Source: Rathayibacter sp. Leaf185
GTDB taxonomy: Bacteria; Actinomycetota; Actinomycetes; Actinomycetales; Microbacteriaceae
Length of the DNA: 64,000 bases
Direction of reading: 5' to 3'
Assembly (NCBI RefSeq): GCF_001423885.1
Contig: NZ_LMPP01000002.1
Span: 780,355-844,354 of the forward strand
The notes beneath the pieces are model-generated. The model did no database searches. It saw only the letters and a program-made list of their open reading frames with translations, and was not told where the DNA came from. A program made the position numbers and the translations under genes. Positions 1-64,000 of this stretch are shown here, one piece after another (position 1 is the stretch's first letter; the number at the start of each line of letters is the position of its first letter).

Positions 1-16
1 TCAGCGGAGTGCTCAT
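1..16 (-). CDS. Start of a gene leaving the window (partial, five codons)
   Basis: Reading the minus strand, an ATG at 16-14 opens a frame (M S T P L) that runs off the left edge. A CAGCAT hexamer ends 7 nt before the ATG, matching the leaderless spacing seen at many genes here. The call rests only on this start context and on co-orientation with the next two minus-strand genes. No product can be suggested. Confidence 0.35.
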
Positions 17-60
17 GCCCTCCATGCTGACACGCACCACCGACGTCGGAGGCACCGACG

Positions 61-642
61 TCAGAGGCTCCAGTCGAGCTCGCCGTGCTGGCCGACGCCC
101 ACCGAGTCCTCGATCAGGGCGGCGAGTCCGGCGACTCCGAAGAGGAGGCGGCGCTCGGCGCGCGAGGCGGCGTCGCGTTCGGCGAGGTTCTGCACCGCGA
201 AGTAGGAGTCGTGACCCGGCTGCAGTCCCTCGACGGGGCCGTGGTCGCCGAGACCGAGGAGTCCGCGGGCGGGTCGACGACCGAGCCCGGCGCCGGACCA
301 GAGCGAGCCCGTCTCGAGGACGACCACGGTCGTCGCCGTCGAGCCGCCTCCGGGGATCTCGCGGTGCGCCGTGAGCTGCCAGCCGAAGCCGAGGTGGTGG
401 AGCCGGACCTGGTGCGGCCCTCGCCACGCGTGCGACTGGTCGTCCACCCGGTAGTACACGGGGCTCGGGCGGAAGGACCCCTCCCACAGCGCGGCCGCGA
501 GCTCGGCGCACCACTCGGGCGTCTCCGTGTCGGCCCAGGGCTCGATCACCTGCGCGTCCGCTGCCGCGCGCTGGTGCTTCCGGACGAGATCCTCCGCCTC
601 GGCGCGCAGCCGAGTCATGCGCACCTCTGGATCCCCCGTCAT
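61..642 (-). CDS. Hypothetical protein, about 193 aa
   Basis: I do not recognise this family. The start chosen is the ATG at 642 (MTGDPEVRMTRLRAEAEDL), not the upstream ATG at 678, because a TAGGGT hexamer at 650-655 lies 7 nt before it, the usual leaderless spacing here. The N-terminal 30 residues look helical and charged (RAEAEDLVRKHQRAAADAQ). The middle is rich in aromatic residues (WEGSFRPSPVYYRVDDQSHAW). The C-terminal third contains short helices. No signal peptide or membrane segment is visible. It lies just downstream of a co-oriented MFS transporter gene with a 48-bp gap that carries its own promoter, so the two need not be functionally linked. Confidence 0.7.
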   Translation of the reverse strand: MTGDPEVRMTRLRAEAEDLVRKHQRAAADAQVIEPWADTETPEWCAELAAALWEGSFRPSPVYYRVDDQSHAWRGPHQVRLHHLGFGWQLTAHREIPGGGSTATTVVVLETGSLWSGAGLGRRPARGLLGLGDHGPVEGLQPGHDSYFAVQNLAERDAASRAERRLLFGVAGLAALIEDSVGVGQHGELDWSL

Positions 643-690
643 GGGGCCAACCCTAGGGTGGTGCCAGGGGCCGGGCAACGGGGCCGCGGA

Positions 691-1896
691 TCAGGTGGGC
701 AGGTTCACGGGTTCGGTGTCGGGGAGCGGGCTCGCGTCGCGGCCGCGCAGATCCGGGTGGTAGCGGCGGCCGAGTGCCGGGACCACGAATCCGACGAACG
801 CGAAGACCGCGGCGACCACGATCGCGGCCGACGGACCGGCCTGATCGATCTGCACGCCGGCGATCGCCGAGCCGAGCGCCGCGCCGATGAGCTGGCCGGT
901 GCCGACCCAGCCGTACGCCTCCGCCGTGTCCGAGAAGCGCACGCTCGCGGCCGTGATCGTGAACAGCGCGGCGAGGGCCGGAGCGATGCCGACCCCTGCG
1001 AGGAACAGAGTCGCCGAGAGCCACCAGAAGTCGGTCGAGAAGGCGGCGAGACCCATGCCGACGGTCACGATCAGCATGCGCCGCGCGGTCGCCCAGCGGC
1101 TGATCGGGATGTGCCCGAGCGTCAGACCACCGACGAGCGAGCCCGCCGCGAAGATCGCGAGGACCACCCCGGACTCGACGCCGCCCTCGCCGAACACCGC
1201 GACGACTCCCGCCTCGACCGCCGCGCAGGCGCCGACGAGCAGGAACCCGACGACGGTCGCCAGCAGAACCGGCGGCTTCGTCAGCACCACGCCGAGCCTG
1301 CGCTTGGAGCGCGGGATGCGCACGCGGCCGACCTCGGGCGACGCGATGAACCAGACGCCGCCTCCGATCAGGAACGCGGCGGCCGTGAGGATGCCGGCGA
1401 CCGTCGAGATCTGGATCGACACGAACGTGGTCAGCACCGGGCCGAGGACCCAGATGATCTCCTGCGCCGAGGCGTCGAGCGAGAAGAGGGGAGTGAGCTG
1501 CGAGCTGGTGACCATCTTGGGGTAGATGGTCCGGACGGCCGGCTGCACGGGCGGCATGCTGAGGCCGGCGATCAGAGCGATGACGACGAACTGCCAGATC
1601 TCGAGCTCGAGCAGGGCCATCGCGATGATGGCGGCGGCGCACACGATCAGCGTCAGCGTGAGCACCAGGCGCATGCCGAGCCGGCCCATCAGACGGCTGG
1701 TGAGCGGGCCGGCGATCGCCTGGCCGATCGACATCGAGCCGAGCACCAGACCGGCGGCCGCGTACGAGTCGTGCACGCGCTCGACATGGAGCAGGAACGC
1801 GAGCGAGAGCATCCCGAACGGGAAGCGCGCCGTGAGCTGTGCCGCGATGATGCGCCCCACGCCGGGGGTCTTCAGGAGTTCGGTGTAGCTGCCCAC
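691..1896 (-). CDS. MFS transporter, about 401 aa, 12 TM helices
   Basis: An integral membrane protein of the major facilitator superfamily, substrate unknown. Hydrophobic segments run regularly through its 401 residues, with a basic cytoplasmic loop after the sixth helix (RVRIPRSKRRLGVV). The loop after helix 2 contains RLMGRLGMR, a degenerate form of the MFS motif A. The start is GTG at 1896, with a TAGTGT hexamer at 1903-1908 ending 6 nt upstream (leaderless pattern). It lies between hrpA and an unknown gene, all on the minus strand but with separate promoters, so the neighbours give no substrate clue. A drug or metabolite exporter of the DHA class is plausible. Confidence 0.85.
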   Translation of the reverse strand: MGSYTELLKTPGVGRIIAAQLTARFPFGMLSLAFLLHVERVHDSYAAAGLVLGSMSIGQAIAGPLTSRLMGRLGMRLVLTLTLIVCAAAIIAMALLELEIWQFVVIALIAGLSMPPVQPAVRTIYPKMVTSSQLTPLFSLDASAQEIIWVLGPVLTTFVSIQISTVAGILTAAAFLIGGGVWFIASPEVGRVRIPRSKRRLGVVLTKPPVLLATVVGFLLVGACAAVEAGVVAVFGEGGVESGVVLAIFAAGSLVGGLTLGHIPISRWATARRMLIVTVGMGLAAFSTDFWWLSATLFLAGVGIAPALAALFTITAASVRFSDTAEAYGWVGTGQLIGAALGSAIAGVQIDQAGPSAAIVVAAVFAFVGFVVPALGRRYHPDLRGRDASPLPDTEPVNLPT

Positions 1897-1966
1897 CGGA
1901 CGACACTAGCGGCCCGCGTGAGCGGTGCGGGCGGCCTCCGGTGAACGGGACGCCGCCCCGGCGCCC

Positions 1967-4900
1967 TCAGCCCGCGAGCACCTTGCGGATGCGCTGCAGC
2001 GAGACGCTCTCGGCCGTCCCGAGGCCCTGCGCGAAGAAGCTGACGCGCAGCTCCTCGATCATCCATCGGGCGCGGGCGATGTTCTCCGGCGCGTGCGGCG
2101 GCAGCGGCCGCACGCCACCGGCCGTGCGGTACAGCTCCTGCGCCGCCTGCACCTCGTTCAGCCAGACGCGGTCGCGCCCCACGTTCTCGACGATCTTGCC
2201 GAAGCGCTCGGTGATCGCTGCGAGGTAGCGCGGCAGGTGGCGGAGGCGCTCCACCCCGGTCGCCGAGACGAAGCCCGGGTAGACGAGGCCCGACAGCTGC
2301 TCCCGCGCGTCGGTCAGCGCCGGCAGCAGAGCCATGCTCGAGGACGCCTTGAGCGCCTTCTCGACTCCGCGGGCAGTGGTCAGGATCGTGGTCACCGTCT
2401 TGACGGTCTCGAACATCGAGTCCATCACGCTCGCCGAGACGCGGTCGCGCACGGCATCGAACTCGGCGCGGAGGAACAGCATCCCGTCGGGCTTCATCCG
2501 CCAGAGCACCGCGTCGACGCAGGCGAGCAGGCAGTCGGTGAACAGCGCGGTCGTGTTCTGGTACGGGCTCTGCGCGAGCACGAGCTTCTCGTGCGAGGTG
2601 AGGTGCTGCTGCACGTAGGCGACCGGGCTCGGGGTCGCGAGCACCAGGAGGCGGCGCACCCCGCGCGGGTGCTCGCGCGCCTGGTCCTCCGGAGTGGCGA
2701 GCAGGCGGATCGAGACGGAGTCGCCGTCGTCGATGAGGGCCGGGTAGGCGCGGATCGTGTTGCCGCCCTGGCGGGTGTCGGTCACCCGGGGGAGCTCGGG
2801 CATGTCCCAGGTCTTCAGCCCCCGGCGCTCGAGCGCATCGGGCACCCGCGCCTCGACGACGCGCGCGACCTCGTCGCGGACCCGGCCGCGGAGCCGCTCG
2901 GCCAGCGGAGCGAGCTCCTTGCCGGCGGCGATCGTCCGCCCGCGCTCGTCCGCGATCGCGAAGGTCACGCGCAGGTGCGTGGGGATGCGGTCGAGCTCGA
3001 AGTCGGAGGCCTTGACGACGACGCCCGCCTCGCGCTGGATGGCGCTCGCGAGGGTCGCGGCGAACGACTCCGTCGGCGGGTTCGGCACGTCGTGCGGGAG
3101 CGCGGCGGTGAGCCGACGGGCCCAGTCGTTCGCGGGCACGACGTTGCGGCGCAGGTGCTTGGGCAGCGCCTTGATCATCGCGGCGACCAGTTCGTCGCGG
3201 AGTCCCGGGACCAGCCAGTCGAAGCCGAGCGGCGAGACGCGCGGCAGGAGCGCGAGCGGCACGTGGACGGTGACACCGTCCTCCTCGGTACCCGGCTCGA
3301 ACCGGTACGAGAGCCGGAAGCGCTGGTCGGCCTGGCGCCACTGCGTCGGGAACGCGGTCTCGTCGATCTCCTCCGCGTCCTCGGGCAGCAGGGTCTGCTG
3401 GGTCATCGTCAGCAGATCGGGCTCGTCGTGCTGCGCGGTGCGCCACCAGGAGTCGAACGAGCGCACCGAGTGGATGTCGCGGGGGAGGCGGCGGTCGTAG
3501 AAGTCGAAGACGGCCTCGTCGTCGACCAGCAGATCGCGTCGCCGGGTGCGCTCCTCCAGCCGCTCCAGCTCGGCGCGCAGGGCCCGGTTCTTGCGGTCGA
3601 ACGCGTGCCGCGACTCCCACTCGCCCTCGACCAGGGCGTGCCGGATGAACAGCTCGCGGGCGTAGGAGGGGTCGATCCGCGAGAACTGCACGCGGCGGCG
3701 GGCGATGATCGGGACTCCGTAGAGCGTGACCTTCTCGTAGGCGACGGCCGCGCCCTGCGACTTCTCCCAGTGCGGCTCGCTGAACTGCCGTTTCACGAGG
3801 TCGCCGGCGATCGCCTCCGCCCAGGCGGGATCGATGGCGGCGTTGGAGCGCGCGAAGAGCCGGCTGGTCTCGACCAGCTCGGCGCTCATCACGGCATCGG
3901 GCAGCTTCTTGGCGAGAGCGCTGCCCGGGAAGATCGAGAACTTCGCGTTGCGCGCGCCGACGTACTGCACGCTCTGCCGCTCGCGGTTCTTCGCCGCGCG
4001 CTGGGCCTGCTGCGAGGTCGTGTCCTTGATGCCGAGGTGCGAGAGCAGGCCGGCGAGCAGCGAGCGGTGGATGCCGTCGGGGTCGACCTTCGGCTCGCCG
4101 ATCTCGAGCTTCAGTGGGCGGGCGAGCTGGCGCAGCTGACGGAAGACGTCCTGCCATTCGCGCACCCGCAGGTAGTTGAGGTACTCGGCCTTGCACAGCC
4201 GGCGGAAGGCGCTGGACGAGAGCTCGGCCTGCTTCTCCTCCAGGTGGTTCCAGAGGTTGAGCAGGGTGAGGAAGTCGCTGGTCGGGTCGATGAAGCGCGC
4301 GTGCTGCTGGTCGGCCTGGGCGCGGCGCTCGAGCGGCCGCTCGCGCACGTCCTGGATCGTCAGACCCGCGACGATCGCCATCACCTCGCGGCTGACGCCG
4401 TGCTTGCGCGACTCGATGACCATCCGGCCGAAGCGCGGATCGATCGGGAGGCGCGCCAGATCGCGGCCGATGCGCGTCAGCGTCGGTGCTGCTCCCGATC
4501 TGCTCCGCGAGATGCCACTTGAGTTCGCTTCCCGCGGCGTGTCGCGTACCGAAGTGGCATCTCGCGGAGGCTCACCGGCGTCGCCCTGGGCTCGGATCGC
4601 GCCGAGCTCGCTCAGGAGGTCGAGGCCGTCCTTGATGCCGCGCGAGTCCGGAGGCGTCAGGAACGGGAAGGAGGCGATGTCGCCCAGCCCGAGCGAGATC
4701 ATCTGCAGGATGACCGCGGCCAGGCCCGTGCGGAGGATCTCGGGATCGGTGTACTCCGGGCGGCGGAGGTAGTCCTCCTCCGAGTACAGCCGGATCGCGA
4801 TGCCCGCGCTGGTGCGGCCCGAGCGCCCGGAGCGCTGGTTCGCCGATGCCTGCGAGACGGCCTCGATGGGCAGCCGCTGGACCTTGGAGCGCGCGCTGTA

Positions 4901-5881
4901 GCGCGAGATGCGGGCCGTGCCTCCGTCGATCACGTAGCGGATGCCCGGCACCGTCAGGCTCGTCTCGGCGACGTTGGTGGCGAGGACGACGCGCCGGCGC
5001 ACGCCCGGGGTGCGCGAGCGCTCGAAGACGCGGTGCTGATCGGCGGCCGACAGGCGGCCATAGAGCGGGAGGACCTCGGTGCCCGGCAGGTCCCGCCCGC
5101 GGATCGCGTCCTCCGCGTCGCGGATCTCGTTCTCGCCCGAGAGGAAGACCAGCACGTCGCCCGCGTCCTCGCGCGCCAGCTCGGCCAGGGCATCGGTGAT
5201 GCCCGTCATCAGGTCGCGGCTGCCCGCTGTCGCGTCGGGGGTGTCGGTGTCGTCGTCCTCCTCCGGCTCCTCGGCGATCAGCGGGCGGTAGCGGATCTCG
5301 ACGGGATAGGTGCGGCCCGACACCTCGATCACCGGGGCGGGCTTCCCCTCGGCGTCGGAGAAGTGCTTCGCGAAGCTCGCGGGGTCGATCGTCGCGGAGG
5401 TGATGACGAGCTTCAGCTCCGGTCGCTGCGGCAGCAGGCGGTGCAGGTAGCCGAGCAGGAAGTCGATGTTGAGGCTGCGCTCGTGCGCCTCGTCGATGAT
5501 GATCGCGTCGTACCGGCTGAGCATCCGGTCGTGGTTCATCTCGTTCAGCAGGATGCCGTCGGTCATCAGCTTGATCCGCGTCGAGGCGCTCGCCTTGTCG
5601 GTGAAGCGGACCTGGTAGCCGACGATCCCGCCGACCTCGTCGTCGAGCTCCTCCGCGATGCGCTCGGCGATCGTGCGCGCGGCGATGCGCCGCGGCTGCG
5701 TGTGCGCGATGCTGCCGAGCCCCAGCTCGAGCAGGATCTTCGGCAGCTGCGTCGTCTTGCCGGATCCGGTCGCCCCGGCGACGATCACGACCTGGTTGTC
5801 GCGGATCGCGGCGGCGATGTCGTCGCGCCGCGCCGACACGGGCAGTTCGGGCGGATAGCGGATGCTGAGGACGTCTGACAT
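1967..5881 (-). CDS. hrpA: ATP-dependent RNA helicase HrpA (DEAH box) with an inserted palindromic repeat
   Basis: A cytoplasmic DEAH/RHA RNA helicase of 1304 aa, close to the usual HrpA length of about 1300. Walker A GATGSGKT is at residues 36-43, DEAH at 131-134 and motif VI (RSGRSGRTSAG) near 355, followed by the helicase-associated and OB-fold regions and the long HrpA C-terminal domain. E. coli HrpA acts on mRNA and on stalled or collided ribosomes. The oddity is around residues 438-460. Between LSELGAI and LTRIGRDLARLPIDPR, where homologues have a short linker, there are about 38 residues. Most are encoded by a perfect 18-bp palindrome (4503-4569) related to an intergenic repeat at 61311. 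The frame is kept. The start ATG at 5881 has TAGGAT at 5891-5896, 9 nt upstream, with an overlapping GGAGGG that could serve as Shine-Dalgarno. Confidence 0.95.
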   Translation of the reverse strand: MSDVLSIRYPPELPVSARRDDIAAAIRDNQVVIVAGATGSGKTTQLPKILLELGLGSIAHTQPRRIAARTIAERIAEELDDEVGGIVGYQVRFTDKASASTRIKLMTDGILLNEMNHDRMLSRYDAIIIDEAHERSLNIDFLLGYLHRLLPQRPELKLVITSATIDPASFAKHFSDAEGKPAPVIEVSGRTYPVEIRYRPLIAEEPEEDDDTDTPDATAGSRDLMTGITDALAELAREDAGDVLVFLSGENEIRDAEDAIRGRDLPGTEVLPLYGRLSAADQHRVFERSRTPGVRRRVVLATNVAETSLTVPGIRYVIDGGTARISRYSARSKVQRLPIEAVSQASANQRSGRSGRTSAGIAIRLYSEEDYLRRPEYTDPEILRTGLAAVILQMISLGLGDIASFPFLTPPDSRGIKDGLDLLSELGAIRAQGDAGEPPRDATSVRDTPREANSSGISRSRSGAAPTLTRIGRDLARLPIDPRFGRMVIESRKHGVSREVMAIVAGLTIQDVRERPLERRAQADQQHARFIDPTSDFLTLLNLWNHLEEKQAELSSSAFRRLCKAEYLNYLRVREWQDVFRQLRQLARPLKLEIGEPKVDPDGIHRSLLAGLLSHLGIKDTTSQQAQRAAKNRERQSVQYVGARNAKFSIFPGSALAKKLPDAVMSAELVETSRLFARSNAAIDPAWAEAIAGDLVKRQFSEPHWEKSQGAAVAYEKVTLYGVPIIARRRVQFSRIDPSYARELFIRHALVEGEWESRHAFDRKNRALRAELERLEERTRRRDLLVDDEAVFDFYDRRLPRDIHSVRSFDSWWRTAQHDEPDLLTMTQQTLLPEDAEEIDETAFPTQWRQADQRFRLSYRFEPGTEEDGVTVHVPLALLPRVSPLGFDWLVPGLRDELVAAMIKALPKHLRRNVVPANDWARRLTAALPHDVPNPPTESFAATLASAIQREAGVVVKASDFELDRIPTHLRVTFAIADERGRTIAAGKELAPLAERLRGRVRDEVARVVEARVPDALERRGLKTWDMPELPRVTDTRQGGNTIRAYPALIDDGDSVSIRLLATPEDQAREHPRGVRRLLVLATPSPVAYVQQHLTSHEKLVLAQSPYQNTTALFTDCLLACVDAVLWRMKPDGMLFLRAEFDAVRDRVSASVMDSMFETVKTVTTILTTARGVEKALKASSSMALLPALTDAREQLSGLVYPGFVSATGVERLRHLPRYLAAITERFGKIVENVGRDRVWLNEVQAAQELYRTAGGVRPLPPHAPENIARARWMIEELRVSFFAQGLGTAESVSLQRIRKVLAG
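4503..4569. repeat. Palindromic repeat (family B, copy 1) inside hrpA
   Basis: The arms CTCCGCGAGATGCCACTT (4503-4520) and its exact reverse complement (4552-4569) flank a 31-nt loop. The same arms, one pair degenerate, occur at 61311-61377, and half of the copy-2 loop matches the reverse complement of this loop. Here the element is translated as part of the HrpA linker without disturbing the frame. Confidence 0.9.
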
Positions 5882-5965
5882 GAGCCCTCCATCCTACGGC
5901 CGCGTGCGAGAATGCCCTGTCCCCTCGGCGATCCGGCGGGCTCCCGAGCAGAGAGGGCGGTCCGC

Positions 5966-6205
5966 GTGAATCCGCAGTCGCTGCTCGTCGTGCTCAACAT
6001 CGTGCTGCTGCTGTTCGCGATCCAGGGCGTGCTGTCGAACCGGCACCTCTCGAAGGTGGCCAAGGTCGGCTGGGTCGCCTTCATCATCATCGCGCCCTTC
6101 CTCGGCAGCATCGCCTACCTCGTGTTCGGCAGGCGCGGCCGCGGATCCGGCACGGCGGCCCCGCCTCGTCCCGAGCGCCCGAGCGGCTGGTTCTTCGAGC
6201 GGTGA
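5966..6205 (+). CDS. PLDc_N-domain small membrane protein, 79 aa
   Basis: This resembles the phospholipase D nuclease N-terminal (PLDc_N) family of two-helix membrane proteins. A first hydrophobic segment (LLVVLNIVLLLFAIQGVL) is followed by a basic stretch (SNRHLSKVAKV) and a second helix ending in the family signature P-F-L-G-S-I-A-Y-L-V-F-G-R. The start taken is GTG at 5966, because GAGAGGG lies at Shine-Dalgarno distance; the in-frame ATG at 5912 would add 18 residues without family character. The tail is short and basic/proline-rich. Its stop overlaps the GTG of the following MFS gene (GTGA), so the two are translationally coupled. The function of stand-alone PLDc_N proteins is not established. 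Confidence 0.8.
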   Translation: MNPQSLLVVLNIVLLLFAIQGVLSNRHLSKVAKVGWVAFIIIAPFLGSIAYLVFGRRGRGSGTAAPPRPERPSGWFFER

Positions 6206-7422
6206 CGGCGGAGCAGCGAGTGCGGGACAGCCTCCGCACCCCCCGCCCGTGGCTGATGCTCGCGCTCGGGGTCGGCGCGCAAGCCGCCACCACCGTGTTC
6301 GTGTCGGTCCCGCCGTTCCTGATCCCGCTCCTGCACACCGGGTACGGCTATTCGCTCGCCCAGGCGGGGCTGCTCGCCTCCGCGCCCAACCTCGGTCTCG
6401 TGCTGACGCTCGTCGCGTGGGGCGCCCTCGCCGACCGCTACGGCGAGCGGGTCGTGATCGCGATCGGAGTCGGCGCGACGGCCGTCAGCGCGGTCGCGGC
6501 GATGCTCGCGGGCGGCGACCTGATCGCGCTCGCCGTGCTCCTCTTCTTCGGCGGCATGGCATCGGCCAGCGTCAACGCCGCGAGCGGGCGCGTGGTGATC
6601 GGCTGGTTCCCGCGCCACCGCCGCGGGCTGGCCATGGGCATCCGGCAGATGGCCCAGCCGCTCGGAGTCGCGGTGGCCGCCCTCGTGGTCCCGCCGATCG
6701 CCGCCGCGGCCGGGATCCCGGCAGCTCTCGCCGTGCCGGCCGTGCTGCTCGCCGTCCTGGCCGTCGCCTGCGCGATCGGCATCGTCGATCCGCCTCGGGC
6801 GGCCCGCGACGCCGCGGCTCCGGCGCGCAATCCGTACCGGGGGAGCGGCGCTCTCTGGCGCATCCACGGCGTCTCGGCGCTCCTGGTCGTGCCGCAGTTC
6901 ACCCTCTCCACCTTCGGCCTGGTCTGGCTGATCGTCGATCAGAGCTGGGATCCGGCCGCCGCCGGCGTGCTCATCGCGGTCGCGCAGTTCGCCGGCGCGT
7001 TCGGCCGGATCGCGGTGGGGGTGCTGAGCGACCGGGTCGGCTCGCGACTGGCTCCGCTGCGCTGGGTGGCCGTCGCGGGTGTCATCGCCCTGCTGCTGCT
7101 CGCCGGCACGAGTGCGCTGCACGCCGGAGTCGCGGTCGCCGCCGTCCTCTTCGTCGTCGCCACCACGATCTCGGTCGCCGACAACGGGCTGGCGTTCACC
7201 TCCGTCGCCGAGATCGCGGGGCCGTCGTGGTCGGGCCGGGCGCTCGGCGCCCAGAACACGGGGCAGTTCGCCGCGGCAGCCGTGGCGGCGCCGGCGATCG
7301 GTGCGCTGATCGGGCTGGTCGGCTACCCGCTGGCCTTCGTGGTCGTCGCTCTGGCGCCCGTCGTCGCTCTGCCGCTCGTGCCGTCGCCCCGGCGCGAGGA
7401 GGCGCTGCAGAACGTCGGCTGA
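6202..7422 (+). CDS. MFS transporter, 406 aa
   Basis: A major facilitator superfamily protein with 12 predicted helices. The loop after helix 2 carries GALADRYGERV, a good fit to MFS motif A (GxLaDrxGrrr), and the loop between helices 8 and 9 carries GVLSDRVGSR, its second-half repeat. A polar loop after helix 6 (DPPRAARDAAAPARNPYRG) separates the halves. It starts at a GTG overlapping the TGA of the PLDc_N gene by 4 bp. The family resembles CynX/NimT or oxalate/formate-type carriers (GRVVIGWFPRHRRGLAMGIRQ), but the substrate cannot be assigned. Its TGA overlaps a palindromic sequence (7421-7460) that may terminate transcription. Confidence 0.87.
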   Translation: MTAEQRVRDSLRTPRPWLMLALGVGAQAATTVFVSVPPFLIPLLHTGYGYSLAQAGLLASAPNLGLVLTLVAWGALADRYGERVVIAIGVGATAVSAVAAMLAGGDLIALAVLLFFGGMASASVNAASGRVVIGWFPRHRRGLAMGIRQMAQPLGVAVAALVVPPIAAAAGIPAALAVPAVLLAVLAVACAIGIVDPPRAARDAAAPARNPYRGSGALWRIHGVSALLVVPQFTLSTFGLVWLIVDQSWDPAAAGVLIAVAQFAGAFGRIAVGVLSDRVGSRLAPLRWVAVAGVIALLLLAGTSALHAGVAVAAVLFVVATTISVADNGLAFTSVAEIAGPSWSGRALGAQNTGQFAAAAVAAPAIGALIGLVGYPLAFVVVALAPVVALPLVPSPRREEALQNVG

Positions 7423-7460
7423 GAGTGCCCGTCGCGCGCGAGCGGCGGTCTCGGCCGATG
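7421..7460. repeat. Imperfect hairpin, likely degenerate member of family A
   Basis: CTGAGAGTGCC at 7421 faces GGCGGTCTCGG across a GC-rich loop containing CGCGCGCGAGC. The left half matches the CTGAGAGTGC/CGCGCG core of the hairpins at 28386 and 53836. It sits at the end of the MFS gene and may act as its terminator. Confidence 0.45.
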
Positions 7461-7516
7461 TCGCGCACGGCCGGCAACCCCCTGGCGCCCCGGCCGAGCC
7501 GGGATAGCGTGGCGGG

Positions 7517-9361
7517 ATGGCCGAACGACTGCGCTCGAGTGTCAGCCCCTACCTCCGCTCGCACGCGGACAACCCCGTCGACTGGTTCCCGTGGGGCGAG
7601 GAGGCGTTCGCTGAGGCGGTGCGCCGCGACGTGCCGGTCCTCGTCTCGATCGGCTACGCGACCTGCCACTGGTGCCACGTGATGGCGCGCGAGTCGTTCT
7701 CGGATCCGGTGCTCGCCGCGCGGTTGAACGCCGGCTTCGTCGCCGTGAAGGTCGACCGCGAGGAGCACCCGGATGTCGACACCGCCTACCTCACCGCCGC
7801 CAGCGCGTTCACCCGCCACCTCGGCTGGCCGCTCACCGTCTTCACCACACCCGAAGGCGAGGCGTTCTACGCTGGCACGTACTTCCCGCCGCGCGCGGTC
7901 GGCGGGACGCCCGCCTTCTCCGACGTGCTCGACGCCGTGTCCGAGGCGTGGCGCCTGCGCCGCGACGAGGTGCACGCGACCGCCGGCTCGCTCGCGACGG
8001 CCCTCCGTGAGGCGACCTCCGAGCGCCCGGTCTCCTCGGGCCTTCCTGACGACGCGGCGCTCGACGCCGCCGTCCGGTGGCTGGCGGAGGAGGAGGACCG
8101 CGAGCACGGAGGCTTCGGCGGAGCGCCGAAGTTCCCGGTGGCTCCGGTGCTCGGCTTCCTCGCCTCGCGACCCTCGGGCGCCGAGCTGGCCGAGCGCACC
8201 CTCCTCACGCTCGCGCACTCACCGCTGCGCGATCGCGACGGCGGCTTCTTCCGCTACGCGACCCGCGCCGACTGGAGCGACCCGCACTACGAGCGGATGC
8301 TCTACGACAACGCGCTGCTCCTCGACGTCGCCGCCGTCCTGCTCGGCCGCGACGGGACCGACACCGCCGCGCTGACCGGAGTCGCGGAGGGGATCGCCTC
8401 CTTCCTGCTCACCACGCTCCGGCGGCCGGGCGGCGGCTTCGCCAGCGCACAGGACTCCGAGAGCACCGTCGACGGGCAGCGCTCCGAGGGCGGCTACTAC
8501 CTCGCGGAGGATCGGAGCGGCCTCGAACCGCCGGCACTCGACGAGAAGGTGGTCACCGGCTGGAACGGCCTCGCGATCCAGGCCCTGGCGCGTGCCGGCC
8601 GGGCTCTGGGCCGCGAGGAGTGGATCGACGCGGCCCGGGGCGCGGCCGACTTCCTCCTCGAGCGGCATCTGGTCGACGGGGAGGTCGCGGTCCGCGCCTC
8701 CCTCGGTGACGCGGTCTCGGCGGCTCGGCCCGCACTCGAGGACCTCGGGATGCTCGCCGGCGGGCTCCTCCGTCTCGCCGTGGCCGAGGGCTCGCCGCGG
8801 TACGCGCGGGTCGCGCGAACCCTGATCGACGGCGCGCTCGAGGCCGCGGGGGAGTGGCCGCCGTTCGCGCTGCCGGGAGGCGGTGATCCCGCCCTCGCCG
8901 TGCGCGGACTGCTGCTCGCCGCCGACCCCTCGGAGGGGGCGTACCCCTCCGGGCTCTCGGCCGCGGCCGATGCGGCGCACGAGCTGTACCTGCTGACCGG
9001 CGAGCTGCGCTATCGCGAGGCGGCGGAGGCGGTCGTCGCCGCGGTCGCGCCCGGCGCGGTCCCGCAGCCGATGGGCTCCGGCGCGGTCCTCGCCCTGGCG
9101 ACCCGGCTCGCGCGGCCCGTGACGCAGCTGGTGCTGGTCGCTCCGGGCGACGCGGTGGAGCTGCTGACCGGCGCGCGGACCGCCGGACTGGGCATCGCGG
9201 TCGCGGTGTCGGACGAGGGTGCCGTCGAGTGGGCGGAGGCGGGCTTCGAGCTGTTCGAGGGCCGCAGCTCCCGGGACGCTCTGCCGACCGCGTACGCGTG
9301 CGAGGCGTTCGTCTGCGCGCTGCCGACGACGAGCCTGCCCGCCGTGCTCACGCCGCGGTGA
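7517..9361 (+). CDS. DUF255 / YyaL-type thioredoxin-like protein, 614 aa
   Basis: This belongs to the YyaL/SSP411 (spermatogenesis-associated protein 20) family. The N-terminal 170 residues are thioredoxin-like with the family hallmark CHWCHVM (Cys50 and Cys53) and the NPVDWFPW start. The rest is an (alpha/alpha)6 glycosidase-like toroid ([11 protein letters not shown] near residue 200, MLYDNALLL near 260, VTGWNGLAI near 350). At 614 aa it is a little shorter than the usual 650-700. The biochemical role is unknown; the CxxC suggests redox activity. TAGCGT at 7505-7510 lies exactly 6 nt before the ATG (leaderless). The 3' end overlaps the convergent rhodanese gene by 14 bp. Confidence 0.92.
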
Positions 9362-10229
9362 CCACCAGCGGCGCCTCGGGGTCGGCCGCCCACTCGTTGA
9401 GCGAGCCGTCGTAGACCACGACGTCGTCCCTGCCGAGGAGGCTCAGCGCGAGTGCGTCGGCGGTCGCGGCGACACCGCCGCCGCAGTAGAGCACGATCCG
9501 CTCGGCGCCGAGCACGTCGGCGAAGAGCTCGCGGAGGCGCGCGGTCGGCAGGATCGTGTTCGTCCCGCGGTCGACGAGTCGCGTCGCGGGCACGCTGACC
9601 GAGCCGGGCAGGTGGCCGCGGCGGGGGCGCTGGCCCGCCTCGCCGGTGAACTCCTTCGGCGGCACGGCGCAGACCAGGGCGCCCGACTCCTCACCGTTCA
9701 CGATGCGCTCGACGCCGACCTTGTCGATCCAGAGCGGGCGCTCCTCACGGACTGCGATACCGGCTGTCGGCACGGGCGCGACGTGCCCGGTCTCGATCGG
9801 CCGCGACTCCTGCCGCCACGCGGTGAGACCACCGTCGAGCACGGCGACGGACTCGTGGCCTGCGGCGCGCAGCAGCCACCACAGCCGGGACGCCCACTGC
9901 CCGACGGCCGAGTCGTAGACCACGACGACCGAGTCGTCGGTGACGCCCAGCGCGCCGACCGCGGCGGCGAAGCGCTCGGGGTCGAGGCGGCTGAACGGGT
10001 ACGCGGCCCCGGCGTCCGAGAGGTGCTCGATCAGGTCGGCGAAGACGGCTCCGGGCACGTGGCCCTCGACGAGGTACTGGTCCTCGCCGCTGAGGTAGCG
10101 GTAGCGGCCGTCGAAGCCGGGCACGAAGAGCACGCCGGCGTCGATGACGACGAGGTTCTCGCGCCCCAGCTGGTCGGCCAGCCACTGCGTCGAGACGATC
10201 GGCCGGGTCAGGTAGGGCGAACTGCTCAT
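9348..10229 (-). CDS. Two-domain sulfurtransferase (rhodanese), 293 aa
   Basis: A thiosulfate or 3-mercaptopyruvate sulfurtransferase of tandem rhodanese architecture. Residues about 10-140 form the inactive N-terminal domain (VVVVYDS without a catalytic Cys). Residues 165-290 form the catalytic domain with Cys249 in the loop LYCGGGVAA. The active-site loop CGGGVA resembles the CG[S/T]GVT loop of mercaptopyruvate sulfurtransferases more than the CRxGx[R/T] loop of thiosulfate sulfurtransferases, so MST is favoured. TAGCGT at 10236-10241 is 6 nt before the ATG (leaderless). It is convergent and slightly overlapping with the DUF255 gene. Confidence 0.92.
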
Positions 10230-10327
10230 GCCCTCACGCTAGGCCGCACCCCCGACACCCGCACCCCGGCACGTAACCCCGCTTCACGTGCCGCCCCACA
10301 TGCCGCCCCGAGACGCCGCGTTCTTCT

Positions 10328-10356
10328 CGAGACACCTCGCATGCGGTGGTGTCTCG
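10328..10356. repeat. Hairpin in the 249-bp gap upstream of the AbiEi-like gene
   Basis: CGAGACACC (10328-10336) pairs with GGTGTCTCG (10348-10356), and the 11-nt loop contains the palindrome CGCATGCG. CTCGAGACACCT recurs just after the following gene (about 11395-11406), so related sequence brackets that gene. The rest of the gap shows only short GAGGTGC-type repeats and no gene. Confidence 0.55.
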
Positions 10357-10478
10357 GCAGCGAGCACGGTGCCTCAGCACCTCGCGGGGACTCTACGAGG
10401 TGCCTCCACAGGCGCACGCCATCCACAGCCTGCTCAGATGAGCTCCACGGGGGTGGCGGCATCGCGCAGGATCGGCGC

Positions 10479-11387
10479 ATGACCGAGCTGCCGCTGTTCT
10501 TCGTCCGTGATCTGCGTGCTCGAGGCGCCTCGACTGTGCTCGCTGACGCGGCGCACCTCGAAGCGATCTGGCGAGGGGTCCGGGCGCCTGCGGCGGCGTG
10601 GGAGCAGGCGGATGAGCGCACTCGGCAGCACGCGCGCGCTCGAGCGGCGGTGGGGTTGAGGCACGGCGTCCTCGTCGGCGAGTCGGCGGCACTCCTGCAC
10701 GGGATCCCCCTGATCGACGGACTCGACTCGCGAGTTCACGTGCTCGCTCGAGCAGGCGTGGGGAGCAGGAGCCGGGACGCCGTCAGGGAGCGCGCGTTCG
10801 CCATCGCGCCGGAGGAGGTGCTGGTGGACGGCGTCGTGGTGTCGTCGATCATCGACACGGTGGTCGATGTGACGCGGTGCTCCGGGTTCCGGCGTGGCGT
10901 GGTCGCGGTGGATCACGTGCTGCACGGCGAAGCGGTCGCTGCTCGCGATCCCGAGGTGATGCGCGACCGCCTGACCGAACGTCTGTCGAGGTTCGGGTCG
11001 GCGCGCGGTGTCCGGAAGGCGAGAGAGGTGATCGCGTTCGCGGACGCGCGGGCCGAATCGCCGCTGGAGTCCGTCAGCAGAGTGGAGATGGCGGTCGCAG
11101 GTCTTCCCGCCCCGCGACTCCAGCATGTCTGGACACTCCCCGGAGGAGGGCGGGCCGTGACCGATTTCGACTGGCCCGAGCACGGCCTCGTCGGAGAAGC
11201 CGACGGACGGGCGAAATACTCCCTCGGGGCATCGGGGGTCACGGAGTCGATCTTCCGCGAGAAGCGCCGCGAGAACGCGCTGCGCCTCCTCGGCCCGCGC
11301 GTGGTCCGGTGGGAGTGGAAGGACGCGATCGCCGGAGCACCCCTGATCTCGCTTCTCCTCGCAGCCGGGCTGCCTCGAGAGCGATGA
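10479..11387 (+). CDS. AbiEi-antitoxin-like protein with a PD-(D/E)XK-like C-terminus, 302 aa
   Basis: This resembles the common actinobacterial proteins annotated as AbiEi-family antitoxin domain / DUF559-like. The N-terminal 70 residues contain an RARAAVGLRHGVLVGESAALLHGIP block typical of the AbiEi-like module. The C-terminal 90 residues contain TDFDWPEHGLVGEADGRAKY followed by ESIFREKRRENALRLLG and RWEWKDAI. The D...ExD...K arrangement fits a Vsr/DUF559 nuclease-like fold. No toxin (AbiEii nucleotidyltransferase) gene lies on either side, so a classical toxin-antitoxin role is doubtful. The start ATG at 10479 has CAGGAT 6 nt upstream. Both the DNA-binding and nuclease readings are inferences from motif shape. 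Confidence 0.75.
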   Translation: MTELPLFFVRDLRARGASTVLADAAHLEAIWRGVRAPAAAWEQADERTRQHARARAAVGLRHGVLVGESAALLHGIPLIDGLDSRVHVLARAGVGSRSRDAVRERAFAIAPEEVLVDGVVVSSIIDTVVDVTRCSGFRRGVVAVDHVLHGEAVAARDPEVMRDRLTERLSRFGSARGVRKAREVIAFADARAESPLESVSRVEMAVAGLPAPRLQHVWTLPGGGRAVTDFDWPEHGLVGEADGRAKYSLGASGVTESIFREKRRENALRLLGPRVVRWEWKDAIAGAPLISLLLAAGLPRER

Positions 11388-11483
11388 CGGGTGCTCGAGA
11401 CACCTGCTTCTTCAGCGAGACGTCCCGGTCATCGTGGCGGCTCGGCGAGACCTGGCCGGTTCGGCGACAGAGTGACCGATCGG

Positions 11484-12863
11484 TCAGCACTCGATGACGT
11501 TGACCGCGAGGCCGCCCTCGCTGGTCTCCTTGTACTTGGAGGACATGTCGATGCCGGTCTGGCGCATCGTCTCGATGACCGTGTCGAGCGAGACGCGGTG
11601 GATGCCGTCGCCGTGCAGGGCGAGGCGCGCGGCGCTCACGGCCGTGGACGCGGCGATCGCGTTGCGCTCGATGCACGGGATCTGCACCAGCCCGCCGACC
11701 GGGTCGCAGGTGAGGCCCAGGTGGTGCTCCATCGCGATCTCGGCGGCGTTCTCGACCTGTCGCGGCGTGCCTCCGAGGACCGCGCAGAGCGCCCCCGCCG
11801 CCATGGCGCACGCCGAACCGACCTCGCCCTGGCAGCCCGCCTCCGCGCCCGAGATCGACGCGTTGGTCTTGCAGAGCGAGCCGATCGCCGTCGCCGTCAG
11901 GAGGAAGCGCCGGATCCCCGCGCGGTCGGCGCCCGGCACGAAGCGGAGGTAGTAGTGCGCGACGGCCGGGATGATGCCGGCCGCTCCGTTCGTCGGAGCC
12001 GTCACGACCCGCCCGCCCGCCGCGTTCTCCTCGTTCACGGCGAGGGCGAACGCGTGCAGCCACTCGACCGAGGTGGCGCGGGCGCGGTCGAGCGGATCGA
12101 CCTCGAACGCCTCGAGCCGCTCGCGCATCAGCGACGCCCGCCGGCGCACCTCGAGCCCGCCGGGAAGCACGCCGTCGGTCTCGAGGCCGTGCTCGACGCA
12201 GGCGGCCATCGCGTCCCAGATGCCGTCGAGGCGGGCGTCGATGTCCTGGTCGGGGTGCAGCGCGCGCTCGTTCGCCGCGGCGATCTCGTCGATGCTCGAG
12301 CGGGTCCGGTCGCACGTCGCGAGCAGGTCGAGGGCCGAGACGAAGGGGTACGGATGCGCGGCCAGCGCCGCGAGGTCGGCGCGCTCTCCCGCTCGGCGGA
12401 TGAAGCCGCCTCCGATCGAGTAGTAGGTCTCCTCCCACGCCGGCAGCGCCTCGTCGCCCAGCCACACGCTGAAGGTGAGCGCGTTCGGGTGCTCGGGCAG
12501 GCGGGTCCGGGGCTCGAAGGCGATGTCGTCGCGGGTCATCGGCAGCCGCCGCTCACCGGCCAGCAGGATCTCGGCGTCCTCGTCGAGTCTCCGCCAGGCT
12601 CCGCGCACGGCGTCGGGGTCGCAGCTCTCGGGAGCGAGTCCGGACAGACCGGCGACGACCGCGTCGGGCGTGCCGTGACCGATCCCGGTCGACCCGAGCG
12701 AGCCGTACAGCGTGCAGCCGACCCGCGTGACCGTGCCGAGCAGCCCCGCCGCGCGGAGGCGCCCGGCCAGCGCCAGCGCCGCGCGCATCGGGCCGACGGT
12801 GTGCGAGCTGGACGGACCGATCCCGACGCTGAACAGGTCGAGGACGGAGACGTAGGCACTCAT
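11484..12863 (-). CDS. sdaA: L-serine ammonia-lyase (iron-sulfur type), 459 aa
   Basis: It converts L-serine to pyruvate and ammonia using a [4Fe-4S] cluster. The beta domain starts with [21 protein letters not shown], and the catalytic domain has [46 protein letters not shown] and [19 protein letters not shown]. Three internal cysteines (GCQGE, TCDPV, PCIER) are the expected cluster ligands. The protein ends in Cys459, as in the Legionella enzyme, where the C-terminal Cys acts as fourth ligand in a tail-in-mouth arrangement. The single-chain type II form of about 455 aa is complete. TAGTCT at 12870-12875 is 6 nt before the ATG (leaderless). Confidence 0.96.
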
Positions 12864-12948
12864 GTGCCGAGACTACGCCGCGCACGACGGAGGGGGCGGG
12901 CTCCTCGATCAGGCGCCCGCCCCCTCCGCCGAGTGGTCAGAACTCGCA

Positions 12949-13158
12949 GTGCACGTGATCCGAGTGGCCCGCGCCACCCGGGCCGAGGGTGAGCGTCGCC
13001 ACGAGCAGCTGCGGGAGGCGATGGCCGGCATCGAGTACCGCGACACCGGCGAGATCCCGGCGGCCTACAAGCCGATCGACCGGGTGATGGCGGACGCGGC
13101 CGACCTGGTCGAGGTGCGCCGCACCCTCCGGCAGCTCGTCAACGTGAAGGGCGACTGA
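12949..13158 (+). pseudogene. rtcB: Remnant of the C-terminus of RtcB (RNA ligase)
   Basis: The short frame encodes GIEYRDTGEIPAAYKPIDRVMADAADLVEVRRTLRQLVNVKGD at its end. This matches the C-terminal signature of RtcB tRNA/RNA ligases (AYKxIDxVMxxxxDLVEVxxxLRQxxxxKG). RtcB is about 400-480 aa; only 60-70 recognisable residues remain, and all catalytic His/Cys/Asp positions, which lie in the missing part, are absent. Upstream, the frame runs into the start of sdaA on the other strand. No Shine-Dalgarno or promoter is evident. I read it as a deletion relic, though a translated micro-protein cannot be excluded. Confidence 0.65.
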
Positions 13159-13163
13159 CCCCC

Positions 13164-13232
13164 GGCTCGCGGACAGCGGTTCGGCTCGCAGGAATCGAGA
13201 GATCCTGCGAGCCGAACGCGATTCTGCGAGCC
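13164..13232. terminator. Nested hairpin between the rtcB remnant and the CoA-binding gene
   Basis: A perfect 15-bp stem (GTTCGGCTCGCAGGA at 13179-13193 with its complement at 13203-13217) has a 9-nt loop. It is wrapped by an outer pair, GGCTCGCGGA (13164-13173) and TCTGCGAGCC (13223-13232). The unit GGCTCGC appears four times in alternating orientation. It lies at a convergent junction without a T-tract, the usual form of bidirectional terminators or REP-like repeats in high-GC actinobacteria. Confidence 0.7.
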
Positions 13233-13266
13233 GCCGTCGAACGCGGGCGAGCCGGTCGCCCTGCCG

Positions 13267-13842
13267 TCAGCGGATCGTCTTGCGCGCCGTGATCTGCCCG
13301 GTGTCGAAGCCCAGCAGGTGCAGCCCGCCGTGGAACCGCGCGTGCTCGACCTTGATGCAGCGGTCCATGACGACCGTCAGGCCCTTCGACTCCCCGTACT
13401 CGGCCGCCTCCTGGTTCCAGATGCCGAGCTGCACCCAGACCGTCGGCGCGCCGATGGCGACGACGTCGTCGATCACCGAGGGGATGTCGCTCGCCTTGCG
13501 GAACACGTCGACGATGTCGGGGACGACGGGGAGGTCGGCGAGGCTCCTGTAGACCCGCTGCCCGAGGATCTCGGTCGCGTTCGGGTTCACGAAGTACAGC
13601 TCGTAGTCGCTCGACTGCTGCAGGTAGGTCGAGACGAAGTACGACGAGCGCGCGGGGTTGGGCGACGCTCCGACGATCGCGACCGTCTTCGCGCGGCGGA
13701 GGATGTCGAGCCGCTGCTTCGCGTCGGGCCCGACCCAGGTGCGCTGCGACTTCAGCAGCTTCGCCAGCGGCGAGCTCGCGGGCACGGAGCAGCTCAGCCC
13801 GTTGGTCAGCTGGGCGACGACGGTGTCATCGGTCGTGGTCAT
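13267..13842 (-). CDS. CoA-binding domain protein (COG1832), 191 aa
   Basis: A CoA_binding_2 family protein. After a roughly 35-residue leader it has a Rossmann-like nucleotide-binding fold: TVAIVGASPNPARSSY (GASxxPxRxS loop), YFVNPNATEILGQRVYRSLADLP, DIVDVFRK, and a C-terminal MDRCIKVEH element where family members have CxxxE. It is the promoter-distal gene of a tight pair with metY (3 bp between metY stop and this ATG). This pairing with O-acetylhomoserine sulfhydrylase recurs in actinobacteria and suggests a link to sulfur amino-acid or acyl-CoA metabolism. The biochemical role is unknown. Confidence 0.9.
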   Translation of the reverse strand: MTTTDDTVVAQLTNGLSCSVPASSPLAKLLKSQRTWVGPDAKQRLDILRRAKTVAIVGASPNPARSSYFVSTYLQQSSDYELYFVNPNATEILGQRVYRSLADLPVVPDIVDVFRKASDIPSVIDDVVAIGAPTVWVQLGIWNQEAAEYGESKGLTVVMDRCIKVEHARFHGGLHLLGFDTGQITARKTIR

Positions 13843-13845
13843 GGC

Positions 13846-15210
13846 TCAGACCTCCACGGTGGGGGAGTCGATGGTCACCGAGACGTCGTCCGGCAGCTCG
13901 GTCGGCGCGTCGGGGGTGCCGTGCTTCTCGACCGCGCGGGTCAGCGCCTGGTCGAGGTCGTAGATGATGTCGTCCGCGTCCTCGATGCCGACCGAGAGGC
14001 GCACGAGGCCCGGCAGGACGCCGGCGTGCAGGAGCTGCTGCTCGGTGAGCTGCGCGTGCGTGGTCGAGGCCGGGTGGATGATCAGCGTCTTCGCGTCGCC
14101 GATGTTGGCGAGGTGGCTGGCGAGGTCGACCGACTCGATGAAGGTCTGGCCGACGGCACGACCGCCCTTGACGACGAAGCTGAAGACCGAGCCCGGGCCC
14201 TTCGGCAGGTACTTCTGGGCGCGGGCGTGGTGCGGGTGCTCGGGCAGGCCCGCCCAGTAGACCGCCTCGATCCGCTCGTCGGCGTCGAGCCACTCCGCTA
14301 CGCGGCGGGCGTTGTCGACGTGCGCCTGGATCCGGTAGGGCAGCGTCTCGACGCCCTGCGCGAGCAGGAACGCCGAGTGCGGCGCGAGCACGGGGCCGAT
14401 GTCGCGCAGCTGCTCGGCGCGGAGCCGGGTGAGGAAGCCGTACTCGCCGAAGTTCCCGTCCCACGACAGCCCGCCGTAGGACGCGACGGCGTCGTGCAGC
14501 AGGGGGAACTTCTCGTGCGAGTAGTGGAAGCGACCCGACTCGACGACGATGCCGCCGAGGGTCGTGCCGTGCCCGCCGAGGAACTTGGTCGCCGAGTGGA
14601 TGACGATGTCGGCGCCCCACTCGATCGGGCGCACCAGGTAGGGCGTCGCGACGGTCGAGTCGATGATGAGCGGGATGCCCGCGGCGTGCGCGACCGCGGC
14701 CAGGCCCTCGATGTCGGCGATCTCGCCGGAGGGGTTCGCGATGGTCTCGGCGTAGAGCACCTTCGTCTTGTCGGTGATCGCCGCCGCGTAGTCGGCCGGA
14801 TCGCTCGACTGCACGAAAGTCGTGTCGACTCCGAAGCGCCGCAGCGTGACGTCGAGCTGGGTGATCGAGCCGCCGTAGAGGTTGGCCGACGAGACGACGT
14901 GGTCGCCGGCTCCGACGAGCGCCGCGAAGGTGACGAACTGCGCCGACAGGCCGGAGGCGGTCGCGACGGCCCCCAGGCCGCCCTCGAGACTCGCCACCCG
15001 CTCCTCGAACGCCGCGACGGTGGGGTTCGACAGGCGGGAGTAGATGTTGCCGTACTTCTGCAGGGCGAAGCGCGCGGCCGCGTCGGAGGTGTCGTCGAAG
15101 ACGAACGCGCTCGTCTGGTAGATCGGCAGCGCGCGCGCTCCCGTCACCGGGTCGGGGATGTTGCCCGCGTGGATCGCACGCGTCTTGAAGCCGTACTCGC
15201 GATCTGCCAT
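13846..15210 (-). CDS. metY: O-acetylhomoserine sulfhydrylase, 454 aa
   Basis: A PLP enzyme of the Cys/Met metabolism family that makes homocysteine from O-acetyl-L-homoserine and sulfide. The N-terminus FKTRAIHAGNIPDPVTGARALPIYQTSAFVF is typical, and the PLP lysine is Lys209 in IHSATKFLGGHG. The 454-aa length and the long insertion region with HSAFLLAQGVETLPYR distinguish it from MetB-type cystathionine synthases (about 390 aa). TAACGT at 15217-15222 is exactly 6 nt before the ATG (leaderless). This leaves no room for a SAM riboswitch, so control by sulfur status must act at the promoter. It forms an operon with the CoA-binding gene. Confidence 0.95.
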   Translation of the reverse strand: MADREYGFKTRAIHAGNIPDPVTGARALPIYQTSAFVFDDTSDAAARFALQKYGNIYSRLSNPTVAAFEERVASLEGGLGAVATASGLSAQFVTFAALVGAGDHVVSSANLYGGSITQLDVTLRRFGVDTTFVQSSDPADYAAAITDKTKVLYAETIANPSGEIADIEGLAAVAHAAGIPLIIDSTVATPYLVRPIEWGADIVIHSATKFLGGHGTTLGGIVVESGRFHYSHEKFPLLHDAVASYGGLSWDGNFGEYGFLTRLRAEQLRDIGPVLAPHSAFLLAQGVETLPYRIQAHVDNARRVAEWLDADERIEAVYWAGLPEHPHHARAQKYLPKGPGSVFSFVVKGGRAVGQTFIESVDLASHLANIGDAKTLIIHPASTTHAQLTEQQLLHAGVLPGLVRLSVGIEDADDIIYDLDQALTRAVEKHGTPDAPTELPDDVSVTIDSPTVEV

Positions 15211-15271
15211 GCATCGACGTTAGCCGCCGGCACCGACACCGGAGGGCCGCAGGTGTCGCATCCCGTAACAC

Positions 15272-16273
15272 TCAGGCGGAGGCGTGCACCGCCACCAGCG
15301 CCATCGCCGCGATCGCGACCCACGACGCGAACGCGACGACCAGCGCCCGCCACCCCGTCGTGACGAGCGATCGGAGCCGCACGGCGCTCCCGAGAGCGAA
15401 CAGCGCGGCGGCCAGCAGCCAGGTCTGCGCGACGTCGGCGGCGGCGACGACCTCCGGTGCGAGAGGCACGAACGAGCGCACCAGCACCGCGGCGAGGAAC
15501 CCCGCGACGAACAGCGGCACGACGGCCGGCCGGGGTCCGCCTCCGTCGCCCCGGCGCCGCGACACGGCGGCCGCGATCGCGACCATCGGCGCGAGCATCA
15601 CGACCCGCGTCAGCTTCACCACGACCGCGATCGCGAGCGCGGACGCCCCGGCGACCTGCGCCGTCGCGACCACCTGCCCCACGTCGTGGACCGAGGCCCC
15701 GACCCAGTGCCCGAACGCGAGATCCGAGAGACCGAGCGGCTGCTGCAGCGCCGGCAGGATCGCGATCGCGAGGGTCCCGCAGAGGGTCACCAGCGCGACC
15801 GGGACGGCCTGCTCCTCCTCCTTCGCGCGGGTCGCCCCGGCCATCGCCCCGATCGCGGAGGCGCCGCAGATCGAGAAGCCCGCGGCCAGCAGCAGCGGCT
15901 CCTTGCCGGGGAGGCGCAGCGCGCGCCCGAGAGCGTAGGTGATGGCGAAAGTGGCCAGCACGATCGCGACGACCACGAGGATCGCGATTCCGCCGAGCCC
16001 CGCGATGTCGACCAGCGAGAGCTTGAGCCCGAGCAGCACGATCCCCGTGCGCATCAGCGTGCGCGACGAGAACTTCAGCCCCGGAGAGAGCCTCCCGAGC
16101 GCGGGCCGCGCGGCCGGGATCTGCGCGATGACGATCCCGAGCGCCACGGCTGCGGTCAGCATGGGCACGGCGGGGAACGCGGAGTGCACCGCGAACGCGA
16201 TCAGGGCGGCGAGAGCGCAGACGGCGACCCCCGGCGCGAGACGCCGGAGCGTCAGACCCACGACGGCAGCCAC
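15272..16273 (-). CDS. YeiH/UPF0324 putative sulfate exporter, 333 aa
   Basis: A PSE (putative sulfate exporter, Cons_hypoth698) family membrane protein with about ten hydrophobic segments. Family signatures are GIVLLGLKLSL, SICGASAIGAM and HWVGASVHDVGQVVATA. It lies immediately upstream of metY on the same strand, which supports a sulfur-related role, although metY has its own promoter 50 bp away. The GTG at 16273 overlaps the stop of the mannosyltransferase gene by 22 bp; a second GTG at 16261 is an alternative start. The anion actually moved has not been shown for this family in actinobacteria. Confidence 0.85.
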   Translation of the reverse strand: MAAVVGLTLRRLAPGVAVCALAALIAFAVHSAFPAVPMLTAAVALGIVIAQIPAARPALGRLSPGLKFSSRTLMRTGIVLLGLKLSLVDIAGLGGIAILVVVAIVLATFAITYALGRALRLPGKEPLLLAAGFSICGASAIGAMAGATRAKEEEQAVPVALVTLCGTLAIAILPALQQPLGLSDLAFGHWVGASVHDVGQVVATAQVAGASALAIAVVVKLTRVVMLAPMVAIAAAVSRRRGDGGGPRPAVVPLFVAGFLAAVLVRSFVPLAPEVVAAADVAQTWLLAAALFALGSAVRLRSLVTTGWRALVVAFASWVAIAAMALVAVHASA

Positions 16274-17928
16274 ATGTGCGCCTGCCAGAACGCGAACGAC
16301 GTCTGCTGCCCCGTCCAGAGTGGATAGAAGTAGGCCGTGAGCGCCGCCGCCGCCAGCACGAAGACGCCGACGATCACGATCCCTCTGGTGCGCTTGCGGC
16401 GCTCGTCACCCGGGGAGCCGAGCAGGATCCCGGCCGTGAGGGCGAGCGCGAGCATCATGTAGGGCTCGAAGACCACGCAGTAGAACTGGAACACCGTGCG
16501 GTCGAGGTAGAGCATCCACGGCAGGTACCCGGCGACGATGCCCATCAGCACGAAACCCGCGCGCCACTCGCGGTAGCGGGCGAAGCGGTAGAGGAGGTAG
16601 CCGAGCGCGATCACTCCGGCGTACCAGATCAGCGGATTGGCGACCGAGGTGATCGCCTCATCGCAGCGCGCCGCCGTGCAGCCGTCGACGCCGGTCGCCT
16701 GGTCGACGAAGTACATGCTCGTCGGCCGCTGCATCAGCAGCCACGTCAGCGGGCTGGCCTGGTACGGGTGCGTGGCGCGCAGGTTGATCGAGTAGTCGTA
16801 CATCTGCACGTGGTAGTGCCAGAGGCTCTGCGCCCAGTCCGGCACCCACGCGAGCGCGCCCGTCCAGGCGTTGCCCGGCGCCTCCGTCGCCCACTGCCGG
16901 GCCCAGCCGCCGGAGGTGCGCAGCCAGCCGAGCCAGGTCGCGAGGTAGGCGACGAGCGCGATCGGGACGACCAGGAGGAACGTGACTGGACCCTGCTTGA
17001 GGAGCGCTCCGCTCGCCCAGAACGGCACGCCCGCGCGGCGGCGCATCATCGCGTCGACGAGCACCGAGTAGAGGCCGTAGGCCGCGAGGAAGTAGATGCC
17101 CGTCCACTTCACCCCGGCCGCGAGGCCGAAGAAGAGGCCCGCCGTCAGGAGCCACGGACGCCACCACAGCACGGGGCCCCAGCTGGGCAGTGCTCCGGCC
17201 GCGACCTTCTCGGCCAGCCGCAGCTCGGCCCAGCGCCGGTCGAGCAGGACCGCCGCCACTCCGCAGAGGGCCACGAACATCAGGATGCCGTCGAGCAGCG
17301 ACACCCGCGACATCACGATCGCGTGACCGTCGAGCGCGAGGAACGCGCCGGCGAGGGAGGCGATCAGCGTCGAGCGGAAGAGCAGCTTCGCGATGACGAT
17401 GACGAGCGCGACCGCGAGGATGCCGACGATCGCCGTCGAGAGGCGCCAGCCGACGCTGTCGTCCGCGCCCAGCGCTCCCATCCCGAGCCCGATGATCCAC
17501 TTGCCCAGGGGCGGGTGCACCACGAACGACGGTGCGCCGGTGAAGGTGTCCACGGCGCCGGAGATGAACCCGGGATCGGCGTCCTCGGGCCACGCGCCCT
17601 CGAACCCGAGGTTCCAGAGGGTCCAGGCGTCCTTGACGTAGAAGGTCTCGTCGAAGACGAGCGACCGCGGGTGGCCGAGGTTCCAGAGGCGGAGGAACGC
17701 GGCGACCACCACGACGAGCAGGGGCAGCCCGAGGTCGTAGAGACGGCGGCGCGCCGGCGTGGAGACGAGGCGGCCGAAGACGTCGTCGAACCAGGAGCCG
17801 CGCGGCACCTCGGCGCGGGTCCGCGGAGTCGGCACGGTGGTCGCGACGGGATCGAGCGGTTCCGATCGCGTCGACCCGGCGGAGTCCAGAAGGAGGTCGT
17901 CGAAGTCGCGCTGCGGTCGGTCCGTCAC
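16252..17928 (-). CDS. Polyprenyl-phosphate-mannose--protein mannosyltransferase (PMT, GT39), 558 aa
   Basis: A multi-spanning GT-C glycosyltransferase that transfers mannose from polyprenyl-phosphate-mannose to exported proteins. After a soluble 70-residue N-terminus, the first periplasmic loop has the catalytic Asp-Glu pair in RSLVFDETFYVKDAW, followed by the GAPSFVVHPPLGKWIIGLGM block. Nine to eleven hydrophobic segments follow, and the C-terminal PMT_4TMC region carries YLPWMLYLDRTVFQFYCVVFEPY. The length fits the actinobacterial Pmt family (about 520-560). The start is GTG at 17928, with TAGCAT ending 6 nt upstream. It is divergently transcribed from rsmI, as in other actinobacteria. Confidence 0.93.
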   Translation of the reverse strand: MTDRPQRDFDDLLLDSAGSTRSEPLDPVATTVPTPRTRAEVPRGSWFDDVFGRLVSTPARRRLYDLGLPLLVVVVAAFLRLWNLGHPRSLVFDETFYVKDAWTLWNLGFEGAWPEDADPGFISGAVDTFTGAPSFVVHPPLGKWIIGLGMGALGADDSVGWRLSTAIVGILAVALVIVIAKLLFRSTLIASLAGAFLALDGHAIVMSRVSLLDGILMFVALCGVAAVLLDRRWAELRLAEKVAAGALPSWGPVLWWRPWLLTAGLFFGLAAGVKWTGIYFLAAYGLYSVLVDAMMRRRAGVPFWASGALLKQGPVTFLLVVPIALVAYLATWLGWLRTSGGWARQWATEAPGNAWTGALAWVPDWAQSLWHYHVQMYDYSINLRATHPYQASPLTWLLMQRPTSMYFVDQATGVDGCTAARCDEAITSVANPLIWYAGVIALGYLLYRFARYREWRAGFVLMGIVAGYLPWMLYLDRTVFQFYCVVFEPYMMLALALTAGILLGSPGDERRKRTRGIVIVGVFVLAAAALTAYFYPLWTGQQTSFAFWQAHMWLPSWV

Positions 17929-18038
17929 TCGGCCATGCTAACCGGGCGGCGGGGCCCCTCCTCCGCCCGATCGCCCGCATCACGCGGATCGGACGAGATC
18001 GGCCGGACGGAGTTCCTCCCGGCTGGGAGGATGGCCGG

Positions 18039-18860
18039 ATGATCATCCTCGCCGGCACGCCCATCGGAAACCTCGGCGACGCCTCGAGGCGGCTGGTGGA
18101 GGCGCTCTCGACCACGGAGCACATCGCGGCCGAGGACACCCGGGTCACGATCCAGCTGCTGCGCGCCCTCGGCATCGAGAACCGGCCGACCCTCTACGCC
18201 CTGCACGACCACAATGAGCGCGAGCGCTCGGCCGAGCTGGTCGAGCTCGCCCGGAGTCAGGACCTCCTCGTGCTCAGCGACGCCGGCATGCCCACGGTCT
18301 CGGATCCGGGCTACCACCTCGTCGAGACCGCCGTCGCCGCCGGGGTCGCCGTCACCGCCCTGCCCGGCCCGTCGGCGGTGCTGATGGCGCTCGCCGTCTC
18401 GGGCCTGCCGACCGACCGCTTCAGCTTCGAGGGCTTCCTGCCCCGCAAGCACGGCGAGCGCGTCTCGACGTTCCGCGCCCTCGTCGACGAGCGGCGCACC
18501 ATGGTCTTCTTCGAGTCGCCGCACCGCATCGGCGACGCGCTCGCCGATCTCGTCGAGGTGATGGGCCCCGAGCGCCGGGTCGTCGTCTGCCGCGAGCTGA
18601 CCAAGATGTTCGAGGAGGTGCGCCGCGGCCCCGCGGCCGAGCTCGCCGAGTGGGCGGCCGGCGGGCTCCGCGGCGAGATCTGCCTCGTCGTCGAGGGCGC
18701 GCCCGTGCGGGAGGCGTCGCTCGAGGACGCGCTCGCGGCCGTCCTCGAGCGGGTCGCCGCGGGCACCCGGCTCAAGGAGGCATCGGCCGAGGTCGCCGAG
18801 CACACCGGTCTCTCGCGCCGGACCCTCTACGAGGCGGCGCTCGCCTCGCGACGAGGCTGA
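18039..18860 (+). CDS. rsmI: 16S rRNA 2'-O-ribose methyltransferase RsmI, 273 aa
   Basis: It methylates the ribose of C1402 in 16S rRNA using SAM (tetrapyrrole methylase fold). Signatures are ILAGTPIGNLGDASRR at the N-terminus, HIAAEDTR, ALHDHNE, VLSDAGMPTVSDPGYHLV and ALPGPSAVLMALAVSGLPTDRFSFEGFLPRK. The C-terminal helical part matches RsmI. GAGGAT at 18027-18032 lies 6 nt before the ATG (leaderless; first base departs from TANNNT). It is divergent from the PMT gene and convergent with the exported-protein gene, 13 bp apart with no obvious terminator. Confidence 0.96.
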   Translation: MIILAGTPIGNLGDASRRLVEALSTTEHIAAEDTRVTIQLLRALGIENRPTLYALHDHNERERSAELVELARSQDLLVLSDAGMPTVSDPGYHLVETAVAAGVAVTALPGPSAVLMALAVSGLPTDRFSFEGFLPRKHGERVSTFRALVDERRTMVFFESPHRIGDALADLVEVMGPERRVVVCRELTKMFEEVRRGPAAELAEWAAGGLRGEICLVVEGAPVREASLEDALAAVLERVAAGTRLKEASAEVAEHTGLSRRTLYEAALASRRG

Positions 18861-18873
18861 GCGCCGCCGGTTC

Positions 18874-19917
18874 CTACGCGCAGGTGCCCTCGCGGCGGAA
18901 CGAGTCGTCGCCCTGATCGCTCTGGCTCTTGTCGGTGCCCAGACCGCCCGCCGCGGTCTGGACGGTGCTCGTGATCGTGGCCGACGGATCCGTGGTCGTG
19001 GCCAGGTCGATCCGGAGGGTCGCACCCGGTGCGACCGGCTCGGTGGTGAACCAGTACGACGAGCCGCCCGACGAACCGCCGACCCGCATCGTGGTCGGCA
19101 CGCCGTCGATCGTCGCCGAGGCGATCGCGACATCCGTCAGGAGGCGGTCGTCGTAGTAGTAGTAGACCTGCGTGTCGACCGGGACCGGGTTCGCCCCGGT
19201 GCTCGCGACGACGATCGCGCTCGCGTACGGGTAGGTGCAGCTCGCCGTGGTCAGCTCGGCCCACTCCGCGCTGATCGCGCCGTTCCACGGCACCACCGTG
19301 CCCACCTCCGCCGTCGACGAGATGGCGTCGTTCGAAGGGTCGGAGTCGGCGCCGGCGGGCGAGGACAGCGTGAACGAGTGGGCGGTCAGATTCGCGAACG
19401 CGGTCGTGAAGTCGTGGATCGCGCCGGCGTCCTCCTGGGTCAGCACGTCGGCGAAGCGCGGCCCGAACACGACGTCCGCTCCGGCCGGGATCGGCACTGA
19501 GATCACCGCGGTGAAGGTCGAGTGGTCGCCCTCGACGACCGGGCCGGTGATCGAGACGGCGCTCGCCGGGATGTCCGATCCGGTGGCGACGGTGAGCGAG
19601 GGCGAGCCGAGGACCCTGTCGTCGGATCGCATGACGACGACGGTGCCGGCCGGCGCCGCCTCCGGACCGGCGTTGTGCACGGTGGGCGAGAAGAAGGTGT
19701 TGTAGCCCAGGTACTGCGTGCGGTCGTCGTTGTACCAGCCGCCGTCATCGCCCGAGAAGTTCTGCATCTGCAGATCGAATCCGGCGGTCGAGCTCGCGGC
19801 GGCGGCGGGAGTCGCGGTGGCGGTGGCGACCACCGGGAGGGTCCACGCGGCGGCGACGAGGGCCGTCCGTCGGCTGAGCAGGGCGGAGGTCGAGGTGACC
19901 TTGTCGTGAGGAGTCAT
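18874..19917 (-). CDS. Tat-exported hypothetical protein, 347 aa
   Basis: The N-terminus LLSRRTALVAAAWTLPVVATATATPAAAAS has a twin-arginine motif, a hydrophobic core and an Ala-rich cleavage region, as in Tat signal peptides. The mature protein is beta-rich with Thr/Val/Ser, containing repeated segments that look like Ig-like or DUF11-type strands (NAGPEAAPAGTVVVMRSDD, VAPGATLRIDLATTTDPSATITS). Two cysteines (CTYPYA and the penultimate residue CA) could form a disulfide. No catalytic motif is visible. A TAGCCT hexamer about 55 nt upstream suggests a promoter with a leader. The function is unknown; surface protein or adhesion is only a guess. Confidence 0.8.
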   Translation of the reverse strand: MTPHDKVTSTSALLSRRTALVAAAWTLPVVATATATPAAAASSTAGFDLQMQNFSGDDGGWYNDDRTQYLGYNTFFSPTVHNAGPEAAPAGTVVVMRSDDRVLGSPSLTVATGSDIPASAVSITGPVVEGDHSTFTAVISVPIPAGADVVFGPRFADVLTQEDAGAIHDFTTAFANLTAHSFTLSSPAGADSDPSNDAISSTAEVGTVVPWNGAISAEWAELTTASCTYPYASAIVVASTGANPVPVDTQVYYYYDDRLLTDVAIASATIDGVPTTMRVGGSSGGSSYWFTTEPVAPGATLRIDLATTTDPSATITSTVQTAAGGLGTDKSQSDQGDDSFRREGTCA

Positions 19918-20067
19918 GGTGCATCCGTCTCGTAGGGGTCGTGGAACCCGACGAGGCTAGGTCGCGCCCGAGGGGATGTCACCTCGGGCGACATGATGTC
20001 CGCACCCGGCCAGCGGGGGTCTGTCCGGCCTCGGCGTCACACGCCGGAGGGCGCGCGGCGCGAAGAA

Positions 20068-20073
20068 TAGGAT
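20068..20073 (+). promoter_or_regulatory. metG -10 hexamer TAGGAT that fixes the start codon
   Basis: TAGGAT ends 7 nt before the ATG at 20081. The alternative ATG at 20072 lies inside the hexamer and would precede the transcript, so it cannot be the start. Confidence 0.7.
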
Positions 20074-20080
20074 GGTCGCC

Positions 20081-21658
20081 ATGTCCGACGGCGCCTCCTT
20101 CTATCTCACGACCCCGATCTTCTACGTGAACGACGTCCCGCACATCGGGCACGCGTACACCGAGGTCGCCGCCGATGTGCTGACGCGCTGGCACCGCCAG
20201 TCCGGCGACGACACCTGGCTGCTCACCGGCACCGACGAGCACGGTCAGAAGATCCTGCGCACCGCGACCGCGAACGGAACCACCCCCAAGGAGTGGGCCG
20301 ACCGCCTCGTGCGCACCGCCTGGCAGCCGCTGCTCGAGACCATCGACATCGCCAACGACGACTTCATCCGCACCACCGACGAGCGCCACGAGGTCAACGT
20401 GCAGCGCTTCCTCCAGAAGCTCTACGACGAGGACGCGATCTACACCGGCGAGTACGAGGGCTACTACTGCGTCGGCTGCGAGGAGTACAAGCAGCTCTCC
20501 GATCTCGAGGAGGGCACGGGCGACTACACCGGGCAGTACGTCTGCAAGATCCACTCGAAGCCGGTCGAGCTGCTCAAGGAGAAGAACTACTTCTTCAAGA
20601 TGAGCGAGTACACCGAGCGCCTCCTCGCGCTCTACGAGGAGCGTCCCGACTTCATCCAGCCCGAGTCGGCCCGCAACGAGGTCGTCAGCTTCGTGCGCTC
20701 CGGGCTCGCCGATCTGTCGATCTCGCGCTCGAGCTTCGACTGGGGGGTGAAGGTGCCGTGGGACGACTCTCACGTCGTCTACGTCTGGTTCGACGCCCTC
20801 CTCAACTACATCACCGCGGTCGGCTACGGCCAGGACGAGGCCGAGTTCGAGCGGCGCTGGCCGGCCACTCACATCGTCGGCAAGGACATCCTCCGCTTCC
20901 ACGCCGTCATCTGGCCCGCGATGCTGATGGCTGCCGGGCTCGAGGTGCCCAGGCAGGTCTTCGGCCACGGCTGGCTGCTCGTCGGCGGCGAGAAGATGTC
21001 GAAGTCGAAGCTCACCGGCATCGCGCCCGAGCAGATCACCGACACCTTCGGCTCGGATGCGTTCCGCTACTACTTCATGCGCGCGATCACCTTCGGCCAG
21101 GACGGCTCGTTCTCGTGGGAGGACCTGTCGGCCCGCTACCAGGCCGAGCTCGCGAACGGATTCGGCAACCTCGCCTCCCGCGTGATCGCGATGCTCCACC
21201 GCTACTACGACGGCGTCGTGCCCGAGCCGGGTGCGCCGACCGAGGCGGAGGAGCGCGTCCAGCGCACCGTCGCGGAGGCGGCGACCACGGCCGACAGTGC
21301 CATCGAGACCCTCGCGATCCACGACGCCATCACCGCGGTGTGGACCATCGTCGACGAGCTCAACGGCTACATCACCGAGCAGGAGCCGTGGGCGCTGGCC
21401 AAGTCGGGCGACCGCGAGCGTCTCGGCACCGTGCTGTACACGGCGTCGGAGGGGCTCCGCGCCCTGGCCGTGCTGCTCTCGCCGGTCGTGCCCCGCGCGA
21501 CCACCCTGCTCTGGGAGGCGCTCGGCGTCGAGGAGGCACTCGGCTCCCTCACCGCGCAGCCCGTCCGCGAGGCGGGGGAGTGGGGGCGCCTGCCCGTCGG
21601 CACGACGGTCGGCACGCTCGCGCCGCTCTTCCCGCGCATCGAGGTCCCGGTCGCCTGA
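20081..21658 (+). CDS. metG: Methionyl-tRNA synthetase, 525 aa
   Basis: A class I aminoacyl-tRNA synthetase that charges tRNA-Met. The nucleotide-binding signatures are HIGH at residues 21-24 and KMSKS at 305-309. A single CVGC zinc-type pair occurs near residue 130 (YYCVGCEEYKQL), with a later isolated Cys (YVCKIH). No C-terminal EMAP/tRNA-binding domain is present, consistent with the short actinobacterial form of about 520 aa. It heads the conserved metG-tatD-rsmA-ispE order, but tatD has its own leaderless promoter. Confidence 0.97.
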   Translation: MSDGASFYLTTPIFYVNDVPHIGHAYTEVAADVLTRWHRQSGDDTWLLTGTDEHGQKILRTATANGTTPKEWADRLVRTAWQPLLETIDIANDDFIRTTDERHEVNVQRFLQKLYDEDAIYTGEYEGYYCVGCEEYKQLSDLEEGTGDYTGQYVCKIHSKPVELLKEKNYFFKMSEYTERLLALYEERPDFIQPESARNEVVSFVRSGLADLSISRSSFDWGVKVPWDDSHVVYVWFDALLNYITAVGYGQDEAEFERRWPATHIVGKDILRFHAVIWPAMLMAAGLEVPRQVFGHGWLLVGGEKMSKSKLTGIAPEQITDTFGSDAFRYYFMRAITFGQDGSFSWEDLSARYQAELANGFGNLASRVIAMLHRYYDGVVPEPGAPTEAEERVQRTVAEAATTADSAIETLAIHDAITAVWTIVDELNGYITEQEPWALAKSGDRERLGTVLYTASEGLRALAVLLSPVVPRATTLLWEALGVEEALGSLTAQPVREAGEWGRLPVGTTVGTLAPLFPRIEVPVA

Positions 21659-21715
21659 CGGGGCCGGGAGTCCAGCCCCGGCGGCCTGTCGGGCCCTCCC
21701 GCTAGCCTGGAGCGC

Positions 21716-22639
21716 ATGACCGACAGCCAGCACGTCCGCGCCCGCGAGAACACCTCGGGCCGCGACCTGACGTACCCGCCGCTGCCCGAAGCGCTCGTGG
21801 TCCCCGTCTACGACAACCACACGCACCTCGAGATCGCGGACGGCCTCGAGCCCCTGGACTACCGCGAGCAGCTCGATCGTGCCTCCACCGTCGGCGTCCG
21901 CGGCGTCGTCCAGGTCGGCACCGACGTCGAGACCAGCCGCTGGTCGGCCGAGATGGCCGCCTCCGAGCCGCGCATGCTCGCCGCCGTCGCCATCCACCCC
22001 AACGAGGCGCCCGAGCTCGAGGCCCGCGGCGAGCTCGACGAGGCCCTCGCCGTGATCGCCGAGCTCGCGACGCAGCCCCGCGTCCGCGCCGTCGGCGAGA
22101 CGGGGCTCGACTTCTTCCGCACCGGCGAGAGCGGTCGCGCCGCCCAGTACCGCTCGTTCGAGGAGCACATCCGCATCGCGAAGGAGACCGGGACGGCGCT
22201 GCAGATCCACGACCGCGACGCGCACCGCGAGGTCATGGACACCCTCCGCCGGGTCGGCGCCCCCGAGCGCACCGTCTTCCACTGCTTCTCCGGCGACGCC
22301 GAGATGGCGCGGATGTGCGCGGAGGAGGGCTGGTACCTCTCCTTCGCCGGCAACGTGACCTTCAAGAACGCCGAGCCGCTGCGCGAGGCGCTCGCCGCCA
22401 CTCCGCGGCACCTGATCCTCGTCGAGACCGACGCGCCGTTCCTCACCCCGAGCCCGTTCCGCGGCCGCCCCAACGCGCCCTACCTGATGCCGCACACGGT
22501 GCGCGCGATGGCCGAGTACCTCGAGACCGACGTCGGCCACCTGGCCGCGACCATCGCCTCCAACACCGAGCAGGTCTACGGCGAATGGGGCGGAGAGGTC
22601 GGCTCCGAGCCGACCGAGCCCGTCGGGCCGCTCGCATGA
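21716..22639 (+). CDS. tatD: TatD-family metal-dependent hydrolase (DNase), 307 aa
   Basis: A TIM-barrel amidohydrolase-like nuclease. Metal ligands are visible as DNHTHLE near the N-terminus, VGETGLDFFR, QIHDRDAHRE, VFHCFSGD and VETDAPFLTP. TatD/YcfH proteins act as 3'-5' deoxyribonucleases in DNA repair and turnover. The roughly 25-residue N-terminal extension before the first metal motif is normal for actinobacteria. TAGCCT at 21703-21708 is 7 nt before the ATG (leaderless). The stop overlaps the rsmA start (ATGA), so the two are co-translated. Confidence 0.95.
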   Translation: MTDSQHVRARENTSGRDLTYPPLPEALVVPVYDNHTHLEIADGLEPLDYREQLDRASTVGVRGVVQVGTDVETSRWSAEMAASEPRMLAAVAIHPNEAPELEARGELDEALAVIAELATQPRVRAVGETGLDFFRTGESGRAAQYRSFEEHIRIAKETGTALQIHDRDAHREVMDTLRRVGAPERTVFHCFSGDAEMARMCAEEGWYLSFAGNVTFKNAEPLREALAATPRHLILVETDAPFLTPSPFRGRPNAPYLMPHTVRAMAEYLETDVGHLAATIASNTEQVYGEWGGEVGSEPTEPVGPLA

Positions 22640-23637
22640 GCGGACGTCACGCGGCCGAGCCCGCCGCAGTCGAGGTCCCCAAGCTGCTGGGTCCGGCCGA
22701 GATCCGCGATCTCGCGCAGATCCTCGACGTCACCCCGACCAAGAAGCTCGGGCAGAACTTCGTGCACGACGCCAACACCGTGCGCCGCATCGTCAAGCTC
22801 GCCGGCGTCGAGACCGGCGAGACGGTCGTCGAGATCGGTCCGGGCCTGGGGTCGCTGACCCTCGGCCTGCTCGAGGCGGGCGCCGGAGTGGTCGCCGTCG
22901 AGATCGACGGCCGCCTCGCCGAGCAGCTGCCCCGCACGGTCGAACTGATGGCTCCCGGCGCCGAGCTCGAGGTCGTGCACGCCGACGCGCTGCGCGTGCT
23001 CGAGCTGCCGGGGGAGCCCGCGCGGCTCGTCGCGAACCTCCCGTACAACATCTCCGTGCCGGTCCTCCTGCACTTCCTCGAGCACTTCGCGAGCATCCGC
23101 TCCGGAGTGGTGATGGTGCAGGCCGAGGTCGGGCACCGGCTCGCCGCCGTGCCCGGCTCGAAGGTCTACGGAGGCCCGAGCGTGAAGGCCGCGTGGTTCG
23201 GCTCCTTCACCACCGGCGGCACCGTCTCGCGGCAGGTGTTCTGGCCTGTCCCCAACGTCGACAGCGTGCTCGTCTCCTTCGAGCGCGGCGTCGAGCCGGG
23301 AGACGAGACCCTGCGCCGCGCGGTGTTCGCCGTGGTGGACGCGGCGTTCGCGCAGCGGAGGAAGATGCTCCGTCAGTCGCTCTCCAGCCTCTTCGGCGAC
23401 AGCGCCGCCGCCATCGACGCGCTCGAGTCGGCCGGAGTGCCGCAGACGGCGCGCGGCGAGGAGCTCGGGGTCGAGGAGTTCACCGCACTCGGACGCGCGC
23501 TCGACCCGTCGCGCGTACCGGTCCGGGGCGGCTCCGTGCCCGACGGGACCGCCTCCGACGACGACTTGGACGACGCCGACGAGGACGCCGACGAGGCCCT
23601 CCCTGCCCGGGACGAGAGCCGCTCCGCCACCCTGTAG
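22636..23637 (+). CDS. rsmA: 16S rRNA dimethyladenosine transferase RsmA/KsgA, 333 aa
   Basis: It dimethylates A1518 and A1519 in helix 45 of 16S rRNA. The N-terminus has KKLGQNFVHD, the SAM motif is VVEIGPGLGSLTLGLLEAGAGVVAVEID, and the catalytic motif NLPYNIS starts at Asn134. The C-terminal lobe contains AAFAQRRKMLRQSLSSLFG. At 333 aa it is longer than E. coli KsgA (273) because of an N-terminal extension and an acidic tail (DDDLDDADEDADE). The ATG overlaps the tatD stop. Its own TAG stop is part of the ispE -10 hexamer. Confidence 0.97.
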   Translation: MSGRHAAEPAAVEVPKLLGPAEIRDLAQILDVTPTKKLGQNFVHDANTVRRIVKLAGVETGETVVEIGPGLGSLTLGLLEAGAGVVAVEIDGRLAEQLPRTVELMAPGAELEVVHADALRVLELPGEPARLVANLPYNISVPVLLHFLEHFASIRSGVVMVQAEVGHRLAAVPGSKVYGGPSVKAAWFGSFTTGGTVSRQVFWPVPNVDSVLVSFERGVEPGDETLRRAVFAVVDAAFAQRRKMLRQSLSSLFGDSAAAIDALESAGVPQTARGEELGVEEFTALGRALDPSRVPVRGGSVPDGTASDDDLDDADEDADEALPARDESRSATL

Positions 23638-23640
23638 CGT
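23635..23640 (+). promoter_or_regulatory. ispE -10 hexamer TAGCGT overlapping the rsmA stop codon
   Basis: TAGCGT starts with the TAG stop of rsmA and ends 6 nt before the ispE ATG at 23647. The terminator-less junction thus doubles as a promoter for a leaderless transcript. Confidence 0.65.
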
Positions 23641-23646
23641 GGGTGC

Positions 23647-24582
23647 ATGGCCCCTCGCGCGATGTCGACCCGGGTCCACGCGCGGGCGCCCGGCAAGATC
23701 AACGTCTTCCTCAAGGTGGGCGCCGTGCGCGACGACGGGTATCACGAACTCGCGACGGCCTTCCAGTCGCTGTCGCTCTACGAGGACGTGTTCGCGACCG
23801 AGGCCCCCGACTTCTCGGTCGAGTTCTCGGGCTCGATCGACACCGCCGCTCTCGCCACCGACGGCTCGAACCTCGCCATCAAGGCGGCGCGAGCCCTCGC
23901 CCGCGCCACCGGCTACCGGGGCGGCGTGCACCTCGAGATCGAGAAGAACGTGCCGATCGCCGGGGGGATGGGAGGCGGCTCCGCGGACGCCGCAGCGACC
24001 CTCCTCGCCTGCGATGCGCTCTGGGGCACCGCGTGCACCCGCGAGCAGCTGCTCGGCATCGCCTCGAGCCTCGGCGCCGACGTGCCCTTCTCGTTCACCG
24101 GAGGCACCGCGATCGGCGTCGGGCGCGGCGACGAGCTGAGCCCCGCGCTCGCCAAGGGCCGCTTCGAGTGGGTGCTGGTGCTCTCGGAGGAGGGCCTGTC
24201 GACCCCCGAGGTGTACAGCGAGCTCGACCGGCATCGGGAGCGGCACCTGCACGACTTCCGCCCGATCTCGGCGACTCCGAGCATCGACGCGAACGTGCTG
24301 CAGGCCCTGCGGGCGGGCGACGCGGCGATGCTCGCCGACGCGATGCACAACGATCTTCAGGCGCCGGCCCTGCACCTGCAGCCGGGACTCGCGAGGATCC
24401 TCGAGCTGGGCGAGGGGCGCGGGGCGCTCGGCGGTCTCGTGTCCGGCTCCGGCCCGACGGTCGCCTTCCTCGCGCCGGACGCCGACGCCGCCGAGGAGCT
24501 GCGTCGTGAGCTGAGCGCGGCGCGTCTCCGGGCCGTGCGCGTGACCGGGCCGGTGCACGGCGCCCGCATCCTGTCGAGCTAG
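23647..24582 (+). CDS. ispE: 4-diphosphocytidyl-2-C-methyl-D-erythritol kinase, 311 aa
   Basis: A GHMP kinase that phosphorylates CDP-ME at the 2-hydroxyl in the MEP isoprenoid pathway. Signatures are [14 protein letters not shown] with DGYHEL (substrate binding), the ATP loop [17 protein letters not shown], and [13 protein letters not shown] with the catalytic Asp. The C-terminal GHMP motif [17 protein letters not shown] is complete. At 311 aa it matches the family. It has its own leaderless promoter (TAGCGT, 6 nt) within the metG-tatD-rsmA-ispE cluster. Confidence 0.96.
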
Positions 24583-24620
24583 GCGCCGGCTCCTCCTGTA
24601 CCTGCGTGATCTGCCGGCGA

Positions 24621-24755
24621 TGGTGCGGTCTGCAGGCGATGGTGCGCGGTCTGCAGGAGGTGGTGCGGTCTGCAGGAGGTGGTGCGGTCTGCAGGTGATG
24701 GTGCGGTCTGCAGGCGATGGTGCGGTGTGCAGGCGATGGTGCGGTCTGCAGGAGA
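24621..24755. repeat. Tandem array of seven 19-nt units
   Basis: The unit is TGGTGCGGTCTGCAGGCGA. Units start at 24621, 24640 (21 nt, extra GC), 24661, 24680, 24699, 24718 and 24737 and vary mainly in the last three bases (CGA, AGG, TGA, AGA). Each carries the palindrome CTGCAG, except the sixth unit, which has GTGCAG. There are no spacers, so it is not CRISPR. Confidence 0.95.
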
Positions 24756-24804
24756 TCCGGCCCCGTCGAGTCGACGGCATGCGGCGGGAAGCGTGTTCCG
24801 GCTG

Positions 24805-24842
24805 CGAACTCCTGCAGATGGCACGAACTCCTGCAGATCGCA
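24805..24842. repeat. Two inverted copies of the 19-nt unit
   Basis: GAACTCCTGCAGATGGCAC and GAACTCCTGCAGATCGCAC lie head to tail. Their reverse complement (GTGCCATCTGCAGGAGTTC) matches the core of the direct array, so the right end of the gap can fold back on the array. Confidence 0.8.
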
Positions 24843-24894
24843 CGAGTCGCCGGCCCGCAGTCAAGCCCCGGACTCGTGGCCTAGAGTGCCGCTC

Positions 24895-26430
24895 ATGCCC
24901 CCCAGACGAGCCGCACTCCTCGCGATCCTCACGGGGATCGTCGCCGCCGCAGTCGCGCTCGCGAGCGCTGAGCTCGTGGCCGTGTTCACCGGCGCCGGAG
25001 GCAGCCCGCTCGTCGCGGTCGGCGGCTTCGTCATCGACATCGTCCCGCCCGGAGTCAAGGACACCGTCATCGCGCTGTTCGGCACCGCGGACAAGATCGT
25101 CCTGCTGGTCTCGGTCGGCTTCGCGGTCGCGCTCCTCGCGATCGCGGCCGGCCTGCTCGAGTTCCGCAAGCCTCCGCTCGGCGTGCTCGTGCTCGCCGTC
25201 GTCGCGGGCCTCGGTGCCCTCGCCGCCGTCACCCGCGAGGGAGCGCCCGGTCTCGCCGCCGCGCCGAGCGTCGTCGGGATGGTGGTGGGTGCCGCGTTCC
25301 TGCGCGCCGCCGCCGCCCGCCTCCGCGGCTGGGAGGAGGAGCCCGCGCGCGGTGCCACCGACCGCCGCTCCTTCCTCCGGCTCGTCGGCATCGCCGGTGC
25401 CGCCGCCGTCGTGGTCGGCATCGGCGCACGCGTCGTGACCGCCGCCTCCGACGCCGTCACCGCCGTGCGTGCGGCCGTGAAGCTGCCGGCGCCGGCGAGC
25501 ACCGCCCCCGCCGTCCCCGCCGCCGCGGTGCTCGACGACATCGAGGGCATCACTCCGTTCGTCACCTCGAACGCCGACTTCTACCGGATCGACACCGCGC
25601 TCTCGGTGCCGTCCGTCGATCCGGCCGACTGGTCGCTCCGCATCACGGGCATGGTCGAGGAGGAGGTGACGATCACCTGGGACGAGCTGCTCGCGCTCCC
25701 GCTCGAGGAGCACCTGGTCACGCTGTCGTGCGTCTCGAACGAGGTCGGCGGCGACCTGATCGGCACCGCCCTCTGGCTCGGCTACCCGATCCGCGATCTG
25801 CTCGCCCGCGCGCGTCCGCTCGCCGGCGCCGACATGGTGCTGTCGCGCAGTGTCGACGGATTCACGGCGTCGAGCCCGCTCGAGGTCCTGCAGGACGAGG
25901 GCCGGCCGAGCATCGTGGCGGTCGGGATGAACGGCGAGCCGCTGCCCGTCGAGCACGGCTTCCCCGCGCGCCTGGTCGTGCCCGGGCTCTACGGCTACGT
26001 GTCGGCGACCAAGTGGGTCACGGAGCTCAAGGTGACGACCTTCGCCGACGACGTCGCCTACTGGTCGACGCGCGGCTGGACCGAGCGCGGACCGATCAAG
26101 ATCGAGTCCCGGATCGATGTGCCGCGGCAGGGCCAGGCGGTCGCCGCGGGCACCGTCGCGGTCGCCGGAGTCGCCTGGGCGCCGCACACCGGCATCGCGG
26201 GGGTCGAGGTGCAGGTCGACGGGGGCGCCTGGCAGCCCGCTCGCCTCGCCGAGGCCGTCACCGCCGACACCTGGATCCAGTGGCTCTACGAGTGGGAGGC
26301 GATCGCAGGCGACCACGTCCTCCTGGTGCGCGCCACCGACTCCGAGGGCCTCGTGCAGACCCCGGAGGAGGCGCCCCCGGCACCCGACGGAGCCTCCGGC
26401 TGGCACATGCGCACCATCACCGTGGCCTGA
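24895..26430 (+). CDS. Membrane-anchored molybdopterin-dependent oxidoreductase (sulfite-oxidase fold), 511 aa
   Basis: The N-terminal 170 residues hold four to five hydrophobic helices. A basic linker (RGWEEEPARGATDRRSFLRLVG) leads to another helix, then an extracytoplasmic oxidoreductase-molybdopterin-binding domain (about residues 210-390) with the family Cys in LVTLSCVSNEVGG, and a C-terminal Ig-like Mo-co dimerisation domain (GVAWAPHTGIAGVEVQVDGGAWQPA). It therefore probably binds Mo-pterin on the outer face. The substrate is unknown; the SCxSN cysteine is typical of YedY/sulfite-oxidase relatives. The ATG at 24895 is fixed by TAGAGT 7 nt upstream. Repeat element E1 begins at its TGA. 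Confidence 0.9.
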   Translation: MPPRRAALLAILTGIVAAAVALASAELVAVFTGAGGSPLVAVGGFVIDIVPPGVKDTVIALFGTADKIVLLVSVGFAVALLAIAAGLLEFRKPPLGVLVLAVVAGLGALAAVTREGAPGLAAAPSVVGMVVGAAFLRAAAARLRGWEEEPARGATDRRSFLRLVGIAGAAAVVVGIGARVVTAASDAVTAVRAAVKLPAPASTAPAVPAAAVLDDIEGITPFVTSNADFYRIDTALSVPSVDPADWSLRITGMVEEEVTITWDELLALPLEEHLVTLSCVSNEVGGDLIGTALWLGYPIRDLLARARPLAGADMVLSRSVDGFTASSPLEVLQDEGRPSIVAVGMNGEPLPVEHGFPARLVVPGLYGYVSATKWVTELKVTTFADDVAYWSTRGWTERGPIKIESRIDVPRQGQAVAAGTVAVAGVAWAPHTGIAGVEVQVDGGAWQPARLAEAVTADTWIQWLYEWEAIAGDHVLLVRATDSEGLVQTPEEAPPAPDGASGWHMRTITVA

Positions 26431-26530
26431 GCGGGCCTCCGCGCGGCGGCCTGCGGCGTTGTCGTCGGTCGCGATACCGCCGGTATCGCTTCCTCCTCCG
26501 CCTTGCATTCCACCGCGCGGAGTCCCGCTC
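26429..26530. repeat. Structured element E, copy 1
   Basis: The outer stem pairs GAGCGGG-c-CTCCGCGCGG (26429-26446) with CCGCGCGGAG-t-CCCGCTC (26513-26530). The conserved core has GGCGTTGTCGTCGGTC, an apical hairpin GCGATACCG/CGGTATCGC (26471-26479 and 26481-26489) and CTTCCTCCTCCGCCTTGC. It begins inside the TGA of the upstream oxidoreductase gene and ends 35 nt before the ABC-F -10 hexamer. Copies 2 and 3 are at 31580 and 37549. Confidence 0.9.
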
Positions 26531-26564
26531 AGTGCTGCTGGCTCGGCGTGCAAGACCCAGCCGG

Positions 26565-26570
26565 TAAAAT
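26565..26570 (+). promoter_or_regulatory. ABC-F -10 hexamer TAAAAT
   Basis: TAAAAT is the most canonical -10 in the window and ends 8 nt before the ATG at 26579. It indicates a leaderless or near-leaderless transcript. Confidence 0.65.
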
Positions 26571-26578
26571 AGGCCCCT

Positions 26579-28363
26579 ATGGCACATCTGCTGGGCGCCG
26601 AGGCGCTCCGACTCGAGTACCCCACGCGGGTCATCTTCGACGACGTCTCCCTGGGCATCGAGGAGGGCGACAGGATCGGCATCGTCGGACGCAACGGCGA
26701 CGGCAAGTCGACGCTCCTCCGCCTCCTCGCTCAGCGCATCGAGCCCGACAGCGGCCGCGTCACGCACCGCCGGGGCGTCACCCTCGGCATGCTCGACCAG
26801 GCCGACACCGTCGATGAGGAGCTCACCGTCGCGCAGGCCGTGGTCGGCGGCCTCGAGGAGCACGAGTGGGCCGGAGACGCGCGCACCCGCGACGTGATCG
26901 CCGGGCTCCTGCGCGACGTGCCGTGGGACGGCGTCGTCGGCTCGCTCTCCGGAGGCCAGCGCCGCCGCGTCGCCCTGGCCAAGCTGCTCGTCGGCGACTG
27001 GGACGTCGTGTTCCTCGACGAGCCCACGAACCACCTCGACGTCGAGGGCATCGCCTGGCTCGCCGAGCACCTCAAGCGCCGCTGGGCCGCCTCCTCCGGC
27101 GGGCTCGCGGTCGTCACCCACGACCGGTGGTTCCTCGACGAGATCTGCACCGCCACGTGGGAGGTCCACGACCGCCTCGTCGAGCCCTTCGAGGGCGGCT
27201 ACGCGGCGTACATCCTGCAGCGCGTCGAGCGCGACCGGATGGCCTCCACGATGGAGTCCAAGCGCCAGAACCTGATGAAGAAGGAGCTCGCCTGGCTCCG
27301 ACGCGGCGCGCCCGCCCGCACCGCCAAGCCCAAGTTCCGCATCGACGCGGCGAACCAGCTCATCGAGGACGAGCCTCCCGTGCGCGACAAGGTGTCGCTG
27401 TCGCAGCTCGCGGTCTCGCGGCTGGGCAAGGACGTCGTCGACCTGCTCGACGTCACCGTCCGCTACGGCGAGCGGACCGTGCTCAACCGCATCGAGTGGC
27501 GGATCGCCCCGGGCGAGCGCACCGGCATCCTCGGCGTGAACGGCGCCGGCAAGTCGACCCTCCTCGGTCTCGTCGCGGGCAGCGTCCAGCCCACCGGAGG
27601 CAAGGTCAAGCGCGGCACCACGGTCCGCGTCGCGATCCTCGACCAGCAGCTGCGCGAGCTCACGGAGGTGCAGCACCAGCCGGTCCGCGAGATCATCGCG
27701 GAGCAGCGCACCAGCTACTCCATCGGCGGCAAGGAGATGACGCCGGGCCAGCTCCTCGAGCGCCTGGGCTTCTCGAGTGCGCAGCTCTCGACTCCGGTGA
27801 AGGACCTCTCGGGCGGGCAGCGCCGCCGCCTCCAGCTGCTGCTCATCCTGCTCAGCGAGCCGAACGTGCTGATCCTCGACGAGCCGACCAACGACCTCGA
27901 CACCGACATGCTGGCCGCGATCGAGGACCTCCTCGACTCCTGGCCCGGCACCCTGCTCGTCGTCTCGCACGACCGGTACCTGCTCGAGCGCGTCACCGAT
28001 CAGCAGTACGCGGTGATGGACGGCGCGTTCCGTCACCTGCCCGGCGGAGTCGACCAGTACCTCGAGCTGCGCCGCGCGCTCGAGAAGGGGTCGCCGGCCG
28101 CGTCCTCGGGAACCGCCTCCGCCGCCACCCCGGGTCTCGCGGGTGCCGAGCGCCGCACCGCGACCAAGGAGGTGTCGGCGATCGACCGGCGCCTGTCGAA
28201 GCTCGGGCAGCTCACCGCCGACGTGCACGAGAAGATGGCGACCCACGACCCCGACGACTACGACGGCATCCTCGAGCTGAACGCGAAGCTCCGGGCGTAC
28301 GCCGACGAGACCGCCGAGCTCGAGGTGCGCTGGATGGAGCTCTCCGAGCTGCTCGAGGCCTGA
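26579..28363 (+). CDS. ABC-F family ATPase, 594 aa
   Basis: A soluble twin-ABC protein without membrane domains, acting on ribosomes in characterised members. The first Walker A is GRNGDGKST (near 45) with LSGGQRRRVALAKLL and VVFLDEPTNHLD. An interdomain linker follows with MASTMESKRQNLMKKELAWLRRGAPARTAKPKFR. The second Walker A is GVNGAGKST with LSGGQRRRLQLLLILL and DEPTNDLDTDML. The C-terminal 90 residues form a coiled-coil (KEVSAIDRRLSKLGQLTADVHEKM) as in Uup. The pattern suits a Uup/EttA-like translation factor rather than a drug-resistance protein, but this is inference. The gene follows ispE in many actinobacteria. Confidence 0.93.
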   Translation: MAHLLGAEALRLEYPTRVIFDDVSLGIEEGDRIGIVGRNGDGKSTLLRLLAQRIEPDSGRVTHRRGVTLGMLDQADTVDEELTVAQAVVGGLEEHEWAGDARTRDVIAGLLRDVPWDGVVGSLSGGQRRRVALAKLLVGDWDVVFLDEPTNHLDVEGIAWLAEHLKRRWAASSGGLAVVTHDRWFLDEICTATWEVHDRLVEPFEGGYAAYILQRVERDRMASTMESKRQNLMKKELAWLRRGAPARTAKPKFRIDAANQLIEDEPPVRDKVSLSQLAVSRLGKDVVDLLDVTVRYGERTVLNRIEWRIAPGERTGILGVNGAGKSTLLGLVAGSVQPTGGKVKRGTTVRVAILDQQLRELTEVQHQPVREIIAEQRTSYSIGGKEMTPGQLLERLGFSSAQLSTPVKDLSGGQRRRLQLLLILLSEPNVLILDEPTNDLDTDMLAAIEDLLDSWPGTLLVVSHDRYLLERVTDQQYAVMDGAFRHLPGGVDQYLELRRALEKGSPAASSGTASAATPGLAGAERRTATKEVSAIDRRLSKLGQLTADVHEKMATHDPDDYDGILELNAKLRAYADETAELEVRWMELSELLEA

Positions 28364-28382
28364 GGTCCGCCCGACCTCAGCT

Positions 28383-28424
28383 GAGAGTGCCGCTCGCGCG
28401 CCATGGTGCGCGAGCCGCACTCCT
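28383..28424. terminator. Hairpin (family A) between ABC-F and marR
   Basis: AGTGC-c-GCTCGCGC (28386-28399) pairs with GCGCGAGC-c-GCACT (28408-28421), with one C/C mismatch and a loop GCCATGGT. It lies in the 75-bp convergent gap. The core matches the hairpin at 53836-53905. No T-tract follows, so it is a bidirectional terminator of the high-GC type or a REP-like repeat. Confidence 0.75.
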
Positions 28425-28438
28425 GGCTGTTGTCGCGT

Positions 28439-28930
28439 TCAGCCGAAGTCGAGCGAGAGCTTGCGCAGGAGCTGCGCGAGCCGCTCCTGCTGCGCGTGCG
28501 TGAGGGCGCCGAGCAGCTCCTGCTCCGCGTCGACCAGCCGGGTGATCGCCGCGTCGACCCGGGCGAGCCCGGCGGGCGTCATCTGCACGAGCACGCCGCG
28601 TCCGTCGTTCGGGTCGTCGAGGCGCTCGACCAGGTCGCGCTCGACCAGGCGGTCGATGCGGTTGGTCATGGTGCCGCTGGTGACCATGGTCGCCTGCAGC
28701 AGCTGCTTCGGGCTCATCCGGTAGGGGGCACCGGCGCGGCGCAGCGCCGAGAGCACGTCGAACTCCCACGTCTCGAGCTCGGAGCGGCCGAACGCGATGC
28801 CGCGTGCGCGCTCGAGCTGCTTGGCGAGCCTGCGCATGCGCGAGAAGACCTGCAGGGGAGTGAAGTCGAGGTCGGGCCTCTCGCGCACCCAGGCGTCGAC
28901 GATCCCGTCGACCTCGTCATTCGCACTCAC
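28439..28930 (-). CDS. MarR-family transcriptional regulator, 163 aa
   Basis: A winged-helix dimeric regulator. The N-terminal helix carries DEVDGIVDAWVRERPDLDFTPLQVFSRMRRLAKQLER, the wHTH spans about residues 60-115 (MSPKQLLQATMVTSGTMTNRIDRLVERDLVERL), the wing is DDPNDGRGVLVQMTPAG, and a dimerisation helix closes the protein. The start is GTG at 28930, because CAGAAT lies 6 nt before it. Divergent from it are tRNA-Gln and glmU. Which gene it controls is not apparent. Confidence 0.9.
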   Translation of the reverse strand: MSANDEVDGIVDAWVRERPDLDFTPLQVFSRMRRLAKQLERARGIAFGRSELETWEFDVLSALRRAGAPYRMSPKQLLQATMVTSGTMTNRIDRLVERDLVERLDDPNDGRGVLVQMTPAGLARVDAAITRLVDAEQELLGALTHAQQERLAQLLRKLSLDFG

Positions 28931-29024
28931 CCGTCCATTCTGGCGGGTGGCGGGCCGGGAGGCGGCAGGGTGCGGAGGAGGCCGCGGGCGGATGGCAGGA
29001 TGGACGGCGCGCGCGGGAGCGCGG

Positions 29025-29096
29025 TCCGCCATGGTGTAACGGCAGCACGGCAGCCTTTGGAGCTGTCCGGTCCAGGTTCGAATCCTGGTGGCGGAG
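29025..29096 (+). tRNA. tRNA-Gln (anticodon TTG)
   Basis: The acceptor stem TCCGCCA (29025-29031) pairs with TGGCGGA (29089-29095), with discriminator G. The anticodon loop is CTTTGGA on a CAGC/GCTG stem, giving anticodon TTG. The T-arm is CCAGG-TTCGAAT-CCTGG. The 3' CCA is not encoded (the next bases are CAGG). It sits 41 bp upstream of the glmU start and may be co-transcribed with it. Confidence 0.96.
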
Positions 29097-29137
29097 CAGG
29101 GGTCACCCACGCGGCGGGCCTCGGAGGAGAACGAGAC

Positions 29138-30610
29138 ATGGTCGACAGCACGCTCGCGGTGGTGATCCTGGCCGCCGGTCAGGGCACCCGGATGAAGTCC
29201 CGCACCCCGAAGGTCCTGCACAGGCTGGCGGGCCGCCCGCTGCTCGGGCACGTCCTCGACACCGCGTCCTCGCTCGACGCGGCGCACGTGGTCACGGTCG
29301 TGCGCCACGAGCGCGAGCGGGTGGCGGAGGCGGTGCTCGAGCACACTCCCGCCGCCCTCGTGGTCGACCAGGACGACGTCCCCGGCACCGGCCGCGCCGT
29401 CGAGCTCGGCCTCGCCGCTCTGCCCGACGACTTCGACGGGACGGTCGTGGTGCTCAGCGCCGACGTGCCCCTGCTCGACGCGCCGACCCTCCGTCGCCTG
29501 GTCGACGAGCACCTCGTGGCCGCGAACGCTCTGACTATGCTGTCGTGCGTGCTCGAGGACCCGACCGGCTTCGGCCGCATCGTCCGCGCCGTCGACGGCG
29601 GCTTCGCCTCCATCGTCGAGCAGAAGGACGCGAGCGACGACGAGCTCGCCCTCACCGAGACCAACGCGGGGGTCTACGCGTTCGACGCCGCGGCGCTGCG
29701 CTCGGTCATCGGCGCCATCGGCACCGACAACGCCCAGCGCGAGAAGTACCTGACGGATGCCGCCGCCGCGCTCAAGGCCGCCGGCCGCGCCATCGAGGCC
29801 GTCCCCGTGCAGGACCGCTGGCTCGTCGCCGGCATCAACGACCGCGCGCAGCTCGCCGACGCCGCGCTCGAGCTCAACGCCCGCATCGTGCGGCGCTGGC
29901 AGCTCGAGGGCGTCACGATCCAGGATCCGGCGACCACTTGGATCGACGTGGACGCCGTCCTCTCGCCCGACGTCGAGATCCTCCCCGGCACGCAGATCAA
30001 GGGACCGACCGTCATCGCGAGCGGCGCGATCATCGGGCCCGACACCACCCTCGACGCCTGCGAGATCGGCGAGGACGCCGTGGTCAAGCGCTCGGATGCG
30101 ACCCTCGCCGTCATCGGGGCCCGCGCCCAGGTCGGCCCCTTCTCCTACCTCCGCCCCGGCACCGTGCTCGGTGAGCGCGGCAAGATCGGCACCTACGTCG
30201 AGACGAAGAACGCGACCATCGGCGCCGGCTCGAAGGTGCCGCACCTCTCGTACGTCGGCGACGCGACGATCGGCGAGGAGTCGAACATCGGCGCGGGCTC
30301 GATCTTCGCCAACTACGACGGAGTGAGCAAGGCCGCCTCGATCGTGGGGTCGCATGTGCGAGCCGGGTCGCACAACGTCTTCGTCGCCCCCGTTAGAATC
30401 GGCGACGGAGCGTACACGGGCGCCGGCACGGTCATCCGCAAGGACATCCCCGCCGGAGCCCTCGGGATCACCGTCGCTCCGCAGCGCAACATGGCCGGGT
30501 GGGTCGAGGCCCACCGTCCGGGGACCGCGTCGGCCACCGCCGCCGAGGCAGCCCAGGCGTCGGAGTCCGAGGACTCCGACCTGCCCACCGGAGGAAGCGG
30601 AGAACTGTGA
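29138..30610 (+). CDS. glmU: Bifunctional GlmU (GlcN-1-P acetyltransferase / GlcNAc-1-P uridyltransferase), 490 aa
   Basis: It makes UDP-GlcNAc for the cell wall. The N-terminal pyrophosphorylase domain has VVILAAGQGTRMKSRTPKVLH, DQDDVPGTGRAVE, SADVPLL and ETNAGVYAF. The C-terminal left-handed beta-helix has FSYLRPGTVLGERGKIGTYVETKNATIG, GAGSIFANYDG and APVRIGDGAYTGAGTVI. A 30-residue Ala/Ser/Glu tail (TASATAAEAAQASESEDSD) is longer than in E. coli GlmU (456 aa). The start ATG has GGAGGA 9 nt upstream. Its TGA overlaps the GTG of prs (GTGA), making a translationally coupled glmU-prs pair as in many actinobacteria. Confidence 0.97.
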   Translation: MVDSTLAVVILAAGQGTRMKSRTPKVLHRLAGRPLLGHVLDTASSLDAAHVVTVVRHERERVAEAVLEHTPAALVVDQDDVPGTGRAVELGLAALPDDFDGTVVVLSADVPLLDAPTLRRLVDEHLVAANALTMLSCVLEDPTGFGRIVRAVDGGFASIVEQKDASDDELALTETNAGVYAFDAAALRSVIGAIGTDNAQREKYLTDAAAALKAAGRAIEAVPVQDRWLVAGINDRAQLADAALELNARIVRRWQLEGVTIQDPATTWIDVDAVLSPDVEILPGTQIKGPTVIASGAIIGPDTTLDACEIGEDAVVKRSDATLAVIGARAQVGPFSYLRPGTVLGERGKIGTYVETKNATIGAGSKVPHLSYVGDATIGEESNIGAGSIFANYDGVSKAASIVGSHVRAGSHNVFVAPVRIGDGAYTGAGTVIRKDIPAGALGITVAPQRNMAGWVEAHRPGTASATAAEAAQASESEDSDLPTGGSGEL

Positions 30611-31584
30611 CGGCCATCACCGCCAGCAACAAGAAGAGCCTGGTCCTCGTGTCGGGGAGGGCGCATCCGGCACTGGCGGAGCAGGTCGCCGCCGAGCTCG
30701 GCACCGAGCTCGTGAACACCGAGGGCCGGACCTTCGCGAACGGCGAGCTCTACGTGCGGTACGGCGACTCGGTGCGCGGCGGCGACGTGTTCGTCCTGCA
30801 GTCGCACACCTCGCCGATCAACGAGTGGCTCATGGAGCAGCTCATCATGGTCGACGCACTCAAGCGCGCCTCGGCGAAGCGCATCACCGTCGTCGCGCCG
30901 TTCTACCCCTACGCCCGGCAGGACAAGAAGGGCCGCGGGCGCGAGCCGATCTCGGCCCGCCTCGTCGCCGACCTCTTCAAGGCCGCCGGTGCCGACCGCA
31001 TCATGTCGGTCGACCTGCACGCCGCGCAGATCCAGGGCTTCTTCGACGGCCCCGTCGACCATCTCTTCGCGATGCCCGTGCTCCTCGAGCACTTCCGCGA
31101 GAAGCTCGACCCGAAGACCCTCACCATCGTCTCGCCCGACATGGGCCGCGTCCGCGTCGCCGACATCTGGAGCGACAAGCTCGGCGTCCCACTCGCGATC
31201 ATCCACAAGCGCCGCGACCCCAAGGTCGCCAACCAGGTCTCGGTCCACGAGATCGTCGGAGAGGTCTCCGGCCGCGTCTGCCTCCTCGTCGACGACCTCA
31301 TCGACACCGGCCGCACCATCGCCAAGGCCGCAGAGGCCCTCAAGGCAGCGGGTGCCATCGGAGTCGTCGTCGCCGCCACCCACGCGGTCTTCTCCGACCC
31401 CGCCCGCGAACTGCTCAGTTCCGAGTTCATCGACTCGGTCGTCGTGACCGACACCCTCCCCCTGCCCGAGGAGAAGCGCTGGGACCGCCTCACGATCCTC
31501 CCCATCGCCCCGCTGCTCGCGCGAGCGATCCACGAGGTCTTCGATGATGGATCCGTCACCTCCATGTTCGACGGCGACGCCTGA
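30607..31584 (+). CDS. prs: Ribose-phosphate pyrophosphokinase (PRPP synthase), 325 aa
   Basis: It makes PRPP from ribose-5-phosphate and ATP, feeding purine, pyrimidine, His and Trp synthesis. Visible signatures are GRTFANGELYVRY, YARQDKKGRGREPISARLVADL, the Mg-binding SVDLHAAQIQGFFD, SPDMGRVRVAD, and the PRPP loop CLLVDDLIDTGRTI. The GTG start overlaps the glmU stop, with GGAGGAAG 12 nt upstream. Its TGA lies inside the left arm of element E2. PRPP is also the co-substrate of Apt encoded 31 kb away. Confidence 0.97.
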   Translation: MTAITASNKKSLVLVSGRAHPALAEQVAAELGTELVNTEGRTFANGELYVRYGDSVRGGDVFVLQSHTSPINEWLMEQLIMVDALKRASAKRITVVAPFYPYARQDKKGRGREPISARLVADLFKAAGADRIMSVDLHAAQIQGFFDGPVDHLFAMPVLLEHFREKLDPKTLTIVSPDMGRVRVADIWSDKLGVPLAIIHKRRDPKVANQVSVHEIVGEVSGRVCLLVDDLIDTGRTIAKAAEALKAAGAIGVVVAATHAVFSDPARELLSSEFIDSVVVTDTLPLPEEKRWDRLTILPIAPLLARAIHEVFDDGSVTSMFDGDA

Positions 31585-31687
31585 GCGCACCTCGGAGACG
31601 CCATCCGCGGCGTTGTCCTCGATCGCGATACCTCCGGTATCGCTTCCTCGTCCGCCTTGCGGCTGACGCCTCCGAGGCGCGCTCAGG
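31580..31687. repeat. Structured element E, copy 2
   Basis: The outer stem pairs CCTGAGCGC-a-CCTCGGAG (31580-31597) with CTCCGAGG-c-GCGCTCAGG (31670-31687), a different sequence from copies 1 and 3 but equally complementary. The second stem is CCGC/GCGG where copy 3 has CTGC/GCAG. The apical hairpin is GCGATACCT/CGGTATCGC. The prs stop codon TGA (31582-31584) is part of the arm. Confidence 0.9.
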
Positions 31688-31822
31688 ACGGCTGGTGAGG
31701 CTGCCGCGGGCGGCTGGTGAGGCTGCCGGGGTCTGCTGAGCGAGGCTGCCGCCGGCTGCTGAGCGAGGTCGGCGCTACCTGCGGGCGAGGCTGGCGCTGC
31801 CTGCGGGCGAGGCTGGCGCTGC
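31688..31822. repeat. Degenerate tandem repeats, about 22 nt period
   Basis: Six or seven related units occur. The last two, CTGCGGGCGAGGCTGGCGCT-GC at 31779-31800 and 31801-31822, are identical. Earlier ones read GGCTGGTGAGGCTGCCG (twice) and GCTGCTGAGCGAGG. They run directly into the palindromic repeat at 31823. No gene is evident in 31585-31911. Confidence 0.8.
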
Positions 31823-31860
31823 CTGCTGATCGAGTACCCCCGGAGCGGGCGTGGCGGGAT
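31823..31860. repeat. REP-like palindrome (family R, copy 1)
   Basis: CTGCTGATCGAG is followed by CCCC-CGGA-GCGGGCGT. The same block occurs at 37742-37781 in a more perfect form. It is reminiscent of dispersed palindromes that are frequent in high-GC actinobacterial genomes. Confidence 0.7.
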
Positions 31861-31911
31861 CCCCCTGCCTCGGACGGTGGGCGCGTCACCCGGTGCACCT
31901 AGGGTGGGCGA

Positions 31912-33024
31912 GTGGCTGTGCGATCGGATCAGACCCGGACGGGGGGTTCGATGGGCGCGCTCCGGGAGCCCGGTTGGGCGCTCGGGGTGGCGGGTCTGTT
32001 CCTGGTGTGGGCGCCGGCGGCGCGGGAGGCCGGCTGGTGGCTCCTTGTCGGGCTCGGGATCGCGGTGGTCGCCGCGGGGCTCGGAGTCGTCGCCGACGCC
32101 GGTCGGGAGGTTCAGGACGGACCGACAGGGGCGTGGCTGAGGCTCGCGGGACGAGCCCTCGCCTCCGCTGCCATCGCTCTGACGGCCGCGGAATCGGTGC
32201 TCGGCGCGAGTGCGCGGCCGGTCGCGATCCTGCTCCTCGTCGCGGTCACGCTGTTCGTCGTCCGCGGGGGAGTGCTCCGTCCGCGCCTCGCCGTGACGCT
32301 CGGAGCCCTCGTCGGACTCCTGCTGGCCGCCGCGGTCGTGATCGTGCTGCTCGCGCCTCCGGTCGTCAGGTCGTCCGACCTGATCCTGGGCGGCCCGGAG
32401 GGCGCCGTCACCGCGGCCGCCTACCTGCTCCTCCTCGTCGTGCCCGCCGCGCAGCAGGCGACCTCGACCCGCCGATCCCTCCTCCGCCTCGCTGTCGCCG
32501 CCCTCGTCGCCGCTGCGGTCGGCACCGGGCTGCTGCTCCTCGTGGGGCCGGAGGCGCTCGCGGCCTCGGCCACTCCGCTCCGCGCCCTCGCCGAGGGCAC
32601 CGCGGCCACCGTCCCCGTCGCGATCGCGGCGGTCCTGGCCTCCCTCGTCGCGCTCGTCGTGCTGGCACGGCGCGACGGCTCCGCCCTCGTGCGCCTCGCC
32701 GACGAGGGCGAGATCCCCGGGCCGTTCGCCCGGCGCAACCGCCGGACCGGGGTGCCGTCGGCCCTCCAGCTCGTCGTCTGCCTCGTCTCGGTGCTCGCCG
32801 TGGTGATCCTCGATGCGGATGCTCTGCTCGCCTTCGCGGTCGGCGCGGGGCTGGTCGCGTCGATCCTGCGCCGCCTCGACCGGGGTGTGGCGGGTGCGCG
32901 CTGGCCGGCCGTCGTGTCGGCCGCGCTGGCGCTGATCCTCCTGCTCGCGCTGCCGTCGGCGACGGCCGCTGCGGTCGCAATCGTGCTGGCGGGGCTGCTG
33001 ATCGTGCGCTCGTTCCGGCGCTGA
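31912..33024 (+). CDS. APC-superfamily-like integral membrane protein, 370 aa
   Basis: A very hydrophobic protein with about ten to eleven TM segments. Residues near 255-285 (RRDGSALVRLADEGEIPGPFARRNRRTGVPSALQLVV) resemble the cytoplasmic loop after helix 8 of amino-acid/polyamine permeases (aRDGxlPxxfaxvnxrtgtPxxA). No N-terminal GxxxG helix-1 motif of that family is visible and the protein is shorter than typical APC carriers (450-500 aa). It may be a truncated or highly diverged relative. The GTG start at 31912 is set by TAGGGT at 31900-31905, 6 nt upstream. It is convergent with the ROK gene, 6 bp from its end. Confidence 0.75.
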   Translation: MAVRSDQTRTGGSMGALREPGWALGVAGLFLVWAPAAREAGWWLLVGLGIAVVAAGLGVVADAGREVQDGPTGAWLRLAGRALASAAIALTAAESVLGASARPVAILLLVAVTLFVVRGGVLRPRLAVTLGALVGLLLAAAVVIVLLAPPVVRSSDLILGGPEGAVTAAAYLLLLVVPAAQQATSTRRSLLRLAVAALVAAAVGTGLLLLVGPEALAASATPLRALAEGTAATVPVAIAAVLASLVALVVLARRDGSALVRLADEGEIPGPFARRNRRTGVPSALQLVVCLVSVLAVVILDADALLAFAVGAGLVASILRRLDRGVAGARWPAVVSAALALILLLALPSATAAAVAIVLAGLLIVRSFRR

Positions 33025-33030
33025 CCGCGG

Positions 33031-34257
33031 TCAGGCTCCGGCGGCCGCCACATCGTCGAGGACGTGACCGGGGAGCCGCAGCGCCAGCGGATCGGCACGG
33101 ACTCGGTCGAGACCCGAGCGCACGGCCCCGAGGGCGACGGCCTGGTCGCCGAGAGTCGACGCCACGATCCGCGGCACCGGGGCGTGCACGCGTCCGACGA
33201 GCCGCCGGGCCACCTCGGTCAGGAGCGGCTCGGCGGAGGCGGAGAGGGCGCCTCCGACGACGATCAGCGAGACGTCGAGCAGGTTCGCCAGGGTCGCGGC
33301 GATGTTGGCGAGGCGCTCGGCGAGGCGGTCGACGATGTCGCGGGCCAGGGGGTCGCCCGCCGCGGCGGCGGCGAGCACGTGCTCGGCTCCGGGAGCGTCG
33401 ATCCGGTCGAGGAGGGACGCAGGATGGCCGGGGACGGCGAGCGCCTCGTGCGCCCAGACCCGGGCGAGGGCGGCGATGCCCTCGGCCGACCCGACGCCCT
33501 CGACGAGGTCGAGGTAGCGCATCTCGCCGGTGAGCCCGCGGGCGCCGCGCAGCAGCCGGCCGCCGAGGACCACGCCTCCGCCGAGCCGCTCGCCCGAGAG
33601 CAGGGCCACGTAGTCGTCGGACGCGACGGCCGCCCCGCGCCAGCCCTCGGCGAGGGCCGCGAGATTGGCGTCGTTGTCGACCACCGGCTGCCAGCCGCGG
33701 TCGGCGAAGCGGTCGGCGAGCCCGGGGTTCATCACACGCCAGAAGTCGTTGTCGCCCTCGGGGGAGCGGCCCAGGGCGTCGACGGGTGCGGGGACGCCGA
33801 ACGTGATCGCGAGCACGCCGGAGTCGGCGATCCCCGCCTCGGAGAGGGTGCGGTCGAGGACGCGCTCGATGTCGGCGAGGCGGCGCGCGGGGGAGACGTG
33901 CTCGTGCGCCACCGGCTCGGTGCGCCGGCCGACGGGCTCGCCGAGCAGGTCGGCGACGAAGACCCCGACGCTGTGCTGGCCCGCGTCGACGCCCACGACG
34001 GCTCCGGCATCGCGGCGGAGCGAGTAGCGACGGGCGGGACGCCCCTTCACGTAGTCGCCGGCCGCGCGCTGGTTCTCGAGCTCCTGGATCCAGCCGAGCT
34101 CGATCAGGTCGTCGCACACCGCGATGACGGTGGAGCGGGTCAGCCCGGTGCGCTCGATCAGGCCGGAGGCCGTGAGGGGTGCTCCGCTCCAGGCCTGCCC
34201 GAGGACCTCGAGGGCGTTGCGGCGCCGTTGGAACGAGAACGAGCTGCCGTCGGACAT
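33031..34257 (-). CDS. ROK-family transcriptional regulator, 408 aa
   Basis: The N-terminal 75 residues form a winged helix (ALEVLGQAWSGAPLTASGLIERTGLTRSTVIAVCDDLIELGWIQE). The rest is a ROK sugar-kinase-like domain (VVGVDAGQHSVGVFVADLLGEP, ITFGVPAPVD, VVDNDANLAALAEGW). The conserved zinc motif CxCGxxGC expected after the GE(x)RY segment is absent (GLTGEMRYLDLVEGVGSAEGIAAL), which is unusual. The start ATG at 34257 has AGGGAGGT at Shine-Dalgarno distance. It is divergent from a sugar ABC operon across 119 bp containing a palindrome, so it is probably the local repressor, relieved by a sugar. Confidence 0.9.
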   Translation of the reverse strand: MSDGSSFSFQRRRNALEVLGQAWSGAPLTASGLIERTGLTRSTVIAVCDDLIELGWIQELENQRAAGDYVKGRPARRYSLRRDAGAVVGVDAGQHSVGVFVADLLGEPVGRRTEPVAHEHVSPARRLADIERVLDRTLSEAGIADSGVLAITFGVPAPVDALGRSPEGDNDFWRVMNPGLADRFADRGWQPVVDNDANLAALAEGWRGAAVASDDYVALLSGERLGGGVVLGGRLLRGARGLTGEMRYLDLVEGVGSAEGIAALARVWAHEALAVPGHPASLLDRIDAPGAEHVLAAAAAGDPLARDIVDRLAERLANIAATLANLLDVSLIVVGGALSASAEPLLTEVARRLVGRVHAPVPRIVASTLGDQAVALGAVRSGLDRVRADPLALRLPGHVLDDVAAAGA

Positions 34258-34311
34258 CCGCTGCACCTCCCTCTTGACCCCGGGCGGATCGGCTGCAACA
34301 GTACATCGCGT

Positions 34312-34336
34312 ACTAGATTTTCTCATTAGATTTAGT
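34312..34336. promoter_or_regulatory. Candidate ROK operator
   Basis: ACTAGATTT-tctcatt-AGATTTAGT is an imperfect palindrome (7 of 9 positions symmetric) and an AT-rich island in a 70% GC window. It lies between the divergent ROK regulator and ABC operon, near the expected promoters of both. Confidence 0.65.
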
Positions 34337-34376
34337 CGGAACAGCAACTTATCCACGACCCACGGGAGACGACGAC

Positions 34377-35660
34377 GTGCCCCTTGCACCCCCTACCGCC
34401 GGCGGCCTCAGCCGGCGCGCCCTCCTCGCCGCGGCAGGAGCGGGCGCCGCGACGCTCGGCCTGTCGGCCTGCGCCTCGCCCGCCTCCTCCGGCGGCGTGA
34501 CCGAGATCACCTTCTTCCAGTCCAAGCCCGAGGTGATCGGCTATTTCGGCGACGTGATCGACCGTTTCCACGCGTCGCAGTCGCGGATCCGCGTGGTGCA
34601 CGACTTCTCGTCGAACCTCTCGGCCGGCTTCGTCCGGAGCAACCCGCCCGACCTCGGCTGCCTGAACTACAACTTCGAGGTGGCGCGCTTCGTCGAGCGG
34701 GGGGCGCTCAGCGACCTCTCCGACATGCCGGAGGCGGAGCGGATCAATCCCGCGATCCAGCCCCTCATCGAGCAGACCGCGTCCTACCCGGATCGCACCA
34801 GCGTCCTGCCGTACTCGCTGATGATGGCCGCGGTGCTCTACAACCGCGAGATCTTCGCGGCGCAGGGACTGGAGGTGCCCACCACGTGGACCGAGTTCCT
34901 CGCGGTCTGCGACGCCCTCACCGCCGCGGGCATCACTCCGATCTACGGAACCTACAAGGACCCGTGGACGGTCGCGCAGGGGCTGTTCGACTACTCCGTC
35001 GGCGGCACCGTCGACCTCGACTCCTTCTTCACGCAGCTGAAGGAGCAGGGCGCCGACGTCGGCGCCTCGTCCCCGGTGTCGTTCGAGAAGGACTTCGCCG
35101 CCCCGGTCGATCAGATGCTGCAGGTCGCCGCGTACTCTAACCCCGATGCGGCGAGCCGCGCCTACGGCGACGGCAACCTCGCCTTCTCGAACGGCGAGGC
35201 CGCGATGCTCTTCCAGGGGCCGTGGGCGCTCAGCGAGATCGCGAAGACGGCGCCCGACCTCTCGATCGGAGCGTTCCCCCTGCCGATGACCGACGACCCC
35301 GACGACCGCCGGGTGCGGGCCAACGTCGACCTGGCGCTCTGGATCCCCGAGGCCTCGGACAAGAAGGAGGCGGCGCGCGAGTTCCTCTCCTTCCTGATGC
35401 AGCCCGAGATCATCGACGCCTACAACGCCGACAACAACGCGTTCGGAGTCACGACCGACGCCCCCGCCGTCACCCAGCCGACCCTGGTCGAGCTGCAGGA
35501 GTTCTACGACAGGGCCGCATTCAGCCTCGGTGCCTCGCAGCTCGTGCCGCAGAACATCCCGCTGCAGAACTACCTCCAGGGCATCGTGCTCGGCTCCGAC
35601 CCCGCGTCGACGCTGCGCACCGTGGACGCCGACTGGGCGCGCATCGCGTTCCGCTCCTGA
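34377..35660 (+). CDS. Sugar ABC transporter substrate-binding lipoprotein, 427 aa
   Basis: An extracellular solute-binding protein family 1 member. The signal is SRRALLAAAGAGAATLGLSAC: a twin-arginine pair, a hydrophobic core and a lipobox with the lipidated Cys near residue 32. The mature domain has ITFFQSKPEV, LYNREIFAAQGLEVPTTWTEFLAVCDAL, and FQGPWALSEI, typical of oligosaccharide binders. The GTG start is preceded by GGGAGACGACGAC. It is the first gene of an operon with two permeases. No ATPase is encoded here, so a shared MsiK-type ATPase elsewhere must power it (inference from actinobacterial sugar importers). Confidence 0.93.
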   Translation: MPLAPPTAGGLSRRALLAAAGAGAATLGLSACASPASSGGVTEITFFQSKPEVIGYFGDVIDRFHASQSRIRVVHDFSSNLSAGFVRSNPPDLGCLNYNFEVARFVERGALSDLSDMPEAERINPAIQPLIEQTASYPDRTSVLPYSLMMAAVLYNREIFAAQGLEVPTTWTEFLAVCDALTAAGITPIYGTYKDPWTVAQGLFDYSVGGTVDLDSFFTQLKEQGADVGASSPVSFEKDFAAPVDQMLQVAAYSNPDAASRAYGDGNLAFSNGEAAMLFQGPWALSEIAKTAPDLSIGAFPLPMTDDPDDRRVRANVDLALWIPEASDKKEAAREFLSFLMQPEIIDAYNADNNAFGVTTDAPAVTQPTLVELQEFYDRAAFSLGASQLVPQNIPLQNYLQGIVLGSDPASTLRTVDADWARIAFRS

Positions 35661-35716
35661 CCCTCCCCTTCTCCCCACCTCACCGCTGTCCAGAACATCT
35701 CAGAGACGAGACACCC

Positions 35717-36649
35717 ATGGCACTCTCGACACCCACTCGAGCGGAGGCGCGTCCCACCGAGGCGCCCCGCCCGGCCGTCCCGGAGCGGCGCCGGCCGCGC
35801 ACCGACAGGACCTTCCTCCTGTACTTGCTCCCCGCGCTCGTGCTGTTCACGCTCGCGATCACCCTGCCCGCTCTGATGGGCATCTTCTTCAGCTTCACCG
35901 ACTCGATCGGCTTCGGCGAGTGGTCCTTCATCGGGCTGACGAACTACGTGGCGCTGTTCTCGGACCCGGCGATCGCCGCCTCCTACGGCTTCACGGTCCT
36001 GCTCGCCCTGGTCACCGTGCTGGTCGTGAACGTGGTCGCGTTCCTGCTCGCGATCGCGCTGACCTCGCAGATCCGCGGCAAGGTCGCCCTCCGCGCGGTG
36101 TTCGTGCTGCCGATGGTCGTGTCGGGCATCATCATCGCGTTCGTCTTCAACTTCCTCTTCTCGAACTCGCTGCCCGACTTCGCGGCCTCGGTCGGAGCCA
36201 CTCCGCTGGCGACGAGCATGCTCGCCGACCCGAATCTGGCGTGGCTCGCGATCGTGATCGTGACCGCGTGGCAGTCGGTCCCCTCCGCGCTGCTGATCTA
36301 CATCGCCGGGGTGCTCTCGATCCCCGGGGACGTCTACGAGGCCGCCTCGCTCGACGGCGCCTCGAGCTGGGGGCAGCTGCGCTCGATCACCCTCCCGCTG
36401 GTCGCGGGCTACGTCGTGATCAACCTCGTGATCGGGTTCAAGAACTTCCTCAACTCGTACGACATCATCGTCGGCCTCACCGACGGCGGCCCCGGAACCT
36501 CGACGCGCAGTGTCGCGATGACGATCTTCACGGGCTTCACCAGCGGCGACTACGCCTACCAGATGGCCAACGCCACGATCTTCTTCCTCATCGCGCTCGT
36601 GATAGCGCTCGTGCAGTTGCGCGTCTCGCGCGGAAAGGCGGCCTTCTGA
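35717..36649 (+). CDS. Sugar ABC transporter permease (MalF-type), 310 aa
   Basis: A binding-protein-dependent transport inner-membrane component with six TM helices after a 35-residue Pro/Arg-rich cytoplasmic N-terminus. The EAA loop is YEAASLDGASSWGQLRSITLP, the site that contacts the ATPase. The N-terminal signature LLPALVLFTLAITLPALMGIFFSFTD is typical of MalF/UgpA-type sugar permeases. Its TGA overlaps the ATG of the next permease by 1 bp (TGATG). Confidence 0.94.
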   Translation: MALSTPTRAEARPTEAPRPAVPERRRPRTDRTFLLYLLPALVLFTLAITLPALMGIFFSFTDSIGFGEWSFIGLTNYVALFSDPAIAASYGFTVLLALVTVLVVNVVAFLLAIALTSQIRGKVALRAVFVLPMVVSGIIIAFVFNFLFSNSLPDFAASVGATPLATSMLADPNLAWLAIVIVTAWQSVPSALLIYIAGVLSIPGDVYEAASLDGASSWGQLRSITLPLVAGYVVINLVIGFKNFLNSYDIIVGLTDGGPGTSTRSVAMTIFTGFTSGDYAYQMANATIFFLIALVIALVQLRVSRGKAAF

Positions 36650-37548
36650 TGACCAGCCAGGTCCCCCTCGCCCCGTCCCTCCCCGGGACCCGGGCGGCGG
36701 CCGACGCCGACGCCCGCCGCGGCTCTCGACGCAAGCGCTCGAGCCTGCTCCTCACCATCGTGCTCGCGATCTGCGCTCTCTCGGTGATCGGCCCGCTCTG
36801 GGTCACGCTGACCATGGCGTTCAAGACCACGGCCCAGGCGGTCGACGGCAACGCCTTCTCGATCCCGCTGCCGTTCTCGGTCGAGGGCTTCGTGCAGGCA
36901 TGGAACCTCACCGACTTCCCCCGCGGCTTCGCCATCTCGGTGCTCGTCTCGGCGATCACGGTGGCCGGCACGATCGTCCTCAGCGCACTCGCGGCGTTCG
37001 CGATCTCGCGCAACTGGAGCAAGCGCTTCTACCGCTGGTCGTTCTTCTACCTGCTGGCGGCGATGTTCCTGCCGTTCCCGGTGCTCGCGCTCTCTCAGGT
37101 GTCGCTCACCGGCCTGGTCGGCCTCGACAACCCGATCGGCGTCGCGATCCTGCACGTGATGTTCCAGCTCTCGTTCAGCGTGATGCTGTTCACCGCGTTC
37201 CTCCGCTCGCTGCCGGAGGAGCTCGAGGAGAGCGCGCGCCTCGACGGGGCGACGACGAACCAGGTGTTCTGGCGGCTGGTGTTCCCGCTGCTCGCGCCGA
37301 TGAGCGCGACGGTCGGCATCTTCGCCTTCCTCGCCTCCTGGAACGACTTCATGATGCCGTCGCTGATCACCTCCGACCCGTCGCTGCAGACGCTGCCGGT
37401 GCTGCAGAAGATCTTCCAGACGCAGTTCAGCAACGACTACAACGTGGCGTTCGCGTCGTACCTGATGGCCATGGCGCCGGCGATCATCGTCTACCTCTTC
37501 ACGCAGCGGTGGGTCATGTCCGGCGTCACTCAGGGCGCCATCAAGTGA
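36649..37548 (+). CDS. Sugar ABC transporter permease (MalG-type), 299 aa
   Basis: The partner of the preceding permease, also with six TM helices. Its EAA loop is LEESARLDGATTNQVFWRLVFPLL. The first helix is preceded by a basic SRRKRSS stretch. The C-terminus RWVMSGVTQGAIK is the classic MalG-family ending (Vxx-L-GAVK). The stop TGA begins repeat element E3. The GH13 gene follows after 288 bp. Confidence 0.94.
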   Translation: MTSQVPLAPSLPGTRAAADADARRGSRRKRSSLLLTIVLAICALSVIGPLWVTLTMAFKTTAQAVDGNAFSIPLPFSVEGFVQAWNLTDFPRGFAISVLVSAITVAGTIVLSALAAFAISRNWSKRFYRWSFFYLLAAMFLPFPVLALSQVSLTGLVGLDNPIGVAILHVMFQLSFSVMLFTAFLRSLPEELEESARLDGATTNQVFWRLVFPLLAPMSATVGIFAFLASWNDFMMPSLITSDPSLQTLPVLQKIFQTQFSNDYNVAFASYLMAMAPAIIVYLFTQRWVMSGVTQGAIK

Positions 37549-37654
37549 GCCCGCGGGTCTCGGGGCGGCCATCTGCGGCGTTGTCGTCGGTCGCCGTAGC
37601 TCCGCTACGACTCCCTCCTCCGCCTTGCAGCTCACCACCCCGAGACCCGCGGGC
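37549..37654. repeat. Structured element E, copy 3
   Basis: The outer stem is a perfect 17-bp pair, GCCCGCGGGTCTCGGGG (37549-37565) with its complement (37638-37654), unrelated in sequence to the arms of copies 1 and 2. The core is conserved, but the apical hairpin is CGTAGC/GCTACG instead of GATACC/GGTATC, with at least three compensatory pair changes. It starts one base after the TG of the permease stop codon (TGAGCCC). Confidence 0.92.
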
Positions 37655-37836
37655 GCGACTCCGGGGTAGCGGGGGAGTGGCCGCGCTGCGCGCGAGCCGG
37701 TGGGGAGGGGCCGTGCTGCGCGCGAGCCGGGCGAGCGAGTTCTGCTGATCGAGCAGCCCGCGCAGCGGGCGTAGCGAGGTCGGTGTCCTCAGCGGGGTGA
37801 CCCGGACGAATCAGATCGATCAACGGAAGGAAACAC
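37655..37836. other. Gap before the GH13 gene with short repeats and a REP-like palindrome
   Basis: GCTGCGCGCGAGCCGG occurs twice (about 37685 and 37714). A palindromic repeat follows at 37742-37781: CTGCTGATCGAGCA-GCCCGC-GCA-GCGGGC-GTAGCGAGGTC, the better copy of the sequence at 31823. A GGAAGG Shine-Dalgarno lies before the GTG at 37837. No gene is evident. Confidence 0.75.
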
Positions 37837-39486
37837 GTGACAGACACGGTGCTCACCAGGAGCGGGACGACGGACGACGCCCTGTGGTGGCGGCAGGCGG
37901 CGGTGTACCAGATCTATCCGCGGAGCTTCGCGGATGCGAACGGGGACGGGATCGGCGATCTGGCCGGGATCATCCAGCGCATCCCGTACCTCCGCGCGCT
38001 CGGGATCGACGCGGTCTGGCTCAGCCCGTTCTACCCGTCGGCGCTCGCCGACGGCGGCTACGACGTGGCCGACTATCGCGACGTCGACCCGCGGATCGGC
38101 ACGCTCGCCGAGTTCGACGAGATGACGGCGCTGCTGCACGACGCCGGGATCCGCGTGATCGTCGACATCGTGCCGAACCACTCCTCCGATCTGCACCCGT
38201 GGTTCCAGGAGGCGCTCGCCGCCCCGAAGGGATCGCCCGAGCGCGAGCGCTACGTGTTCCGCGACGGCCGCGGCGAGTCGGGGGAGCTGCCTCCCAGCGA
38301 CTGGGAGTCGGTCTTCGGCGGTCCCGCCTGGGAGCCGGTCGGCGACGGCCAGTGGTACCTGCACCTGTTCGCCAAGGAGCAGCCCGACTGGAACTGGGAC
38401 AACCGCGAGATCCGCGACGACTTCCTCGAGACCCTCCGCTTCTGGTCCGACCGCGGTGTCGACGGGTTCCGCATCGACGTCGCGCACTCGCTGGTGAAGG
38501 ATCTGACCGAGCCGCTCGCCGCCTCCGCCGACCTCGTCGAGCAGCGCCTCGACGGCAGCCACCCGTTCTGGGACCGCGACGAGGTGCACGAGGTGTACGC
38601 CGAGTGGCGCGCCCTCTTCGACTCGTACGATCCGCCGCGCACCGCGGTGGCGGAGGCGTGGGTCGACGCGTCCAGGCGCGCCCGGTACGCGAGCCCCGAG
38701 GGCCTCGGTCAGGCGTTCAACTTCGATCTGCTCGAGGCCGACCTCGACGCCGGCACCTTCCGCCGGCTGATCTCGTTCAACCTCGAGCTGGCCGCCGAGT
38801 CGGGCTCGTCGACGACCTGGGTGCTCTCGAACCACGACGTGGTCCGGCACGCGACCCGCTACGGGCTGCCCTCGCAGGGCGAGGCTCCGATCGCCCCCGC
38901 GAAGCAGTGGCTGCTGAGCGGTGGCGCGGAGCCGGCTCTCGATCGCGAGAAGGGCCTGCGTCGCGCGCGCGCTGCGACCCTGCTGCTCCTCGCCCTGCCC
39001 GGTTCGGCGTACCTCTACCAGGGCGAGGAGCTCGGCCTGCACGAGGTCGCCGGCATCCCCGACGCCGACCGCCAGGATCCGACGTTCTTCCGCAGCGGCG
39101 GCACCGACGTCGGCCGCGACGGCTGCCGGGTGCCGCTGCCGTGGGAGTCGACGGGCACGTCCTTCGGCTTCGGTCCGGGCGGCGCCCACCTGCCCCAGCC
39201 CGCCTGGTTCGCCGACGCCTCCGTCGAGGCCGAGGAGCTGAGGGAGGAGTCGACCCTGTCGCTCTACCGCCGCGCCCTCGCCCTGCGGCACGCGCTGCAG
39301 ACCGACGAGCAGCTGGAATGGCGCGACAGCGCGGAGGGCGTGCTGCACTTCGCGCGCCCGAACGGCTGGCGCTCGGTGACCAACCTCGGCGCCTCCGACG
39401 TCGCGCTGCCCGAGGGCGAGATCCTGCTGGCGAGCGGACCGCTCGATCGCGTGCTGCCTCCGGACACCACCGTCTGGCTGCGCTGA
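37837..39486 (+). CDS. GH13 alpha-glucosidase (oligo-1,6-glucosidase type), 549 aa
   Basis: It hydrolyses alpha-glucosides imported by the adjacent ABC system. The N-terminus has WWRQAAVYQIYPRSFADANGDGIGDLAGI. Catalytic residues are the nucleophile Asp214 (GFRIDVAH), the acid/base Glu273 (AVAEAWV) and Asp334 (LSNHDVVRH). LVDxVxNH-type region I is VDIVPNHSSD. The length and QIYPRSF start place it with GH13 alpha-glucosidases. The enzyme lacks a signal peptide, so it works in the cytoplasm. The GTG is preceded by GGAAGGAAACAC. A strong hairpin follows the stop. Confidence 0.95.
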   Translation: MTDTVLTRSGTTDDALWWRQAAVYQIYPRSFADANGDGIGDLAGIIQRIPYLRALGIDAVWLSPFYPSALADGGYDVADYRDVDPRIGTLAEFDEMTALLHDAGIRVIVDIVPNHSSDLHPWFQEALAAPKGSPERERYVFRDGRGESGELPPSDWESVFGGPAWEPVGDGQWYLHLFAKEQPDWNWDNREIRDDFLETLRFWSDRGVDGFRIDVAHSLVKDLTEPLAASADLVEQRLDGSHPFWDRDEVHEVYAEWRALFDSYDPPRTAVAEAWVDASRRARYASPEGLGQAFNFDLLEADLDAGTFRRLISFNLELAAESGSSTTWVLSNHDVVRHATRYGLPSQGEAPIAPAKQWLLSGGAEPALDREKGLRRARAATLLLLALPGSAYLYQGEELGLHEVAGIPDADRQDPTFFRSGGTDVGRDGCRVPLPWESTGTSFGFGPGGAHLPQPAWFADASVEAEELREESTLSLYRRALALRHALQTDEQLEWRDSAEGVLHFARPNGWRSVTNLGASDVALPEGEILLASGPLDRVLPPDTTVWLR

Positions 39487-39491
39487 CGAGA

Positions 39492-39537
39492 ACGACGAAG
39501 GCGCTCCCGCACGCGTGTGCGGGAGCGCCTTCGTCGT
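39492..39537. terminator. Bidirectional terminator between the GH13 gene and gnd
   Basis: A perfect 21-bp stem (ACGACGAAGGCGCTCCCGCAC, 4-nt loop GCGT, and its complement) lies in the 58-bp convergent gap. It is the strongest simple hairpin in the window. Confidence 0.93.
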
Positions 39538-39544
39538 GTTCCGG

Positions 39545-41002
39545 CTAGTGGGTCGACGGGTCCTGCTCGACCTCGGTGCGGTCACCCGACCACAGCGTGT
39601 GGAAGGTGCCCTCCTTGTCGACGCGCTGGTAGGTGTGCGCGCCGAAGAAGTCGCGCTGGCCCTGCACGAGCGCGGCGGGGAGGCGCTTGGACGCGAGCGA
39701 GTCGTAGTACGACAGTGCGGCGCCGAAGCCGGGGATCGGGACGCCCGAGAGCGCGGCGGTCGAGACGATACGGCGCCAGGCGGCCTCGCCGTTCGCGACG
39801 GCGTCGGCGAAGTACGGGTCCTCGAGCAACGTGGTGATGCTCGCGTCCTCGGCGTAGGCGTCGACGATCCGGTTCAGGAACTGGGCGCGGATGATGCAGC
39901 CCGCGCGCCAGATCTTGGCGACGGCGCCCTTGTCGATCTCCCAGCCGTACTTCTCGGCGCCGGCGATGATCGCGTCGAAGCCCTGCGAGTAGGCGACGAC
40001 CTTGGAGGCGTAGAGGGCGGCGCGCACGTCGTCCTCGAAGCCGTCGTAGAGGGCGACGGGGGTCGGTCGCGAGGTGACGCGCTTCTGCACCGCGGCGCGC
40101 TGCTCCGGCTTCGACGAGACGGCGCGGGCGAACACGGCCTCGGCGATGCCGCCGACGGGGACGCCCAGGTCGAGAGCGTTCTGCACGGTCCACACTCCGG
40201 TGCCCTTCGAGCCGGCCTGGTCGAGCACGACGTCGATGAACGGCTCGCCGGTGTCGGCGTCGACCTGGCGGAGGACCTCGGCGGTGATCTCGATCAGGTA
40301 CGACTCGAGGTCGCCCTTGTTCCACGCGTCGAAGACCTCGGCGATAGCGGCGGGCTCGTGGCCGCCGACGGTGCGGAGCAGGTCGTACGCCTCGGCGATC
40401 AGCTGCATGTCGGCGTACTCGATGCCGTTGTGGATCATCTTGACGAAGTGGCCGGCGCCGTCGGTGCCGATGTGCGTGACGCACGGCTCGCCCTCGGCGA
40501 CCGCGGCGATCGAGGAGAGGATCGGTCCGAGCGTCTTGTACGACTCGACCGAGCCGCCGGGCATGATCGACGGGCCCTTGAGCGCGCCCTCCTCGCCGCC
40601 CGAGATGCCGGTGCCGACGAAGTGGATGCCGGTCTCGCGGACCGCCTTCTCGCGGCGGATGGTGTCGGTGAAGAGGGCGTTGCCTCCGTCGACGATGATG
40701 TCGCCGGGCTCGAAGACCTTCGTCAGCTGCTCGATCACGGCGTCGGTGCCGCGGCCGGCCTGGACCATGATGATCGCGGTGCGCGGGGTCTGCAGCGACG
40801 CGGCGAAGTCCTCGATGGTCTCCGAGGCGACGAAGCCGGCCTCGGGGTGCTCGGTGATCAGCGTCTCGGTGCGCCCGTACGAGCGGTTGAAGACGGCGAC
40901 GGTGTTGCCCTCGCGGCTGGCGAGGTTGCGGGCGAGGTTCGAGCCCATCACCGCCAGACCGACGACTCCGATGTTGGCGGTGGCGGTGGGCTTGTCAGAC
41001 AC
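39545..41002 (-). CDS. gnd: NADP-dependent 6-phosphogluconate dehydrogenase, 485 aa
   Basis: The oxidative pentose-phosphate enzyme giving ribulose-5-phosphate, CO2 and NADPH. Signatures are GVVGLAVMGSNLARN (dinucleotide fold), FNRS (NADP preference), IIVDGGNA, the substrate segment GTGISGGEEGALKGPSIMPGG, and the catalytic Lys in GHFVKMIHNGIEYADMQ. The long form of about 470-485 aa indicates the homodimeric NADP type. The GTG start has GAGGAG upstream and a TACCCT candidate -10 about 40 nt before it, so it has a leader. Confidence 0.96.
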   Translation of the reverse strand: MSDKPTATANIGVVGLAVMGSNLARNLASREGNTVAVFNRSYGRTETLITEHPEAGFVASETIEDFAASLQTPRTAIIMVQAGRGTDAVIEQLTKVFEPGDIIVDGGNALFTDTIRREKAVRETGIHFVGTGISGGEEGALKGPSIMPGGSVESYKTLGPILSSIAAVAEGEPCVTHIGTDGAGHFVKMIHNGIEYADMQLIAEAYDLLRTVGGHEPAAIAEVFDAWNKGDLESYLIEITAEVLRQVDADTGEPFIDVVLDQAGSKGTGVWTVQNALDLGVPVGGIAEAVFARAVSSKPEQRAAVQKRVTSRPTPVALYDGFEDDVRAALYASKVVAYSQGFDAIIAGAEKYGWEIDKGAVAKIWRAGCIIRAQFLNRIVDAYAEDASITTLLEDPYFADAVANGEAAWRRIVSTAALSGVPIPGFGAALSYYDSLASKRLPAALVQGQRDFFGAHTYQRVDKEGTFHTLWSGDRTEVEQDPSTH

Positions 41003-41184
41003 GGTTCTCCTCGACGTACGCGTTCAGGGTCGGAATCAGGGTATCGCCGGGCCCCCGCGCGGTGCCCGGTGATCTGCGCACGTCCGTCGCGATCGCGCCG
41101 CACGGCCGTGCGGCGAGGGAGCCTCCGGCCGTCGAGACCGCCTCGCAGGGCGGGCCGCCTCGACGGTCCGGGGTTCCCCCGGGG

Positions 41185-42201
41185 TCACGCGCCGTGCTCG
41201 GCGGGCACGCGCTCCGAGGGGATCGGCGGCGGCGGAGGAGTGCCGTCGCCGAAGGGGCGCCCACCGAGCTCCTCGCGACCCGAGGGCACGAGCCAGCCCG
41301 ACAGGTCGGGGCCCTTGGGGACCACTCCGGTCGGGTTGATGTCGCGCTGCACCTCGTAGTAGTGCGACTTGATGTGGCTGAAGTCGATCGTGTCGCCGAA
41401 TCCCGGAGTCGCGAACAGGTCGCGTGCGTAGCCCCAGAGGGCGGGCATCGCCGAGAGCAGGTTCCGGTTGGCCTTGAAGTGGCTGTAGTAGACGGCGTCG
41501 AAGCGCGCGAGCGTCGTGAAGAGCCGCACATCCGCCTCGGTGATGGTGTCGCCCACCAGGTAGCGCTGGGTCGAGAGGCGCTCCTCGAGCCAGTCGAGGC
41601 GCGCCCAGAGCCGGTCGTAGGCGCGCTCGTACGACTTCTGCGATCCCGCGAAGCCGCACTTGTAGACGCCGTTGTTGACGTCGTGGAACACGAGCTCGGC
41701 GACCTCGTCGATCTCGTCGCGGTGCTTCTCCGGGTAGAGGTCGGGCGCGCCGTCGCGGTGGAAGGCGGTCCACTCCGTCGAGAAGTCGAGCGTCATCACC
41801 GGATAGTCGTTGGTGACGACCTCGCCGGTCGGGATGTCGACGATCGCCGGCACGGTGATGCCGCGCGGGTAGTCGGGGAAGCGCTTGAGGAACGCGTCCT
41901 GCAGGCGCGGGATGCCGAGCACCGGATCCACGCCGCCGGGATCGAGGTCGAAGGTCCAGCTGCGCTTGTCGTGGGTCGGGCCGCAGATCCCCATCGAGAG
42001 GGCGTCCTCGAGGCCGAGCAGGCGGCGCACGATCACGGCGCGGTTCGCCCACGGGCAGGCGCGCGAGACCACGAGGCGGTAGCGGCCGGCCTCGACCGGG
42101 AAGCCGTCGCGGCCGTCGGCGGTGATGCGCGTCGGGATGTAGTTGGTGTCGCGGTGGAAGCCGTTCTTCTCCACGTACGAGCCGAAGTCGTCAGTCGTCA
42201 T
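41185..42201 (-). CDS. Glutathionyl/mycothiolyl-hydroquinone reductase-like GST, 338 aa
   Basis: A xi-class (ECM4/YqjG) glutathione-transferase fold protein. The catalytic Cys is in SRACPWANRAVIVRRLLGLE, followed by SMGICGP, the thioredoxin-fold VPAIVDIPTGEVVTNDY, and a helical domain with RLWARLDWLEERLSTQRYLVGDTITEADVRLFTTLARFD. Family members reduce S-conjugated hydroquinones; in actinobacteria the thiol would probably be mycothiol (inference). The start is the ATG at 42201, not the longer frame, because TACCGT at 42208-42213 is 6 nt upstream. A Pro-rich tail (TPPPPPIPSERVPAE) ends the protein. Confidence 0.92.
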   Translation of the reverse strand: MTTDDFGSYVEKNGFHRDTNYIPTRITADGRDGFPVEAGRYRLVVSRACPWANRAVIVRRLLGLEDALSMGICGPTHDKRSWTFDLDPGGVDPVLGIPRLQDAFLKRFPDYPRGITVPAIVDIPTGEVVTNDYPVMTLDFSTEWTAFHRDGAPDLYPEKHRDEIDEVAELVFHDVNNGVYKCGFAGSQKSYERAYDRLWARLDWLEERLSTQRYLVGDTITEADVRLFTTLARFDAVYYSHFKANRNLLSAMPALWGYARDLFATPGFGDTIDFSHIKSHYYEVQRDINPTGVVPKGPDLSGWLVPSGREELGGRPFGDGTPPPPPIPSERVPAEHGA

Positions 42202-42267
42202 GCCCGCACGGTAGCCATCCCGGCTGAGTGCCCGGGGGAGCGGTGGCGGGTGGGCGCGCCGAACCGG

Positions 42268-42461
42268 TAGGGTGGGCAGCTGAACTTCGGCGAGGGATGC
42301 GCACGTGCATCCGTGATCGACGCGGTGGAAGCAGGCGAAGCGCCCCGAGAGGGTCGCCCCGGACTTTTCCTCACGCTGACATGCGTTCGAGTCGAAACCC
42401 CGTCCGTGGCCCTCGGCCACGACCCGATCAGGCGGCGCCTCGCGCCGCCGAGGAGAACATC
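42268..42461 (+). promoter_or_regulatory. rplY promoter and structured leader
   Basis: TAGGGT at 42268-42273 is a -10 candidate. The roughly 180-nt leader contains three clean hairpins: GGATGC/GCATCC (42295-42312), CGTGGCC-ctc-GGCCACG (42405-42421), and GGCGGCGC-ctc-GCGCCGCC (42431-42449). The last ends two bases before the Shine-Dalgarno AGGAG and could control access to it. Ribosomal-protein autoregulation is a plausible reason for the leader. Confidence 0.6.
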
Positions 42462-43070
42462 ATGGCTGAACTGACCAACAAGGTCGTCGTCGAGGTCCGC
42501 ACCTCGTTCGGCAAGGGAGCGGCCCGCAAGATCCGCGCCCAGAACAAGATCCCCGCCGTCCTCTACGGCCACGGCACCGAGCCGCAGCACGTCACGCTGC
42601 CCGGCCACCAGATCCTCCTGCTGACCCGCAAGGCGAACGCGATCCTCGAGCTCGACATCGACGGCGTCGCGCAGACCACCCTGGTCAAGGACATCCAGCG
42701 CGACCCGGTGCGCCAGATCATCGAGCACATCGACCTCGTCGTCATCCAGCTCGGCGAGAAGGTGACCGTCGACATCCCCGTGCACGTCGAGGGCGACGCC
42801 GCTCCCGGCACCCTCGTCTCGCTCGAGGCGAACACCCTCTCGCTCGAGGTCGACGCCACCAAGATCCCGCAGAACATCGTGGTCTCGGTCGAGGGCCTCG
42901 AGGAGGGGACCCAGATCCTCGCGAAGGACATCGAGCTCCTCGACAACGCGACGCTGCTCACCGACCCCGAGGCGCTCGTGGTCAACGTGACCGCCGAGGT
43001 CGAGCAGGACCTGGGCGAGGACGACGAGACGCCGGCCTCCGGTGACGTGGTCGCCGAGACCGCCGAGTAG
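42462..43070 (+). CDS. rplY: 50S ribosomal protein L25/general stress protein Ctc, 202 aa
   Basis: It binds 5S rRNA. The N-terminal L25 domain (residues 1-95) has VRTSFGKGAARKIRAQNKIPAVLYGHGTEPQHVTLPGHQ. The C-terminal TL5 domain (96-180) has VDIPVHVEGDAAPGTLVSLEANTLSLEVDATKIPQNI. An acidic tail (EQDLGEDDETPASGDVVAETAE) closes it. This is the long CTC/TL5 form. GAGGAGAACATC precedes the ATG. It is followed by a terminator hairpin and pth, the usual actinobacterial order. Confidence 0.96.
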   Translation: MAELTNKVVVEVRTSFGKGAARKIRAQNKIPAVLYGHGTEPQHVTLPGHQILLLTRKANAILELDIDGVAQTTLVKDIQRDPVRQIIEHIDLVVIQLGEKVTVDIPVHVEGDAAPGTLVSLEANTLSLEVDATKIPQNIVVSVEGLEEGTQILAKDIELLDNATLLTDPEALVVNVTAEVEQDLGEDDETPASGDVVAETAE

Positions 43071-43089
43071 TCAGCACCACCCCGCACGG

Positions 43090-43120
43090 ACGGGCCCGCC
43101 GCGATCGCGTGCGGGCCCGT
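43090..43120 (+). terminator. Terminator hairpin after rplY
   Basis: A 10-bp stem, ACGGGCCCGC / GCGGGCCCGT, with an 11-nt loop sits 20 nt after the rplY stop. TTCC follows instead of a T-tract. It may reduce read-through into pth. Confidence 0.75.
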
Positions 43121-43169
43121 TCCGCGTCCGGGCTCCCTTCACGAGAGCTCCGTCCACGAGAGGAACGAC

Positions 43170-43754
43170 ATGGGAGACACCTGGCTGGTCGTCGGTCTGG
43201 GCAATCCGGGCGCGCAGTACGCCCGCAACCGGCACAACGTCGGCCAGATGGTGCTCGACGAGCTCGCGACGCGGATCGGCGGCTCGTTCCGCCGGCACAA
43301 CCGCGCGAACGCCGTGGTCGCCGAGGGCTTCCTCCGCCCCGGCGGGCCGAAGTTCGTGCTGGGCAAGCCCAACAGCTTCATGAACCTCTCGGGCGGCCCG
43401 ACGGCGCAGCTGCTCGACTTCTACTCGCTCGAGCCCTCGCGCCTCGTCGTCGTGCACGACGAGCTCGACATCCCCTTCGACACCCTCCGCCTCAAGCAGG
43501 GCGGCGGCCACGGCGGTCACAACGGCATCCGCGACATCCTCGCCTCGACCGGAGGCGCCGACTTCGTCCGCGTCCGCGTCGGCATCGGCCGTCCGCCCGG
43601 CCGCCAGAGCGCCGCCGACTTCGTGCTGAAGGACTTCGCCGGCCCCGAGCGCGACACTCTCCCCATCCTGGTCGCCGAGGCGGCCGACGCGGTCGAGCTC
43701 ATCGCCGACTCGGGCCTCTCGGCCGCGCAGCTCAAGTTCCACACGAGCGGCTAG
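43170..43754 (+). CDS. pth: Peptidyl-tRNA hydrolase, 194 aa
   Basis: It releases peptides from prematurely dropped peptidyl-tRNA. The N-terminus WLVVGLGNPGAQYARNRHNVGQMVLDEL carries the catalytic His, KPNSFMNLSG follows, then VVHDELDIPFDTLRLKQGGGHGGHNGIRDI and GIGRPPGRQSAADFVLKDF. The length is standard. AGAGGAACGAC precedes the ATG. Confidence 0.97.
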   Translation: MGDTWLVVGLGNPGAQYARNRHNVGQMVLDELATRIGGSFRRHNRANAVVAEGFLRPGGPKFVLGKPNSFMNLSGGPTAQLLDFYSLEPSRLVVVHDELDIPFDTLRLKQGGGHGGHNGIRDILASTGGADFVRVRVGIGRPPGRQSAADFVLKDFAGPERDTLPILVAEAADAVELIADSGLSAAQLKFHTSG

Positions 43755-43816
43755 CCGCCGATCGAGCGCAGGCCTGCTGCCACCGGTACCGTGGCCGGGA
43801 GATCGAGGGGGTCGGG

Positions 43817-44449
43817 ATGAGCGAGTCGTTCTTCCGCGAGGTCGAGCCGCGTCCGTACGACGAGGACGACCATCTGCCGCCGTTCGACATGCCCGCCTGG
43901 ACCGGTCCGCCCTGGCACCGTGCACCGGGGATCGTGCTCCTCGACCACGAGCTGGGCCGCTCCGACACCACCGTCGTCTCGCTCGAGTCCGCTCGTTGCT
44001 TCGAGGAGGGCGTGCTGCTGCGTCTGACCGTGCGGGTCGCCGACACCGGTCGCCGCGCCCGGCAGCGCGTGTTCGAGTACCTCGAGCGCGCTCACGGACG
44101 CGGCCGGCTCGACGAGCGCTTCGCCCCCGACGGCCTGCGGTGGGGCGTGGCGTTCTCCGACGGCCGCACCGTGACGACGCAGGACGAGTCGCCGTGGGCC
44201 GGCGCGGAGGACATCCACGACACCAGGATCGCGGGGCCCGTCCTCGAGGGCGGCGGCCGACCCTCCGTCTTCATGGACACGTGGTCGCGCGACGTCTGGC
44301 TGTGGCCCCTGCCGCCGCTCCCGGCCCTCCACGTCGCCGTCGAGTGGCCCGCCCGCGGCATTCCCGAGATCGTGACCGCCCTCGACGTAGCGCCCCTGCT
44401 CGACGCCTCCGCCCGCTCCCGCCCCCTCTGGCCCACCCCACCCGCCTGA
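43817..44449 (+). CDS. Hypothetical protein, 210 aa
   Basis: Not recognised with certainty. It is a soluble, acidic protein starting MSESFFREVEPRPYDEDDHLPPFDMPAWTGPP, with a middle rich in beta-strand signal and a tail mentioning WLWPLPPLPALHVAVEWPARGIPEI, which has a flavour common to small actinobacterial proteins of unknown role. No signal peptide or membrane segment is seen. A GAGGGGG Shine-Dalgarno lies upstream, with a TACCGT candidate -10 further up. It sits between pth and mfd, co-oriented with both. Confidence 0.75.
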   Translation: MSESFFREVEPRPYDEDDHLPPFDMPAWTGPPWHRAPGIVLLDHELGRSDTTVVSLESARCFEEGVLLRLTVRVADTGRRARQRVFEYLERAHGRGRLDERFAPDGLRWGVAFSDGRTVTTQDESPWAGAEDIHDTRIAGPVLEGGGRPSVFMDTWSRDVWLWPLPPLPALHVAVEWPARGIPEIVTALDVAPLLDASARSRPLWPTPPA

Positions 44450-44635
44450 CCGCGCCTCCGACTCGTCACGAACGGTCGCCTCAGCTCCCTCGACCCGACC
44501 CTTCGCGACGGATGGAACGCCCCACTCCCCGAGGAGCACGCGGAGGCCTGGAGCAGCCGACGCACCCCGCCCCGTGGAACGCACCACGCTCACGAGCCGA
44601 CTGCGCTGCGCCGGGCGGGGACCGGCGTAGACGGA

Positions 44636-44676
44636 GGACCTCCGACAGCGGCCCACCGGGCCGATGTCAGAGGTCC
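44636..44676. promoter_or_regulatory. Compound hairpin immediately upstream of the mfd -10
   Basis: GGACCTC-c-GACA (44636-44647) pairs with TGTC-a-GAGGTCC (44665-44676), enclosing CGGCCC-acc-GGGCCG. It ends 4 bp before the -10 hexamer TAAACT (44681-44686) and covers the expected -35 region. It may be the terminator of the upstream gene or an operator-like palindrome. The rest of the 243-bp gap shows GGAACGC-CCAC repeats and no gene. Confidence 0.65.
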
Positions 44677-44692
44677 GCAGTAAACTCGCACA

Positions 44693-47600
44693 GTGCCCCT
44701 CAACGAGATCATCTCGGCGCTTTCGCGCGCCTCCACGTTCGACGCCGCTCTCGCGTACTCGGTGCGCGATGCCGATTTCTCCGTGGCCGACGGGCTCCGC
44801 GTACCGCTGCTCGCAGGCCTCCTCGAGCGGCGTGCCGAGGCTGGCCGTCCGCAGGCCGCCCTGGTCGTGACCGCGACGGGCCGCGACTCCGAGAACATCC
44901 GGGCCTCCCTCGGCTGCGTGCTGCCCGAGGCCGAGGTCGTCGAGTTCCCCGCGTGGGAGACGCTGCCGCACGAGCGTCTCAGCCCGAGCGCCGAGATCGT
45001 GGGGCGCCGGCTCGACGCGCTCCGCCGGATGAAGCAGTGGACGGGGGAGCGCCCGCTGGTGGTCGTCGCCTCCGTGCGCGCCGCCCTGCAGCCCGTCGCC
45101 GACAACCTCGCCGACATCGAGCCGATCCGCCTGGTGAAGGGCACCCGCGGCTACGATCTCGGCCGCATCGCCGCCGAGCTGGTCGACCTCGCCTACGCGC
45201 GCGTCGACATGGTCACCCGGCGGGGGGAGTTCGCCGTCCGCGGAGGCATCCTCGACGTGTTCCCGGCGGTCGCCGAGCACCCGAGCCGCGTCGACTTCTT
45301 CGGCGACGAGGTCGACTCGATCCGGGCCTTCTCGGTCGCCGACCAGCGCTCCCTCCCCGGCGAGTCCGACTCCGTCGTCCTGCCGCCGAGCCGCGAGCTC
45401 CTGCTCGTGCCGGCCGTGCGCCAGCGCGCCCGCGAGATGCTGCACGAGTTCCCGAGCCTCTCGGGTCTGCTCGCGAAGATCGCCGAGGGCATCCCGGTCG
45501 AGGGCATGGAGTCGCTCGCGCCGGCGCTCCTCGAGCGCCTCGTCCCGATCTCGCACTACCTCCCCGAAGGGGCCGCCGTCGCGGTCCTCGCCCCCGAGCG
45601 TGTCGCGACGCGCGCTATCAGCCTCGCCGAGACGAACCGCGAGTTCCTGCAGGCCGCGTGGAGCGCCGCGACCGCGGGAGCCGAGGCTCCGATCGACCTC
45701 GCCTCGGGTGAGTTCATCTCGCTCGGCGCCCTGCGCGACGCGGTGAAGTTCAGCGCCCCGGGTGCCGCGGCGCCCGACCACCCGTGGTGGACCATGAGCA
45801 CCTTCCGCCAGGGTCCCGCCGCGGGCGAGGCCGAGGTGCTCCCGGAGGATCTGGGGATCGACGAGATCCTCGCCGTCCGCGTCGAGGGCGAGCCCGTCCC
45901 CGGCTTCGGCGGCAGCGTCGAGGGCGCGCTCGCGCACGTGCGATCGCGCCTCGCCGAGGGCTGGACCGTCGTCCTCACCGCTCCCGGCACCGGCACGGTG
46001 GAGCGCACCGACCAGGTGCTCGCCGAGCACGAGGTCGCCGCCCGCATCGTCGCCGACCTGCCCGGCACTCTCGACTCCGGTCTCGCGTACGTGCTGCAGG
46101 CCTCCGTCGACCACGGCTTCGAGGTCGAGGAGGCGAAGCTCGCCCTGCTCACCGACACGGAGTTCTACGGGCGCACCGTCGGCTACGACTCCCGCGCCGT
46201 CAAGAAGCTCGCATCGCGGCGCAAGAACGTCGTCGATCCGCTGCAGCTCACGCCCGGCGACCACGTCGTCCACGCCACTCACGGCATCGGGAAGTTCGTC
46301 GAGCTCTCGCAGCGCGAGGTCTCGAGCGGCGGGCGCAACGCCGTCAAGACGCGCCGCGAGTACCTGGTGCTCGAGTACGCGCCCAGCAAGCGCGGCTTCC
46401 CTGGCGACAAGCTCCTCGTCCCGACCGACCAGCTCGACCTCCTCTCCCGCTACGTCGGAGGCGAGGCCCCCGCGCTCAGCAAGATGGGCGGCAGCGACTG
46501 GGCGCAGGCCAAGAGCAAGGCGCGCCGGGCCGTCCGCGACATCGCGGTCGAGCTCGTCAAGCTCTACTCGGCGCGGATGGCGTCGCGCGGGCACGCGTTC
46601 CCGCCCGACACTCCGTGGCAGCGCGAGCTCGAGGAGGCGTTCCCGTTCGCCGAGACCCCCGACCAGCTCACGGTGATCGACGAGGTGAAGGCCGACATGG
46701 AGCGGCCGATCCCGATGGACCGCCTCCTGTCGGGCGACGTCGGCTTCGGCAAGACCGAGGTCGCCGTGCGCGCCGCCTTCAAGGCGATCCAGGACGGCAA
46801 GCAGGTCGCGATGCTCGTCCCGACCACGCTGCTCGTGCGCCAGCACCTCGAGACGTTCCAGGAGCGCTTCGCCGGGTTCCCGGTGCATCTGCGCGCGCTC
46901 AGCCGATTCCAGACGCCCAAGGAGTCGAAGGAGACGATCGACGGCCTGGCCGACGGCACGGTCGACATGGTCATCGCGACCCACCGCCTCCTCTCCGACA
47001 ACATCGCCTTCAAGGACCTCGGCCTGCTCGTGATCGACGAGGAGCAGCGCTTCGGCGTCGAGCACAAGGAGAAGCTGAAGGCGCTGAAGAAGGACGTCGA
47101 CATCCTCTCGATGAGCGCCACCCCGATCCCGCGCACGCTCGAGATGGCGGTGACGGGCATCCGCGAGATGTCGACGCTGGCCACCCCGCCCGAGGAGCGC
47201 CACCCCATCCTCACGTTCGTCGGTCCCTACTCCGAGAAGCAGATCTCGGCCGCGATCCGCCGCGAGCTGCTGCGCGAGGGCCAGGTCTTCTTCGTGCACA
47301 ACCGTGTCTCGACGATCAACCGGGTCGCGTCGCAGCTGGCCGAGCTGGTTCCGGAGGCGCGTATCGCGGTCGCGCACGGCAAGCTCAGCGAGACCCAGCT
47401 CGAGCGCATCATCGTCGACTTCTGGGAGCGCAAGTTCGACGTGCTGGTCTCGACCACCATCGTCGAGACCGGCCTCGACATCCCGAACGCGAATACCCTG
47501 ATCGTCGACCGCGCCGACAAGTACGGCCTCTCGCAGCTGCACCAGCTGCGCGGCCGGGTGGGCCGCGGCCGCGAGCGCGCCTACGCCTACCTCCTCTACG

Positions 47601-48310
47601 ACGAGATGAAGCCGCTGAGCGAGACCGCGCACGACCGTCTGCAGACCCTCGCCGCCAACTCCGACCTCGGCGGCGGCATGCAGATCGCGCTGAAGGACCT
47701 CGAGATCCGCGGAGCGGGCAACCTGCTCGGCGGCGAGCAGTCCGGCCACATCCAGGGCGTCGGCTTCGACCTCTACCTGCGGATGATCGGCGAGGCCGTC
47801 GACACCTTCCGCGGCGACGTGGCCGAGGGGCAGACCGAGCTGCGTCTCGAGCTGCCGGTCGATGCGCGGATCCCCGAGGAGTACGTCGACAGCGAGCGGC
47901 TGCGCCTCGAGGCGTACCAGAAGCTGTCGGCCGCGACGTCGCCGAACGCCAAGGAGGGCAGCGTCGACCTCGTGGTCGAGGAGCTCACCGACCGCTACGG
48001 CGAGCTCCCGGAGGCGGTCGAGAACCTGATCCTCGTGTCGCGCCTCCGGATGCGCGCGCAGGCCGCCGGGCTCAGCGACGTGGTGGCGATGGGCTCGAAC
48101 GTGCGCGTCGCGCCGGCGCACCTCGCCGACTCGATCCAGGTGCGGCTGCGCCGGATGTACCCGGCCGCGAAGTACCTCCAGCAGGCCAACGCGGTGGTCG
48201 TGCCGATGCCCGTGCTCGACGGAGTGCCTCTCGGCGACCGCGCTCTGATCGAGTGGGTGCGCACCCTCCTCGACGCCCTGTTCCCGGAGCCGGCCACCGT
48301 CGCGAGCTGA
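44693..48310 (+). CDS. mfd: Transcription-repair coupling factor Mfd, 1205 aa
   Basis: A DNA translocase that displaces stalled RNA polymerase and recruits UvrA. The N-terminal UvrB-like module (RGGILDVFPAVAEHPSRVDFFGDEVDSIR) is followed by the CarD-like RNAP-interacting domain near 520-590 (LTPGDHVVHATHGIGKFVEL). The RecG-like motor has Walker A GDVGFGKTEVAVRAAFKA, VIDEEQRFGVEHKE and SATPIPRTLEMA. The C-terminal TRCF domain follows. The length is normal. The GTG start is 6 nt after TAAACT (leaderless). Confidence 0.97.
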   Translation: MPLNEIISALSRASTFDAALAYSVRDADFSVADGLRVPLLAGLLERRAEAGRPQAALVVTATGRDSENIRASLGCVLPEAEVVEFPAWETLPHERLSPSAEIVGRRLDALRRMKQWTGERPLVVVASVRAALQPVADNLADIEPIRLVKGTRGYDLGRIAAELVDLAYARVDMVTRRGEFAVRGGILDVFPAVAEHPSRVDFFGDEVDSIRAFSVADQRSLPGESDSVVLPPSRELLLVPAVRQRAREMLHEFPSLSGLLAKIAEGIPVEGMESLAPALLERLVPISHYLPEGAAVAVLAPERVATRAISLAETNREFLQAAWSAATAGAEAPIDLASGEFISLGALRDAVKFSAPGAAAPDHPWWTMSTFRQGPAAGEAEVLPEDLGIDEILAVRVEGEPVPGFGGSVEGALAHVRSRLAEGWTVVLTAPGTGTVERTDQVLAEHEVAARIVADLPGTLDSGLAYVLQASVDHGFEVEEAKLALLTDTEFYGRTVGYDSRAVKKLASRRKNVVDPLQLTPGDHVVHATHGIGKFVELSQREVSSGGRNAVKTRREYLVLEYAPSKRGFPGDKLLVPTDQLDLLSRYVGGEAPALSKMGGSDWAQAKSKARRAVRDIAVELVKLYSARMASRGHAFPPDTPWQRELEEAFPFAETPDQLTVIDEVKADMERPIPMDRLLSGDVGFGKTEVAVRAAFKAIQDGKQVAMLVPTTLLVRQHLETFQERFAGFPVHLRALSRFQTPKESKETIDGLADGTVDMVIATHRLLSDNIAFKDLGLLVIDEEQRFGVEHKEKLKALKKDVDILSMSATPIPRTLEMAVTGIREMSTLATPPEERHPILTFVGPYSEKQISAAIRRELLREGQVFFVHNRVSTINRVASQLAELVPEARIAVAHGKLSETQLERIIVDFWERKFDVLVSTTIVETGLDIPNANTLIVDRADKYGLSQLHQLRGRVGRGRERAYAYLLYDEMKPLSETAHDRLQTLAANSDLGGGMQIALKDLEIRGAGNLLGGEQSGHIQGVGFDLYLRMIGEAVDTFRGDVAEGQTELRLELPVDARIPEEYVDSERLRLEAYQKLSAATSPNAKEGSVDLVVEELTDRYGELPEAVENLILVSRLRMRAQAAGLSDVVAMGSNVRVAPAHLADSIQVRLRRMYPAAKYLQQANAVVVPMPVLDGVPLGDRALIEWVRTLLDALFPEPATVAS

Positions 48311-48322
48311 CCCGCCGAGCGG

Positions 48323-48360
48323 GTCTCCGCTCGGGTGCGCGACCCCTGCCGAGCGGAGAC
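48323..48360. terminator. Hairpin after mfd (family D, copy 1)
   Basis: A perfect 12-bp stem, GTCTCCGCTCGG / CCGAGCGGAGAC, with a 14-nt loop lies 13 nt after the mfd stop. GTCTCCGCTC is shared with the hairpin at 48591. Confidence 0.85.
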
Positions 48361-48425
48361 TCGCAGAGCCGGCCCGCCGGCGCCGGGGGCCTACTCTGAG
48401 CGGACCGCCGACGGAAGGACGAGCC

Positions 48426-48584
48426 ATGCCGACTCACGACGAGACCCCTGCTCCGCACATCCCCGCGCCCGATGAGCCGAGCATCCCGGAGCTCGAGGTC
48501 GACGAGACGATCGCGCCGCGCCCCGAGGAGGAGGTCGCCGACCTCGCCCGGGCCGAGCCCGATCTCGAGGACCACACCCCCTGA
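48426..48584 (+). CDS. Acidic Pro/Glu-rich micro-protein, 52 aa
   Basis: An ATG at 48426 opens a 52-codon frame starting MPTHDETPAPHIPAPDEPSI and rich in Glu, Asp and Pro (EEEVADLARAEPDLEDHTP). GGAAGGAC lies at good Shine-Dalgarno distance and TACTCT provides a candidate -10 about 33 nt upstream. No family is recognised. Likely disordered. The gene is bracketed by two related hairpins (48323 and 48591), so it looks like an independent transcription unit between mfd and the deaminase. Confidence 0.6.
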   Translation: MPTHDETPAPHIPAPDEPSIPELEVDETIAPRPEEEVADLARAEPDLEDHTP

Positions 48585-48590
48585 TCCGTT

Positions 48591-48640
48591 CCGCGAGTCT
48601 CCGCTCGACGTCATGACGACGCCGGAGCGGAGACTCGCGG
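48591..48640. terminator. Hairpin before the deaminase stop (family D, copy 2)
   Basis: A perfect 16-bp stem, CCGCGAGTCTCCGCTC / GAGCGGAGACTCGCGG, has an 18-nt loop. It ends 6 nt from the convergent deaminase stop codon and 6 nt after the micro-ORF stop, so it can terminate both. Confidence 0.87.
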
Positions 48641-48646
48641 AGGGTT

Positions 48647-49660
48647 TCAGTGCCCGAAGTGCGCCCGGACCTCGGCCTTCCAGCGGTCGCGGTCGGTCTC
48701 CGAGATGAACGCGGCGTCGAACGAGTTCAGCGCCAGCGTCTCGATCTGCTCGTCGTCCATCCCGAGCTCCTCGACCAGGGCGCGGTAGTTCGCGTCGACG
48801 TAGCCGCCGAAGTACGGCGGGTCGTCGCTCGACACCGTGGCGACGAGCCCGGCCTCGAGCATGGCCGGCAGCGGGTGGTCCTTCATCGTGTCCACCGCGC
48901 GCAGTGCCACGTTCGACAGCGGGCACACCGTCACGGGGATGCCCTCGACGCGCAGCATCGTCACGACCGCGGGATCCTCCATCGCCCGGATCCCGTGGTC
49001 GATCCGCTCGACCCTGAGCAGCTCGAGCGTCTGGGCGACCGTCTCGGGCCCGCCCTCCTCGCCCGCGTGCGCGACCAGGTGCAGCCCCTCGGCGGCGGCA
49101 CGCGCGTACACGTCGACGAACAGCTCCGGGCCGAAGCCGACCTCGTTCGAGTCGAGCCCCACGCCGATGATGTGCTCGCGGTAGGGGAGGATCGCCGTCA
49201 GCATCTCGTCGGCGGCATCGGCGCCGAGATCGCGCAGGAAGCACATGATCAGGTCGGTCGAGATCCCGTGGGTCTCCTCGCTCCGCCCGAGCGCGCGGGT
49301 GAGCCCGGCCATGACGGTCTCGAGCGGGGTCCCGTTGCCCAGGTGGGTCTGCGGGTCGAAGAAGATCTCGGCCCGGCGCACGTTCGCGACCTTCGCGCGA
49401 TCGAGGTAGCCGGTGGCGAGCTCGAAGAAGTCGCGCTCGGTCTTGAGCACGGTGAGGTTCGAGTAGTGCAGATCGAGGAACGAGCCCAGATCCGTGAAGG
49501 AGTAGCGCGCGCGCAGGGCGTCGAGATCCTCCGTCGGCAGCGTGACGCCGTTGCGGCGCGCCATCTCGACGATGTGCTCGGGCTCGATGGTGCCCTCGAT
49601 GTGGATGTGCAGTTCGGCACTCGGCGGTGCGCCCCGCTCTGGCGTCATGGTGTCTGGCAC
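48647..49660 (-). CDS. Adenosine/adenine deaminase, probably adenine-type, 337 aa
   Basis: A zinc-dependent TIM-barrel deaminase of purine salvage. Zinc ligands are ELHIHIEGT, AHAGEEGGPE (with the catalytic Glu) and the final Asp pair in SSDDPPYFGGY. The SDDPxYFGGY ending is the form I associate with adenine deaminases (yeast Aah1 type) rather than NTDDP-type adenosine deaminases, so adenine is the favoured substrate. The GTG at 49660 has AGGA 8 nt upstream and a TAGCGT hexamer about 40 nt upstream; the ATG at 49648 is an alternative. It is separated from nhaA by 55 bp on the same strand. Confidence 0.88.
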   Translation of the reverse strand: MPDTMTPERGAPPSAELHIHIEGTIEPEHIVEMARRNGVTLPTEDLDALRARYSFTDLGSFLDLHYSNLTVLKTERDFFELATGYLDRAKVANVRRAEIFFDPQTHLGNGTPLETVMAGLTRALGRSEETHGISTDLIMCFLRDLGADAADEMLTAILPYREHIIGVGLDSNEVGFGPELFVDVYARAAAEGLHLVAHAGEEGGPETVAQTLELLRVERIDHGIRAMEDPAVVTMLRVEGIPVTVCPLSNVALRAVDTMKDHPLPAMLEAGLVATVSSDDPPYFGGYVDANYRALVEELGMDDEQIETLALNSFDAAFISETDRDRWKAEVRAHFGH

Positions 49661-49715
49661 GGTGATCCTGTTCCTGGATGCGCGGCGCACCCGCCGACAC
49701 GCTAGCGGTGCCGTG

Positions 49716-50921
49716 TTACGAGCCGATGACCGGGCGGCGTCCGTGCAGGCGGGCGTAGTGCCGCGACCGCAGCGACACCAGGATCGCGGCGATCACGATG
49801 CTGATCCCCGAGCCGAGCAGCACGGCGAGCGTCCCCTCGTCGGCGACCTCGGGAGAGTCGGCGAAGGCGAGCTCGTTCATCAGAAGCGACACGGTGAAGC
49901 CGATCCCGCCCAGTGCGCCCACGACGAGGACATCCGCGAACTGCAGCGCCTCGCGATCACGGCGCACGGCGAGCGCCCCGCTGACTCCTCCGGCGATCGC
50001 GATGCCGAGCAGCTTGCCGACCGGGAGTGCCAGGACGATCGCCCAGAACGCGGGACTGAGCTCGTCGATCCCGAGCTGCGGGATCGCCACGAGCGCGGCC
50101 GAAAGCGCGAACACCGGCAGCACGACGCCGTTCGACCACGGCTCGAGCACGTGGTGCACGCGCCCCGCGGGCCGGCGGGTCATCACCAGGCCCAGCGCGA
50201 CTCCGGCGATCGTCGCGTGCACACCGGAGCGGTAGGTCAGGTACCAGGCCACAGCGCCGATCAGCACGAGCAGCACGATCAGCGGCCACACCGGTCGCCG
50301 CGCGAGCAGCCACGGCGATCGCGGGCGCAGGAGGCGGCTCACCAGCCCGAAGGCGGCGACCGCGAGCACCGCCCCGCCGAGCATCACGAGATCCGCGTCG
50401 GCCGTGAAGAACACGGCGATGATCAGGATCGCGACCAGGTCGTCCAGCACCGCGAGGGCCAGGAGGAACACCCGCACCCGAGTCGGGATCGCCGATCCGA
50501 AGAGGGCGAGCACCCCGAGCGCGAAGGCGATGTCGGTCGCGGTCGGGATCGGCCAGCCGCCGCCGAGACCGGGCTCGCCCGAGAGTCCGACGACGAGCAG
50601 GTAGACCCCGGCGGGCACGGCGACCCCGCCGACCGCCGCGATCGCCGGCAGCAGCGCCTTGCCGGCCGAGTTCAGCTCGCCGATCACCAGCTCGCGCTTG
50701 AGCTCGATGGCGACGAGGAAGAAGAACACGGCGAGCAGCCCGTCGCTGACGATGTGACCGATCGAGATGTCGATGCCGGGGAGCACGAGGTGCTCGTCCT
50801 GAGCGGCGATCAGGGCGGGACCGACGGGCGAGTTCGCGAGGGCGAGCCCGAGCACGGCGGCCCCGAGCAGGAGGAGCGCCGAGATGCGCTCGGAGCGCAG
50901 GGCGGAGGAGATGCGGGGCAT
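49716..50921 (-). CDS. nhaA: Na+/H+ antiporter NhaA, 401 aa
   Basis: A secondary transporter that expels Na+ in exchange for H+. Twelve TM segments are visible, including IVSDGLLAVFFFLVAIELKRELVIGEL, the unwound helix IV region PIPTATDIAFALGVLALFG, and helix V with the paired ion-binding aspartates in LALAVLDDLVAILIIAVFF. The C-terminal KLLGIAIAGG and GIGFTVSLLMNELAF are typical. The length matches E. coli NhaA (388). It is divergent from an ABC gene pair across 124 bp. Confidence 0.95.
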   Translation of the reverse strand: MPRISSALRSERISALLLLGAAVLGLALANSPVGPALIAAQDEHLVLPGIDISIGHIVSDGLLAVFFFLVAIELKRELVIGELNSAGKALLPAIAAVGGVAVPAGVYLLVVGLSGEPGLGGGWPIPTATDIAFALGVLALFGSAIPTRVRVFLLALAVLDDLVAILIIAVFFTADADLVMLGGAVLAVAAFGLVSRLLRPRSPWLLARRPVWPLIVLLVLIGAVAWYLTYRSGVHATIAGVALGLVMTRRPAGRVHHVLEPWSNGVVLPVFALSAALVAIPQLGIDELSPAFWAIVLALPVGKLLGIAIAGGVSGALAVRRDREALQFADVLVVGALGGIGFTVSLLMNELAFADSPEVADEGTLAVLLGSGISIVIAAILVSLRSRHYARLHGRRPVIGS

Positions 50922-51045
50922 GGCGGCCTTGTCGTCGATGTCGGCCGGGCCGACGGAGGGGAGGGGGAACGTGCTCCGCGAGGCACTCGCGGGCCGACCA
51001 GACTTCCCGGCACTCCGCTCACGAGTTTAGTCGAGGATGGTGGAC

Positions 51046-51726
51046 ATGTCTCCGCTCCTCACCGCACGCCGAACGGCTCGGCTCCCGCCCGTCGAGGGTC
51101 CGCTGATCGATCTCCGCGAGGTCTCGGTGCGGACGACCGAGGGAGTCCTGCTCGCCCCGACCTCGCTGCGGGTCGAACCGGGCGAGGTCCTCGCCGTGAC
51201 GGGGTCGAACGGCAGCGGCAAGACCACGCTGCTCCGGGTGATCGCCGGGCTGCTCGCACCGACCGAGGGTGCGGCACTGGTCGCCGGCCGCCCCGCCGAC
51301 GAGCGGACGCCTTCGCACCGCCGCACGGTCGCGGCGCTGGTGCAGACGCCTCCGCTCGAGCGCGACCTGACCCTCGAGGAGCACCTCGCGATGGTCGCGG
51401 TGTCGTGGGGTGCGCGCATCCCGGAGGCGCGCGAGCGGGCAGCGCGAGGGCTCGCCGCACTCGACCTCGCTCCGCTCGCCCGCCGCTTCCCGCACGAGCT
51501 GTCCTCCGGCCAGCGGCAGTCCTTCTCGCTCGCGCTGGTCCTCGCCCGCCCGTCCGACGTGCTGCTGCTCGACGAGCCCGAGCAGCGGCTCGACGCCGAT
51601 CGGGTGCCGCTCGTCGTCGAGGTGCTGCGGGAGGCTGCGCAGGACCGGGCCGTGGTCATCGCGACCCACAGCCCCGTGATCACCGAGGGTCTGGCCACCC
51701 GCGTTCTCCGGCTGGGGGAGTCGTGA
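51046..51726 (+). CDS. ABC transporter ATP-binding protein, 226 aa
   Basis: A single nucleotide-binding domain: Walker A GSNGSGKTTLLRV near residue 55, the Q-loop LVQTPPLERDLTL, the signature LSSGQRQSFSLALVLA, Walker B LLLDEPEQRLD and the H-loop ATHSP. Walker B continues as EPEQRLD rather than EPxxGLD. The start is the ATG at 51046, not that at 51037: GAGGAT (51033-51038) lies 7 nt before it and contains the first ATG's AT. Its TGA overlaps the GTG of a membrane protein gene, which is therefore the partner. The exported or imported substrate is unknown. Confidence 0.9.
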   Translation: MSPLLTARRTARLPPVEGPLIDLREVSVRTTEGVLLAPTSLRVEPGEVLAVTGSNGSGKTTLLRVIAGLLAPTEGAALVAGRPADERTPSHRRTVAALVQTPPLERDLTLEEHLAMVAVSWGARIPEARERAARGLAALDLAPLARRFPHELSSGQRQSFSLALVLARPSDVLLLDEPEQRLDADRVPLVVEVLREAAQDRAVVIATHSPVITEGLATRVLRLGES

Positions 51727-53147
51727 CGATCGCCGCCGTCCGCTCGGCCTACCGCTCCCGGGCCGGCCGCCGTCGCGCGGGCGCCTACTCCGGCTACCTC
51801 GCCGCGATGCTCCTCGTCGTCGTCGTCCTGCCCACGGCGCGAGCCCTCGCGATCACCCTCACCGACCCGGCGGTCGGGCCCGCCCTCGCCACGGTCGACC
51901 TCGGTGCGCTGATCGCCGTCGCCGCCGGAGCCGCGATCCCGGTCGCCGTCCTGCTCGGTCGCGCCCGCGGCCCGGCCGTCGACGCGCCCCACCCGACGGC
52001 GCTGCTCCTCGCCACCGAGGCGCGGCGCTGGCACGTCCTGCGGCGCTCGGTGGTCGTGTCGGGCGCCCTGGCGGCCGCTGCAGCCGCACTCGCGGCCACC
52101 GCCCTCGCGCTCGCCTCCGGCTCGCCGCTGCTGCCGGCCGCCCTGGCGGGTGCGGCCTTCGGTGTGCTCCTCACCGTCGCGGCCCTCGCGGGTCAGTGCC
52201 TCACTCCGCCGCGATCCGCCGTGCTCGCCGCGGTGCTCGTACTCCCCGTCCTCGCTGTGCCTGCGCTCCCGTTCACGCCGGGCGGCCTCGTCGCCCTCGC
52301 CGTCGCCGGTGCGCCGTCAGCGGCTGTGTCGATCGTGGCCCTCGCGGTTCTGGTGGTGCCGCTCGCGCCCCGACTGCTCGACGACGCCTCCGGCCCGTCG
52401 CTCCTCGCGCAGTCCCAGCGCTGGCGCTCCGCCGTGACCGGTGCCGCCAACGGCGACGTCGCAGACGCCCTCTCGGGCTACCGCTCGCTCCCGCGCCGCA
52501 ACCGGTGCGTCCAAGCCGTCCGGGTCGGCCCCTTCCCGGTGACGGTCGTGGTCCGCGACGCGGTCGGCGCCCTGCGCACGCCTGGTCGCTCCGCCGCGGC
52601 CGGCCTCGCCCTCCTCGCCGCAGGAGCAGCGGTGGCCGTCGCGGCCGTCGCGCCGCCCTCGCTCCTCGCGATCCCCGCCGCCCTCGCGGGAGTCCTCGCC
52701 TACCTCGGTGCGGGTGTGTGGAGTGACGGCTTCCGGCACGCCGCCGAGACAGCGGGGCAGACCGCCTTCGTCGCGACGCCTCCGTTCGAGCTGCTCCTGC
52801 TGCACGGCGTCCTGCCGCTCGCGCTCGCCCTCACCCTGGTGACGGTCGGCGCGCTCCTGCTCTCCGGCGGCGCACTCGCCCCGGCGGCCGCGACGGCCCT
52901 CGTCGCCGTCGCCGCCCGGGCGATGGACGCCACCCGCGGTGCCCTGCCACCGCGGCTCCTCTCGCCGATCCCGATGCCGATCGGCGACGGCGCCGGCGCG
53001 GCAGTGCTGCTCTGGAACCTCGCCGCGCCGCTCGTCAGCGCAGGCGCGGCGGTCGCGGTCGTCGTCGCCCCCGGGCCGCTCATCCTCGCGCCGGTCGTCG
53101 CCCTCACCTGCCTCCTCGTCGCCCGCCGTCGGCTCGCGAGCGCCTGA
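51723..53147 (+). CDS. ABC-type membrane protein (putative permease), 474 aa
   Basis: An Ala/Val/Leu-rich protein with about twelve hydrophobic segments, translationally coupled (GTGA) to the preceding ATPase. No classic ABC-2 or FtsX motif is recognised; a cytoplasmic stretch (LLAQSQRWRSAVTGAANGDVADALSGYRSLPRRNR) separates two halves of about six helices. The role as transmembrane partner is inferred from the overlap alone. Confidence 0.8.
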   Translation: MTIAAVRSAYRSRAGRRRAGAYSGYLAAMLLVVVVLPTARALAITLTDPAVGPALATVDLGALIAVAAGAAIPVAVLLGRARGPAVDAPHPTALLLATEARRWHVLRRSVVVSGALAAAAAALAATALALASGSPLLPAALAGAAFGVLLTVAALAGQCLTPPRSAVLAAVLVLPVLAVPALPFTPGGLVALAVAGAPSAAVSIVALAVLVVPLAPRLLDDASGPSLLAQSQRWRSAVTGAANGDVADALSGYRSLPRRNRCVQAVRVGPFPVTVVVRDAVGALRTPGRSAAAGLALLAAGAAVAVAAVAPPSLLAIPAALAGVLAYLGAGVWSDGFRHAAETAGQTAFVATPPFELLLLHGVLPLALALTLVTVGALLLSGGALAPAAATALVAVAARAMDATRGALPPRLLSPIPMPIGDGAGAAVLLWNLAAPLVSAGAAVAVVVAPGPLILAPVVALTCLLVARRRLASA

Positions 53148-53177
53148 GCGCCGACGACCGGGTGCGAGGATGGCCCG

Positions 53178-53831
53178 GTGACCGACCACCCCCGGCTCGA
53201 CGAGCTCATCCGCACCGTCCACGTCCTCCGCGCCCCGGGCGGCTGCCCCTGGGACGCCGAGCAGACCCACGAGTCCCTCGTGCGCTACCTGATCGAGGAG
53301 TCGCACGAGCTCGTCGACGCCATCGAGGCGGGGGAACGCGACGACCTCGTCGAGGAGCTCGGCGACGTGCTCTACCAGGTGCTGTTCCACGCCGACCTCG
53401 CCGCCGACGGCCCCGAGCCGTTCACGATCGAGGACGTCGCCGCGCACATGAACGCCAAGATGATCGGCCGCCACCCGCACGTCTTCGGCGACGCGACCGC
53501 CGAGACCGCCGACGACGTCATCGCCGTCTGGGACGAGCTGAAGAAGGTCGAGAAGCCGCACCGCACGAGCGTGCTCGACGGCATCCCGCAGGGGATGCCC
53601 GCCCTCGCCCTGGCCGACAAGGTCATCGGCAAGGCGACGACCCTGGGCATAGTGGATGCGGGGGAGGGGCCGCTCCCGATCGACTCCGAGGACGACCTCG
53701 GGCCGCTCCTGCTGGCGATCGTCGCCTCCTCCCGCGCGCGCGGACTCGACGCCGAGCGCGCCCTCCGCACCGCCGTCCGCGACCTCCAGGACGAGATCCG
53801 CGCCGTGGAGCAGGAGCGCCGCGAGGAGTGA
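53178..53831 (+). CDS. mazG: MazG nucleoside-triphosphate pyrophosphohydrolase, 217 aa
   Basis: It hydrolyses (d)NTPs, probably cleaning the pool of damaged or excess nucleotides. One all-alpha MazG domain: RTVHVLRAPGGCPWDAEQTHESLVRYLIEESHELVDAIEAG followed by DDLVEELGDVLYQVLFHADLA, with the EExxE and ExxD metal-binding pattern. The C-terminal 90 residues are a weak second domain, as in actinobacterial MazG (about 210-320 aa). The GTG has GAGGAT 6 nt upstream (leaderless). In many actinobacteria mazG directly precedes eno; here about 8 kb intervenes. Confidence 0.94.
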   Translation: MTDHPRLDELIRTVHVLRAPGGCPWDAEQTHESLVRYLIEESHELVDAIEAGERDDLVEELGDVLYQVLFHADLAADGPEPFTIEDVAAHMNAKMIGRHPHVFGDATAETADDVIAVWDELKKVEKPHRTSVLDGIPQGMPALALADKVIGKATTLGIVDAGEGPLPIDSEDDLGPLLLAIVASSRARGLDAERALRTAVRDLQDEIRAVEQERREE

Positions 53832-53835
53832 TCGC

Positions 53836-53905
53836 GCACAACATCAGCTGAGAGGGGTCGTCGCGCGCCATCGTGCGTGAGACGGCTTCTCAGCTGACGT
53901 TGTGC
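53836..53905. terminator. Long hairpin (family A) between mazG and the ABC permease
   Basis: GCACAAC-a-TCAGCTGAGA (53836-53853) pairs with TCTCAGCTGA-c-GTTGTGC (53888-53905), 17 of 18 positions. The interior TCGCGCGCCATCGTGCG resembles the core of the hairpin at 28386. It fills the 79-bp gap between two convergent stop codons. Confidence 0.9.
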
Positions 53906-53910
53906 CGCCC

Positions 53911-54966
53911 TCAGGCCACCCGCCGCCCGCGCGGCAGCCGCGCCGCCGGCGTCGCCGTGCGCCGGATCGCGCCGAGGATCAGCCCGACCGCCAGCACCAG
54001 CTGCAGCGCCAGCCCGACGAACCACGACGGCACTGTCTGCTCGAACACCTCCTCGGGGGTGAGCGCGACGGAGGAGGAGTAGTCGCTGCACTCGATCTCG
54101 ACGACCTCCTCCGGCGGTATCTGCGCCTGGCGCACGAGGAGCGAGATCGACCCGAACAGGTCGTCCGGCTGCCCGTACTCGCCGAGCTCGGGCGGGACGG
54201 CGTCGGCGAGGACGACGAACGGATTCACGGCGAGAAGTCCCCAGTAGAGATCCGCCCGGGCGACCTGCGTCTCGTAGCTCTGACCGCAGTAGCCGTCACT
54301 GCCCGGAGTCGACCCGACGAACACGGTCCGCTGGGTGGTCTGCGTCACGGCCGTCAGCAGCCCGAACGCGATCAGCGATCCGACGCTCAGCGCGGCCACC
54401 ACCAGGTAGGTCGTGACCACCGACATCAGCGGCCGGTCGAGGATCCCGCTCAGCCCCACTCCGATCGCCGCGACCACCCCGAGCTGCACCGAGAGCACCA
54501 GCACCGACACGACGGCCGAGACGGGCGACACCCCACCGACCAGCACGGCGATCAGGAGGAACGGCACCGTGCTCGCGAGGAACGCCAGCGCGACCAGCCA
54601 GGCCGAGACGAGCTTGCCGATCACCAGCTGTGACGTGGTGACGAGCGTCACCTGCGTCGTGGCGAGCGTCCCGGCGTCGCGGTCGCCGTTGATCGCCGTG
54701 CCCGACAGTGCGGGAGTCACGAGGCTGCCGAGCAGCAGCACGAAGTACATCAGGATCGAGTAGATCCAGCCGCCGACGCTCGCTCCGCTGCCCGTGAGCA
54801 CGCCGGTCGCCACGATCAGCAGGGCGGTGACGGCGCCGACGAGCACGAAGAACAGCGCGAGCAGCACGAACGACGAGGCGCCGCGCACCCGCTGGGCGAG
54901 CTCGAGCCCCAGGACGATCCGCACGCCCCTGAGGAACGGCAGCGGGCGGGCGGTGGTGGCGGTCAT
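53911..54966 (-). CDS. ABC-2-type transporter permease, 351 aa
   Basis: A six-TM export permease with a long extracytoplasmic loop between the fifth and sixth helices (about 110 residues with two Cys, DGYCGQSYET and IECSDYSSS). The N-terminal FLRGVRIVLGLELAQRVRGASSFVLLALFFVLVG and TAINGDRDAGTLATTQVTLVTTSQLVIGKLVSAW are typical of ABC-2 permeases. Its ATG overlaps the TGA of the ATPase gene (ATGA). The substrate is unknown; peptide, antibiotic or polymer export is common for this class. Confidence 0.9.
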   Translation of the reverse strand: MTATTARPLPFLRGVRIVLGLELAQRVRGASSFVLLALFFVLVGAVTALLIVATGVLTGSGASVGGWIYSILMYFVLLLGSLVTPALSGTAINGDRDAGTLATTQVTLVTTSQLVIGKLVSAWLVALAFLASTVPFLLIAVLVGGVSPVSAVVSVLVLSVQLGVVAAIGVGLSGILDRPLMSVVTTYLVVAALSVGSLIAFGLLTAVTQTTQRTVFVGSTPGSDGYCGQSYETQVARADLYWGLLAVNPFVVLADAVPPELGEYGQPDDLFGSISLLVRQAQIPPEEVVEIECSDYSSSVALTPEEVFEQTVPSWFVGLALQLVLAVGLILGAIRRTATPAARLPRGRRVA

Positions 54967-55910
54967 CGTGCCTCCTCCGTGCTCGTGCGCGTCAGATCCG
55001 AGAAGGTGTGCTCCAGCTCGCCGACGGCCGGAGCGAAGCGGCTCACCGCGACTCCGGAGGCGACCAGCCGGCTGAGCAGGAGGGCCGCGGCCGCATCGTC
55101 GGCCACCGGCACGAGCACGGCGTCGCGCTCGACCTGCACCCGCACCCCGGTCAGCTGCTCGACGGAGGCGGCGAGCTCGGCTCCCCGCGGCGAGACCGCG
55201 TCGATCCGCCAGGCGCGCAGCGACCGGGCCGCCCGCGCGACCGCCTCGCTCGAGGCCGTCGCTCCGGCGTCGAGGTACACCGCGGCCGTCGCCATCTCGT
55301 CGAGCTCGGCCAGCACGTGGCTCGAGACCAGCACGGTGCGTCCCTCGTCGGCGAGACGGAGGACGAGGTCGCGCAGTGCGATCCGCGCTCCCGGATCGAG
55401 CCCGGACGCCGGCTCGTCGAGCACCAGCACCGACGGGTCGTGCACGAGGGCGCGGGCGAGGCTCAGCCGCTGCTTCTGCCCGCGCGACAGCACGCGGGTC
55501 GGGCGGTCCGAGAACTCGACGAGGTCGACCTCGTCGAGCAGCTGCAGGGCCCGCGCCTCCGCGGCGTCCCGCGACAGCCCGTAGAGCAGTCCGGTGGTGC
55601 GGAGGGTCGCCCGCGACGTCAGCGTCGCCCATGACCCGAGGACGTCCGGCATCCACCCCAGGGCCGCACGGACGGCGGCCGGATCCTCGACCGGATCGTG
55701 CCCCGCGACCCGCAGGACTCCGGCGTCGGGCCGGAGCAGCGTCGCCAGCAGGAGCATCAGCGTGGTCTTGCCGGCCCCGTTCGGGCCGATCAGCGCCGTC
55801 ACCTCGCCGGGTCGCGCCTCGAAGCTCGCATCCCGCACCGCGTGGACGGAGCCGAACGCGCGTGAGACCCCCTCCGCGACGATCCCCTCGTGTCTCCCGT
55901 GCTCAGCCAT
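54963..55910 (-). CDS. ABC-2-type transporter ATP-binding protein, 315 aa
   Basis: One ABC domain in the first 215 residues: Walker A GPNGAGKTTLM, the signature LSRGQKQRLSLARALVHDPS and Walker B VLVLDEPASGLDPGARIALRDLV. About 100 C-terminal residues form a regulatory domain as in CcmA/NatA-type ATPases. The ATG at 55910 has GGGAGGGT upstream. TAGGCT, about 50 nt further up, is a promoter candidate. It is divergent from hisS. Confidence 0.92.
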   Translation of the reverse strand: MAEHGRHEGIVAEGVSRAFGSVHAVRDASFEARPGEVTALIGPNGAGKTTLMLLLATLLRPDAGVLRVAGHDPVEDPAAVRAALGWMPDVLGSWATLTSRATLRTTGLLYGLSRDAAEARALQLLDEVDLVEFSDRPTRVLSRGQKQRLSLARALVHDPSVLVLDEPASGLDPGARIALRDLVLRLADEGRTVLVSSHVLAELDEMATAAVYLDAGATASSEAVARAARSLRAWRIDAVSPRGAELAASVEQLTGVRVQVERDAVLVPVADDAAAALLLSRLVASGVAVSRFAPAVGELEHTFSDLTRTSTEEAR

Positions 55911-56019
55911 CGGACCCTCCCCGTCCACCCGCGCGAACCCCTGATCCCGCGAGCGCCGCGAGCCTAGCCGACCCCTCCGACACGGAGTCGACCCGTGCCG
56001 GTCTGGAAGAATCGCAGGC

Positions 56020-57312
56020 ATGGCCTCCCCGATCACCCCGCCCCGCGGTATGCGCGACTTCCTCCCCGCCGACAAGGCGAAGCGCGAGCACGCGCTCGGA
56101 GTCATCCGCCGCGTCTACTCCGCGCACGGCTTCGACGAGATCGAGACCCCGGTCGTCGAGGACTTCGAGCGCCTGCACTCCGGCCTCGGCGGCGACAACG
56201 AGAAGCTGGCCTTCAGCGTCCTGCGCCGCGGGATCTCGCGCGACGACCTCGCCGCGGCCGCCGACTCCGACGACGCCTCCGCCCTCGCCGACCTCGGCCT
56301 GCGCTTCGACCTCACCGTGCCCCTCGCCCGGTTCTACGCGACGCACCGCTCCGAGCTGCCGACGGTGTTCCGCTCGGTGCAGATCGCCCCGGTCTGGCGG
56401 GCCGAGCGCCCGCAGAAGGGCCGCTACCGCCAGTTCGTCCAGTGCGACATCGACATCATCGGAGAGCCCGGGCAGCTGGCCGAGGTCGAGCTGATCACCG
56501 CGACCGCCGCCGCGCTCGACACCCTGGGCCTGCGCGAGTGCACCATCCGCATCAACGACCGGCGAATCCTCACGGGGATCCTCGAGTACTGCGGTTTCGC
56601 CCCGGAGCGCTTCGGCCCCGCCCTCATCTCGATCGACAAGCTCGACAAGATCGGCGCCTCCGGGGTCGTCGGCGAGCTCGAGGCCGACGGCGCCGATGCG
56701 GCGGCGGTGCTCGGCGGCTACCTGTCCCGCATCGAGGAGTCGATCGCCGCCGGGGGAGTTCCGCTCGACGAGCCCGCGATCCTCGATGTCCTGCCCGAGG
56801 GAATCGACCAGGAGGCGGTGATCGCGCTCGTGACGCTCGCCCGGTCGCTCCGCTCGCTTCCCGCGGGCGTCTCGCTCCGCTTCGATCCCACCCTCGTGCG
56901 CGGCATGGGGTACTACACGGGCACCATCTTCGAGATCGCGCACCCCTCCAGCGGGTCCTCGGTCGGCGGAGGCGGCCGCTACGACGGCATGATCGGCCGC
57001 TTCCTCGGCCAGGACGTCCCGGCGTGCGGCTTCTCGATCGGCTTCGAGCGCATCGTCGAGCTGATCGACGTACCGGCCGACGAGCGCCAGGACGCGGTCG
57101 TCCTCGTCCACGAGCGCGACGCCGCCCCCGAGACTCTGCTGGCTCTCAAGCAGGAGCTGATCGCCCAGGGCTCCCGGGTCCGCCTCGAGCGCCGCTCGAA
57201 GAACCTCACGCCTCTGCTCGATCGCGCGACCGCCGCCGGCTTCACGCGCTTCGCCCTCGTGCCTCGCGATGCCTCCGCCGTCGAGGGACTGACGTTCAAG
57301 GCGCTCGGCTGA
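56020..57312 (+). CDS. hisS: Histidyl-tRNA synthetase, 430 aa
   Basis: A class II synthetase charging tRNA-His. Motif 1 region TPPRGMRDFLPADKAKREHALGVIRRVYSAHGFDEIETPVVED, motif 2 GRYRQFVQCDIDIIGEPGQ, the His-A motif RGMGYYTGTIFEI, and motif 3 CGFSIGFERIVEL are all present, followed by the anticodon-binding domain. The length matches the bacterial dimeric enzyme. AAGAAT at 56007-56012 lies 7 nt before the ATG (leaderless). A terminator hairpin follows the stop. Confidence 0.96.
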   Translation: MASPITPPRGMRDFLPADKAKREHALGVIRRVYSAHGFDEIETPVVEDFERLHSGLGGDNEKLAFSVLRRGISRDDLAAAADSDDASALADLGLRFDLTVPLARFYATHRSELPTVFRSVQIAPVWRAERPQKGRYRQFVQCDIDIIGEPGQLAEVELITATAAALDTLGLRECTIRINDRRILTGILEYCGFAPERFGPALISIDKLDKIGASGVVGELEADGADAAAVLGGYLSRIEESIAAGGVPLDEPAILDVLPEGIDQEAVIALVTLARSLRSLPAGVSLRFDPTLVRGMGYYTGTIFEIAHPSSGSSVGGGGRYDGMIGRFLGQDVPACGFSIGFERIVELIDVPADERQDAVVLVHERDAAPETLLALKQELIAQGSRVRLERRSKNLTPLLDRATAAGFTRFALVPRDASAVEGLTFKALG

Positions 57313-57332
57313 CCCGCTGAGAGAGGTCTCAC

Positions 57333-57362
57333 CCGATCCGCCGGTCGACGGGGGCGGATCGG
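57333..57362 (+). terminator. Terminator hairpin after hisS
   Basis: A 10-bp stem, CCGATCCGCC / GGCGGATCGG, with a 10-nt loop lies 20 nt after the hisS stop. Confidence 0.8.
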
Positions 57363-57571
57363 TCGTCGGCTTGTCCGATCCGTGAGAGCCTTAACCCCCG
57401 CGAAATCTGCGGACACACCTGAGAAATCTCCCGAGGATAGCGTCGAGGCACCCGATCGGCGCGACTTGGCGCGCCTCGACGGGTACCGCGAGCCGCGACC
57501 CCCGCACTCAGCACCCCGCATCACAGCAGCATCACCGCAGCAGCGCTGACGCACCTACCCGAGGAGTCCTC
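57363..57571 (+). promoter_or_regulatory. Leader region of the NMT1-type ABC operon
   Basis: A TAGCGT hexamer lies near 57438, giving a leader of about 125 nt. I looked for the TPP riboswitch consensus, expected if the system imports a thiamine precursor, and did not find CUGAUC-GGAUAAUGCC-GCGAAGGGA. GAGGAG precedes the TTG start. Nothing else is recognised. Confidence 0.45.
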
Positions 57572-58660
57572 TTGACCCTGTCGCCCTTCCGCACGCCGAA
57601 CTTCGATCGCCGCAGCCTCCTCCGCATGGCCGGCGTGGCGGGTCTCGCCCTCGGCGGTGCCACCGTGCTCGCCTCCTGCTCCTCCGACGCCTCGGCCGGA
57701 GGCACGGCCGACGGCGCCGACCTCGGCACACTCAAGGTCCAGCTGTCGTGGATCAAGAACGAGGAGTTCTCGGGCGAGTTCTTCGCCGACTCGAAGGGCT
57801 ACTACACCGACGCCGGCTTCTCGAGCGTCACCCTCACCGCCGGCCCCTCGACCGGCACCGCCGAGTTGCTCTCCGGCTCGGCCGACGTCGCGCTGAGCGA
57901 CGCCGTCTCGGTCGGCACTGTGATCGCTCAGCAGGAGGCGCCGCTGAAGATCATCGGTGCGACCTACCAGAAGAACCCGTTCACGGTCCTCTCGATCGCG
58001 ACCGCCGGCAACATCGCGACCCCCGCCGACCTCAAGGGCAAGAAGATCGGCGTCCAGGCGTCGAACACCTCGCTCTTCCAGGCGCTGCTCGCCGCGAACG
58101 ACCTCTCCGAGTCGGACCTCACGGTCGTCCCGGTCGAGTACGACCCCTCCGTCCTCATCAACGGCACCGTCGACGGCTTCATCGCCTACCTGACCAACGA
58201 GGCGATCACCGTCGCGAACGAGGGCTACGAGGTCGTCAACCTGCCCTTCGCCGACAACGGCCTCCCCTTCGTCGCCGAGACCTTCACGGTCAGCGACCAG
58301 TCCATCTCCGAGAAGCGCGACGCCCTCAAGGCGTTCCTGCTCGCCGAGATCAAGGGCTGGACCGACGCGGTCAAGGACCCGGAGGCGGGCGCCATGCTCG
58401 CGATCGAGACCTACGGCAAGGACCTCGGCCTCGACGAGGCAGCCTCGAAGCAGGGCGCGACCATCCAGGCCGAGGAGCTCGTCGTCTCGGACGACACCGC
58501 CGCCAACGGCCTCTTCACCATCTCGGAGGACCTCCAGGCCGAGACCGTCGCCTCCCTCGCCGGAGCCGGCATCGACATCGAGGCCTCCGACCTCTTCGAC
58601 ATGTCCCTCCTCGCCGAGGTCTACGAGGAGAACCCCGACCTCGTCGACTACACGGCCTGA
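57572..58660 (+). CDS. NMT1/THI5-family ABC substrate-binding lipoprotein, 362 aa
   Basis: A periplasmic-binding-protein type II domain exposed on the cell surface. The signal carries a twin-arginine DRRSLLRMAGVAGLALGGATVLASC with lipobox LASC. The mature N-terminus LKVQLSWIKNEEFSGEFFADSKGYYTDAGF is the NMT1/THI5 signature, with GSADVALSD and DLKGKKIGVQ typical of the taurine/nitrate/pyrimidine-precursor binders. The TTG start at 57572 follows GAGGAG by 7 nt. Substrate candidates are a thiamine or riboflavin precursor, an aliphatic sulfonate, or another small aromatic; none can be fixed. Confidence 0.92.
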   Translation: MTLSPFRTPNFDRRSLLRMAGVAGLALGGATVLASCSSDASAGGTADGADLGTLKVQLSWIKNEEFSGEFFADSKGYYTDAGFSSVTLTAGPSTGTAELLSGSADVALSDAVSVGTVIAQQEAPLKIIGATYQKNPFTVLSIATAGNIATPADLKGKKIGVQASNTSLFQALLAANDLSESDLTVVPVEYDPSVLINGTVDGFIAYLTNEAITVANEGYEVVNLPFADNGLPFVAETFTVSDQSISEKRDALKAFLLAEIKGWTDAVKDPEAGAMLAIETYGKDLGLDEAASKQGATIQAEELVVSDDTAANGLFTISEDLQAETVASLAGAGIDIEASDLFDMSLLAEVYEENPDLVDYTA

Positions 58661-58740
58661 TCCCACAGCGCTGATCTCTTCGGCGCACTGCCGCCCGATC
58701 TCGCCGGGCATCTGATCCACCTCCACGAAGGGCACCACTC

Positions 58741-59567
<827 letters not shown>

Positions 59568-59568
<1 letters not shown>

Positions 59569-60401
59569 TGGCGGTCACGACGAGCGCGACGCCGACCGTG
59601 CGGCGCTCCTTCTCGCTCCCGCCGTGGGCCTCCGGGCTCCTCGGCGTCCTCGGCATCGTCGCGATCTGGTGGGTGATCGCCCTTCTCACCGCGCCGACCG
59701 GCGGCACCACCTACGCCGTCGTCCCCACGCCGATCCAGGTCGCGCAGACCGCGATCGACGACGGCGTGGGCTTCTACTGGACCAACTTCTCCGTCACCAT
59801 CGGCGAAGCCGCGGTCGGCTACTTCTGGGGCAATCTCCTCGCCCTCGTCCTCTCGGCCCTCGTCCTCGTCCTGCCGTGGCTGGAGGGGGTCGTCTCGCAG
59901 CTCGCGGTCGTCACCTACTGCGTTCCGATCGTCGCGATCGGCACCCTGGTCCTCCTCATCCTCGGCGGATCCGACGCGCCGGGACAGCCGAGCGCCACGG
60001 CGACCTTCCTCGCGGGGCTCTCCGTCTTCTTCACCACCGTCGTGGGCAGCCTCCTCGGCCTGAAGGCGGCCGACAAGGCATCGCTCGACGTGGTGACCGT
60101 CTACGGCGGCACACGATTCACCCAGCTGCGCAAGGTCCGCCTGATCGCCGCGCTGCCGAACATCCTCTCGGCCCTGCAGATCGCCGTCCCTGCGGCGTTC
60201 CTCGGTGCGATCCTGGGCGAGTACTTCGGCAAGATCGAGACGGGCGTCGGGCCGATCCTGGTCGCGGCGCAGGTGTCGCTCAACTCGCCGCGCGTCTGGG
60301 CGCTCTTCCTCCTCTGCGCGGGAGTCGCGCTCGCCGGCTACGGCCTCGTCGGCCTCATCGGCCGTCTCGTCGCTCCGTGGTCCACAGGAAAGGAGGCGTG
60401 A
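59568..60401 (+). CDS. ABC transporter permease (SsuC/TauC-like), 277 aa
   Basis: The first of two permeases. Six TM segments are seen, with the EAA-type loop DVVTVYGGTRFTQLRKVRLIAALPNILSALQIAVPAAFLGAILGEYFG. The family usually works as a homodimer; two different permease genes side by side imply a heterodimer or paralogous pair. Confidence 0.92.
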
Positions 60402-60402
60402 C

Positions 60403-61290
60403 ATGACCGCCACTACTGACAGGACGGCCCAGCAGTCGACCGACACGACGATCATCGCGGTCGACGAGCTGCGTCGACAGCTGCGCAACGCGGCCCTCGG
60501 CGCCACCCTGAAGAGCCTGCGCAAGAGCTTCCTGATCGCGCTGTCGACCGTCGTGATCGTCCTCGCGATCTGGATCGGCGTCATCCTGTTCAGCGGAGTC
60601 TCGCCCTACGTCATCAAGGGTCCGTGGGACGTCTGGGCGCACCTGATCACCGACGACTCCGCGGCCGAGCACCGGGCGGAGCTCGGCGGCCTCTTCGGCA
60701 TCACGATGGTGGACTCGTTCATCGGGTTCGCTGCGGGACTCGTCGTCGCGATCCTGGTCGCGATCCTCTTCCGCCTCTCCAAAGGAGTCGAGCACGCGCT
60801 GATGCCGTTCGCGCTGCTGCTGCGCTCCGTGCCGCTCATCGCGATGGCGCCGCTCATCATCCTGGTCTTCGGCCAGGGCACGGTCGCGTCGGTGGCCGTC
60901 GTCGGCGGCATCGTGGTGCTCTTCCCGGCGCTGGTCACCATCGCCTTCGGCCTCAACAACGCGTCGCCGCAGATGCTCGACGTCGTCTCGGTCTACGGGG
61001 GCTCCACGCTGACCGCGATCCGCAAGGTCGCGATCCCGGGCGCTCTCCCCTCCCTGTTCGCGGCGATCCGAGTCTCGGTGCCCGGGGCGATCACCGGTGC
61101 ACTGCTCGCCGAGTGGCTCTCCACCGGAGACGGGATCGGCGGCGAGATCGCCGGCTGGACGAACCAGGCGAGGTTCGACGACATCTGGTCGGCGGTCGTC
61201 ATCGTGACCGGCGTCTCGCTGATCCTCTACATGGTCGTGCAGGTCATCGAGACGTTCGTGCTCTCGCGGATGTCCCTCTCGCTCTCCTGA
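60403..61290 (+). CDS. ABC transporter permease (SsuC/TauC-like), second, 295 aa
   Basis: Paralogous to the preceding gene, one base after its stop, with GGAGGCGTGAC as Shine-Dalgarno. The EAA loop is DVVSVYGGSTLTAIRKVAIPGALPSLFAAIRVSVPGAITGALLAEWLS, clearly alignable with that of its neighbour. A 35-residue soluble N-terminus precedes the first helix. Last gene of the operon; hairpin B2 follows. Confidence 0.92.
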   Translation: MTATTDRTAQQSTDTTIIAVDELRRQLRNAALGATLKSLRKSFLIALSTVVIVLAIWIGVILFSGVSPYVIKGPWDVWAHLITDDSAAEHRAELGGLFGITMVDSFIGFAAGLVVAILVAILFRLSKGVEHALMPFALLLRSVPLIAMAPLIILVFGQGTVASVAVVGGIVVLFPALVTIAFGLNNASPQMLDVVSVYGGSTLTAIRKVAIPGALPSLFAAIRVSVPGAITGALLAEWLSTGDGIGGEIAGWTNQARFDDIWSAVVIVTGVSLILYMVVQVIETFVLSRMSLSLS

Positions 61291-61310
61291 TCCGCTCGGC
61301 TCTCGACCTG

Positions 61311-61377
61311 CTCCGCGAGATGCCTCTTCGGTACGCGCTCACCGGCGTGTCGTGTACTCGAGTGGCATCTCGCGGAG
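61311..61377. terminator. Palindromic repeat (family B, copy 2)
   Basis: CTCCGCGAGATGCC (61311-61324) pairs perfectly with GGCATCTCGCGGAG (61364-61377); the next pair is mismatched, then CT/AG. It is related to the hrpA-embedded copy at 4503 and occupies the convergent gap between the ABC operon and apt. Confidence 0.85.
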
Positions 61378-61401
61378 CCGGACCGGGCGTGAGCCCGCGC
61401 G

Positions 61402-61929
61402 TCAGACGGTGACGATCGCGTCGATGCGGCGGCCGGCCAGGAGCTCGCGGCCGCCGAGGCCGTCGAGCTCCATCACGACGGCGATGCCCTCGAGGCTCCA
61501 GCCGGCCCGCTCGATCAGGCGGCAGCTCGCGTCGAGGGTGCCGCCGGTGGCGAGGATGTCGTCGACGAGCAGCAGCCGGGAGCCGACGGGCACCGCGTCC
61601 TCGTGCACCTCGAGCGTGGTGGTCGCGTACTCGAGGGTCGCCTCCTCGCGGAGCACCCCGCGCGGCAGCTTGCCCGGCTTCCGGATGGTCACGACGCCGA
61701 GTCCCGCGGAGTAGGCGGCGGCCGCGGCGAGCAGGAAGCCGCGCGCCTCCACCCCGGCGATCGCGTCGATCCGCCCGAGGTAGGGCTCGATCAGCGCATC
61801 GGCGACCGCGCGCAGCGCCGGGCCGTCACCGAAGACGGGAGTGAGATCGCGGAAGAGGATGCCCGGCTTCGGGAAGTCGGGGACGACCTCCGTGAGGCTC
61901 TCGACGAGGGCGGCGGCGGTCGTGGTCAC
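61402..61929 (-). CDS. apt: Adenine phosphoribosyltransferase, 175 aa
   Basis: It salvages adenine with PRPP to AMP. The N-terminus has VVPDFPKPGILFRDLTPVFGDG, GVEARGFLLAAAAAYSAGLG, the KPGKLPRG loop, and the PRPP motif RLLLVDDILATGGTLDASC. The length is standard. The GTG at 61929 follows GGAGGATCCCC. A TAGACT hexamer about 40 nt upstream gives a short leader. If the 48.6-kb enzyme is an adenine deaminase, the two compete for adenine. Confidence 0.95.
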   Translation of the reverse strand: MTTTAAALVESLTEVVPDFPKPGILFRDLTPVFGDGPALRAVADALIEPYLGRIDAIAGVEARGFLLAAAAAYSAGLGVVTIRKPGKLPRGVLREEATLEYATTTLEVHEDAVPVGSRLLLVDDILATGGTLDASCRLIERAGWSLEGIAVVMELDGLGGRELLAGRRIDAIVTV

Positions 61930-62022
61930 GGGGATCCTCCGGTCGGCTGGCTGCGGCCCTGGGAGTCTACGGGCGCCCCCCGTTCGCCGTCCGCCGTTAC
62001 TCCAGGCGTCGGAGGCGGTCAG

Positions 62023-63363
<1,341 letters not shown>

Positions 63364-63375
63364 TCTCGCCACGCC

Positions 63376-63425
63376 GGAGCGGCCCCGGAGCCTCTGCACT
63401 CACGTGCGGGCGCCGGGGCCGCTCC
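63376..63425 (+). terminator. Terminator hairpin after eno
   Basis: A perfect 13-bp stem, GGAGCGGCCCCGG / CCGGGGCCGCTCC, with a 24-nt loop starts 13 nt after the eno stop. Confidence 0.9.
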
Positions 63426-63477
63426 CGTTCCCGCCCGTCGCGCGCCCGACGCCGTTCCGCCAGAGGAGGCATCCGCC

Positions 63478-64000
63478 ATGGCCCGTCCGCCCCGCCGCCC
63501 CGCCGCCCCGGGCAGCGCCCCGCGCCCGAGCTCGCCGGGGGCGGAGCAGCCGAAGCCTGCGTCCTCGAAGCAGGCTCGGACGGCCACGTCGTCGACATCC
63601 GCGTCCTCGACGCCACGGGCGACCGGCCGCTCGTCGAGGTCGCCCGCGCGCCCCGCCTCCACGGCCTCCCGACCGCCCCGCCCGAAGCAGCCGCCCGCTG
63701 CGCCCTCCTCGGCCTGGCTCGCCGGGGTCCGCGGATCCGGATTCACGCTCCTCGTGATGGGCATCATGATCCTGGCGGTCGTGGTCCTCGCCCCGAGCAT
63801 CAAGAACTTCGTGGAGCAGCGCGCCGAGATCTCGGAGCTGCAGCGTTCCGTCGACGCGGCCAAGACCCAGTCGCAGAACCTCGACGAGGAGCGCAGCCGC
63901 TGGTCCGATCCCGCCTACATCCGCGCGCAGGCCCGCGAGCGCCTCTATTTCGTGATGCCGGGCGAGGTCAGCTACCTCGTCCTCGACGACATCGCCGTGG
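63478..64000 (+). CDS. ftsB: FtsB/DivIC-family septum formation initiator (partial at window end)
   Basis: The frame is open to the window edge (174 codons so far). An ATG at 63478 follows AGAGGAGG. Residues 1-80 are a Pro/Ser/Arg/Lys-rich disordered cytoplasmic region. One TM helix follows (FTLLVMGIMILAVVVLAPS, about 88-106), then a coiled coil (VEQRAEISELQRSVDAAKTQSQNLDEERSRW) and the DivIC signature DPAYIRAQARERLYFVMPGEVSYLVLDD. It belongs to the divisome FtsQLB complex and sits after eno in the standard order. Confidence 0.93.
   Translation, partial: MARPPRRPAAPGSAPRPSSPGAEQPKPASSKQARTATSSTSASSTPRATGRSSRSPARPASTASRPPRPKQPPAAPSSAWLAGVRGSGFTLLVMGIMILAVVVLAPSIKNFVEQRAEISELQRSVDAAKTQSQNLDEERSRWSDPAYIRAQARERLYFVMPGEVSYLVLDDIAV

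Follow-up and report, generated by a model that had tools for sequence, protein, structure and literature searches.

Hairpin repeats of about 107 bases behind stop codons in Rathayibacter: distribution, compensatory change and strand asymmetry

Described hairpin repeats and the three elements of the window

REP and BIME sequences are short dispersed hairpins behind genes, occurring in many copies and in tandem arrays. At the foot of the REP hairpin a conserved tetranucleotide of the GTAG type is found, and REP elements are copied by RAYT enzymes. The family described here is similar, since it also consists of short dispersed hairpins behind genes, with many copies and tandem arrays. In contrast, its unit is longer (107 nt), its conserved core is a different one and the genome of Rathayibacter sp. 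Leaf185 is without a PF01797 enzyme. A REP element mobilised by RAYT was rejected as explanation, as PF01797 was not found in this genome (the control gave a signal in 5/14). With intrinsic terminators the family shares the hairpin directly behind the stop codon, but the elements E1, E2 and E3 described below have no T-run, carry conserved nucleotides inside and are weaker on the sense strand.

Similarities also exist to BOX, RUP and other small repeats of Streptococcus pneumoniae. In the available part of the source these are small interspersed elements seen as parasitic, and BOX encodes the stop codon of the upstream gene in 36 cases (PMC3049150). The form of our family with terminal inverted repeats (TIRs) is likewise MITE-like. 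The copies of Rathayibacter differ, as they are mostly found in one orientation and without TIRs: an outer inverted repeat within 140 nt was detected for 5/95 of them, most of these five in multi-copy loci, vs 40/89 named loci, the other 49/89 having none at this stringency.

Among the available parts of PMC11109978, PMC10969869 and PMC3049150, the nearest published motif is MRSC-65-2. It is described there as a single long covarying stem of diverse phyla, often with dozens of copies per genome, thought to be selfish and possibly present in a DNA form (PMC11109978). The single long covarying stem, the multiple copies and the occurrence in several phyla are common to both. The repeated UYCCGG of MRSC-65-2 is, in a comparison by description, not visible as a repeat in our consensus. 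As far as the available part of PMC11109978 goes, the family may be identical with MRSC-65-2 or with another of the 250 mobile or repeat candidates listed in that paper. No description of the core was noticed in the part of the matching papers that was at hand, which is a weak negative.

The window, i.e. the whole analysed stretch of 64,000 nucleotides (assembly GCF_001423885.1, contig NZ_LMPP01000002.1, forward-strand positions 780,355 to 844,354), contains E1, E2 and E3 (Table 1). The original prediction, which regarded them as three copies of an undescribed structured RNA with a conserved core, is partly supported. The look-alike copies were confirmed at the places named, and their fold is far beyond that of shuffled sequences: for each copy, 0/200 dinucleotide shuffles were as good (z in Table 1). 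The proposed 5' core string has just three exact matches in the window, at 26455, 31609 and 37577; if up to three mismatches are allowed, 29 matches were counted vs 9.5 expected. The 3' string as written fits all three copies, but only with two mismatches (5 matches vs 0.59 expected with up to three). The ends of the copies had been placed differently and 17-18 paired arm positions had been described; the places stand, but the covariance model gave other extents (Table 1) and the outer pairing is mostly 25-28 nt long. The comparison with Rfam agreed with an undescribed element. At the gathering threshold only a tRNA was found in the window, and at E values up to 10 E1 gave ten sub-threshold matches, several of them to animal or viral microRNA hairpin families, with a best E of 0.05 and none credible.

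Table 1 Position of E1, E2 and E3, their parts and their neighbouring genes in the window
Feature	Position	Strand	Remark
E1, whole hairpin unit	26427..26533	+ (core orientation)	stabler fold on -; covariance model 103.9 bits; fold z -7.78
E2, whole hairpin unit	31581..31687	+	covariance model 102.4 bits; fold z -7.26
E3, whole hairpin unit	37549..37655	+	covariance model 101.4 bits; fold z -5.53
E1, conserved core	26453..26506	+	GCGGCGTTGTC...TCCGCCTTGC with apical hairpin
E2, conserved core	31607..31660	+	compensated C-G replaces G-C (TTGTCC / CGTCC)
E3, conserved core	37575..37628	+	
E1, 5' outer arm	26427..26452	+	passes through stop codon
E1, 3' outer arm	26507..26532	+	
TGA stop upstream of E1	26428..26430	+	molybdopterin oxidoreductase gene; within outer stem
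TGA stop upstream of E2	31582..31584	+	ribose-phosphate pyrophosphokinase gene; within outer stem
TGA stop upstream of E3	37546..37548	+	ABC-permease gene; adjoining outer stem
Gene upstream of E1	24679..26430	+	Oxidored_molyb
Gene downstream of E1	26579..28363	+	two ABC_tran domains; same direction
Gene upstream of E2	30499..31584	+	ribose phosphate pyrophosphokinase domains
BPD_transp_1 match upstream of E3	36556..37548	+	inside open frame 35530-37548
Gene downstream of E3	37837..39486	+	Alpha-amylase; same direction

Downstream of E2 a run of imperfect GGCTGGTGAGGCTGCCG-like repeats was observed (window positions 31690-31830). Within 83 kb around the window (G000:C2:776650-859512) 6/16 copies of the genome are located, and contig G011:C23 likewise has a cluster of E1, E2, E3 and one further copy.

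Copies, hosts and compensatory change

In the 4.1 Mb genome of strain Leaf185, 15 exact matches to the core pattern were found vs 0 for the reversed pattern, and the covariance model, which was built from 46 hand-picked sequences, gave 16 matches including E1-E3. Building such a model and searching related genomes, as proposed with the original prediction, yielded 175 matches in 15/15 Rathayibacter genomes, with 4 to 22 in each. The core pattern was present in 16/40 genomes: all 15 of Rathayibacter, that of Leaf185 included, and one of another genus of the family. Under stricter filters, the covariance model detected the element in 7/150 genomes and 4/85 genera of the family sample, again counting the genome of Leaf185.

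Beyond the family, the scan of named genomes with the core pattern gave at least 118 stretches. Most of them, set side by side, share the core and an apical hairpin, and roughly fifteen look, by reading, like chance matches in coding sequence. Among the matches listed, core and apical hairpin occur in Streptomyces, Pseudonocardia, Micromonospora, Nocardioides, Frigoribacterium, Blautia and other Lachnospiraceae, Thiomonas, Azonexus and others. A 64-nt query matched 43 plasmid records, 39 of them of Streptomyces, mostly without an annotated feature beneath the match. In the phage collection only short partial matches in mycobacterial and Rhodococcus tail genes were obtained; none covered 80% of the query and they were taken as chance. 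A widespread family of hairpin repeats of about 107 bases is well supported. All-against-all comparison of the open frames around the named loci was also carried out, and a shared neighbour protein was rejected, since the 25 largest clusters are mainly translations of this repeat itself and common enzymes. Locus L310:512-908 carries a tandem array of four copies about 100 nt apart; L294:800-1327 gave four weak matches, one of them in the orientation opposite to the other three, which are head to tail.

Of 142 sequences folded for the analysis of the structure, the arm filter retained 127. From these, 50 were chosen by hand, of which 46 form the alignment A1; the other four, L063, L066, L076 and L095, have long apical hairpins and were left out. 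In the unit, an asymmetric conserved core separates the apical hairpin from the outer arms; hairpin and arms are variable, the arms being of almost constant length. On the better-folding strand the core reads GCAAGGCGGAGGAG...GACAACGCCGC; it includes an AA bulge, the internal loop GA/GACAA and G.A mismatches in tandem. The conserved internal loop described before is supported. That the two core strings are invariant in A1 follows from the search pattern. TTGTC, CGCC and TTGC are each present in more than 90% of 112 model matches, which overstates the conservation too, as the model was built from pattern-selected sequences. At least one of the 112 (L014:1572-1678) is the reverse strand of another match.

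That pairing is kept while the sequence changes was borne out. Over the 38 pairs of A1, 77.8% of the cells pair vs 54.7% after shuffling, and two-sided changes were counted in 424 cells vs 168 +/- 11 in shuffled alignments. The covariation score is 0.502 vs 0.154 +/- 0.010 in shuffles, and it falls to 0.10-0.14 when the partner is slid by 1-3 columns. A cruder count of pairs with any two-sided change in A1 was not above the shuffles (32 vs 30.9). The pair closing the internal loop (A1 columns 38/79) is G-C in 39, C-G in 6 and A-U in 1 of the 46 sequences. Furthermore, one orthologous site with 11 distinct copies, from ten genus genomes and one named contig, shows compensated changes in 10/26 arm columns. 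Pairing is therefore kept by compensatory change both across phyla and in place at a single orthologous site, and selection on pairing, claimed from the comparison of the three copies, is supported in both ways.

The outer pairing reaches 25-28 nt from the core in 62/95 copies, drops to background beyond 26 nt, and had no extent by this measure in 14/95. The arms had been regarded as different sequences in each copy. They do differ and are nevertheless paired, but they are partly related: among the 15 copies of the genome of Leaf185 they are 43-46% identical vs 33% by composition, which amounts to a weak consensus. At positions -3, -6, -10, -11 and -17 specific mismatches are kept in many copies. 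An origin of the arms as inverted copies of the gene end was considered, as the pairing crosses stop codons and, at L006, coding sequence; it is not proven, because the arms share this weak consensus across loci.

Placement, gain and loss, and the folding strand

In all 14 loci of the Leaf185 genome that were examined, the core lies 17-42 nt after the stop codon of a long frame and in sense orientation. Among the 112 model matches, 83 are preceded on the same strand by a stop codon that closes a frame of 120 codons or more and lies 8-60 nt upstream of the core; for 76 of the 83 the distance is 23-35 nt. The controls gave 19/112 for the mirrored side and 59/560 for random positions. Many of the 29 matches without a nearby upstream stop are in multi-copy loci. 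As the outer pairing mostly extends over 25-28 nt, the stem begins at or beside the stop codon.

The copies are also aligned with replication. In five genomes with dnaA placed and the terminus taken as opposite, 54/58 copies were co-oriented, or 42/45 sites with tandems collapsed, orthologous sites not being independent in these counts. The 58 copies are the listed ones of 65 model matches, three positions in G003 coming from the core-pattern search; the four copies against replication are located in G010 (one) and G002 (three). For comparison, 93/150 listed ABC-domain genes in two of the five genomes were co-oriented (Fisher p 3e-5 vs 42/45 sites).

In Streptomyces, Lachnospiraceae and Thiomonas the core is often part of small elements that have inverted repeats at their ends and CTAG next to them; either orientation occurs. 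The features of MITEs, terminal inverted repeats and CTAG flanking many ends, are found in copies outside Rathayibacter. The Rathayibacter copies, E1-E3 included, have with few exceptions no TIRs outside the hairpin. Their unit is mostly free of TIRs, in one orientation, and combines the same core with different arms of weak consensus. From a list of 41 TIR loci, 3 were too near to a contig end; of the 38 tested, 28 have an element end at which a frame of 100 codons or more terminates, and 29/35 such stops are TAG. These 28 show no orientation bias, with the frame on the left only in 10, on the right only in 11 and on both sides in 7. The position of the TIR elements is thus explained by CTAG targeting and tolerance of insertion at TAG stops. 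In the eight genomes searched for the Streptomyces-type TIR, the matches ranged from a single one in each direction to 30 forward and 26 reverse. The search for an autonomous partner of the Streptomyces TIR elements returned only short TIR pairs among the matches listed. In the Streptomyces genome of L075 (G046) about 22 TIR pairs at the same spacing, about 164 bp, were among the matches listed, and this equal spacing suggests recent activity.

The sites are gained and lost. E1 is present in 2/15 genus genomes; in the other 13 no core was found between this place and the next gene. Other sites are occupied in from two to nearly all of ten genomes compared. By reading, L002 and L007 have common arms, and hence the whole unit moved. 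Mobility of the family may be concluded from these presence and absence patterns and from the shared arms. L207, the ortholog in G003 of the L013 site, carries a shortened remnant behind the stop codon with part of the core gone, as judged by reading. Species without the element carry other palindromic repeats in the same slots, for example GCGAGATGCCACTTGTG...CACAAGTGGCATCTCGC and CAGGAGTTGTCGCAC...GTGCGACAACTCCTG (L144, L156, L217-L219, L221), and the ends of orthologous genes look like a hot spot for unrelated palindromes. Outside Rathayibacter the element lies behind genes read as sufC and livF in the locus pairs L127/L130 and L052 (Azonexus)/L110, which suggests old gene-linked copies.

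Further downstream, a separate hairpin was seen by reading at sites 2, 5 and 7 in some filled and some empty genomes: at site 2 in L002 (filled) and L204, L235 and L236 (empty), at site 5 in L017 and L311 (filled) and L232 (empty), and at site 7 in L007 and L237 (filled) and L206 (empty). In some filled genomes it is invisible at these sites. A scan of 26000-38500 for terminator-like sites gave none at E1-E3 and no T-run. Both results argue against the element as terminator of the upstream gene. Insertion of the core into the loops of pre-existing terminators was rejected as well, in view of the downstream hairpin in filled and empty genomes and the common arms of L002 and L007.

On the strand opposite to the gene the fold is stabler. 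With RNA energies this holds for 90/92 genus copies (mean -76.7 vs -64.4 kcal/mol) and for 93/96 other copies with chance matches kept (mean -68.4 vs -53.4 kcal/mol), with DNA energies for 88/92 and 89/96, orthologous sites again not being independent. Single mismatches flanked by Watson-Crick pairs, read on the gene's strand, are A.C vs G.T in a ratio of 101 to 3 for 54 elements, all from Rathayibacter except one from the other pattern-positive genus of the family. For 65 other elements, kept if at least 13/26 arm positions pair, the ratio is 90 to 9. A.C on the gene's strand means G.T or G.U on the opposite strand. At one orthologous site, where every A.C and G.T mismatch of the arms was counted, the ratio is 30 to 2, and C.A stands between C-G and T-A states. 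The excess is concentrated in five columns; all other pairs together give 76 to 77, and the apical helix has more G.T than A.C (13 to 3). This agrees neither with an RNA of the sense strand nor with a simple antisense RNA. The strands clearly differ in stability; the working strand is likely the one opposite to the gene, and the working form may be either RNA or single-stranded DNA.

Possible roles of the family

The comparisons above establish the family as such, the existence of two forms, the placement, the compensatory change and the difference in stability between the strands. As explanation we tentatively favour a mobile or once-mobile palindromic family, which is kept at gene ends as a boundary hairpin on the antisense side; this role is inferred from the better-folding strand, from where the copies lie and from the persistence of an old site. 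Folding of the strand opposite to the gene would take place either in RNA arriving from downstream, in convergent or antisense transcripts, or in single-stranded DNA. So folded, this strand would mark the 3' boundary of the gene and keep downstream transcription out of it, and copies at gene ends would be retained through this fold. Both neighbours share the direction of the element in 16/52 cases (crude gene finder), and antisense transcription must be assumed there. In the TIR form, an element inserted at a stop codon would do no harm owing to its built-in hairpin; as these elements have no orientation bias, the boundary role would not hold for them in quite this manner.

Nearly as likely as the boundary hairpin, though in itself doubtful, is a purely selfish repeat. 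In this case an enzyme would recognise the folded strand as single-stranded DNA and copy the unit, like RAYT with REP, and the stop codon would only be a place where insertion is tolerated. Presence and absence at orthologous sites, the movement of the whole unit seen in L002 and L007, tandem copies, the strong replication-strand bias and the sharing of the core by TIR elements from several phyla all agree with it. However, the Y1 transposase (PF01797) is missing among the results for the genome of Leaf185, the 25 largest clusters of neighbour proteins are mainly translations of this repeat itself and common enzymes, and selfish spread alone would not require the compensatory changes by which an old site has stayed paired in ten genus genomes.

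The boundary reading can be widened to a previously undescribed structured nucleic acid working in antisense: a portable 3'-boundary module with a core maintained in several phyla. Various small TIR elements would have spread it between bacteria, and in Rathayibacter it would have been domesticated where leading-strand genes have their stop codons. We consider this wider version rather unlikely.

Clearly less probable is an RNA of the sense strand, i.e. a terminator or 3'-end stabiliser of the upstream mRNA, which the original prediction had included among its options. The sense orientation from the stop codon in all 14 examined loci of Leaf185 and in most genus copies, the extreme z-scores of the + strand and the G.T lead in the apical helix (13 to 3) are in line with such an RNA. 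Against it, the + strand is the weaker one in 90/92 copies, by about 12 kcal/mol on average, the scan of 26000-38500 gave no terminator-like site at E1-E3, and the separate downstream hairpin occurs at three sites in some genomes with and some without the element. In addition, the element of L127/L130 lies between two co-directional genes, and the downstream one begins 40 and 54 nt beyond the core. The terminator and the 3'-UTR stabiliser are thus disfavoured. The structured RNA of the prediction stands as to its structure, but the better fold is on the strand opposite to the one read, and a dispersed repeat that is gained and lost is not a gene-specific RNA. Least probable of all is a DNA cruciform or neutral quasi-palindrome without strand preference, the pairing of which would be kept by templated repair or by a protein binding extruded double-stranded DNA: G.T and A.C are equal outside the five columns and the position and replication biases are DNA-level features, but templated correction should erase mismatches, yet -3, -6, -10, -11 and -17 keep specific ones, and the conserved loops and the strong strand asymmetry in stability contradict it too.

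Hairpins dispersed at the ends of genes are frequent, and most of them lack an explanation. Unusual in this family are the strongly conserved core shared by several phyla, the compensatory evolution at a single site, the clear preference for the fold of the antisense strand and the close placement relative to stop codons and replication. With this family two questions become testable: whether such repeats guard genes from downstream transcription, and how one hairpin core rides in different TIR elements.
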